From: Fibrobacter sp.
Lineage (GTDB): Bacteria > Fibrobacterota > Fibrobacteria > Fibrobacterales > Fibrobacteraceae
Direction: 5' to 3'
Assembly (NCBI RefSeq): GCF_017551775.1
Contig: NZ_JAFZKX010000052.1
Coordinates: 1 to 39,585 of the forward strand
Length of the DNA stretch: 39,585 bases
The translations under genes were made by a program, and so were the position numbers. Below the pieces are notes generated by a model. The model worked only from the letters and a program-made list of their open reading frames with translations. It made no database searches and had not been told where the DNA came from. This document shows, one piece after another, positions 1-39,585 of the stretch. Numbering within the stretch: the first letter of the stretch is position 1; each line of letters begins with the position of its first letter.

Positions 1-2
1 GT

Positions 3-1826
3 AGCTTCGATGGCGACCGCCGCGTGTTCCTCGGCGCAAACGAAATGGGTTCTTGGGCCGCTCCGCTCAGCCTCGCCAACAAAGAACTTTCTAACAGCGA
101 ATGCGACCGTGGCGACAACATTGCCGCTCTCATGATCCACGCCGGCAAGATTGCTGCGAACAAGACCTTCCGCACCTGCACCCAGCTCGGTCAGGAACAG
201 AGCCTCAAGGTCGCCGCCAAGGCCATCAAGAAGTACCGCGACCTGAAGAACGTCGACAAGGCTTTCGACGAACTCGCCGCCTTCTGGCAGAAGTACCTCG
301 CCACTATCCAGGTGGAAACTCCGGATGCAGCGTTCAACTCCATGGTGAACGTTCACAACCCGCGCCAGTGCCACACCACCAAGAACTGGAGCCGCTACCT
401 GTCCCTGTACCAGCTGGGCTACGGCACCAGCCGCGGTATCGGTTACCGTGACTCCAGCCAGGACCTCATGGGCGTGATGAGCCACATGCCCGAAGAAGCT
501 CTCCAGCTCGCCAAGAACTTGCTCTCCGTGCAGCGTCCGGAAGGTAACGCCATGCACCAGTACGCTCCGCTCGCGCTCGAAGAAGACAACGGCAACGAAG
601 CTAACGCCGGTGACTCCCGCGAAAAGAAGGGCGTCCTCGACGAGAACGGCAATCCGGCCTACGCCGACTGGTACGGCGACGACCATCTGTGGATTGTCCT
701 CACTGTGGCCAACTACCTCAAGGAAACCGGCAAGATGGACCTCCTCAAGGAAGAGATCCCGTTCTACGAAGCCGGCAAGAAGCGCGCCCAGCGTGAAAAG
801 GGCACGGTGCTCGAACACCTCAAGCGCTCCCTCAACTTTACTCGTACTCACCTCGGTAAGCACAACCTCCCGCTCCTCGGCTTCGCCGACTGGAACGACT
901 GCATGAACCTGCCGCTCGGTGCAGAATCCTCCTTCAACACCGGTCTCTACGCCAAGGCCCTCCTCGAGATGATGGACATCTGCGAAGCCCTCGGCGATAC
1001 CGCCTCTGTCGAAATGTACAAGGGCTGGTACGAAGACGTGAAGAAGGCCTTCAACGACGCCGCCTGGGACGGTAAGTGGTGGGTCCGCTGGTTCGACAAG
1101 CAGGGCAACGCCTACGGCACCAGCAAGGCCAAGTACGGCAAGATTTACTGCAACAGCCAGTCCTGGTCCGTGATTTCCGGTATCGCTACCGGTGACCGCG
1201 CCGTGCAGGGCATGGACAGCCTGAACAAGCTCCTCAACACCGCCAACGGCGTGAAGAGCTCCACTCCGGGCTACCGCGGCTTCGACCCGAACGTGGGTGG
1301 CATCTCCACCTATCCTCCCGGAGCCAAGGAAAACGGCGGTATCTTCCTCCACACCAACCCGTGGGTGATGATCGCCGAAACCATCCTCGGCCGCGGCGAC
1401 ATGGCTTTCCAGTACTACAGCCAGATCAACCCGGCTGCCAAGAACGTGAAGCTTGACGAGTTCGAATCTGAACCGTATTGCTACCCGCAGAACATCCTCG
1501 GTGACGAACACAAGCAGTTCGGTATGGGCCGTAACGCATGGCTCTCCGGCACGAGCTCCTGGACCTACCAGGCCGCCACGCAGTTCATCATCGGTGTCCG
1601 CGCCAGCTTCAAGGGCCTCATCGTGAACCCCTGCATCCCCTCCAAGTGGGCAGGCTTCAAGGTGACCCGCAAGTTCCGCGGTGCTACCTACGAAATCGAA
1701 GTGAAGAACCCGAAGCACGTCTGCAAGGGCGTCGTCGAGATGATCGTCGATGGCCAGAAGATTGATGCGGATGTTGCACCGATCTTCACGAAGGGTATCC
1801 ATAAAGTGGTAGTTACCCTCGGATAA
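3..1826 (+). CDS. Cellobiose phosphorylase-like GH94 enzyme, 5' end missing
   Basis: The frame is open from the window edge to a TAA at 1824-1826, so this is the C-terminal part (about 608 residues) of an enzyme usually near 800. GH94 enzymes split cellobiose with phosphate into glucose 1-phosphate and glucose in the cytoplasm. Family hallmarks are visible: FADWNDCMN around nt 882-908, in the region that carries the general-acid Asp in GH94; a YCNSQSW segment near nt 1147; SSTPGYRGFDPNVGG near nt 1258; and ENGGIFLHTNPW near nt 1330. The tail has the beta-domain pattern IVNPCIPSKWAGF and RKFRGATYEIEVKNP. Cellobiose is the likely substrate because the C-terminal half resembles cellobiose phosphorylases, but cellodextrin or another disaccharide phosphorylase is possible. 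A rho-independent terminator follows at 1942-1966. No signal peptide can be judged because the N-terminus is absent. Confidence 0.9.
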   Translation, partial: SFDGDRRVFLGANEMGSWAAPLSLANKELSNSECDRGDNIAALMIHAGKIAANKTFRTCTQLGQEQSLKVAAKAIKKYRDLKNVDKAFDELAAFWQKYLATIQVETPDAAFNSMVNVHNPRQCHTTKNWSRYLSLYQLGYGTSRGIGYRDSSQDLMGVMSHMPEEALQLAKNLLSVQRPEGNAMHQYAPLALEEDNGNEANAGDSREKKGVLDENGNPAYADWYGDDHLWIVLTVANYLKETGKMDLLKEEIPFYEAGKKRAQREKGTVLEHLKRSLNFTRTHLGKHNLPLLGFADWNDCMNLPLGAESSFNTGLYAKALLEMMDICEALGDTASVEMYKGWYEDVKKAFNDAAWDGKWWVRWFDKQGNAYGTSKAKYGKIYCNSQSWSVISGIATGDRAVQGMDSLNKLLNTANGVKSSTPGYRGFDPNVGGISTYPPGAKENGGIFLHTNPWVMIAETILGRGDMAFQYYSQINPAAKNVKLDEFESEPYCYPQNILGDEHKQFGMGRNAWLSGTSSWTYQAATQFIIGVRASFKGLIVNPCIPSKWAGFKVTRKFRGATYEIEVKNPKHVCKGVVEMIVDGQKIDADVAPIFTKGIHKVVVTLG

Positions 1827-1860
1827 TTTGAATTATAACCGTCGTGATACGGCGTTGCTC

Positions 1861-1894
1861 GCCCCCTCACGTACGCTTTGTACGCTACGGGGGC
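1861..1894. repeat. Intergenic hairpin of unknown role
   Basis: GCCCCC (1861-1866) pairs with GGGGGC (1889-1894), and inside it CGTAC (1870-1874) pairs with GTACG (1880-1884). It lies between the phosphorylase stop and its terminator and has no T-run of its own. It may protect the 3' end of the mRNA or be a dispersed intergenic repeat; I cannot tell from one copy. Confidence 0.5.
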
Positions 1895-1941
1895 TCGCGC
1901 CTTGTCTCACTCGGTTCTAATCCAAATTCGAAATTTTAAGG

Positions 1942-1966
1942 TCCGCTCCTCCGGGGCGGATTTTTT
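1942..1966 (+). terminator. Rho-independent terminator of the GH94 gene
   Basis: TCCGCTCC (1942-1949) pairs with GGGGCGGA (1953-1960) with one G-U pair across a 3-base loop, followed by six T residues. It sits 115 bases after the GH94 stop and only 15 bases before the next start codon, so the next gene either has a promoter overlapping this terminator or depends on readthrough. Confidence 0.8.
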
Positions 1967-1981
1967 CGTATATTCAATGAT

Positions 1982-2683
1982 ATGAATAAATTCAGTTTTT
2001 TCAAGAAAGTCATTTTTCTGTCGCTCATGCTGTGTGTCGGTGGGTTTGCTGCCGAGGACCAGCTGTTTGGCATGACTCCGGAAATGAGTAAGCTCATCGC
2101 CCCGTATATCGAAAAGGCTAGGGCGACGTTCCCTGCGGTCAAGAAGAAATACATCGCGGGCGACTATGTGCGCGAAAAACGTCAATTGGATGTGCAAATC
2201 GAACTTACCGACAAGAACGGTGACAGGGAGATGGTTTTTATTGTGGTTACCCAATGCCTTGGAAATCGTTTCCAAGGGATTATCGTTAATGATATTCAGC
2301 TTCTCAAGGAGTACAAGAATGGCGATACCCTCTCTTTTTCGCAGGACCAGGTAAAGAACTGGGTTGTCGTGGATTCCAAGGGCAACGAGGAAGGCAATTT
2401 CGTGGGGAAGGCTATCGAGGCGTTTGATTCTGGGATTGTCGGTGTCTTTTTCGAGGGGGTGTTCAAGAAGGGCAAGTTTGAGTTCAAGTACCAGGATGCC
2501 CAATCGGCGAAATACCAGAACAGCATAGATGGAATCGTTTCGCAGGATATCATTGCGGAAATAACCAAGCGGCTGAAGGCTTCGTACGAAAAGAAACTGC
2601 GCGAAGGGCAAAAGTTCGAGGAAGGGAAGCCTTTCTACACCTACGGGATATATGACTTCCGAACGGGCGAAGTGAAACGCTGA
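1982..2683 (+). CDS. Exported DUF2314-like protein
   Basis: A 233-residue protein of unknown function. The first 23 residues (basic MNKFSFFKK, then a hydrophobic stretch ending GGFAA) look like a Sec signal peptide, so the mature protein should be periplasmic or outside the cell. Residues about 65-150 have the layout I associate with DUF2314: a strand (LDVQIELTDKNGDREMVF), then FQGIIVND, a GDTLSF strand, and VKNWVVVD followed by GNFVGKAIEAF. DUF2314 has no established biochemical role. No clear Shine-Dalgarno precedes the ATG, which lies just after the terminator at 1942-1966. A single-gene unit is likely, ending at the hairpin at 2842-2879. Confidence 0.75.
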   Translation: MNKFSFFKKVIFLSLMLCVGGFAAEDQLFGMTPEMSKLIAPYIEKARATFPAVKKKYIAGDYVREKRQLDVQIELTDKNGDREMVFIVVTQCLGNRFQGIIVNDIQLLKEYKNGDTLSFSQDQVKNWVVVDSKGNEEGNFVGKAIEAFDSGIVGVFFEGVFKKGKFEFKYQDAQSAKYQNSIDGIVSQDIIAEITKRLKASYEKKLREGQKFEEGKPFYTYGIYDFRTGEVKR

Positions 2684-2841
2684 TACCTTTAGAAATGGCC
2701 GGAAATTTCATCTTTACCCTCGTAAAATTTAAACGAGGTTAAAATGCTTATTCTTCGTGGTACGCCGGCCCCTGCGGAGTTCCTTATACTGCGGGCTTTG
2801 TACGGCGTTTCTTGCTTGCGACGAAGTCTTCGTATAAAAGG

Positions 2842-2879
2842 AAAACACGACCCGCGTTAACGGGTCGCGTTTGTGTTTT
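2842..2879. terminator. Bidirectional rho-independent terminator
   Basis: CGACCCG (2848-2854) pairs with CGGGTCG (2861-2867) around CGTTAA. The stem is flanked by an AAAACAC run on the left and GTGTTTT on the right, so it can act from either strand. It is placed to end transcription of the DUF2314-like gene and possibly that of the minus-strand secretion operon. Confidence 0.7.
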
Positions 2880-2912
2880 GAGGTGTGTAAACGTCTCTAA
2901 AAGGATGCAAAA

Positions 2913-2939
2913 AATATATTCAAATTTATGTTTTGTCAA
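2913..2939 (-). promoter_or_regulatory. Candidate orphan promoter on the minus strand
   Basis: Read on the minus strand, TTGACA (2939-2934) is followed 15 bases later by TATATT (2918-2913), or 17 bases later by TATTTT. The -35 sits in the sequence TTTTGTCAAGTCAAAA, closely matching the one in front of the minus-strand operon at 8671-8686. No protein gene lies downstream on that strand before the DUF2314-like gene, so it would drive a non-coding or antisense transcript, or be fortuitous AT-rich sequence. Confidence 0.3.
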
Positions 2940-3045
2940 GTCAAAAAAGAAAAAACTTTATAAGATTTTTTCTTTATAAATTTGAAAATTTTATACAAAA
3001 TGTGAACGGAAAATTTTCGACATTTTGTGCAACATCAATCGGTGC

Positions 3046-4485
3046 TTACCACCAGAGTTTGATGCGCAAGTAATCGATTGCCTGGTGCGAGAGAATCCAC
3101 CAGAGCGACTTCTTTCCGGCGAAAATTTTTGCGACGCCTGTCATGCCGGGGCGGAACCACGCGGGCGTCCTGTAGACGAATTCTCCGCGCACGGCGAAGG
3201 TGTTTTCTTGGTCCTTCACTTCTGCGGTGGGGCTTATGAGCGTCGTGTTGAAGCGGTAGACGTAGTCCGGACGGCTCTTGATGGCGAGCAGTCCCTGTCC
3301 GCCGAGTTCCACGTTGCGCAGTTCCTCTTCGGGAACGTTTATTTCGACGTAGATGTTTTCGATGGAGGCCATCTGGAACAGTTCGGAGCCCTGATGCACG
3401 GGCGCTCCCAGGCGTTTCTGCAGGTCGCCCTCGATGATGATGGCGCTGTCTGCCGTCACGACGATGGTGGACATGGAAAGCTTGTAGCGCACGGTCTTGA
3501 GCTTTGCGAGGGTCTGCATGAGCCGCGCCTGATGAATGCGCATTTCGGCGAGCTGGTGTGCCGCCTGCGCCTTTTGGATTTCGCGCCGGCTGTCCTGTTC
3601 CTGCGCCATCAGGTCGGCTTCTTCGAGCCTGAGTTCCGTCTGGTTGAGTTTCAGGAGCGGGCTTCCCTTGTACACGACGTCACCCGGCTTCACGTAGACG
3701 GTATCGATGTAGCCGTCGAAGGGCGCGGTGGTGTAGATAATCTTGTCGGTCTTCAATATGGCCGGGGCGCTCACCTTGTAGGGCAGCGGGAAGAACACGG
3801 CGAACAGCACGAAGGCGATTCCCAGTATCCCGAAGAACTTCGCCCAGGTATGCTCGAAACCGAGGAACTTGGCGAGGAACTTGCGCATGGAGCGGAGCAT
3901 GCGGACTCCGAACCAGTTGCTCTTGTTGTAGAGTTCCACGAGCCTTGCCGAGCAGAGGGTCGCCGTGAGGTGGATCTGTTCGGAATCGAGGTCGTCGAAG
4001 GGCTTGGTATTGCGTTCGCAGGTGATTATCCCGATGCAGTCTTCGCCCTTGCGCACGGGCACCGAGAGGATGTACTTGGAATGGTAAGCGCGGCTGTACC
4101 CCTCGTGCTCGCGGATGGAGAGCACGTTGTTTTCGGGAGCGGGGTAGACTATGGCGGCGTCTTGCTCGAAGGCTTCTTCCATGATGCCCTCGAGGTCCTT
4201 TACCACCTGCATCTTCTTCTCGAAATGGTCGGTATGGCTGATGGACTTGAGCACCACGTAGTCGTGCTTCACCCAGCCGAGGCTCACTCTTTCGGCGCCG
4301 TACTTGTCGCACAGCCCGCCCACGAGGGCGAGTGCCGCCGTCTTGAACTTTTCGTATTCCAGAACGTTCTGGGCGACCTCGAAAACGTGCGTCATCTGGG
4401 CGATTTTCGCATTGGAGCCGTTCAGGGCGCTCTGCATCGCCTTGATGAGCTTGGATGCGTCTATCTGCGGCTTGGCGTTACTCAT
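3046..4485 (-). CDS. GAF-domain HlyD-family adaptor (membrane fusion protein)
   Basis: About 479 residues. I start it at the ATG at 4485 (MSNAKPQ), which overlaps the TolC stop by 8 bases and has GGGAGG about 9 bases upstream; an in-frame extension to 4515 is less likely. Residues about 35-190 form a GAF-like cytoplasmic domain. A single membrane segment follows at about 215-240 (FFGILGIAFVLFAVFFPLPY). The rest is a HlyD-type adaptor: lipoyl half-motif FDGYIDTVYVKPGDVVYKGS, a short helical hairpin rich in Q, E and A, the second half, and a beta-barrel ending GMTGVAKIFAG. It probably links an inner membrane device to TolC while presenting a sensor or docking domain in the cytoplasm. It is the last gene of a four-gene operon. 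No pump gene is next to it. Confidence 0.85.
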   Translation of the reverse strand: MSNAKPQIDASKLIKAMQSALNGSNAKIAQMTHVFEVAQNVLEYEKFKTAALALVGGLCDKYGAERVSLGWVKHDYVVLKSISHTDHFEKKMQVVKDLEGIMEEAFEQDAAIVYPAPENNVLSIREHEGYSRAYHSKYILSVPVRKGEDCIGIITCERNTKPFDDLDSEQIHLTATLCSARLVELYNKSNWFGVRMLRSMRKFLAKFLGFEHTWAKFFGILGIAFVLFAVFFPLPYKVSAPAILKTDKIIYTTAPFDGYIDTVYVKPGDVVYKGSPLLKLNQTELRLEEADLMAQEQDSRREIQKAQAAHQLAEMRIHQARLMQTLAKLKTVRYKLSMSTIVVTADSAIIIEGDLQKRLGAPVHQGSELFQMASIENIYVEINVPEEELRNVELGGQGLLAIKSRPDYVYRFNTTLISPTAEVKDQENTFAVRGEFVYRTPAWFRPGMTGVAKIFAGKKSLWWILSHQAIDYLRIKLWW

Positions 4486-6172
4486 GCAGTAGTTCCTCCC
4501 GCAGGATGAGCGCACCCTGCTTCCAGTTTTCCAGCCCGTTCTGCAGCAAAAGCTTGCCTTTCGCCCTCGAAAGTCTCACGTCGATGACCCGAAGGTCGCG
4601 CATGTTCTCGAGGTGCCGCTGCTGTGCGGCCCGCAGGTCTTCTTCCATCTCGAAAATCTGGTGGTAGTTGCTCTTGCCGAGTTCCATCTTCTTGAATTCT
4701 TCTTGCAGCTCGGTCTCGTGGTAGGTTACCGCCGTGCGGCTGTATTTCCACTGTTCGCGGATTTCACGAGCGCGGTTCTGCAATATGCGGTATTCTTCGT
4801 ACAGGCGGTTCTGTATGAGCGCGAGCCTGGTGCGCGCCGCCCGCACGTTCGCCTTTTCGGCCGAAATCTGGTGCCGTTCGTGCACGTTCGCGAAAAGCGG
4901 CACGTCTATCTCGATTCCGCCCGCGAGCACGGTCTGCCTGTCTTCGGGGTGCTTGAATTCGCGCACCGCCTTGCGGGCGTCCTTGTCGCGCGTGCGTATG
5001 CCGTAGCTGCCGATCAGGTCCACCGTGGGCAAAAAGCTCGTCTTGTGCTTGTGCAGTTCCTCTTCCCGCAGGTCGAGTTCCGCCTTCTGCTGCAGGTATG
5101 CCGGGTGCATGCTGCATACGGAATCGGGGGCGATGAGGCTGTCGGCGACGTTCGTGGTGTCTACCTCGCTTTCGGGCCTGATGGCGATGGGTCGCGGGTC
5201 GCGGACGATGTCGCTTACCGAGAGCATGAGCAGCAGGGTGAGCCTTGCGCCGCGCAACTGGTCGAGCGCCGCGAGCCTGGCGCTTTCGCGGTCGGAATAT
5301 TCGGCGATGGTCTTCTGGTAGTCGAGCGACGAGAGCATGCCCAGCTGGAGCCTCTTGCTGGCGTCCTCGGTTATCTGCTTTGCCACCCGAGCCGATTCGG
5401 TCGCGAACATCAGGGTCTGTTGTGCGTAGTAGTAGTTCCAGTACGAATCATGGAACTTCTCGAGAATCTCGTTCAGAGCGTAGCGGTACTTCTGGTAGGC
5501 GATTTCCCGCTGCAGGCGGGCCTGGCGGATGTTGTTGGTGGGGGTGAAGTAGAGCAGGCCGTCCTTGAGCAGGTGCTGGCGCAGTTCACCGCCGAAGTAG
5601 AGTTCCGAGGTGTAGTCGCTGTGCGTGTAGGTCGCCTGGTTGAACCCGACGTTGTATTCCGTCCCGGTGGGGAGCTTGCCCTGGATGCCTATCTTGTATT
5701 CGTCCTTGGTCTCGGTGAAAAGTGCGCCCGGCTTGTCGGCGCGTTCCTTGTTCACTCGGCCGATGAGGTGCGGCTCGAATTCGCCGTAGTAGCCCTTCGC
5801 CATCTCGGAATAGGAGAGCCATTCGTACTTGGCTTCCTGAACGTCCGTGTTGCTCTCGATGACCGCTTTCAGCGCCTTCTCGAAATCCAGAACCAGCGAA
5901 TCTTCGATGGCCGGCGCGGTATCGGCCGCAATCTTCGCGGAATCCTTTGCCGGCGCGGTATCGGCTGCGATCTTCGCGGAATCTTTTGCCGCTGCGGTAT
6001 CGGCTGCAGTCTGTGCGGAAGCCTTGGCGTTCACGGAATCGGCCGCGTTCTGCGCGTTTTCTGCCTGCACGGCTTTCTGGATACGTGCGGTATCTTGGGC
6101 GGCCGTCGCCACGGCGGCGTGCGCGAGTGCCGCGGAAAGCAGAAGGGCGTATGCGGGCAACCGGACCTTCAT
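4478..6172 (-). CDS. TolC-family outer membrane efflux/secretion protein
   Basis: 564 residues with a Sec signal peptide (MKVRLPAYALLLSAALAHA). Next comes an unusual Ala/Asp/Lys-rich spacer with a 13-residue tandem repeat (about residues 50-90). The two-lobed outer membrane efflux family region follows: DFEKALKAVIESNTDVQEAKYEW at its start, long coiled-coil helices, strand segments such as GELRQHLLKDGLLY, and the typical later repeat (LDLREEELHKHKTSFLPTVDLIG in two parts, then VDVPLFAN-like IEIDVPLFANVHERHQ). Usual family length is 420-500 residues; the spacer explains the excess. It should form the trimeric exit duct across the outer membrane. It starts 1 base after the HlyD gene stop and overlaps the GAF-HlyD start, so the three are translationally coupled. 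It is the only TolC gene in the window. Confidence 0.9.
   Translation of the reverse strand: MKVRLPAYALLLSAALAHAAVATAAQDTARIQKAVQAENAQNAADSVNAKASAQTAADTAAAKDSAKIAADTAPAKDSAKIAADTAPAIEDSLVLDFEKALKAVIESNTDVQEAKYEWLSYSEMAKGYYGEFEPHLIGRVNKERADKPGALFTETKDEYKIGIQGKLPTGTEYNVGFNQATYTHSDYTSELYFGGELRQHLLKDGLLYFTPTNNIRQARLQREIAYQKYRYALNEILEKFHDSYWNYYYAQQTLMFATESARVAKQITEDASKRLQLGMLSSLDYQKTIAEYSDRESARLAALDQLRGARLTLLLMLSVSDIVRDPRPIAIRPESEVDTTNVADSLIAPDSVCSMHPAYLQQKAELDLREEELHKHKTSFLPTVDLIGSYGIRTRDKDARKAVREFKHPEDRQTVLAGGIEIDVPLFANVHERHQISAEKANVRAARTRLALIQNRLYEEYRILQNRAREIREQWKYSRTAVTYHETELQEEFKKMELGKSNYHQIFEMEEDLRAAQQRHLENMRDLRVIDVRLSRAKGKLLLQNGLENWKQGALILREELLHE
5910..6020. repeat. 39-bp tandem repeat inside the TolC gene
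   Basis: Copies begin at 5910, 5949 and 5988 (third partial). They share GCCGGCGCGGTATCGG and then a TCTTCGCGGAATC core. They encode the 13-residue unit AKDSAKIAADTAP just after the signal peptide. In-frame repeats of this kind can change copy number without breaking the gene. Confidence 0.85.
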
Positions 6173-6173
6173 C

Positions 6174-6968
6174 TTACGGCAGCAGGATCTTTCCGGTGAC
6201 GCCCGGTTCTATGGATGGGTTGGAGTTGTCGAAAATCACCTTGACGGTGCGCAGCAGGCTCGCCTTGTCGACGACGGGCGAGATGAACTCGATGGTCCCC
6301 TTCTTGGTGCGGGTCTTCGACGAGCCGTTCAGCGAAAGTTTCACCGTCTGCCCGACCTTCAGCCTATCCGCCTTGTTCACGATGATGTAGGCGGTCATGC
6401 GGCAGGTGCGCACGTCGGCAATCTCGATGATGGGTTCCAGCGCCTCGACGCTCTCGCTGTTGTTCTTCGCGATGCTCACGATTTCGCCGTCGAAGGGGGC
6501 GAGGAGGTACTGCTTTTGCAGCTGCGCGCGCGCCATGCGGTATTCGAGCGAATCCCTGGACTTGCTCACCTTCGCCGCTTCCCATTCCTCTTTCGCGATG
6601 CGGAAGTTCATCTCCTTTTCCCAGAGCTGCTCGGCGCTGATGGAATTGGACGTCTCGAAGAGCTTCTTGGTCACCTGCCAGTCCTTCTCGTAGGTTTCCA
6701 TCTTGACGCGTGCCGAGACGATGCTCGAGGTGTCCTTCGCGGTAATCTTGGTGATGCGGGCCTTCAGCTCTTCTTCGGTCTTGACGAGGTTCATCAGCGT
6801 GTCGCCCTTGCGGACGAATGCGCCTTCCTTGACCCAGATGCTGTCTATTTTGCCGGGGACGGTGAACCCGATTTTCGCCTGGTTGATAGGTTCCGTGACT
6901 CCGTCGAAGCCGGCGGCGGCCGAAAGCCCGAAGGCGAATAAAACGATTATCAAAGACAAAGGTTTCAA
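6174..6968 (-). CDS. Short HlyD-family periplasmic adaptor
   Basis: 264 residues. The start is taken as TTG at 6968 because a TAA lies three codons upstream and no ATG occurs before the signal peptide; this start is uncertain. Residues 1-19 (KPLSLIIVLFAFGLSAAAG) are a signal peptide, so the protein is periplasmic and not membrane-spanning. The core is FTVPGKIDSIWVKEGAFVRKGD (first lipoyl half, about 34-55), a helical hairpin at about 65-145, LAPFDGEIVSI (second half), and a beta-barrel ending GVTGKILLP. This is the RND/HlyD adaptor fold in minimal form. It lies 46 bases after the lipoprotein gene and 1 base before tolC. It would sit between TolC and inner membrane partners; no RND or ABC pump is encoded nearby. 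Confidence 0.85.
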   Translation of the reverse strand: MKPLSLIIVLFAFGLSAAAGFDGVTEPINQAKIGFTVPGKIDSIWVKEGAFVRKGDTLMNLVKTEEELKARITKITAKDTSSIVSARVKMETYEKDWQVTKKLFETSNSISAEQLWEKEMNFRIAKEEWEAAKVSKSRDSLEYRMARAQLQKQYLLAPFDGEIVSIAKNNSESVEALEPIIEIADVRTCRMTAYIIVNKADRLKVGQTVKLSLNGSSKTRTKKGTIEFISPVVDKASLLRTVKVIFDNSNPSIEPGVTGKILLP

Positions 6969-7014
6969 AATGCGTTATCCAGTAAAAGATGCAGTCAGAG
7001 CGTAGCCGGAAAAA

Positions 7015-8595
7015 CTAGCCCGCGTTGGAACTCGACGAGGCGGTGACGGACGAGCTGCTTTTTTCGCTGCTCGAGGAACTTGTCGGCACGGAGGCGCTCG
7101 AAGACGGCGCGCTCTCGGCGCTGCTCGAATCCGGTTCGCTGCTGGAGGAACTTGCGCCATCTTCGCTGCTTTCGGGGGCGTTCTCGCTGCTAGAACTTGC
7201 CGTGCTGTCGGCCACGCTCGAGGAGGACTCAGGCACTTCGAGTTCGGCCATTATGAGCAGGTGCTCGATGTACAGCCCGCTTTCGGCGTAGACGGTGACG
7301 TCCATGCCCACGGAATCGCCCGGGCTCCTGGTGTCGAGAATCTTCTCGCGCATCTGCACGAAGAGCGTGTCCTTGTTTATCCAGGCGTCCGCGGTAGCGG
7401 CCTTGCCGTTGCAGGAGATTGTCCTGGAGGCCTTGGCGATGAAGTGCCACTGCACGCGTTCCACGTTGCTGCTCAGCTTCTCGGAGAACTTCACCCACAG
7501 CGTGTCGTCGATGGAGAACACCGACTTGTAGTTCTCGTTCTGCGGCCACGCGTTGCTTGTCACCGCGTAGAGCCCGCGGCCGGTGGTGAAGGCGGATTTG
7601 TCTTTCAGTTCGATTTCGATGCGTTCGCTGTTCTTCTTGGTGTAGGCGACGATGGTCGTCGAGTATTCGGTGCTCGGCGGGAGCGGCCTGTCGTGCTTGA
7701 GGAACAGCGTGTCTTTGTGGATGGTCGGCGTGAGGATGAATGCGGAATCGCCCGACATTTTGACGCCGAGGCTCTTGTCCGAAAGTTCCTCGTTGAACAC
7801 GAAGTAGGGCGTGAGGAGCGGCGAGATGTCCTTGTAGCCGTTCATGTCGGAATCCATGACGTTGCTCGCCTTGATGCGCGGCTTTGCGACGATGAGCGTG
7901 TCCTGCACCAGGTAGGCGCGGCCGATGTCCTTTGTCTGCGCGGCGGGAAGCCTGGGAAGAATGGTGGAAGAAAGGATGTAGCGCAGGCCCTTGTAGGTGA
8001 AGGGGGCGATGCTGAGCAGGAGCCCGGAATCGGCGGGCAGGTTGCTGAACTTGAAGCGTCCGAGAGAGTCCGTCTTGGAGGAATAGCTGTCGGATACGAG
8101 GTTGATGAACGCGGAATCCTTGTGCGTCACCTGCACGGGCACCTTGGCGACGGGGATGGGCGTACCCGAGACCGGGTCGCGGATGTAGAATTCACCCGAG
8201 ATGCCGGCGTTTAACGGGCAGAGGCGCACGACGTTGCTCACGCTCGCCACGATCCCCTGCATGGAGGAGGACTCGTTGGTGGAACCGGCCGTGATTACCT
8301 TCGGTGCGTATTTCGTGGTGTCCTTGCCGTCGATGGCGGTGTAGCTGAACGAGAAGGAGAGGCTTCCGTAGGGGAGGTCGTCGATGTAGAAGGAGCCGTC
8401 TTCGTCGGTTGTCACCGTGTCGCTGTTGCCTTTCGCGTCTTGATATATTATAGTGGCGCCGTCGAGGCCCAGGCCGTTACTTGCGTCGAGCACGTAGCCC
8501 GAGTAGTTCCATTTGGAATAGCTCTCGCTTTCGGAATCGGTGACGGAACAGGCGACAAGAGCTGACAAAAACAGCAGAACAACGATTTTGTTCAT
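7015..8595 (-). CDS. Lipoprotein with carboxypeptidase-regulatory-like and Ig-like domains, poly-Ser tail
   Basis: 526 residues, first gene of the minus operon, ATG at 8595 with AAAGGA just upstream. The N-terminus MNKIVVLLFLSALVAC is a lipoprotein signal with lipobox LVAC (Cys16). Residues about 32-100 resemble a carboxypeptidase-regulatory-like beta-sandwich (SGYVLDASNGLGLDGATIIY, then TDEDGSFYIDDLPYG). A second copy of this theme is at about 135-200 (TDSLGRFKFSNLPADSG). Residues 225-445 look like tandem bacterial Ig-like domains. From about residue 455 to the end the protein is almost only Ser, Ala, Glu and Pro. Being in one operon with TolC and two adaptors suggests a role as an outer membrane partner of the exporter, but that is inferred from position. 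The domain calls are by eye. Confidence 0.8.
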   Translation of the reverse strand: MNKIVVLLFLSALVACSVTDSESESYSKWNYSGYVLDASNGLGLDGATIIYQDAKGNSDTVTTDEDGSFYIDDLPYGSLSFSFSYTAIDGKDTTKYAPKVITAGSTNESSSMQGIVASVSNVVRLCPLNAGISGEFYIRDPVSGTPIPVAKVPVQVTHKDSAFINLVSDSYSSKTDSLGRFKFSNLPADSGLLLSIAPFTYKGLRYILSSTILPRLPAAQTKDIGRAYLVQDTLIVAKPRIKASNVMDSDMNGYKDISPLLTPYFVFNEELSDKSLGVKMSGDSAFILTPTIHKDTLFLKHDRPLPPSTEYSTTIVAYTKKNSERIEIELKDKSAFTTGRGLYAVTSNAWPQNENYKSVFSIDDTLWVKFSEKLSSNVERVQWHFIAKASRTISCNGKAATADAWINKDTLFVQMREKILDTRSPGDSVGMDVTVYAESGLYIEHLLIMAELEVPESSSSVADSTASSSSENAPESSEDGASSSSSEPDSSSAESAPSSSASVPTSSSSSEKSSSSVTASSSSNAG

Positions 8596-8604
8596 CCTAC
8601 ATCC

Positions 8605-8624
8605 TTTGTCCTTGTATGGACAAA
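8605..8624. promoter_or_regulatory. Perfect dyad in the leader of the minus operon
   Basis: TTTGTCC (8605-8611) and GGACAAA (8618-8624) form a perfect 7-bp inverted repeat with a 6-base loop. It lies between the candidate promoter and the Shine-Dalgarno of the lipoprotein gene, so it could be an operator or an mRNA hairpin controlling translation of the export operon. Confidence 0.45.
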
Positions 8625-8649
8625 AATATTCATCCCAGACGGAAATCGA

Positions 8650-8679
8650 AAAATAGTAATAATTTCAACTTTTTGTCAA
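8650..8679 (-). promoter_or_regulatory. Candidate sigma-70 promoter of the minus-strand export operon
   Basis: On the minus strand TTGACA (8679-8674) is followed after 18 bases by TATTTT (8655-8650), with an A/T-rich stretch upstream of the -35. This would start transcription near 8643, about 50 bases before the lipoprotein ATG, placing the dyad at 8605-8624 in the leader. The -35 is perfect; the -10 is weak. Confidence 0.45.
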
Positions 8680-8704
8680 GGCAAAAAAATAATATAGCCT
8701 GTAT

Positions 8705-8740
8705 TGGAATTCAGCAATAAATTGCTATTTTATGTATAAA
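8705..8740 (+). promoter_or_regulatory. Candidate promoter and dyad before the DUF3467 gene
   Basis: TTGGAA (8705-8710) could be a -35, with poor -10 options TTTTAT (8728) or TATAAA (8735). Between them AGCAAT-AA-ATTGCT (8713-8726) is a perfect 14-base dyad, a possible operator placed in the spacer. Confidence 0.3.
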
Positions 8741-8779
8741 AGTGTATAAAAAAATGCTAACATTATAGGAGATTGAACA

Positions 8780-9103
8780 ATGGCAGAAAATAAGAGTGCA
8801 ATGACCCAGCCCGAAGTCGTCTGGAACGACGCCAACATGAAGAGCCTTTACGTGAACGCCACCAACGTCGTGGCCGGCCGCGAAGAGGTGATGATGCTCC
8901 TCGGCCTCAACCAGGCTTGGAATATGGGCCAGAGCAAGGTGAACGTCGACATCGCCGAACGCGTCGTGATGACTCCGTACACGGCAAAGCGCCTCGCCAT
9001 CATGCTCGCCGCCACCCTCAAGGCGTACGAAGCCAAGTACGGCACCATCGATCTCGGTCTCGAAAAGGCCCCGAGCGCTGCAGCCGAAAAGAAGGCGAAG
9101 TAA
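8780..9103 (+). CDS. DUF3467 family protein
   Basis: 107 residues, ATG with AGGAGA seven bases upstream (8767-8772). The pattern matches the small cytosolic DUF3467 family: an N-terminal strand with LYVNATNVVAGREEVMMLLG, and then the signature RVVMTPYTAKRLAIMLAATLKAYEAKYG (quoted in two pieces: RVVMTPYTAKRLAIML at about 62-77 and LKAYEAKYG at about 81-89). The function of the family is unknown. Its codon use (GGC, AAG, CTC) suggests good expression. It has its own terminator at 9145-9172 and points away from the export operon, so it is probably an independent gene. Confidence 0.85.
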   Translation: MAENKSAMTQPEVVWNDANMKSLYVNATNVVAGREEVMMLLGLNQAWNMGQSKVNVDIAERVVMTPYTAKRLAIMLAATLKAYEAKYGTIDLGLEKAPSAAAEKKAK

Positions 9104-9144
9104 TAAAAATAAAATAAGTTTTTAGTCGTTAAATAACTTTGATG

Positions 9145-9172
9145 GCGTACGTCCTGCGTACGCTATTTTTTT
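9145..9172 (+). terminator. Rho-independent terminator of the DUF3467 gene
   Basis: GCGTACG (9145-9151) pairs perfectly with CGTACGC (9157-9163) around TCCTG, followed by TA and seven T residues. Confidence 0.85.
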
Positions 9173-9389
9173 GTTGAAAATTACATTTTCATTACATCGA
9201 AAAACGCCGATTTGTATAAAAAAATTCACGTCTGTTGTAATTCAATGAAGGTGAATATTTTGTGCTAAAAAATATGACGGATGTGTATACAAAATAAAGT
9301 TTTTTTATAAACACCGTTTTTTATGATACAAAAAATTATTATTTTTATGGAGGCTCGGTCTGTTGTTAGACTGGCCCTTCGGAGGATAT

Positions 9390-10541
9390 ATGAAGAGATT
9401 TGTATTGACCACGGCATTCGCCTGCCTGTTCCTTGTTCTTGCAGCTTGCGATGACGATGAAAGTAGTTTTGTCCGTCCCGGTGACGATTCTTCTTCCAGC
9501 ATTGAAGAGGAATCCTCCTCTAGCGACACACCGAAGTCGAGCGAATCTGCGAAGTCTTCTAGCAGCGTCACACCGAAGTCGAGCGAATCTGCGAAGTCTT
9601 CTTCTTCCAGCGTCACACCGAAGTCGAGCGTGAGCGAGACAAGTGTGTCCAGTAGCAATGCAAAATCCAGCAGCAGTACGAAGTCTTCTTCTTCCAGCGT
9701 CACACCGAAGTCGAGCAGCAGCGAGACAAGTGTGTCCAGTAGCAGTGCAAAATCTTCCAGCAGCTCTGCAAAATCTAGCAGCAGTGCGAAGTCTTCTTCC
9801 AGCGTCACTCAGCAGTCCAGTAGCAGTGAATATGTGCCGTTTGACCACTCCAAGGCTTTAGCGGAAGATTGGCGTATAGGTGAAAATCGTTATAAGACAT
9901 TTACGGATCCGCGCAATGGCCGTAGCTATTACTATATAACAATAACGGGTACGGATACTGTGCGTAAGGTTGCCTCGGTGACTGTGATGGCAGAAAACTT
10001 GAATATCGGCGAGATGGTGCTCGGCGAAAACGACCAGAACAACGATTCCAAGATCGAACGTTACTGCTACAACAATGATACCACCAAGTGCGACGAATTT
10101 GGAGGCCTCTACCAGTGGGCTGAGATGATGCAGCTGCCAAGCCGCTGCAATACTGAAAGTTGTGCAGATTTGATCCAGCCGAACCACCAGGGAATCTGCC
10201 CCGATGGCTGGAGATTGTTTAATTTTAATGATTATGTCATAGTGATAAATGCCGAAGGAAATGATGACGGCGTCAAGGGAATGCGTTCGATGCATGGTTT
10301 CAGTGGAACGAATAGCAGCGGATTTTCCCTGACCGGAACTGGAAAGAGAACGAAAAAGGGGGGGTTTGATCGTTTGAAAAAGACTGCTTATTGGTTTTAT
10401 CCACAAGAACATGAATATGATGAAAAATTGTATGTGTATAATGCAAATATATCTGCAGACACTGATTTTGCTCCGTCTGCAGATGATGGGGATGAAAAAG
10501 TTTTTGGCTTCTCCGTCCGCTGTACTAAACTAGAAGAATAA
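9390..10541 (+). CDS. FISUMP-domain lipoprotein with poly-serine linker
   Basis: 383 residues from the ATG at 9390, chosen because GGAGGA lies at 9381-9386; an upstream in-frame start would add a polar extension before the signal peptide. MKRFVLTTAFACLFLVLAAC is a lipoprotein signal with lipobox LAAC (Cys20). Residues about 30-145 are a Ser/Lys/Thr-Pro repeat linker. The rest is a Fibrobacter succinogenes major paralogous (FISUMP) domain: VMAENLNIG, a Cys-rich YCYNNDTTKCDEFGGLYQW, GICPDGWRLF, and the end GFSVRCTKLEE. Such proteins form large surface families in Fibrobacter with unproven roles. It lies between the two arms of the export locus but ends with its own terminator, so a functional link is not shown. 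Confidence 0.9.
   Translation: MKRFVLTTAFACLFLVLAACDDDESSFVRPGDDSSSSIEEESSSSDTPKSSESAKSSSSVTPKSSESAKSSSSSVTPKSSVSETSVSSSNAKSSSSTKSSSSSVTPKSSSSETSVSSSSAKSSSSSAKSSSSAKSSSSVTQQSSSSEYVPFDHSKALAEDWRIGENRYKTFTDPRNGRSYYYITITGTDTVRKVASVTVMAENLNIGEMVLGENDQNNDSKIERYCYNNDTTKCDEFGGLYQWAEMMQLPSRCNTESCADLIQPNHQGICPDGWRLFNFNDYVIVINAEGNDDGVKGMRSMHGFSGTNSSGFSLTGTGKRTKKGGFDRLKKTAYWFYPQEHEYDEKLYVYNANISADTDFAPSADDGDEKVFGFSVRCTKLEE
9520..9830. repeat. Serine-codon direct repeats in the FISUMP lipoprotein linker
   Basis: The motif ACACCGAAGTCGAGC recurs at about 9528, 9570, 9614 and 9704, alternating with TCTGCGAAGTCTTCT and GACAAGTGTGTCCAGTAGC units. Two long near-identical blocks are about 90 bases apart. The product is a flexible Ser/Lys-rich linker. 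The repeats can recombine in frame. Confidence 0.85.
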
Positions 10542-10562
10542 TCAAAAGTTTTGAAAATAATT

Positions 10563-10595
10563 ACAACGCACCCTGAGGTGCGCTGTAGTTGTTTT
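10563..10595 (+). terminator. Rho-independent terminator of the FISUMP gene
   Basis: CGCACC (10567-10572) pairs with GGTGCG (10577-10582) around CTGA. ACAA before it can extend the pairing to TTGT near 10589-10592, followed by TTT. It isolates the giant gene from upstream transcription, so the giant gene needs a promoter between 10596 and 10656 or within the FISUMP gene. Confidence 0.7.
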
Positions 10596-10604
10596 ACCCT
10601 AAAC

Positions 10605-10623
10605 GGAATTTTTCACAAATTCC
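10605..10623. promoter_or_regulatory. Perfect dyad just upstream of the giant-gene leader ORF
   Basis: GGAATTT (10605-10611) and AAATTCC (10617-10623) form a perfect 7-bp inverted repeat with loop TTCAC. It lies about 35 bases before the ATG at 10657, where an operator or leader hairpin would be expected. No convincing -35/-10 pair is visible around it. Confidence 0.4.
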
Positions 10624-10656
10624 ACACGAAAAGTTTTAACTAAAAAGGCAAAAAAC

Positions 10657-10833
10657 ATGTCCAAGAACGTCAAGTCCAACAACAAGAACACCAAGAAGTC
10701 TACCCGCAACATTTACAAGATCGAGACCCTTGAGCCTCGCCTGATGATGGATGCCGAGTCGGGATTTGACGCCGACCGCCTGGATGATTATTCCGAACAG
10801 ATTGAATCTATTTCCGGTAACATCGGGGAGTAG
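10657..10833 (+). CDS. LEPR-type N-terminal leader of the giant protein, closed by an in-frame TAG
   Basis: ATG at 10657 opens 58 codons: a Lys/Asn/Ser-rich start, then NIYKIETLEPRLMMDAES at residues about 19-36, closed by TAG at 10831-10833. The LEPR-x-L/M motif after a basic segment is the signature I know from the N-termini of very large Gram-negative surface proteins (LEPR-XLL domain). The next open stretch is in exactly the same frame (10846 is codon 64), so this is the natural N-terminus of the giant gene, cut off by one stop codon. Only a weak ribosome site (AAAAAGGCA) precedes the ATG. If the TAG is real and not read through, this makes a 58-residue orphan peptide. A single change such as CAG to TAG explains the break. 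Confidence 0.7.
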   Translation: MSKNVKSNNKNTKKSTRNIYKIETLEPRLMMDAESGFDADRLDDYSEQIESISGNIGE

Positions 10834-10845
10834 GTCTCTGCCGCG

Positions 10846-13800
10846 GTGGATTCCATCGATGGCTTCGACGCTTGGCCTCAGCGAAACGCCGGCTCCTTTA
10901 CCACGCTGTTTGGCGAAAGTGTCGACAACCTGAAAACTACTGTTGCAGATAAAGTAAATACAGTCTTGACGCAGTCCTTGGACCAGGCACGTACCGCCAT
11001 CGAGCAGGCTAATGCCAACCTTGCAGAAGGTGCCGACCCTATTAGCAAGCTGAGCCTTTCGGAACTGGTGGACACCTACGTGAAGAATTTCCTGGAAAGT
11101 GAGCAGGGCGAAGAGTACAAGGGACTCACGTTCTCTGCGGAAGGCTCCAAGCTTACGGTCGGCATCGACCTTTCCGAGACCAAGTCGCTTGAAAACCTCG
11201 GCGTCGATCTCGGTTCCTGGGGCAAGGTGTCTGTGGACGGTGCTGCCAATCTTTCTGCTACTGCTCAGGCTTCTGTTTCTGTCGAACTGGACAAGGATGG
11301 GAGCGGTTCTCTTCTCGATAGCGCAGACGATGTCGAAATCTCTGCTCCGCAGGTGGACAAGCTTGAGGTCTCTGTCGATATTCCCGGTGCCAGCGCCAAG
11401 TTCATGAACCTTTCTGTTTCTGAGGTCGAATCTGCCGACGAACCTGCTCCGGACTTGAGCCTCAGTTACACGCCCGACGAAGGTGTGACCAAGAATGTGG
11501 ACCTGGAATTCAAGGTGGGCGAAATCGCCAATCTCCCGTTCTATGTGGCCGATGAGGGCGTCTTGAAGGTGTCGACCAACGATGGCGAACTCGATGTCCA
11601 GGTCCCGGAATTCAAGCTGAATAAGGATTTTTCTCTGGGTACGGTGCTCAAGTCCGTTGCCGCCAAGAAACTTCCTATTCTGAACAGCATAAAGATTCCT
11701 GTTGGCGAGGGTGTTCAAAGTGAGGAATTGTCTGTTGCTGAGGTTGCCTCCGAACTGGAAGATTTCTGGAGCTTCGTTCCAAGTGCAATTTATGGTTCCG
11801 TCGAAAACAAGGCGATGAACCTTGTTCAGCTCAAGTCTTCTGTCGATTCGTTTGTGCAGACCAAGGCTGCCGAATGGGGAAATGTTTTCGGTAGTTACGC
11901 TTTTGTCGGCGAAGGCGATTCCTTGCCCCTTAGCGAAGGCGAAAACAGCCTTGTCTTGCGAATTACGCCGACTGCGGGTTCCTTTGATAAATTGAATCTC
12001 GGCAAGTTCTCGTTGGAAAAAGTTGCCGTAAACACCAAGATTGACGTGAAGTTCACATTCAATATGGACGCAGAAGGGAAAATTACGTTCAGTAATGTCG
12101 CGCTGCAAGATTTGAATGTGAAAATGCAAAAGTCTGGTGTTGAAAGCATTTCGTTGGAGGGAATCAGCGCTGTCCCGAATAGTGGAGTGTTCAGCTTGGA
12201 GCTGTCCATCGTCAATAGAAATAATCGCCTTGATGTGGATAAGTTTGATGCGCAATTGACTTACGATAAGCTGGATTTGAAAGCCAATGATACGTTGCTG
12301 GCAAGCCTGCAGCAGGGCTCCATCTCTTACGCTAACGAAAAGTGGACGTTGCCCGCTGAGATAACCAACTTTACGGACCTGCTTAGCGGGGATTCCTTCT
12401 CGATGAAGAGCCTGCTTAGCGCAATCGGGTCTGTCCCGTACCTTGCCAATTACAAGTTTGCTATAGCCAAGAAAAACCCGGACAAAAATGAACCGAAGAA
12501 CTATGTTTTGTCCGTTGTTGACTTTGCGGGTAAAGTTGACGACGCCTGGAAGGGAATCTCGCTTGCCCTGTCGGGTGGCGTAAATGAGGCTGTACAGGGT
12601 GCTGAAAACATTGCTGAAGGAGTGGCAATCGATGCCGCTCGTTTGAAGGCGCTCTTTGAAAGTAGTGTTACCGATAAAAATTTGAGCAGCTTGTTTGATA
12701 GCGTTACCTTCAAGATCGGTGAAGCCGATGCTGTTGACATCTTTGCAGAAGTGATAGGTGAACAGGCGGAATTGCCGTCTATTGCACTGAATGTCGGCTC
12801 TAACGAGTTTACGCTTGGCTTTGCGAAGAAAAATATTGCGATGGATGGCTTTAGCATTAATTCTTTCAATGTGAATGCTAAAGCCGATATTTCTGCCGCT
12901 TTGAAAATCAAGCTCAACATCGACCAGAGTGGAAAAGTCACGTTTGGTGAGTTTGACATTTCCGGGTTCGAAGTCACGGTATCTTTAGAAGACTTTGCTG
13001 ATACCTCTTTAACTGTTTCGTATGCTGACAAAAAATGGCAGGTTAGCGAATTCGATTTCGAATCCTTAATTGAAGGAATCTCGCTGAGTGCCATTCTTAA
13101 ACCTGTTATTGAAAATTTTACAAATAATAAATCTATCCCGAATCTCGATTTGAAGGTAAAAGAAACTCAGACAACCGTTTTGGGTATCTTAGATTCTGTT
13201 TCCAATACGTGGGAGAACGTTTCCAAGGCTTTGAAAGCGTCTGTTTCTTTGCTTGGAAGTGGAGACCCGAAGGTTGCCAAGCTTGATGCCGATGCGTTGA
13301 GAAATAAGTTTGCGAGCCTGGTTGAAAAAGATGGAGATGATGAGTTTAAGAATATTATCGACTGTATAAAAATTGTTCCGTCGGGCTCTATGCAGGAATA
13401 CAATATATGGGGCCGTGAACTGCAGTCTGCCGTGTTGCCGACCTTGACGGGCGAGGAATATACTTTCGTTTTCTCGCTCCACGAAGCTTCGCTTGAAAAA
13501 TTGAAACTTCCCCTCTTCGATTTGAATAGTCGTCTTGGCGTGGATTCCGAGATTGCCATAAAGGTGACTGTCAACGCTGTTGACGGAAAAGCCGATTATA
13601 CACTTGGATTGGAAAAGCTCGGATTTGGCGTAGATATTGGGGGTGCTGTTCAAGGTCTTCCGTTTGCAATCAGCGGAGATTCTTCCGTGAAGGTCTCGTA
13701 TGACGTCACTAATGGCTGGAAAGTGGACTACCCAAAATTCGAGTTGGGCGGAAATTTTGCGCTCAAAACTGTTATCAGTAGCTTGCTTGAAAATGTAGAT

Positions 13801-16800
13801 GTCGAGTGGATGAAATTGACGTCGGAAGCAGGCGTTGAAAATGTTAAGGATGTTTTGAATAGTATCGTTTCGGAGGCGGAGAAGGCTCATAACACTATAG
13901 CGAAAGCTCTTTGCTCGGATGCTGCGGAATTGTCAACAGGGGCGACTTCAAGTATTGATGTGACGATTGAAACTTTGAAGAGGGCTCTGAGCGAAGTCCT
14001 TGATAGTGAATCAATATTTAAAAGCGTCGAAATTGTTAAACAGGGCGCTAATGTAGGCGATTCTGATACTCTTTATACGGTTTTTGGAGATGCTGTTGCA
14101 ACTACTACAGAGAAAGTCCTGAATTTCTCCATTGACAGCAATAGCCAGTGTGCCAAACTTACGTTCAGATTCACTCCAAAAAAGAGCTTTGAAAAAGTAA
14201 GTATTGCTGGTGTTGCTTTGAGTAATGTCAATATGGAGTGCCCGTTCGATGTGACGCTGACCCTTCGTAATAACAATGGCTCGATAGAATTAGAGTCGGT
14301 CGATTTTGACAAGATGACACTGGATGTATCGCAGCCTTTGAGTGGGCCGATTTCACTCCCTGGTGACCTTACAGCTGAACTTGTTTCCGGATTATTTAAA
14401 TTTAAAGCGAGTATTGGAACCTCAGGTTTTGCAATTAGTGAATGTGAATTAAGCTACAGCTCTCTTGAATTGAAGTACAACAACGTTATGTTGCTCAAGC
14501 AAGAGAAGTCTGCAGACGAAGGTACTGATCCTTTTGAAATCGGCTATAGTGATAGTAGTAATGAATGGAATTTCCCCTCAGAATTTACCGATTTGAGAGC
14601 TATTCTTGACGATGTTGATCCTTTTGCTGCAATAATTGGAGTCGCTGAAAGTGCGTCGATTCCGTACCTTGGAGATTCGTTTAAAATAGGAAGTAATTCT
14701 TACAAGGTTTCTGAAATCTTGCAAAAAGTTAGTGGTTTCAGAAACAATGTCCTTCTTGCGCTTCGAAACCAGATCGCGCGTTCTGAGGATACAGTTTCCT
14801 TAAATCTTAGCGAAGCCAAAAGGATTTTTGATGGTTTTTGGAAAAGTAGTGCTAATGCTGGTTTTAAGGATTTCTTCTCGAAAATCAACCTTAATTTTGA
14901 CGCAATTAGTTATAATCTTTTGGCTGATACAGGCATTCCCTCAGATCCTATTGCGATAAGTGGGGGTAAATTTGCTGTTGAATTTGTTTCTGAAATAAAA
15001 GATTTGGAAATAGATTTGGGGGCTTATTCTAGTAAATTTAATGTCGAGGTCTCTGCTGCAATTGAAATAAAGGTCGAGGCGGATGGAATTGCCTTAAGTT
15101 TTGGTGCCTTTGAATTTAGAGTTCCGACTATAAATAAAGACAATTCGGTTGTGAATACATTCCTTCAATTTGACGAAGGGGATTGCCTTAGAATTACATA
15201 CGATGGTCAAAAATTCACATGCAATGTAAAACCTAAAGAAAATATCGATCTTACAAATCTCCTCTCGATAGAATACCTTTTTACGGCTTTAAATAATATT
15301 GATATTCCGTTCTTGTTGACTCCAACATTCTCGGTTCTTGGTCACTCATTTACTATACCGCAATTTGGAACAGAACTTAATACTTATTTCCAAACAGTGC
15401 AGTATGGTGTCAAAAACGCTTTTGAGGGTGGAAAGCTTGATTTTGCTAAAATAAAGAATGCTTTTGCTGGTTATGTCAATGGCCTAGTACCTTTGGATAA
15501 AATCCAAATTTTAAATAAGGAGTTCAGCAGCGATTTTAATAGTAATGATCTGGTAAATTTGGTCGGTACGGCTTCTGCCCCATCGGGTTCTATTGCATTG
15601 GCAAAGGGCGATCATACATTGCTGTTTGCCATTTCTCCCAAAAAACTCCAGTTGCTTGGCGAGGGCGGCTTCAATCTGGGCATCCTTGATGTTGATTCGT
15701 TAAGTGCGGATTGCACGGTATACTTAAAGCTTGATGTTAAGGTTGGTGATGATGGAAAACTTTCCTTTGAAAATGTCGAATTGGAAAGAGTTGAGTTGAC
15801 TTTTACTACTGCCCTTGATTCGATGAACCTCGGCCTCTTTAATGTTGGTATTGTGGGTGGAACGGTTACTTTTGGTGTTTCAATCGGTAAAGACGGCGGT
15901 GTAAATGCTAATGAGCTGAAGTTGAGCTATAAATCCTTGACACTGAAGGCTGGCGTTGGTAATTCATCTCTTGAGATTGCAAAGATTACTCAATCTGGTA
16001 AATTTTCATACGGTTTCGAATCACATGAATGGACGCTCCCGAGCGAAATTAAGCAATATATGTCTCTTTCGGGAGACTCGCTGATTAATCAGGTCCATGT
16101 GGTGCTTAATTCGTTGCAGACTGCCTTGCGTAACATGGTCGAAAAAAAGACCAAACTCGACTTCCTTGACGGCTCTATTGATAAGGTCGTAGATATTGTC
16201 GATAAGGTTGAAGCGGTTGTTTACGGGGATGGGGACGCTGCTTGCGACTACGGCCTCATGAAATGCGTCGAAGGCCAGTACCAAAAGAATTTTGGTACTA
16301 TACAGCAATTTGTTGAAGTATTTAACAAATCTTGGAAAATGGTTTTCTTTGGTGGTGAAGGGGATGACGTTGTTAGTCTTGTTACCCCAACTGAAGAAAA
16401 CGCCAAAAATGTTAGGCTAAAATTCGAATTGAAGTTTGGTGTCGGAAAGGCGTTTGGGCTTGACTTGGCACATGTGCTGAAGGACGAATTGGAAAATGTT
16501 TCTACACATGGGTACGTTTCAATATCGGGTGATGCTTCGATTGCATTTACATTGAATATTGATTTCAGTGGCGAAAAATTAGATGGAAATGCGAAACTTT
16601 CTGATATTGGTTTGTTCCAGGTTAAGAAAAAAGATGGCGTATTGACGGCTGTAAGAGAAGTTGACGGCGATGAAAAGGTTATTTCCGAAAATGAAGGGTA
16701 TGTCACCTATGTTATTCCCACAGAAAAAACCTTTGATGAAACTCTATATATTAGCATAAAGACGAATAATGAAGTACAAAGAGATAGAACTAAACTCGGT

Positions 16801-19800
16801 ACGATTAAAATTAATGCAAATGAAAAAATAGAAAGGAAGAATGCTGATTGGCATACGCAAGAACTAGAACCAGGTGTAAAAAATCTGATTTGGAATATTA
16901 ATTGCACTTCTTCGTCTAATCAAATCTACATCACCTCGAATCAGGAATTTGACATCGAGAAGGGTGAGGCACCTGATGATGTTAAGAAAACTTCCTCTGG
17001 CGATGCCTTTGCCGAACTGAATCTGTCCGGTACGAACTTGCAGACGATGTGCGAAGTGACGAATAAGAGTGGTGAGGACGATACATGGGATATTTATTTC
17101 TTTACCCCAGAACAAATAGAAAAGGCTAAAACCGAAGGTGTTAAATTAGACCCATCTAAAGCGAAATGCGTAAAGATAAAGGAGGAAACGCTAAAAGAAC
17201 TTTTTGATGCTTCGTCTCCTTTGAAAGACCAGTTGAATGGGTACCTTTCTATTCAGAATATTGATAATCTGGAAAAAGGTCGATCCATCATGAATACATA
17301 TGGCTTGTATGTGGTGGATGTGACATCTGACGATAAGATTATTTTCGGTTGCGATCCTCGAAGAATTCAAGGATATCATCCAGGTTCGGACTCCTATTAT
17401 CTTCTTTATAGTAATATAGATAAAATGGGCGAACAGATTACCTACATGCGAATTTCTGGAGAGCTTACGCCTTCGATGAATACGTCGGGTCGGCAGGGAG
17501 CGCTTGTTTCTATTGATGATGAAACTTTGGGTAATGAAGTTGTATATGTAAACTTTGAAAAGTCATATACAGAAACTGATGCTCGGTCGGAATTGGAAAA
17601 ACTGAAAAAAGCGTATGGATTTGATGATCAAGCAGATCCAACTGAAATTATAAAAAACTTGAATGGTAAAGTTGAGTTTGGTTTAAAAGAGTTGGGCGAA
17701 GACAGATGGGCTATTTCGCTGAAGAGTACAGATGATAAGACATCTGTAGAGATGACGAATAATATTCTGGAATTGAATTTTACCGATAAATCGAAAAATT
17801 CTGCGACAATATATGTCAATACAGAAAAATGCATGTCTGTGTTCAACCTTGCAAATGAAATTGCCAAAACGATAAATAGTTCAAAAAATGCTGTTTTGTC
17901 TAAGGTGACTGAAGTCAAGGTTGTTGACGGGAATATTGTATTCACTGTAAGTGAACAGGATTTTACAATTGGAACCGAATCATCCAACATGCGTGATTTT
18001 AAGTTAGATGGCGCTGGTGGCCTGCGTTTGGTCGATTTTCAGCTTCTCTTGGAGACGAGTGCACTAGAATCGCAGAAACTTTCAAGTCTTCTTGAGAATA
18101 TTAATCAAAATATTGGTCCTTATACCATAGCAATCGTAGATGACCATCTGGAAATTTCTGGAAGTCAAGAATTTACCTTGACGTCATTTGGTTCCAGTAA
18201 GGCTCTCGAATGGCTTGGCTTTAGTTCGGGACAAAAGGCTCAAAAGAAATCGGGAACATCTCAGAGTTCGACGGATTCTTTCCGTATTGTAGGCTCTGCA
18301 CTCAAGAACCTTGATTGGTCGAAAAAGATCAGTCTTGAGAACGTCAATGTTGGTGCAAACCTGACGCTTTCGATGGGAACCAACCTGCACGAAATTGATA
18401 AACTCTCTAAATCAGGAAATTCCGTTACTCTTGAGCTTAAATCTGCAGAAGGTAATGATGTTAGAGCAGATGTTTCTTATGCTGTAGGCGGTTATATTTC
18501 TGTCGGTAAAGATTATTATAAAATAGAAAACGTTGATGCCGAGGCTGGAACTCTTACTGTATCGACGGTTTCGATTGACGGGAATACGCTTAAAGATGCC
18601 GATAAAAAGGAAACTTGGAAAGAGGCTAAGTATGTTGCAAGTGCGTCTGCTTCGTATAAATTCGTTGGAGCAGACCTTTTTGCGGATGGTCAAGTAACGC
18701 TTACGTTGAATTTCGAGCTAGAAAAGGAAAATAAAGCTGCTGAAGGTGAGGAAAAATCTGGAGAAACAGAACAGTCTGGAGATACAGAACAGTCTGGGGA
18801 ATCTGGAGAAACTGCTGAAGGTTCCGATGGTATTAAGGTTCTCGGATACTACTTCAAACCGACGCTGAATGTTGACGATGGTAAATTTAAAGCACTCGCG
18901 TACGCCGATTTGTTTGGTTATGGCGTAGAACTGGCTTCGGCAACTCTTGAGGTCGTAAAACCCAATGGGTTTGCGTCTTTTGAAGACGATACGAACACTG
19001 AATTGAAACAAGATAATTATAGGTTGGCCAGTAATGTTGAACTGGGTGATGGCGTTAAGAGCATACTTGACAGCTTCAAAAATTTCTCGATAGAAAAGCT
19101 CTATGTTGTGCTTGAGAATCTGATTGACCGTATTGATGATGTTACAGAAAAAGTCAAGGGTAAAAAGATTCCTGTTATCAACAAGACTGTTGGCGATTTG
19201 GTCAGCGTGGCGAACGATTTGCGCAGCATTATCTCGACGCTCCGAGCCGAAAAGATTACGAGCCTCCAGCAGTTCGGTGATTTGCTGAATACTTATCTTG
19301 ACAAATTCAATCTTACTTCGCGTACAGACGGAAAAAAACTCTTTAATATAAGGTTTGACAAGGATTATCAGGCCGTTTTCTTTGACTTCGATGTGGCGAA
19401 GGCTATCGGTGTACGCCATAGGTTCAGCTTTGGTGAAGCGAATTCCGGTGTCCAGGGAAACATAGACTTGGATGTCTCGGGTGATTTCTGGTTTGCGCTT
19501 TCTGCAAAGGTGGTATTTGGCGAGGAATTTGACCTTGTGCTTACGGAACCCATTCAATTTGGTGCCGAAATTGCAATTTCGGGCGACAAACTGAATTTCG
19601 ATTTGGGTGTCACAGGCGGCGGCAGTGGCATGCTCAGCAACTTGATTTCTGTTGGCGAGAATAAGGATCAGCAATCGTTTATTTACGGCAAGGTGGCCTT
19701 CTTGGGTTCTGTGAGCGGTAATGATTCTGATTCTTTCTCCATTAAGGATGCTAGTGGTGTTAAGATTGATTATGCTTTGCCAATTGTTCTTTTTGGACGA

Positions 19801-22800
19801 CTCCCGATTACCGTATGCGAGATGTCCTTGGGCGATGTCCTTTTGGGCAGATTCAATAATAATGCTGTTGAATTAGTCAATTGCACGTCTTTCGATAATG
19901 CCCAAGACGAAGTCGAAAAAATAATGGGTGCTATCAAGGAGGACTGGAAAGATGGCGAACTCACCGAGGCGAATAAAACGTATGACAGTTTTGATTTTGG
20001 CCTGAGGCTTGGGAATGAAGGCGATACATCCTCGTTTGATGGTGAACTGATTGCTGATTTTTCGAATGTGTACGAAAGGATATTGGAACTTGCTGATTTC
20101 GCCAACATGGATTGGTTCAGCCAGATTAAACTTGCCGTTTCTGGCTTGAACAATCTGTTCGAAATGCTCGAAAGCAATATCAACGGCGGTATGGCAAACT
20201 CCATCAAGTCTGTTCCGGTTGTGGGTTCTGCCTTGAGTACCGGTGTCGACTTCTTGAGTGTGTTGAAGAACAAGGTACTTGACCCGTTCTCGAAGTTTGT
20301 TTACGAATCGACGGGCTTGACAGCCGAAATGGTCGCGAAAAAGATGAACGACCTATTTGAGCTGGATTCGTTCCTGACTCCGGATGATTCCTATTATTTT
20401 GGTTGGGAGGGCAAAAATAGCGGCTGGAATCAGATCGGTGGACAGGGAACGTGGTTCCGCAGTACCAAGGAATCTGCGGAATGGTACTTCAACTTGGGCG
20501 GCGTGTATAGTTTTGGAACCTCGATAGGTTTTGACCTCGGCTTCCCCGGACTGGCGCTTGCCGCAGATGGCGGGCTCAAACTCTCGCTTTCTTGGGCGCT
20601 TGAATTCGGGTTCGGTATTTCGAAACAGAATGGATTCTACTTTATCTTTAACGATGGCAACGAAATCAATGTCAAGGCTACGGCTTCGCTAGAAGGTACT
20701 GATATAAGCGCCTCGTTGGCTGGGTTGGGCTTGACCTTGTCAACAACGGGAACAGATAAAGATAATAAGGCCCACGAAGCTGTTATTGAACTAAGTTTTG
20801 GTGTCGACTTGAATAATCCGAGTGATTCTTCGACAGAGACTTACAATTCCAGACTCGGCGTTTCGCAGCTGCCTAATGCAGATGGAATGAATGAATGGAT
20901 TGCAAAACAAAAGACCGATGATAATCCCGATGATAAGATAAAAAAATTTACGAAAAAATACGGCTTGGTAGAGGTGTCCAAGGCTTTTGCCGTGCCTAAG
21001 TTTGACTTTGATGCGTCTGTCGATATCAATGTCGGTATAGATGTCGGGGTCGGCAAGGATGCCGGTCGTGATACGCCCAAGTTCCCCAATATTTCGGGTG
21101 ATTTCGAATTTTCATGGGCGTACGAATTTGTAAAAGGTGTAAAACAATCGAACGTAAAATCTCTGGCGTTCAAAAATCTTGAATTCGATATGGGCTCCTT
21201 TATCGGGGGAGTCCTCGGGCCAATTGTCTCCAAGATTCAGTCTGTTGTCGAACCGCTGGAGCCGCTCATCGACTTCTTGATGACTCCGTTCCCGGTACTT
21301 GATGATCTAGGAATCAAGATTACTCCGCTCGACTTGGCCAAAAAGTTCAGCAAGGGCAAGTTCGACGATGGTATGATTTATGCCATCAAGGACTTGATTT
21401 CGATTTCCAAGATGATTTCGACCTCCAATGGCAAGGGAATCAAGATTAGTCTGGGTGATTTTGTATTAGTAAAAACAGTTGGTGATAATACAGATGCTCA
21501 ATCATTCCTTAAGGGTAAAAGTGCGCTTTCTACGATAGATGTAGATGCGTTTACTTCTAATCAACCCGATATTAAAGGAGAAGCCAACAAAGAACTCGAA
21601 GATCAAGGTTTCAAGTTTAAGGGCGACAGTAGCTGGAAGTTTATCTGGAGCGATCCATCGCAGATATTCAAGATGCTGCTTGGCGAAGATGTTCCTCTCG
21701 TCGAATACACGATGCCCAAGCTCTGCTTCGACTTTGACTGGGATACGTTCGTACGCATTTGGGGCCCGCTCGGTGCGCGCCTGGGTGTGACGTTCAGCGC
21801 TTCTATCCAGCTCGGCTTTGGTTACGACACGTTGGGTATCCGCCAGTGGATTAGCAGTGGTCGTAAGGACTATGGTCGCCTGCTCAATGGCTTCTATGTG
21901 ATGGACAAGGATGCAAATGGAGTCGATGTCAACGAACTTTCGTTCTATGGCGGCTTGACTGCTGCTGCTGAACTCAATGCCGGTGTCAAGGCTGGTGTCG
22001 GTGGCGGTGTGGGTATCAATGTGGGCTTCAACCTCTTTGACCCCAACAAGGATGGTAAGGTTCGCCTCAGCGAAATGAAGCAAATCATTGGCGAACTGGG
22101 CTTGTTCGGCATATTCGATGTGAACGGTGAAATTACCGCGAAGCTCTACGCTTATGTTGACCTGTGGCTCTGCAAAAAGGAGTGGAACATTACTGGCGAC
22201 ATTACTTTGTTCAGTTTCAATTATGAACATAAGCTTGCGCCGGTGATGGCTTCGAAGAATGACAATGGCAATATCGTTGCGCACATAGGTCCGAATGCTG
22301 GCGACAGAGTATCGACTGACAATGTGAACACTTCTCTTGAAGATGGTGATGAAGCGTATGTAGCTGATTTAACGGAAAAAGGTGAAGTTAAATGGGCTGG
22401 TGGCAACAAGAGTGTAAAGACTGATAAAGGAAAATGGTATCAAATTGATGGCGGTGCTGGCAATGACTACATCAAGTTGTCCGGGAAAGCTGGCCTCAAT
22501 CTTGAAATTTATGGTGGCGAAGGTGACGATGTAATCGACCTTTCCGGGCTTGATTTGAATGGCTATACCGTAATTATCGTTGGTGGTGCCGGTAATGATA
22601 CCATTATTGGTGCTAATGGTGGTATGAATATCATCTATGGCGATGATGGGTATGTACCTCCCGAAGAAGAACGGAAAAAGAGCCCCATGACTTGGGATGC
22701 CGAAGGGTCTGTGGTTGCGAGTGCCTCCGGTAATGATACAATTATCGGTGGTGACCGCGCTGATATCATTTTCGGTGGTGCCGGTAACGACAAGATCAAT

Positions 22801-25800
22801 GGGCTTGGGGGGGACGATTTTATCTTCGGTGATGGTGGTAAGATCCATATTAAAGGTAATACTATCTCTAACCCCACTCGCAGCGATATCAGCCTTGATG
22901 GCGGCGACGATTTGATCATTGGTGGTGAAGGTAAAGATACAATCTATGGTGGTTCGGGCAACGACCGGATTGACGGTGGCGTCGGCGATGATGAAATTCA
23001 TGGAGAACGCGGAAACGACCGTATATTCGGTGGCTCGGGTGAAGATTATATCTATGGCGGTTCCGGTCACGATATTATAAATGGCGATAAAGTAGAAACG
23101 ATAAAAGTCGCCAATGACTTCGATAAGGATTTCTTCAGCAAGGAACTTATTGCAAACCAGTTTAGTAAGGATAACTATACCGTTTCTGATAGTGAGTTCA
23201 AGTTCGATGTTGATTCGGACGAGAAACTAAACAAGTGGGAAAATAAACTTGAGAAGTCACATTCTGTTGCGAGTAATAATGATTCCGGTAGCGACGGCAT
23301 TGACCATATCTATGGCGATGAAGGCGATGACCTGATTTACGGCGCCGGAGAAAATGACGTCATTGAAGGTGGCATTGGTAACGATGTCATCGATGGCGGT
23401 ACTGGTGACGACAACATCCAGGGTGGTATCGATAATGATATCATCTATGGTGGTGAAGGAAACGATGTCATCGATGGCGGCGCTGGTAATGACAGCCTGT
23501 ATGGCGATGAGGGTGTTCGTGACTATGAAAGTGGTGCCCACGAGTTTAAATACCAACGGATTACGTTTGGTGAAAACTTGGGCTTGAAAAAAGCATTCTA
23601 CTATGATGCGAAGAGTAAGAGCAATGGCGGAAATGATAAAATCAAGACGGGCCCCGGCTTGGATTTCGTTGACGGCCAGGGAGGCAGTGACCAAATCTTC
23701 GTGAATCTTATGGGTGGAAGCGAAACAGGTTATGTGAATGTCTCTGATTCTGGAACGGGTGCGTCCGACAGGGATGTGCTTACGATTGAAGCCACTGAAT
23801 ATGCAGACAACCTGTTGATGCGCATGAACGAAGCAGGTACTCTTGGCTTCGTAGCGTTGTTGCCGGAAGATGGTGACGTATCTAGCACGAATGCCAATAA
23901 GAATATCGAACGCGTCAACTTTACGAATAGTATCGATGTCGTTAATTTGAACGCAAATGGCGGCAATGACAAGGTTGTCGTTGATGGTACTGCGGCTGTA
24001 ACGAATATTGATGGCGGCGCCGGAAATGATACCTTCCAGGTTGGACAGCTCTACAACTCCGATCGAAAGGCTGGTACACAGAACATCGCTTCTGAAGATG
24101 GATTCAAAACTATTCAGAATTCCGATGGAAAATACCTGAGTGAAGGTGTGTCTGAAGGTTCTAAGTTGAGCATTGATGGTGGTATTGGTGATGATACCTT
24201 TACCGCTCTGCGCAACGTCGGTTCTTTGAACATGGCTGGCAGCCGTGGCAACGATGCGTTCTCGGTATACAACAATAAGACTATGAGTGGGGATATCGTT
24301 GTCAACGGAACTCGCTCGATTGATGGTGGAACCGGAATAGATAGCGTAAATGTCTATGGCACCGAAGGTGACGATACTGTTGTTATTACGAAGGAAGGCT
24401 TGCTTTCTGAATCTGGTGGTATCAAGGTTGCCGGTGTAGAATACTCGAATTTTGCAGCTGGTGCGGGTGACGATGAATTCTATGTCGCCAGCAACAATGC
24501 GGGTGAGACGACTACGATAAACGGCGGTCATGGCAATGATACCGTGTCTGTTGGTGGTCTCGATTTGGATAGTCGTCCGCTTCGAAATGCCGATACCGAT
24601 GGCCAGACCAATACTTTGACGTTCGAAGTCCTGTCGGCGGATTCTGATGATTTGAAAGACGATGAAAAGAAGATCTGTTTTGTAAATTCTGATTTGGAAG
24701 ACAAAAAGTATCAGCAAAAATTTGTCGCGATGGATACGAGCGCAGCTCCTGCCGTGTTTGTGTCTACTTCTAAAACATATATTGCTGATAATGGGCTTGT
24801 TATTCAGGAAGGTGGAGTTGGTTCGTTCTTTGTCGGCTATTCCGGTAACCTGAAAGAAGGGTCGATTACTGTCGACTTGAACATTCCGTTGCTTTCCACG
24901 TCCATGCTTCAGGCTGGTGACAGGGGAATCCTGATTAAGAAAGATTCTGACACTACATATTCGGATCATGTTCAGATTGTCTTTGATGAAAACAATACGC
25001 AACCGGTAAAGATAAATGTCAAGGCCCTTTCGGATTCCTTGCTCGAAGAAGATGTGGTCAAGTCAATTTCGTTGAACAGCGTTTGGACTTATACGAATAA
25101 TGGTGAAGATATTGAAAAGCTACTTTCCAAGTCTGCGACGGCATTCTCGCTGAGTGTCAAGGATGATAAAAAAGTCACCAAAAATGACGAAGCGAAGAAA
25201 TTGCTTACGAGGACCGAGGAGTACACGATTGGTGGAAACACGGTTGCTCTGGGCGAATTTGGCGTCGAATTGCATGGCGCGAATAAGTCGAACATCCATG
25301 TTTATCTGGAAAATAGCGATAAGACAATTGAATATACCAGTATAGATGACAAAGGTGTTTTGACCATAAAGAATTATACAAATGACCTAAAAGATAAGGT
25401 TCTTATCGTTAATTATCGTTCCAATACAATGAAACTTGATGGATCAAAAATCCATCTTGCTTACGATGATGTTGCCAGTTTGTCTTCTGTTAAATATGGA
25501 ACCGAGACTGTCTACTGTGGCGCAGATAAAGCATCGAAGGAAAAGAAGGATATTTATTACGAGCTGAACGGAAATGTCCTGGTATTCTTCAATACGTCGA
25601 ACCAGCAACTCGCGACATTGCATGGTGAGGTTTCTGTTGGTTCAGGTACGTTTGCTCCGGCTGAAGCCAATATCACGAATACGGATTCCTTCGAAGCATG
25701 TGATTTCCTGAAGATTGAACGCTTGGGGGTGACCGGGCAGGAAAAGCAATATGTGCTTGCCGAAAGATACCTCAAGACAGAATTGAAGGATGGCATACAT

Positions 25801-28800
25801 GTCTTGGATGGAACCGACGAAGACCTTACCCAATGGAATTCTGTGACGCTCAATATTACATATGCGAAGGGCGATATTCCAGAAGGTAAGACACTGTTCG
25901 TGAAGGTGTTTGCCTCCGAGGTCTTGTCGAGCATGACGCACGGGACCTGGGACACTCAGCTTATGATTTGTGATCCTAATGGCGATGACAAGCCGTATAC
26001 TATTTTGAAGTTTACGAAGGATTCCTTGACGCAAGCCATAACTATTTATGCGAAAGGTGATGTTATAGACGAGGAGTACGGTGTCGTCACTTTCGATGGA
26101 AATAGCCCAAAGCGTATTAACCAAGTCGAAGGTATTGTTGATGCTTATGGTAAGGGAACAAGCGACATTGCCGGTGTCGATAATCCGGAACTTCTCCATT
26201 ATAATCATAAGATTGATAATGGCTCCGGCTTTGTTTGGGCTTCGGAGTTTAATGAGAAAAATACCTATGACTTAGACAGCTTGGCTGGCGTGAAGTCTGT
26301 TTCTGGTAATACAGTCGTCGTCGAAATTAAAGCAGGACTGACGCCTATTAAGGGTGGTACGGTCAAGTTTGTTTCGGAAAAGAACGAATCAGAATGGTTC
26401 CGTATTGATGGTGACCCCATTGTGGGGGAGGGTACTTATACTCTCACGTTGAACAAGTCTATTGAAGTTTCCTTGAACGGATTCAAGGCTATGTTCGCTG
26501 GGCAGAAGGATTACCTCTTTGAAAGCGAAGACGACTGTGTCGACCGTATATTCGTGAATAACCAGGATTCGAATGTCGATGCTGTCAGTGCTCTTGAAAA
26601 TGCCAATGTGGAAAGCGTTGACGATTCCGTCAAGTTTACGCATACAGAACTCAAGGAAAAGGTTGTTGCAAGCGAGTTCGAATTTGGCGAATTCAATTTG
26701 GGTACAGGTAAGGATACCGTCAATATTTCCAAGACGCTCCACAAAAATGTGGACGGAATTGACTTCCAGACGTTTACCGTCGTTAATACTGGCGACGATA
26801 AAGTAAATCGAACAACAGATGATAAAATTACCGTTACCGACTACGATGACGAGAATGACGGTCAGCTGGTTATCAATGCCCAGGGCGGAAACGATACAAT
26901 CACCGCAAAGGGAAGCAAGATAACTAGGGACGGCATGATTGTTCTTGGCGGCGCCGGAAAAGACACCATCGATGTCGACAAGGGTATTATTGCCTTTGGT
27001 GACAAGGGTAACATCCAGTACAAGAATGGCGATACGGTCGTTACGGAGCTCGGTTATTATGGGGAGGATGTCGGCAACCATAAGGCTGGCGATATCATTC
27101 TGACGACTATTCCTAAGGATAGGGACGCTAATTATATCCAAAAGCAGACCGATGGCATTGTCCGTGGGGCTACATCGATTGCGTCCGTAATGCCTAGCGA
27201 AGGTGATGTTGATGATATTACCGCCAGCGGACAGAACAGCGTTGTTATCGGCGGTTTTGGTGGCGACAATATCTCTGTAACCGGAGAAAAGAACGTTGTT
27301 CTTGGCGACAATGGTGTCGTGAACTTCCATAACGAAGGTACGGCGACGTCTTGGCGCGAAAACAACATCAAGATTAGCCTCGAAAAGGTTCAGACGACAA
27401 ATAATTCTATTGGTGAGAAAGATACCATTGATATTGTCGGCAGCCATAACGTTGTCATGGGCGGAAATGGTGGTGACATAATCACCATCGGCGAAGCCGG
27501 TAAGGAAAATGGGACCGATAACGTTGTCCTAGGCGATGGCGGTATCGCAGAATTCACGCCGGGCGTTGCTACGACCGATGATTTCATGGTCAATGCCGCA
27601 GTCAAGTCTGTGAAAACGGATGATGATCTCATTGGAACGCGCGATGAAATCACGATCTATGGCGGCTTGAATACTGTCATGGGTGGTGCCGGCCGCGACC
27701 AGATTATCATTGGTGAAGAAAACAAGAGCTACGGAAAACAGAACGTCGTTCTTGGCGATGGCGGCTCCTATGAAGTCGATAAAGCGAAAGGCGAGGTGAC
27801 GGTTAAAACCAATGACCTCTCTGTGTCCAGTGAAAAGGAGCCTGATTTTGCCGACACCATCGAAATCCATGGCGGTCAGAATACGGTCATGGGTGGCCTT
27901 GCTGGCGATGGAATCGACATTTTCGGTGCCGACAACATCGTCCTCGGCGATGGTGGCGAATCCATTCGCGAATGGAACAGCGAGCAGAAGGTCTACGACT
28001 CCATCAAGTCCGTCAAGACGACTAATGACGATAATGGCGGTATTGACACCATCAACATCCATGGAGGCGAGAATGCCGTTATGGGTGGCGCCAAGGGTGA
28101 TAAGATTACCATTGGCGACGAAGTCGAGGAGGGTAAGCCTCAAAATGGCAATGAGAACGTTGTCCTTGGCGATGGCGGCTCCTATGTTGTCAACAAGGAA
28201 GAAAACCTTGTTACGATCCAGACTTCTCGTGATATCGATGAAAATCAACAAGTCGTTATTCATGGCGGTGAGGATACCATCAAGGTTTATGGCGGACAGA
28301 ATACTGTTATGGGCGGTGCCGAAGGCGATGATATCGATATTTATGGTGCCGACAACATCGTCCTCGGTGACGGTGGCGTAGCCGTCCGTGAAAGGAATGA
28401 TGAGCACAAGATCTTCGAGGCCATCAAGTCCGTCAAGACGACTGATGACGATAATGGCGGTATTGATACCATCGATATTTATGGTGGTAGGAACGCCGTG
28501 ATGGGTGGCTTTGCTGGTGATATCATTACTATCGGCGAAGCGAAAGAGAACGAAGAGGAAAATGTTTCCTACGACCACAACATCGTATTGGGTGATGGCG
28601 GCGAATATAATAACGAAGCTTCTGATTCTGCCTATATCAAGACCCAGAGCGATGACATTGGTGGCGAAGACCACATAAAGGTCTTTGGCGGCCACAATGT
28701 CGCTATGGGTGGCTTCGCTGGCGATGAAATCGAAATTCACGGTGGCGAAAACGTTGTTCTCGGTGATGGTGGCGTTGCCAATTACAACAAGAATCCTAAT

Positions 28801-31800
28801 GCGGCAACGGTGAATGAATTCATCAACTCCGGACTTCGTGATGTTGCAACCACGAGCGATGGTATCGGTGGCCATGACGATATCGATATCTTTGGCGACA
28901 AGAACGTCGTGATGGGCGGTGCCGATGGCGACAACATCGATATTGCTGGCAAGGATAACGTTGTCGTTGGCGACGGCGGCCGCTATGACATCTATGAAGA
29001 CTACAGGACGGTCAAAACCAAGTCTGAACAGGACGGTGGCCACGATGTTATCCATACCGACGACGGCAAGAATATTGTGATGGGTGGTATGGATGCCGAC
29101 GAAATCACCACGGGTGACGGAAACGACATCATCCTTGGCGACGGTGGCTTTGCTAAGGTCGATAATGACTTTAATGCGATATTTGTCACCAACGAAGGTA
29201 TCAACGTCGGAGATGACCTCGGAACGGCCGGTGCCGATACTATTATTGCAGGCAATGGTGACAACGTTGTCTTTGGCGGTCTCGATGACGACGATATCAC
29301 GACGGGCAATGGCCAGGATGTGGTGTTCGGCGATAACGCCTATGCGACCTTCCGCGGCAACGCCAACGAAGCGTTCGAACAGGTGGGTGACCGTCAGAAC
29401 GTTCCGGACGTCTACGAAGAGGCAACCCTCAGCTTCAACTTCCAGGGCGCTTCTCAGAGCGGTCTTGGCACGGGCGACTTTGTCGGTGCGTACAACCAGG
29501 AACTCGGCGATGATTTCCGCAGCCACAACTGGAACAACATCTCGGGCTCGCTCGCGGGTACCTACGGCAACGACGACCACGAAGTCGTGAACATGGACAA
29601 TCTTGATGCTACGGGCGATAAGTCTGCCGACGAAACCCGCACGCGTGTTAGCGGTGTGAGTGTGTCTTACGGCGGCTATGAGAACCACCGTAACACGAGC
29701 ACGGACAACCGCATCGATCTGCAGGCCTATAATCTCGGCCTCTGGAACACGCATCAGGATAGGAATGCAAAGCTCATGAATTCGGGCCTGATGACGACGG
29801 CTCCGAACGCCCAGTGCGGCAACAAGTTCGAAGTCACGATGGACGGCCTCGCGCAGTACTTCTCCAGCTACAAGGTCGTTGTCTATCTCGACATCCCGGA
29901 TTCTCATTCTGCGGCAGATAACAGCGTGCGCAAGGTGAGCCTGTTCATGGGCGATGCCGAAAATGCGCTCGCGACCTACTATGTGAACGACATGGCGGGC
30001 CATAACTTTAATGGTTCCTTCGAACGGGCGACTTCGACGAGTGCCGATAACGCAACGCCTGCGAACTACGTGGTATTCGAAGTGCCGGAGGGTGCAATCG
30101 CCGACAACTTCCGTGTTGTCATCGAGGAAGCTGATGAACATGCCCAGAATGGCAAGAACCTCCCGGGCATTGCCGGTATCCAGGTCAGGGGCACGCTCCA
30201 CAAGCAGGACGTCGCCGCTTCTACGGATATCGACTTTGGCGGAAACGACACCATCCATACCGACCTCGGTGACGATATCGTGGTGGGTGGTACTGGCAGC
30301 GACGATATCACGACCTATGGCGATGAACGCTACAGCCTCTACGACAATGACGTCGTGTTCGGCGACAATGCGAAGATTCTGCTTACCGATCGTGATAACG
30401 ATGAGACTACGGCGTCGACCATTTCGACTGCGGAATCTGTTGCCGTGACGAATCTCGATGCAATTTACAACGACCTCATCAATACCGGTGACGGCAACGA
30501 CGTCGTTGTGGGTGGTATCGGTGCGGATACTATCCATGCCGAGGCAACCGCGGCCGCCGAAGCGATGCTGGACGACATCAACGTACTCTCGATCAACTTT
30601 ACCCGCGAGCATTCCAATTCCTCGGATGCGATTGCTTCGGGCGAGGCGGCTGGCGTCGTGGTGGATACCAACTGGCACAACTTCTACCGCAACGACCGTG
30701 GTGTCATTGTGTCGGAATCCGTGCGCGGTCAGGAATCTACTCCCCAGTACAACAGCGACATGAACCTCCTCTCGAACAATCCGACGAAGAACAACCCGTA
30801 TGCTGTCGAGGAGGGGGTCGAAGTTCAGCTTTACGGCAAGAACCACGGGCAGCGCCAGACCATTGCCAGCTTCACCATTGAAAACTACGATGAACTGGAT
30901 GGCGATACCTCGAACTCGAAGTTGTTCAATACCTACCTCGGGGCCCAACAGAGCGAAGAAATTGTCCTGAAGCTCAAGAACATGAATACCTTCGTGGGCA
31001 ATTCGAACAATTCGATTTCTTCTACCTACGACCTCTATATCTACCTTGGTGGCGACAACAACGATACCGACACGTACAACTACCTGTACCAGGTGAAGTT
31101 TACGGGTGGCGACGGTGTGTCTCAGTACCGTTACCTGAACGATTGGACGGGTCACACGTTCGACGGCGACTACAAGGAAGCGACCTGCTCGTCGCAGAAC
31201 GAAGCCGAACGCTTGCTGCATAGGGCGCTGAATACCGATGCTCATGAATCGGCAGCTCCTCGCCTGGAACTGGTGGGCAACTACGTGGTGTTCCGTGGCG
31301 TATCGGGCGATATCGCCGATATTCGCATCAAGAACATCTACACCAGCTCCGGTCAGCATCCGAAGAACCTCCCGGTTATTGCTGCGGTGCAGGTTGTCTC
31401 GGGCGATGGCCGCTATGCCGGTGAAACCGCTATCGGTGGCGATCACGACAAGGATCTCGTCTATGGTGATGACGCGAAGCTCGTGTTCGACCTGGATATG
31501 CCTTACGACGCCGATGTTCCGGATCTCTCGAAGTACCAGAACCGCGTGGTCGATGCTAAGTCTGTCGCCATCGCAGAAGATGCGGTGACTACGATTTCGA
31601 CCGATGATACCATCTTCACGGGCAAGGACCGCGACGTTGTCGTGGGTGGCGAAGGTGCCGACACGATTAAGATGGGCGCGGGTGATGATATCGCTCTCGG
31701 CGGAAGCGCGAACCTCATGCTCGAACACAACAACCCGCTGGGTGTGTTCACGCCCAATACCGAACTCACGCTCGAACAGCATACCATCGACACTTCGCTG

Positions 31801-32397
31801 TACAAGGATCACCTCGATAATGACACTGCTCAAGTTTCGCAGTTCCAGAGCAGGCTCGACCAGAACCGCATCCAGGGTATCGATACCTCCGTGTCGAACG
31901 AAAACGACCGCAAGGATTCCATCGATGTCGGCGAGGGCAGGAACCTCGTTTCGCAGGCCTCCTACAGCACCGCGGAACTTGTCGTGCCGAAGCCTGTTGT
32001 TGATGACGAAGAAGGTGGAGAAGGCCAAAATCCGTCCATGACGCCGCCTCCCTCCGACGAACTGGGCGAAGGAACATTCGTGCTTGACCATGAGGGAGTC
32101 CCGACCTTGGTCGAGATTCCTGCAGGCGGGACTGTTGAACTCGTGATTACGGATTGGGATGAGGGCGACCAGTATTACCATCCGAATGTGTTCTTGCAGT
32201 TGAGCTGCGGTGGCAACACGAACCATCGGCTGATTGTTACCTGGGATGGAAAACAGGGTGATTCTCCGGATTACCTGCTGAACTTTATGGAGTTCGACAT
32301 TCCGAACGTGACAACGGTTCCGGGTGAACACAAGATTGTCGTGAGGATTACATCGAAGGATGAATTGTCGCTCATGGCAACGGTTATTCATCGGTAA
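10846..32397 (+). CDS. Giant modular RTX-like surface/secreted protein (7183 residues in this frame)
   Basis: The reading frame is open for 7183 codons from a GTG at 10846; with the LEPR leader it would be 7246 codons. Order of parts, in residues from 10846: tandem beta-rich modules of about 220-290 residues (about 70-1830); a mixed beta region with a Glu/Ser/Gly-rich linker (about 2635-2660); amphipathic strand-rich segments (about 3160-3860); an EF-hand-like loop (3732-3743); RTX nonapeptides GGxGNDxI (3869-4570); two beta-sandwich-like segments (about 4640-5090); a variant RTX-like array with VMGG and VLGDGG (about 5340-6165); two related 270-residue modules (from 6195 and 6581); and a beta-rich end. 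No membrane anchor or Sec signal is visible after the GTG. It is probably exported and calcium-stabilised, acting as an adhesin or surface fibre. The next two genes follow at 8- and 9-base gaps, so they form one operon. The GTG start has GGGGAG 15 bases upstream and may not be the true start. Confidence 0.85.
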   Translation: MDSIDGFDAWPQRNAGSFTTLFGESVDNLKTTVADKVNTVLTQSLDQARTAIEQANANLAEGADPISKLSLSELVDTYVKNFLESEQGEEYKGLTFSAEGSKLTVGIDLSETKSLENLGVDLGSWGKVSVDGAANLSATAQASVSVELDKDGSGSLLDSADDVEISAPQVDKLEVSVDIPGASAKFMNLSVSEVESADEPAPDLSLSYTPDEGVTKNVDLEFKVGEIANLPFYVADEGVLKVSTNDGELDVQVPEFKLNKDFSLGTVLKSVAAKKLPILNSIKIPVGEGVQSEELSVAEVASELEDFWSFVPSAIYGSVENKAMNLVQLKSSVDSFVQTKAAEWGNVFGSYAFVGEGDSLPLSEGENSLVLRITPTAGSFDKLNLGKFSLEKVAVNTKIDVKFTFNMDAEGKITFSNVALQDLNVKMQKSGVESISLEGISAVPNSGVFSLELSIVNRNNRLDVDKFDAQLTYDKLDLKANDTLLASLQQGSISYANEKWTLPAEITNFTDLLSGDSFSMKSLLSAIGSVPYLANYKFAIAKKNPDKNEPKNYVLSVVDFAGKVDDAWKGISLALSGGVNEAVQGAENIAEGVAIDAARLKALFESSVTDKNLSSLFDSVTFKIGEADAVDIFAEVIGEQAELPSIALNVGSNEFTLGFAKKNIAMDGFSINSFNVNAKADISAALKIKLNIDQSGKVTFGEFDISGFEVTVSLEDFADTSLTVSYADKKWQVSEFDFESLIEGISLSAILKPVIENFTNNKSIPNLDLKVKETQTTVLGILDSVSNTWENVSKALKASVSLLGSGDPKVAKLDADALRNKFASLVEKDGDDEFKNIIDCIKIVPSGSMQEYNIWGRELQSAVLPTLTGEEYTFVFSLHEASLEKLKLPLFDLNSRLGVDSEIAIKVTVNAVDGKADYTLGLEKLGFGVDIGGAVQGLPFAISGDSSVKVSYDVTNGWKVDYPKFELGGNFALKTVISSLLENVDVEWMKLTSEAGVENVKDVLNSIVSEAEKAHNTIAKALCSDAAELSTGATSSIDVTIETLKRALSEVLDSESIFKSVEIVKQGANVGDSDTLYTVFGDAVATTTEKVLNFSIDSNSQCAKLTFRFTPKKSFEKVSIAGVALSNVNMECPFDVTLTLRNNNGSIELESVDFDKMTLDVSQPLSGPISLPGDLTAELVSGLFKFKASIGTSGFAISECELSYSSLELKYNNVMLLKQEKSADEGTDPFEIGYSDSSNEWNFPSEFTDLRAILDDVDPFAAIIGVAESASIPYLGDSFKIGSNSYKVSEILQKVSGFRNNVLLALRNQIARSEDTVSLNLSEAKRIFDGFWKSSANAGFKDFFSKINLNFDAISYNLLADTGIPSDPIAISGGKFAVEFVSEIKDLEIDLGAYSSKFNVEVSAAIEIKVEADGIALSFGAFEFRVPTINKDNSVVNTFLQFDEGDCLRITYDGQKFTCNVKPKENIDLTNLLSIEYLFTALNNIDIPFLLTPTFSVLGHSFTIPQFGTELNTYFQTVQYGVKNAFEGGKLDFAKIKNAFAGYVNGLVPLDKIQILNKEFSSDFNSNDLVNLVGTASAPSGSIALAKGDHTLLFAISPKKLQLLGEGGFNLGILDVDSLSADCTVYLKLDVKVGDDGKLSFENVELERVELTFTTALDSMNLGLFNVGIVGGTVTFGVSIGKDGGVNANELKLSYKSLTLKAGVGNSSLEIAKITQSGKFSYGFESHEWTLPSEIKQYMSLSGDSLINQVHVVLNSLQTALRNMVEKKTKLDFLDGSIDKVVDIVDKVEAVVYGDGDAACDYGLMKCVEGQYQKNFGTIQQFVEVFNKSWKMVFFGGEGDDVVSLVTPTEENAKNVRLKFELKFGVGKAFGLDLAHVLKDELENVSTHGYVSISGDASIAFTLNIDFSGEKLDGNAKLSDIGLFQVKKKDGVLTAVREVDGDEKVISENEGYVTYVIPTEKTFDETLYISIKTNNEVQRDRTKLGTIKINANEKIERKNADWHTQELEPGVKNLIWNINCTSSSNQIYITSNQEFDIEKGEAPDDVKKTSSGDAFAELNLSGTNLQTMCEVTNKSGEDDTWDIYFFTPEQIEKAKTEGVKLDPSKAKCVKIKEETLKELFDASSPLKDQLNGYLSIQNIDNLEKGRSIMNTYGLYVVDVTSDDKIIFGCDPRRIQGYHPGSDSYYLLYSNIDKMGEQITYMRISGELTPSMNTSGRQGALVSIDDETLGNEVVYVNFEKSYTETDARSELEKLKKAYGFDDQADPTEIIKNLNGKVEFGLKELGEDRWAISLKSTDDKTSVEMTNNILELNFTDKSKNSATIYVNTEKCMSVFNLANEIAKTINSSKNAVLSKVTEVKVVDGNIVFTVSEQDFTIGTESSNMRDFKLDGAGGLRLVDFQLLLETSALESQKLSSLLENINQNIGPYTIAIVDDHLEISGSQEFTLTSFGSSKALEWLGFSSGQKAQKKSGTSQSSTDSFRIVGSALKNLDWSKKISLENVNVGANLTLSMGTNLHEIDKLSKSGNSVTLELKSAEGNDVRADVSYAVGGYISVGKDYYKIENVDAEAGTLTVSTVSIDGNTLKDADKKETWKEAKYVASASASYKFVGADLFADGQVTLTLNFELEKENKAAEGEEKSGETEQSGDTEQSGESGETAEGSDGIKVLGYYFKPTLNVDDGKFKALAYADLFGYGVELASATLEVVKPNGFASFEDDTNTELKQDNYRLASNVELGDGVKSILDSFKNFSIEKLYVVLENLIDRIDDVTEKVKGKKIPVINKTVGDLVSVANDLRSIISTLRAEKITSLQQFGDLLNTYLDKFNLTSRTDGKKLFNIRFDKDYQAVFFDFDVAKAIGVRHRFSFGEANSGVQGNIDLDVSGDFWFALSAKVVFGEEFDLVLTEPIQFGAEIAISGDKLNFDLGVTGGGSGMLSNLISVGENKDQQSFIYGKVAFLGSVSGNDSDSFSIKDASGVKIDYALPIVLFGRLPITVCEMSLGDVLLGRFNNNAVELVNCTSFDNAQDEVEKIMGAIKEDWKDGELTEANKTYDSFDFGLRLGNEGDTSSFDGELIADFSNVYERILELADFANMDWFSQIKLAVSGLNNLFEMLESNINGGMANSIKSVPVVGSALSTGVDFLSVLKNKVLDPFSKFVYESTGLTAEMVAKKMNDLFELDSFLTPDDSYYFGWEGKNSGWNQIGGQGTWFRSTKESAEWYFNLGGVYSFGTSIGFDLGFPGLALAADGGLKLSLSWALEFGFGISKQNGFYFIFNDGNEINVKATASLEGTDISASLAGLGLTLSTTGTDKDNKAHEAVIELSFGVDLNNPSDSSTETYNSRLGVSQLPNADGMNEWIAKQKTDDNPDDKIKKFTKKYGLVEVSKAFAVPKFDFDASVDINVGIDVGVGKDAGRDTPKFPNISGDFEFSWAYEFVKGVKQSNVKSLAFKNLEFDMGSFIGGVLGPIVSKIQSVVEPLEPLIDFLMTPFPVLDDLGIKITPLDLAKKFSKGKFDDGMIYAIKDLISISKMISTSNGKGIKISLGDFVLVKTVGDNTDAQSFLKGKSALSTIDVDAFTSNQPDIKGEANKELEDQGFKFKGDSSWKFIWSDPSQIFKMLLGEDVPLVEYTMPKLCFDFDWDTFVRIWGPLGARLGVTFSASIQLGFGYDTLGIRQWISSGRKDYGRLLNGFYVMDKDANGVDVNELSFYGGLTAAAELNAGVKAGVGGGVGINVGFNLFDPNKDGKVRLSEMKQIIGELGLFGIFDVNGEITAKLYAYVDLWLCKKEWNITGDITLFSFNYEHKLAPVMASKNDNGNIVAHIGPNAGDRVSTDNVNTSLEDGDEAYVADLTEKGEVKWAGGNKSVKTDKGKWYQIDGGAGNDYIKLSGKAGLNLEIYGGEGDDVIDLSGLDLNGYTVIIVGGAGNDTIIGANGGMNIIYGDDGYVPPEEERKKSPMTWDAEGSVVASASGNDTIIGGDRADIIFGGAGNDKINGLGGDDFIFGDGGKIHIKGNTISNPTRSDISLDGGDDLIIGGEGKDTIYGGSGNDRIDGGVGDDEIHGERGNDRIFGGSGEDYIYGGSGHDIINGDKVETIKVANDFDKDFFSKELIANQFSKDNYTVSDSEFKFDVDSDEKLNKWENKLEKSHSVASNNDSGSDGIDHIYGDEGDDLIYGAGENDVIEGGIGNDVIDGGTGDDNIQGGIDNDIIYGGEGNDVIDGGAGNDSLYGDEGVRDYESGAHEFKYQRITFGENLGLKKAFYYDAKSKSNGGNDKIKTGPGLDFVDGQGGSDQIFVNLMGGSETGYVNVSDSGTGASDRDVLTIEATEYADNLLMRMNEAGTLGFVALLPEDGDVSSTNANKNIERVNFTNSIDVVNLNANGGNDKVVVDGTAAVTNIDGGAGNDTFQVGQLYNSDRKAGTQNIASEDGFKTIQNSDGKYLSEGVSEGSKLSIDGGIGDDTFTALRNVGSLNMAGSRGNDAFSVYNNKTMSGDIVVNGTRSIDGGTGIDSVNVYGTEGDDTVVITKEGLLSESGGIKVAGVEYSNFAAGAGDDEFYVASNNAGETTTINGGHGNDTVSVGGLDLDSRPLRNADTDGQTNTLTFEVLSADSDDLKDDEKKICFVNSDLEDKKYQQKFVAMDTSAAPAVFVSTSKTYIADNGLVIQEGGVGSFFVGYSGNLKEGSITVDLNIPLLSTSMLQAGDRGILIKKDSDTTYSDHVQIVFDENNTQPVKINVKALSDSLLEEDVVKSISLNSVWTYTNNGEDIEKLLSKSATAFSLSVKDDKKVTKNDEAKKLLTRTEEYTIGGNTVALGEFGVELHGANKSNIHVYLENSDKTIEYTSIDDKGVLTIKNYTNDLKDKVLIVNYRSNTMKLDGSKIHLAYDDVASLSSVKYGTETVYCGADKASKEKKDIYYELNGNVLVFFNTSNQQLATLHGEVSVGSGTFAPAEANITNTDSFEACDFLKIERLGVTGQEKQYVLAERYLKTELKDGIHVLDGTDEDLTQWNSVTLNITYAKGDIPEGKTLFVKVFASEVLSSMTHGTWDTQLMICDPNGDDKPYTILKFTKDSLTQAITIYAKGDVIDEEYGVVTFDGNSPKRINQVEGIVDAYGKGTSDIAGVDNPELLHYNHKIDNGSGFVWASEFNEKNTYDLDSLAGVKSVSGNTVVVEIKAGLTPIKGGTVKFVSEKNESEWFRIDGDPIVGEGTYTLTLNKSIEVSLNGFKAMFAGQKDYLFESEDDCVDRIFVNNQDSNVDAVSALENANVESVDDSVKFTHTELKEKVVASEFEFGEFNLGTGKDTVNISKTLHKNVDGIDFQTFTVVNTGDDKVNRTTDDKITVTDYDDENDGQLVINAQGGNDTITAKGSKITRDGMIVLGGAGKDTIDVDKGIIAFGDKGNIQYKNGDTVVTELGYYGEDVGNHKAGDIILTTIPKDRDANYIQKQTDGIVRGATSIASVMPSEGDVDDITASGQNSVVIGGFGGDNISVTGEKNVVLGDNGVVNFHNEGTATSWRENNIKISLEKVQTTNNSIGEKDTIDIVGSHNVVMGGNGGDIITIGEAGKENGTDNVVLGDGGIAEFTPGVATTDDFMVNAAVKSVKTDDDLIGTRDEITIYGGLNTVMGGAGRDQIIIGEENKSYGKQNVVLGDGGSYEVDKAKGEVTVKTNDLSVSSEKEPDFADTIEIHGGQNTVMGGLAGDGIDIFGADNIVLGDGGESIREWNSEQKVYDSIKSVKTTNDDNGGIDTINIHGGENAVMGGAKGDKITIGDEVEEGKPQNGNENVVLGDGGSYVVNKEENLVTIQTSRDIDENQQVVIHGGEDTIKVYGGQNTVMGGAEGDDIDIYGADNIVLGDGGVAVRERNDEHKIFEAIKSVKTTDDDNGGIDTIDIYGGRNAVMGGFAGDIITIGEAKENEEENVSYDHNIVLGDGGEYNNEASDSAYIKTQSDDIGGEDHIKVFGGHNVAMGGFAGDEIEIHGGENVVLGDGGVANYNKNPNAATVNEFINSGLRDVATTSDGIGGHDDIDIFGDKNVVMGGADGDNIDIAGKDNVVVGDGGRYDIYEDYRTVKTKSEQDGGHDVIHTDDGKNIVMGGMDADEITTGDGNDIILGDGGFAKVDNDFNAIFVTNEGINVGDDLGTAGADTIIAGNGDNVVFGGLDDDDITTGNGQDVVFGDNAYATFRGNANEAFEQVGDRQNVPDVYEEATLSFNFQGASQSGLGTGDFVGAYNQELGDDFRSHNWNNISGSLAGTYGNDDHEVVNMDNLDATGDKSADETRTRVSGVSVSYGGYENHRNTSTDNRIDLQAYNLGLWNTHQDRNAKLMNSGLMTTAPNAQCGNKFEVTMDGLAQYFSSYKVVVYLDIPDSHSAADNSVRKVSLFMGDAENALATYYVNDMAGHNFNGSFERATSTSADNATPANYVVFEVPEGAIADNFRVVIEEADEHAQNGKNLPGIAGIQVRGTLHKQDVAASTDIDFGGNDTIHTDLGDDIVVGGTGSDDITTYGDERYSLYDNDVVFGDNAKILLTDRDNDETTASTISTAESVAVTNLDAIYNDLINTGDGNDVVVGGIGADTIHAEATAAAEAMLDDINVLSINFTREHSNSSDAIASGEAAGVVVDTNWHNFYRNDRGVIVSESVRGQESTPQYNSDMNLLSNNPTKNNPYAVEEGVEVQLYGKNHGQRQTIASFTIENYDELDGDTSNSKLFNTYLGAQQSEEIVLKLKNMNTFVGNSNNSISSTYDLYIYLGGDNNDTDTYNYLYQVKFTGGDGVSQYRYLNDWTGHTFDGDYKEATCSSQNEAERLLHRALNTDAHESAAPRLELVGNYVVFRGVSGDIADIRIKNIYTSSGQHPKNLPVIAAVQVVSGDGRYAGETAIGGDHDKDLVYGDDAKLVFDLDMPYDADVPDLSKYQNRVVDAKSVAIAEDAVTTISTDDTIFTGKDRDVVVGGEGADTIKMGAGDDIALGGSANLMLEHNNPLGVFTPNTELTLEQHTIDTSLYKDHLDNDTAQVSQFQSRLDQNRIQGIDTSVSNENDRKDSIDVGEGRNLVSQASYSTAELVVPKPVVDDEEGGEGQNPSMTPPPSDELGEGTFVLDHEGVPTLVEIPAGGTVELVITDWDEGDQYYHPNVFLQLSCGGNTNHRLIVTWDGKQGDSPDYLLNFMEFDIPNVTTVPGEHKIVVRITSKDELSLMATVIHR
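11050..16350 (+). repeat. Tandem 220-290 residue modules in the N-terminal part of the giant protein
   Basis: About six or seven diverged protein-level copies. Each has a start like IPYL..FxI (near nt 11670, 12433, 13134, 13795, 14659 and 15304), a helix with VxxxWxxVxxAL, a variable segment, then a strand block with LGxFxLxxVxVxxxIxIK, then GKxxFxxxxLxxxxV, and an end like YxxxKWxLPxEI. Spacing is 650-870 bases. Copies are too diverged to align at DNA level, so this is an old duplication series. Confidence 0.7.
18735..18830 (+). repeat. Glu/Ser/Gly/Thr tandem linker in the giant protein
   Basis: Short DNA repeats built on TCTGGAGAAACAGAACAG encode SGETEQSGDTEQSGESGET. The stretch is acidic, low-complexity and probably unfolded, separating two beta-rich parts. 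Confidence 0.75.
22039..22074 (+). other. EF-hand-like calcium loop in the giant protein
   Basis: Residues 3732-3743 read DPNKDGKVRLSE, with Asp, Asn and Asp at positions 1, 3 and 5, Gly at 6, a hydrophobic residue at 8 and Glu at 12, the canonical EF-hand loop pattern. A second, imperfect one (DKDANGVDVNEL) lies about 45 residues earlier. It directly precedes the RTX block, suggesting a calcium-dependent fold in this part. Confidence 0.6.
22447..24560 (+). repeat. RTX calcium-binding nonapeptide repeats
   Basis: Residues about 3869-4222 carry dense repeats of the GGxGxDxUx type, for example GGAGNDTIIG, GGSGNDRIDGGVGDDEIHG and GGIGNDVIDGGTGDDNIQG. Scattered single copies (IDGGAGNDTFQV, INGGHGNDTVSV) continue to about residue 4572. 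Such repeats form calcium-filled beta-rolls and are typical of proteins exported unfolded to a calcium-rich outside. Confidence 0.9.
26870..29335 (+). repeat. Variant RTX-like array with VMGG...VLGDGG units
   Basis: About eleven units end in NVVLGDGG or close variants, near nt 27297, 27520, 27741, 27933, 28153, 28353, 28579, 28750, 28958, 29125 and 29317, so the period is about 57-75 residues. A unit reads roughly GGxNxVMGGxxGDxIxI, a short turn, NxVLGDGG, then a variable insert containing TxxDxxGxxDxI. The inserts differ while the core stays, unlike compact RTX blocks. Confidence 0.8.
29428..31420 (+). repeat. Two related modules of about 270 residues in the C-terminal part
   Basis: Copy A begins LSFNFQG (residue 6195) and copy B LSINFTRE (residue 6581). 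Both contain NWNN/NWHN early on, YVNDMAGHNFNGSF or YLNDWTGHTFDGDY, NYVVFEV or NYVVFRGV, IADNFRV or IADIRI, and KNLPGIAGIQV or KNLPVIAAVQV. Each follows a VFGDNA-type RTX-like unit. They look like carbohydrate-binding or Ig-type beta-sandwiches inserted between RTX-like units; no function can be assigned. Confidence 0.75.
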
Positions 32398-32405
32398 TCT
32401 GTTCT

Positions 32406-34583
32406 ATGGTCCTCGATCAGCAGCGCAAGATATTCCACGAATCCTGGTATCGCCTTGCGGGGAGTAAAATCTCCCTCAGGGCGAGCGTCAGGGTGCATCG
32501 CCAGACATACCGCGGCGTGCTGTGGTACGTGCTCTACGAGCCTTTCTCCAACCAGTATTACCGCTTGCCTCGGGGTGCCTATGATTTTGTATCGCGGCTT
32601 TCCCCTGACAAGACAGTCGGTGAAGTCTGGAGCGCGATGCTCAAGAGCAGCGAAGGTGAAATGCCCGGGCAGGGCGAAGTCATCGAGATGCTTGCGCAGC
32701 TGTACCAGGCGAACATGCTCATGTACACGGGCGTGGACGATGGCGCGAAGCTGTTCGAGCGCAACCGCAAACAGACGCAGAAAAAGGTGAAGGCGTCGTT
32801 ACTGAATATCTTCTTCTTGAAGATTCCTCTGTACGACCCCGATGCCTTGCTCAACAAGCTGCGCTGGCTGATTCGGTTCTTGCTGAGCAAGCCCTTCGCC
32901 CTCATTTGGCTCGCCACGGTCCTTGTCGCCGCGAAATACGGTGTTGAGAACTTCGACCAGCTGAAGGATAACGCGCAGGGGTTCCTCGCGCCGTCGAATA
33001 TCGGCTGGGTGTACGTGTGTACCGTGTTTGTCAAGCTGTTGCACGAATTCGGCCATGCGAGCGTCGTCAAGCGCTATGGGGGCGAGGTGCATACGCTGGG
33101 CGTGATGTTCATGCTGCTTGTGCCGTTGCCTTATGTGGATGCGACGGCGAGCTGGTCGTTCCGTAAAAAGTCGAGGCGTGCCCTGGTGGGTGCTGCGGGT
33201 ATGCTTACGGAATTCTTCATCGCGGCGGTGGCACTTATCGTGTGGGCGAACCTGGGCGGAGGACTCGCGAAGAACCTCGCGTACAACGTAGTCATAATGG
33301 CTTCGGTCTCGACTGTGCTGTTCAATATCAACCCGCTCATGCGCTTTGACGGCTACTATATTTTGACCGACCTGTTGGACATGCCCAACCTGCAGCAGAA
33401 TTCGGTACGCCACCTCAAGTACTTGCTGGAACGTTACGTGTTCTTCAAGCGCGATGCCGAGGTAGTTGCCGAAACGTGGCTCGAGCGCGTGGTTTATTCG
33501 GTGTACGGTGTTTCCTCGTCGATATACAGGATTTTCCTGTTTACGGGTTTCATCGTCGCTATTTCGCAGCATTACCTTATTTTGTCGTTTATCATGGGGG
33601 CGCTTCTGTGCCTTACCATGGTGCTGATGCCGTTAGGCAAGTTCCTCAAGTACATTTTTGCGAGCCCCGGGCTTGCGCTGGTGCGTAACCGCGCCATTTT
33701 CGTGACGACGCTCGTGCTCGGCAGCGCTATTGCGGCTCTTTTCTACATTCCGGTTCCCGATTCGTTCAAGGCCCCGGGCGTGCTGGAGGCTTCGCGGTAC
33801 GAGAATACCACGGTGGGCGAGGGCGGAGTCGTGCTCGGCGTGTACCGCGGTTCTAGCGATAACGTCAAGAAGGGCGATACGCTCATGGTGCTGGAAAACC
33901 GCGAGCTGGATTTCGCCATCGAGGATAAGCAGTCGCAGGTCCGGGAATCCCAGCAGATGTACTACCAGGCGCTCGACGAAGCTCCCGAAAACATGTTGCC
34001 GATAAAGAAGCGCATCGGCGTGCTCAAGCAGGAACTGGCCGAGTTGCAGCAGCGTCGCGACGAGTTGACGCTTGTCTCGCCGATGGATGGCATCTGGGAC
34101 GTGAAAAACGCGGGCGAATACGTGGGCCGCTTTTTGCAGAGGGGCGATTCGGTGGGCATGATTCTCGATACCGGCTCGTTCGATTTCCTTGCCGTCGTGA
34201 GCCAGGAGGAGGTTTCGCGGCTTTTTGTGGGCGACATGCGACAGGTCTCTGTGCGCTTGAACGGCGATGCGTTCACCGAAATCCCGGTGGAGAAGGTTTC
34301 CGCGATTCCCGCGGCGCGTGACCGCCTGCCTTCCGCCGCGCTCGGCTGGCTGGGTGGCGGCGAAATCGAGACGCGTTCCAGCGGCGAGGACTTTGGCGAG
34401 CGCACGGCGGAACCGGTCTACCTGGTGCGCGCCACCCTGAAAAACGAGAACGGAGTGCTTTCCAAGATAAAGATGTCGCACGGAAGATCCGGCAAAATCC
34501 GCTTCCACCTGAAGGATACGCCGCTCGCCATGCAGGGAATCCGCAAGGCGCGCCAGGCCCTGCAGAAATATTACAAGATGTAG
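32406..34583 (+). CDS. PqqD-like / M50 membrane metalloprotease / HlyD fusion protein
   Basis: 725 residues, starting 8 bases after the giant gene stop. Residues about 45-115 resemble a PqqD-type peptide-recognition domain (YRLPRGAYDFVSRL, then a short helical domain). The M50 site-2 protease part follows: membrane helices around 155-180, 200-220, 250-275 and 285-310, zinc motif HEFGH at 213-217, and the distal NPLMRFDGYY with Asp315 as the third zinc ligand. More helices lie at about 370-420 and 435-455. From about 460 on there is a HlyD-type adaptor: GEGGVVLGVYRGSSDNVKKGD, a coiled hairpin, LVSPMDGIWDV and a beta-barrel. Such fusions are annotated as putative peptide zinc metalloproteases. 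Here it probably binds or cuts the giant substrate at the inner membrane and passes it to the adaptors and TolC; both proposals are inference. Confidence 0.85.
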   Translation: MVLDQQRKIFHESWYRLAGSKISLRASVRVHRQTYRGVLWYVLYEPFSNQYYRLPRGAYDFVSRLSPDKTVGEVWSAMLKSSEGEMPGQGEVIEMLAQLYQANMLMYTGVDDGAKLFERNRKQTQKKVKASLLNIFFLKIPLYDPDALLNKLRWLIRFLLSKPFALIWLATVLVAAKYGVENFDQLKDNAQGFLAPSNIGWVYVCTVFVKLLHEFGHASVVKRYGGEVHTLGVMFMLLVPLPYVDATASWSFRKKSRRALVGAAGMLTEFFIAAVALIVWANLGGGLAKNLAYNVVIMASVSTVLFNINPLMRFDGYYILTDLLDMPNLQQNSVRHLKYLLERYVFFKRDAEVVAETWLERVVYSVYGVSSSIYRIFLFTGFIVAISQHYLILSFIMGALLCLTMVLMPLGKFLKYIFASPGLALVRNRAIFVTTLVLGSAIAALFYIPVPDSFKAPGVLEASRYENTTVGEGGVVLGVYRGSSDNVKKGDTLMVLENRELDFAIEDKQSQVRESQQMYYQALDEAPENMLPIKKRIGVLKQELAELQQRRDELTLVSPMDGIWDVKNAGEYVGRFLQRGDSVGMILDTGSFDFLAVVSQEEVSRLFVGDMRQVSVRLNGDAFTEIPVEKVSAIPAARDRLPSAALGWLGGGEIETRSSGEDFGERTAEPVYLVRATLKNENGVLSKIKMSHGRSGKIRFHLKDTPLAMQGIRKARQALQKYYKM

Positions 34584-34592
34584 GTCTTCGAA

Positions 34593-36533
34593 ATGAACCT
34601 GACGGATAACTATCGCCTTACAGCCTGCAAGAAGGTCGGGAAAATCCCGACCGGGCTCGACGCGTTCGTTTTCCGGATGGTCGGAAGGTTCAAGGGGCGC
34701 AGGGGAGTGCTGCGCCGTCTCTTGAAGGATGCCGCCCTTATCGACAAGCGCGGGCGCATGTATTCCGTGATGAACAACTCGATTCTCAAGAGCCAGTTGA
34801 CGCAAATCCGTACCGAGATGAAGCGCCGCCCTGACAGGAACACGCTGCTCCAGGCATTTGCGCTTGCGCAGGAATCGGTTTCGAGAACGCTCGGCTACAG
34901 GCCCTATATCGAGCAGGTGGCGGGAGCCTTGGCGCTTTACCGCGGGTATATCGCGGAAATGTCCACCGGCGAAGGCAAGACGGTGACCGCGGCGATGTGC
35001 GGCGTGGTGCGTGGCTGGAGCAAGCGCCCGTGCCATGTGATTACGGCGAACGACTATCTCGCCGCCCGCGATGCCGAAATCATGAAGCCGCTTTACGATT
35101 TTTGCGGGGTTACGGTAGGAGCGGTGACCGGCGCCATGAAACCGCCCGAGCGACGCGCGGGCTATGGCGCCGACGTCACCTATTCTACTGCGAAGGAGGT
35201 CCTTGCCGATTTTTTGCGCGACCGCATCGCGATGGGCGGGTTCCAGAGCTTTGGCAAGCGCATCGTGAACGGCGCGGTGATGAACCTCGAAAAGATGATG
35301 TCGAACCTGGTGCAGCGCGGCCTTTGTACCGCGATTATCGACGAGGCCGACAATGTGCTGATTGACGAGGCGGTCACGCCGCTGATAATTTCGCGCGAAA
35401 AGAAGAACGAGGAATTCAACGAGAGCTGCAAGATTGCGTACGATATCTCGCTCCTCCTCAAGCGCAACAAGGATTACGCAGTCGATATCAAGAACCGCAC
35501 GATTCGCTTTCTGGTGGATATCGAAGAGCGTCTCGAGGAAATCGAGAACGCGAGTTCGTTTACGCGTGCCGCGTTCCTGAAGGACCTTGTGCGCCAGGCG
35601 CTGGTGGCGCGAGAACTGTTCGAGTGCGGGCGCCAGTATGTCATCGAGGAGGGCAAGGTCGTCATTGTCGATGAATCGACGGGCCGCAAGATGCCCATGC
35701 GTTCGTGGAACGGCGGGCTCCACCAGATGATAGAAATCAAGGAAGGCCTCGAGATGAGCGGCCTCAAGGAGACGGAGGCCCGCATGAGCTTCCAGCGGTT
35801 CTTCAGGCTGTACAAAAACTTCTCGGGGATGACCGGTACCGGCAAGGAGGCTTCCGCCGAATTCTGGACGATTTACGGAGCCCCGGTAGTCTGCATTCCG
35901 AACCACAGGAAGAGCAAGCGCAAGGTGTCGCACCTCAAGACGTATTCGACGAAGGATTCCAAGCGCAGCGCCATAGTCAAGGAAGTCGTGCGCATGCATT
36001 CCAAGGGCCGTCCCATCTTGATTGGCACGAAGGATATCGACGAAAGCGAGTACCTCGCGTCGGCGATTGAATCGAAGGGCCTGCACTGCCGCATCATCAA
36101 CGCGGTGCGCTGCGAAGAGGAGGCCGCCATCATCGCCGAGGCCGGAAAGTTCGGCGCCATTACGGTTGCGACCAACATGGCCGGGCGCGGTACGGACATC
36201 AAGATCAAGGACGATGTGCGCCGCATCGGCGGGCTGCACGTGATTGCCACGGAATGCAATCCCTCTTCGCGTATCGACCGCCAGCTATTCGGGCGTTCGG
36301 CGCGTCAGGGCGACCCGGGAAGCGTGAGCCATTACGCCTCGTTCGAAGATGATGTGTTGCGCCGCAATTTGCCCGCGACCATGAACCGCTTTTTTAGGCA
36401 TCTGGGCCCGCTGTCGGCGCTTTCCGTGGTTTGGGCGCAGCATCGCGCGGGCAGCAAGGCCTACCAGAGCCGCCTCTCGGTCCAGAGAACGGACACCTGG
36501 CTCGAAGATTCCCTTGGGTTCTCTGCGGAATAG
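34593..36533 (+). CDS. Short SecA-like preprotein translocase ATPase
   Basis: 646 residues, 9 bases after the M50-HlyD gene. The SecA motor is clear: Walker A in AEMSTGEGKT (residues 121-130), ITANDYLAARDAE, Walker B DEAD at 250-253 in IIDEADNVLIDEA, then TPLIIS leading into the preprotein cross-linking region, MSFQRFFRLYKNFSGMTGTG, VATNMAGRGTDI, and the final helicase motif QLFGRSARQGDPGSV near 570. Housekeeping SecA is about 850-900 residues. This one ends about 75 residues after that motif, so it lacks the helical scaffold and wing domains and the C-terminal zinc linker. It cannot simply replace SecA on SecYEG. Its place after the giant gene and the M50-HlyD fusion suggests a dedicated motor for the giant protein. 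There is no sign of decay. Confidence 0.88.
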   Translation: MNLTDNYRLTACKKVGKIPTGLDAFVFRMVGRFKGRRGVLRRLLKDAALIDKRGRMYSVMNNSILKSQLTQIRTEMKRRPDRNTLLQAFALAQESVSRTLGYRPYIEQVAGALALYRGYIAEMSTGEGKTVTAAMCGVVRGWSKRPCHVITANDYLAARDAEIMKPLYDFCGVTVGAVTGAMKPPERRAGYGADVTYSTAKEVLADFLRDRIAMGGFQSFGKRIVNGAVMNLEKMMSNLVQRGLCTAIIDEADNVLIDEAVTPLIISREKKNEEFNESCKIAYDISLLLKRNKDYAVDIKNRTIRFLVDIEERLEEIENASSFTRAAFLKDLVRQALVARELFECGRQYVIEEGKVVIVDESTGRKMPMRSWNGGLHQMIEIKEGLEMSGLKETEARMSFQRFFRLYKNFSGMTGTGKEASAEFWTIYGAPVVCIPNHRKSKRKVSHLKTYSTKDSKRSAIVKEVVRMHSKGRPILIGTKDIDESEYLASAIESKGLHCRIINAVRCEEEAAIIAEAGKFGAITVATNMAGRGTDIKIKDDVRRIGGLHVIATECNPSSRIDRQLFGRSARQGDPGSVSHYASFEDDVLRRNLPATMNRFFRHLGPLSALSVVWAQHRAGSKAYQSRLSVQRTDTWLEDSLGFSAE

Positions 36534-36557
36534 TTCCTCGGCGTGAGCCGCGGTAGG

Positions 36558-37451
36558 TTATTTTCCGGCCTTTTCTCTGGGGTGGAAGGCGCGGTGTTCC
36601 TGCTTTATAAATTCCTTGTCAATGTGCGTATAAATCTGCGTGGTGCTGATGTCGGCGTGCCCGAGGAGTTCCTGCAGTACGCGCAGGTCCATACCCGCCT
36701 CCAGGCAGTGCGTTGCAAAACTGTGCCGGAAGGTATGCGGCGAGACCTGCTTGCTCAAGTGCGCGGTATGCTGCTGCACGATTTTCCACGCCCCCATGCG
36801 GGTCATCGGCTTCCCGCGTGGGTTCAGGATGATATTGTCCGTTGTCGGGTGGGTGAGGGGCCTGCCATCTTCGATCCAGGCGCGCAGGTTTTCTTTCGCC
36901 TTGCTCCCGAGGGGCACCAGGCGCTGCTTGTTGCCCTTTCCGATAGGCGTGAGCCATTCGTTTTCGAGGTCGAGCTGCGAGAGCTTGATTCCGAGGGTCT
37001 CCGAGATGCGGAGCCCCGCGCTGTACATGAGTTCGAACAGCGCCGTGTCGCGCAGCGGGTTCTTGCCGTTGGCCGCGCTCTCGAAAACGCTGTCCACCTC
37101 CTCGCGGGTGAGGTACTGCGGCAGGTAGTGCCCGAGCTTCGGGCGTTCGAGCATCGATTCGGTGCTGTAGTCGTACTCGCCCTGGTTCTGCATGTACTTG
37201 AGGAACCCGCGCAGGCTCGAAAAATGCCTCGCGATGGACGTGGGGGAGTATTCCTCCTGCCCGGCGGTGAGCGTCAGGAATTCATCCAGTTTTTCGGGGG
37301 TCAGCGTCTTGAGATCTAGCCCGCTTTCGTCGAGCCAGCCCACGAAATGCCGCAGGTCTTCTTGGTAGCTCTGGATGGTGGCTGGCGAAAGATTCCGCTC
37401 CACCCCCAAAAATGCCAAGTAGGCATCCATGCGGTTAGAATTGAGGCTCAT
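36558..37451 (-). CDS. xerD: XerD-type tyrosine recombinase
   Basis: 297 residues, the usual Xer length, with an N-terminal SAM-like domain (about 5-90) and a catalytic domain. All active-site residues are present: Arg148 (SAGLRISE), Lys172 (GKGNKQR), His239 and Arg242 (HTFRHSF), His265 (LLGHADIST) and Tyr274 (TTQIYTH). Xer recombinases resolve chromosome dimers at dif. The C-terminal FHPR resembles XerD rather than XerC, but separation of the two by eye is not safe. It converges on the SecA-like gene with 24 bases between stops. A tRNA gene lies upstream, yet this looks like a housekeeping Xer and not a phage integrase. Confidence 0.85.
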   Translation of the reverse strand: MSLNSNRMDAYLAFLGVERNLSPATIQSYQEDLRHFVGWLDESGLDLKTLTPEKLDEFLTLTAGQEEYSPTSIARHFSSLRGFLKYMQNQGEYDYSTESMLERPKLGHYLPQYLTREEVDSVFESAANGKNPLRDTALFELMYSAGLRISETLGIKLSQLDLENEWLTPIGKGNKQRLVPLGSKAKENLRAWIEDGRPLTHPTTDNIILNPRGKPMTRMGAWKIVQQHTAHLSKQVSPHTFRHSFATHCLEAGMDLRVLQELLGHADISTTQIYTHIDKEFIKQEHRAFHPREKAGK

Positions 37452-37543
37452 ATGCTAAAAATATAAATAATGACCTTCGCAGTAGTGTGCAAATGGGTGT
37501 CGCGACGGCCCGCTTGCAGGTCGGCATGACCGAGTGCAGCCAC

Positions 37544-37560
37544 GGACGCCGTAGGCGTCC
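37544..37560. repeat. Intergenic inverted repeat
   Basis: GGACGCC (37544-37550) and GGCGTCC (37554-37560) form a perfect 7-bp hairpin with loop GTA in the GC-rich stretch upstream of the tRNA promoter. No T-run follows. A GGGGCCCC palindrome lies at 37572-37579. The rest of the gap between xerD and the tRNA shows no gene. Confidence 0.5.
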
Positions 37561-37628
37561 ACTCTGAGCTGGGGCCCCTCCCGCATAAAATTTTTAGTTC
37601 TTTTTTCAAAAAAAGCAACTTTCCCCCC

Positions 37629-37657
37629 TTGACAACCGTCAAATACTATTCTATAAT
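37629..37657 (+). promoter_or_regulatory. Consensus sigma-70 promoter of tRNA-Lys
   Basis: TTGACA (37629-37634) and TATAAT (37652-37657) are both perfect and 17 bases apart. Transcription should begin near 37664, about 15 bases before the mature tRNA. This strength fits a stable RNA gene. Confidence 0.9.
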
Positions 37658-37678
37658 TGTGCGCGTCCAAGCGACAAT

Positions 37679-37751
<73 letters not shown>

Positions 37752-37755
37752 CTAG

Positions 37756-37789
37756 AATGCCGAAATCCTAACGGTTTCGGCATTTTTTC
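37756..37789 (+). terminator. Rho-independent terminator of tRNA-Lys
   Basis: AATGCCGAAA (37756-37765) pairs perfectly with TTTCGGCATT (37775-37784), followed by a run of T residues. Confidence 0.9.
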
Positions 37790-37848
37790 GTTACAGAAGG
37801 GGCGAAATACGTGAATGTGACAATCAAGAGATCTATTTGTGATAGACA

Positions 37849-37876
37849 AGATAATAATTTATTGTTATCTTATAAT
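37849..37876 (+). promoter_or_regulatory. Dyad and -10 box before the nucleotidyltransferase
   Basis: AGATAATAA (37849-37857) pairs with TTGTTATCT (37862-37870) with one G-U, directly abutting TATAAT (37871-37876), which is 44 bases before the ATG. A good -35 is not visible at normal spacing, and the dyad covers that position, so this could be an activator or repressor site over a weak promoter. Confidence 0.35.
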
Positions 37877-37920
37877 TTCAATATAGTTTCGCTCTTTTTG
37901 GTTATTGAAGGGTTCCTTAT

Positions 37921-38844
37921 ATGAAGATTGTTTTGCCTGTTGCTGGAAACGGCTTGAGACTGCGTCCTTACACGGAGGACCGTCCCAAATGCCTTCTCCC
38001 GTTGGCCGGGAAGACCATCATCGACTGGATTGTCGATGATGCTATCCGTCTCAAGCCGACCGAGACGATTTTCATTACGGGCTACAAGGCCGAAAAGATT
38101 GACGAGTTCTTGAAGTCGAAGCCCGAATGGGGCGCGGTGCGTACCGTGCTCCAGTCCGATCCGCAGGGCCTCGGCGAGGCTATCAGCCTGTCGCTTCCGT
38201 ATATAAACGATGACGAGCCCCTCCTGATTATTCTCGGCGATACTCTTTTCGAGGCCGACCTCTCCATTTTGAAAAACGCCCAGGAGAACATCCTCTACAC
38301 GTACAAGGTCGAAGACCCGAAGCGTTTCGGCGTCGCCGTGGTGGGCGAGGGCGGCTGCATCGAGCGCCTTGTTGAAAAGCCGCAGGAATTCGTGAGCGAC
38401 GAGGCCATCGTGGGCATTTACTACATCAAGGATGTGAAGGCTCTCAAGGAATCCCTCAAGTACTTGATGGACAACGACATTCGCACCAAGGGCGAGTTCC
38501 AGCTGACGGATGCCCTCGAGAGGATGATTGAGATGGGCTGCAAGTTCCGGACCGCGCCTGTTTCTCGCTGGCTCGATTGCGGGCTTGTCGAAACCCTTCT
38601 CGATACGAATGCGCATGTTCTGAAGAAAAATGACAATTCCAAGGAATTTTCCCAGCCGGGAGTCGAGATTATCCCGCCTTGCTTCATCGGCAAGAACGCG
38701 AAAATCCATGGCTGCAAGATTGGCCCGTTTGTCGCCATCGGAGAGGACTGCGAACTTTCCGGAGTTGAAATCCGCGACGCCATCGTGTGGAACGGGGTCA
38801 AGATTTCGAACGGCATCGTGAAGAATACCGTCGTTCACAAATAA
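37921..38844 (+). CDS. Sugar-1-phosphate nucleotidyltransferase with hexapeptide tail
   Basis: 307 residues, ATG with AAGGG eight bases upstream. The N-terminal Rossmann-like domain has the nucleotidyltransferase signature GNGLRLRPYTEDRPKCLLPL (residues 9-28) and the metal-binding ILGDTLF near residue 105. The middle has FGVAVV and VEKPQEF, and RWLDCGLVETLLDTN resembles the substrate-binding end of glucose-1-phosphate thymidylyltransferase-like enzymes. Residues about 240-305 show a short left-handed beta-helix pattern (IIPPCFIGKNAKIHGCKIG). It should make an NDP-sugar for polysaccharide or cell-surface glycan synthesis; nucleotide and sugar cannot be told from sequence. It is a single-gene unit ending at the terminator at 38869-38895. 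Confidence 0.88.
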   Translation: MKIVLPVAGNGLRLRPYTEDRPKCLLPLAGKTIIDWIVDDAIRLKPTETIFITGYKAEKIDEFLKSKPEWGAVRTVLQSDPQGLGEAISLSLPYINDDEPLLIILGDTLFEADLSILKNAQENILYTYKVEDPKRFGVAVVGEGGCIERLVEKPQEFVSDEAIVGIYYIKDVKALKESLKYLMDNDIRTKGEFQLTDALERMIEMGCKFRTAPVSRWLDCGLVETLLDTNAHVLKKNDNSKEFSQPGVEIIPPCFIGKNAKIHGCKIGPFVAIGEDCELSGVEIRDAIVWNGVKISNGIVKNTVVHK

Positions 38845-38868
38845 ATTAAATTCTATATGTCATTGAAG

Positions 38869-38895
38869 CCCGCCTTGCGCGGGTTTTCTTTTTTT
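38869..38895 (+). terminator. Rho-independent terminator of the nucleotidyltransferase gene
   Basis: CCCGC (38869-38873) pairs with GCGGG (38879-38883) around CTTGC, followed by TTTTCTTTTTTT. Confidence 0.85.
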
Positions 38896-39050
38896 GGGAT
38901 GAATCGCCCCGAAACTGCGGAGGTGGGATGAATGTATCCGTTTTTTCGATGATGACAAATTAGAATTTACCATAAATTACTCGGGAGTTTTGGGAGCGGG
39001 ATATAAATTTTTTTCCAGGTATGGATAACAACCCAAAACAAGGAGTAAAA

Positions 39051-39585
39051 ATGAACATCAAAAAACTTGCATTCGCCCTCTCCCTAACGACGGCTTTCTG
39101 TTACATGGGATGCGAAGACCCTGCTTCATCTTCCGGTTCCGGCGATGATGAAAGACCGGCTCTTTCGAGCGATTCCAACGGCGGTTCTGGAAATGGGGCT
39201 TCAAGCGAATCTACGGGCGGCTCGACGCCCTCTGTTTCCAGCGATTCTAGGGATGTTTTTCCTGCAAGTTCTAGCGATGTGGCTCCTGCAAGTTCAAGCG
39301 AATCTGCGCCCGCGAGTTCTGCTAATGTAGGCGGCATGGGTGGCTTCGGTGGCGACGGCGGCATGGGTGGTTTTGGCGGTGATGGAGGCCAGGGTGGTTT
39401 CGGCGGCCAGGGCGGCATGGGTGGCTTTGGCGGTGAAGGTGGCATGGGCGGCTTCGGCGGCGACGGAGGCTTTGGCGGCTTCGGCGGTGACGGAGGGTGG
39501 GCCGCTAACTGCTACGCCGAAACCAAGGTCAGCATTGTACCAGTTAGAAGAATATTGAGTCGCGAACCAGTCGGTTGGTGCAGCA
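39051..39585 (+). CDS. Lipoprotein with Ser-rich linker and GGFGG repeats, 3' end missing
   Basis: ATG at 39051 with AAGGAG five bases upstream; the frame stays open to the window edge (178 codons seen). MNIKKLAFALSLTTAFCYMGC is a lipoprotein signal with the likely lipidated Cys at 21. Residues 25-92 are a Ser/Ala/Pro/Asp linker of the Fibrobacter style. Residues 94-149 are six 9-residue units of (M/Q/F)GGFGG(D/E/Q)GG. After that the sequence becomes ordinary (WAANCYAETKV). Gly-Phe repeats of this type occur in sticky or self-associating surface proteins, but the main domain lies outside the window, so no function is proposed. Confidence 0.8.
   Translation, partial: MNIKKLAFALSLTTAFCYMGCEDPASSSGSGDDERPALSSDSNGGSGNGASSESTGGSTPSVSSDSRDVFPASSSDVAPASSSESAPASSANVGGMGGFGGDGGMGGFGGDGGQGGFGGQGGMGGFGGEGGMGGFGGDGGFGGFGGDGGWAANCYAETKVSIVPVRRILSREPVGWCS
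39330..39497 (+). repeat. 27-bp repeats encoding (M/Q/F)GGFGG(D/E/Q)GG
   Basis: Six in-frame copies of a 27-base unit built on ATGGGTGGCTTCGGTGGCGA, differing mostly at third bases and at the first and seventh residue of the unit. Confidence 0.85.

Follow-up and report, generated by a model that had tools for sequence, protein, structure and literature searches.

SecA is usually presented as the motor that serves SecY. A 39,585-nucleotide stretch of Fibrobacter sp. DNA (contig NZ_JAFZKX010000052.1, here called the window) encodes a SecA-type protein, mini-SecA, that lacks the wing and the two-helix finger, the parts that contact and enter SecY. On which conduit, and on which substrate, does such a motor act? 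The initial annotation had suggested either another channel, perhaps the membrane part of the protein encoded next to it, or an unfoldase that delivers a giant protein.

A naturally shortened second SecA

Mini-SecA (34593..36533, plus strand, 646 aa) was assigned as a secondary SecA_DEAD protein from Pfam and NCBIfam matches, its orthologues, an AlphaFold model and its clade. Pfam recognises SecA_DEAD (PF07517, 3.1e-84), the preprotein cross-linking domain (PF01043, 7e-21; residues 285-381, 35445..35735) and the SecA P-loop domain (2e-48), and gives no match to SecA_SW. Walker A, GEGKT (residues 126-130, 34968..34982), was placed by alignment of 60 copies among the matches listed, in which G126, E127, G128 and K129 are invariant and T130 is present in at least 90%. 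It is followed by Walker B with the DEAD box (residues 250-253, 35340..35351), GMTGT at residue 412, AGRGTDI at residue 530 and motif VI, QLFGRSARQGDPG (residues 564-576, 36282..36320); all these features lie on the plus strand, and the catalytic motifs are invariant or nearly so in the same 60 copies. With every motif found and the Pfam domains present, the ATPase motifs and the preprotein cross-linking region are intact, as had been claimed. The protein then ends 70 residues beyond motif VI, close to the approximately 75 given earlier.

To locate this end point we used the structure of Clostridioides difficile SecA2, in which the scaffold helix spans residues 578-625, the wing 626-705 and the two-helix finger 706-781, and in which R613, in the scaffold, has been proposed as a contact to SecY (PMC7503281). 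Residue 646 of mini-SecA aligns with residue 608 of SecA2, inside the scaffold helix. The start of this helix is therefore kept, while the wing, the finger and the equivalent of R613 are lost. The remnant forms the last helix of the model (residues 605-641, 36405..36515, plus strand; AlphaFold DSSP and alignment to 6itc_A and 6sxh). Hence the earlier description of a protein with neither scaffold nor wing holds for the wing and is slightly off for the scaffold, of which the start remains, and the finger is missing as stated, the protein ending before it. The last residues carry a conserved tail, L641-x-F643-S (36513..36524, plus strand); among the matches listed, L641 and F643 occur in 57 of 60 copies, Q616 in 60/60 and R627 in 58/60.

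The single-chain AlphaFold model (pLDDT 88.3, pTM 0.86) superimposes on substrate-engaged Bacillus subtilis SecA (6itc_A) with 2.5 A over 586 residues and on other SecY-bound SecAs with 2.4-3.0 A; the deviation from free SecAs is mostly larger. This closer fit suggests that the domains of mini-SecA are placed as in SecY-bound SecA, a placement predicted for one chain that is no proof of the state or of a partner.

Is the short form an artefact? Nothing was found to favour a frameshift, an assembly error or a pseudogene at this locus, although the neighbouring giant gene holds an in-frame stop; a break near 36.53 kb had been named as what would overturn the initial reading. We consider this explanation refuted. 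At least ten other Fibrobacter genomes encode full-length orthologues with the same end, and among the matches listed 59 complete copies, drawn from many phyla, measure 635-754 aa (median 662) and share a common end point. No SecA_SW remnant follows near 36.5 kb, the sole SecA_SW match of the genome being the full SecA locus on contig C101. Values of dN/dS are about 0.04 between close relatives and 0.13 between the window and the nearest copy compared; judged by these ratios, mini-SecA is under purifying selection. Loss of wing and finger, common to the 59 complete copies, is thus a trait of the mini-SecA family. In one Fibrobacter genome (G032), the mini-SecA at locus L015 has an internal TAG.

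A further trait is an insert in NBD1, about 20 residues long in the window (about residues 216-236, 35238..35300, plus strand; alignment). It lies between the LRD and DEAD motifs, mostly comprises 15-20 residues, and was found in 38/38 mini-SecAs and 0/18 other SecAs. As far as the alignments tell, the insert and the L641/F643 ending are derived features common to mini-SecAs. We conclude that mini-SecA is a genuine, naturally shortened second SecA, composed of NBD1 with its insert, the cross-linking domain, NBD2 and the start of the scaffold helix.

It is also not the only SecA of its genome, which would have spoken against the special role first proposed: a separate full SecA is encoded by a 983-aa frame on contig C101. 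In a quick tree computed with the trait columns omitted, 38 mini-SecAs split from 17 other SecAs with SH-aLRT 100, standing apart from housekeeping SecA and from the one authentic SecA2 sampled, in agreement with a clade of their own. Mini-SecA likewise does not reach the cut-offs of the canonical SecA equivalogs (505/800 bits for TIGR00963, 508/814 bits for NF009538) or of the SecA2 models (467/1085, 430/930, 395/725 and 371/1100 bits). A single SecY was counted in the source genome (G000), and 16 further Fibrobacter genomes have one each; genome G008 yielded none. With no second SecY in the genome and the SecA2 cut-offs missed, a SecA2-SecY2 system was rejected. A different accessory SecA occurs in two Fibrobacterota genomes (L101, 764-aa frame; L099, 950-aa frame); both frames close with a hydrophobic stretch resembling a membrane helix, and the proteins form their own clade with support 100.

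M50-HlyD and the surrounding module

Directly upstream of mini-SecA lies the gene of an M50-HlyD fusion (32406..34583, plus strand, 725 aa; Pfam and NCBIfam), the proposed inner-membrane partner of mini-SecA. It starts 8 bases past the giant gene described below, and mini-SecA starts 9 bases past it. The M50 Pfam score is 24.0, just under 27.2. Both zinc motifs of M50 / site-2 proteases (HExxH and NPxxxxDG) are preserved, the first as HEFGH in the window (residues 213-217, 33042..33056, plus strand) and the second within NxNPLxxxD, H213, E214, H217, N309, P310 and D315 being invariant in 56 sequences among the matches listed. A periplasmic-adaptor half follows (residues 448-714, 33747..34547, plus strand). 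Structure search with the AlphaFold model (pLDDT 86.9) retrieved MacA, MexA and AcrA adaptors with Z of 13-16, the matches being confined to this adaptor part. In several relatives the N-terminal part is annotated as PqqD-like, by annotation only.

Scanning genome contigs with an M50-HlyD protein alignment yielded at least 80 loci, distributed over Fibrobacterota, Elusimicrobia, Spirochaetes, Desulfobacterota, Verrucomicrobia and relatives, Planctomycetes, Nitrospira, Omnitrophota and Proteobacteria. Among the matches listed, a SecA-like gene directly follows M50-HlyD in 60 of the 64 loci with room, that is, with at least 2.2 kb of sequence after M50-HlyD (56 of them clean, the other 4 having long or odd frames); M50-HlyD stands without adjacent SecA in 4/64, an Omnitrophota locus included. 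The distance matrices of the two proteins correlate with r = 0.90 over 49 loci among the matches listed, a value to which shared descent contributes. The partnership with M50-HlyD anticipated from the window is therefore borne out by its near constancy and by this correlation. Modules without adjacent mini-SecA were noted at L117, L121, L143 and L167 and on the plasmids L072 and L073 (Thalassospira, Azospirillum).

On the minus strand, the window encodes a GAF-HlyD adaptor (3046..4515), a TolC-type outer membrane factor (OEP; 4478..6172) and a 264-aa HlyD/RND-type adaptor (6174..6968), recognised by Pfam, for the latter two also by NCBIfam, and by comparison with relatives; the Pfam matches are HlyD_D23, HlyD_3 and OEP. 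M50-HlyD, GAF-HlyD, HlyD and OEP genes are thus all present in the window and in relatives. A carboxypeptidase-regulatory-domain protein (7015..8595, minus strand) accompanies the module in several Fibrobacterota. The plus-strand gene at 8780..9103 is the genome's only copy of DUF3467, which is a module member in Alphaproteobacteria as well. Its product is possibly a small cytosolic helper; identification as a known chaperone was dropped, since no solved relative was found by sequence. Between the DUF3467 and giant genes (9363-10541) lies a protein with a Fib_succ_major domain and a serine-rich linker.

In other Fibrobacterota families, GAF-HlyD, M50-HlyD, mini-SecA and TolC genes stand side by side. 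The usual order on alphaproteobacterial plasmids is giant, DUF3467 (in most), adaptor, M50-HlyD and mini-SecA, in some followed by an adaptor and TolC; the module's plasmid loci that we examined carry no other gene annotated as Sec. No ABC transporter was found among the window ORFs scanned with Pfam and NCBIfam. Nor does the genome contain an HlyB- or LssB-type exporter over cut-off, the best scores being 183/726 bits for HlyB and 237/693 bits for LssB, and on the basis of these two models a conventional type I ABC exporter was rejected. Anti-phage defence was discarded as well, mini-SecA and M50-HlyD having no PADLOC match.

The giant LEPR protein as probable cargo

Which protein would such a module handle? 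Upstream of M50-HlyD the plus strand encodes a giant protein in two pieces. The leader, MSKNVK...ETLEPRLMMDA... (10657..10830), matches the LEPR-8K model NF012209 with 20.7 bits (cut-off 17); it is basic and has no hydrophobic core. The body comprises 7183 aa with RTX nonapeptide repeats (10846..32397; PF00353, 4.7e-39). Between them stands an in-frame TAG (10831..10833) at a position where the frame is open in relatives. This TAG may be a mutation or an assembly error, and the window's cargo gene may be broken.

The connection of giants with the module extends to other genomes. Counting as LEPR giants those frames of at least 1500 aa with a LEPR leader, we found them in 22 Fibrobacterota genomes, the source genome included. 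M50-HlyD is present in 21 of these, compared with strong matches in 33/168 Fibrobacterota genomes overall (hypergeometric 2.5e-17, uncorrected for ancestry among related genomes that are nearly all Fibrobacter). Of 18 pairs that share a contig, 16 have no more than about 350 bases between the end of the giant frame and M50-HlyD. Adjacency and co-occurrence both agree with the earlier guess as to the client, and the giant LEPR protein encoded just upstream is likely the client of the mini-SecA module. The one genome of the 22 without an M50-HlyD match, which is 88% complete, carries its giant as a 4824-aa frame (G019:C57:6985).

LEPR leaders examined in relatives are also devoid of a Sec-like hydrophobic core, which makes a classical Sec signal unlikely. 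A publication that mentions LEPR-XLL (PMC10868602) contains no mention of SecA or M50.

Proposed export through M50-HlyD and its alternatives

An intact motor, loss of the parts that bind or enter SecY, a constant M50-HlyD partner and a locus in which no ABC exporter was found together point to M50-HlyD as the conduit. We consider it reasonably probable, with some reserve, that mini-SecA serves as cytosolic ATPase to a type-I-like apparatus which threads the LEPR giant through M50-HlyD, HlyD and TolC without SecY. What we observe is which parts are encoded, how conserved and how closely linked they are, the common cut point and the separate clade; from linkage and homology we infer how interaction, transport and cleavage would proceed. 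The apparatus would consist of M50-HlyD in the inner membrane, with its protease-type membrane domain and MacA/AcrA-like adaptor, together with GAF-HlyD, HlyD and a TolC-type outer channel. The basic LEPR leader would be recognised at the N-terminal domain of M50-HlyD. Mini-SecA, as its conserved motor and clamp suggest, would clamp the unfolded giant and push it by cycles of ATP hydrolysis. The chain would cross the membrane at M50-HlyD and exit via adaptor and TolC, and the intact M50 active site may clip the leader. On the other side, we know of no M50 protease that forms a polypeptide pore, a few modules have no SecA gene beside M50-HlyD, and the giant gene of the window carries an early stop. 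The complete picture, in which a widespread system with a SecA-type motor working off SecY exports giants of 4,000 to more than 12,000 residues via M50-HlyD and TolC and M50 removes the LEPR leader that served as address tag, is more tentative, and we would put it somewhat short of probable.

Several other readings share part of this evidence. Mini-SecA might feed the giant to ordinary SecYEG, leaving to M50-HlyD, the adaptors and TolC just its processing and its passage across periplasm and outer membrane. The genome has a single SecY and no other known channel, the modelled clamp and motor resemble those of SecY-bound SecA, and a shortened wing is known from mycobacterial SecA2 (PMC7503281). 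Against this, the wing and finger are absent altogether and the R613 equivalent would fall beyond the end of mini-SecA, the leaders lack a hydrophobic core, and the constant partner is M50-HlyD, with no other Sec gene annotated in the plasmid loci examined; we regard the SecYEG route as unlikely. Quite unlikely, too, is a purely cytosolic role, in which mini-SecA acts as an unfoldase or holdase and the force comes from calcium-dependent folding outside or from an unrecognised ABC exporter. Such a role would suit a motor that lacks the parts for entering a channel, RTX repeats that calcium could fold once they are outside, and the modules without adjacent SecA. It is hard to reconcile with a membrane protein that nearly always accompanies mini-SecA and has diverged in parallel with it, with a conserved C-terminal tail that by its sequence resembles a docking site, and with the genome's lack of an HlyB/LssB-type ABC exporter over cut-off.

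Finally, the locus might export something else, or the LEPR giants might be linked to it in another way, such as regulation of surface proteins via GAF, so that the clients of mini-SecA would be unknown. The GAF adaptor does suggest sensing (PMC4452313). Yet the giant gene ends beside M50-HlyD in nearly all same-contig pairs and comes first in the module on the alphaproteobacterial plasmids examined, which renders this explanation very improbable. Export through M50-HlyD thus remains the reading we prefer.

Both the motor family itself and the basic idea go back to 2015. Kamneva, Poudel and Ward described "secondary SecA_DEAD" proteins encoded with M50, HlyD, GAF-HlyD and TolC-type genes and proposed that the SecA_DEAD protein takes the place of the ABC ATPase, with M50 as the pore (PMC4452313). 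Those proteins likewise lack all or most of SecA_SW, are additional to canonical SecA and form their own clade (PMC4452313). Every feature of theirs that we tested is found in mini-SecA: SecA_DEAD, no SecA_SW, a canonical SecA in the same genome, the clade and the four-gene locus. Fibrobacter, giant proteins and cargo all go unmentioned in the main text of that paper (PMC4452313), and no later functional study of these proteins was found in the literature searched, which lay mostly outside subscription journals. To the 2015 account we add Fibrobacterota, Elusimicrobia, Spirochaetes, Desulfobacterota and others, the LEPR client, the insert and tail, the M50 motifs and DUF3467. What appears to be new is the giant cargo, the exact position of the cut and the occurrence in Fibrobacter, along with the other phyla, the invariance of the M50 zinc motifs and the insert and tail as derived features. 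The cargo link makes the 2015 idea directly testable.

With type I secretion (HlyB-HlyD-TolC) the locus has HlyD-type adaptors, a TolC-type channel and RTX cargo in common. It differs in having no ABC transporter, a SecA-type ATPase and an M50 membrane protein standing in its place, and in the N-terminal LEPR leader. If our reading is true, a type-I-like system can be powered by SecA in place of an ABC transporter, and the SecA motor is reusable on a conduit other than SecY. It would also offer a likely export route for some of the largest bacterial proteins, so far known mainly by their N-terminal LEPR label.

SecA2 of the accessory Sec system is, like mini-SecA, a second SecA for special substrates, but the C. 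difficile protein keeps scaffold, wing and finger (PMC7503281), whereas mini-SecA has neither wing nor finger. E. coli SecA-N68 (PDB 5k9t) is a laboratory C-terminal truncation and motor fragment that likewise lacks the C-terminal regions; VIA-align matches the mini-SecA model to 517 of its residues at Z 39.6 and rmsd 10.3. Unlike SecA-N68, mini-SecA is natural and conserved and has the extra insert and the conserved tail, and with it nature itself offers a way to ask which regions of SecA the pushing of a chain requires.

Residues 23-408 of M50-HlyD match the intramembrane metalloprotease of daptide biosynthesis (NF041824, 1.2e-45, below cut-off), a family that has no adaptor domain (model length 379) and substrates other than those proposed here. 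At the far end of the window (39021-39584), a glycine-rich protein with GGFGGDGG repeats and a lipoprotein-like start is cut by the window end.
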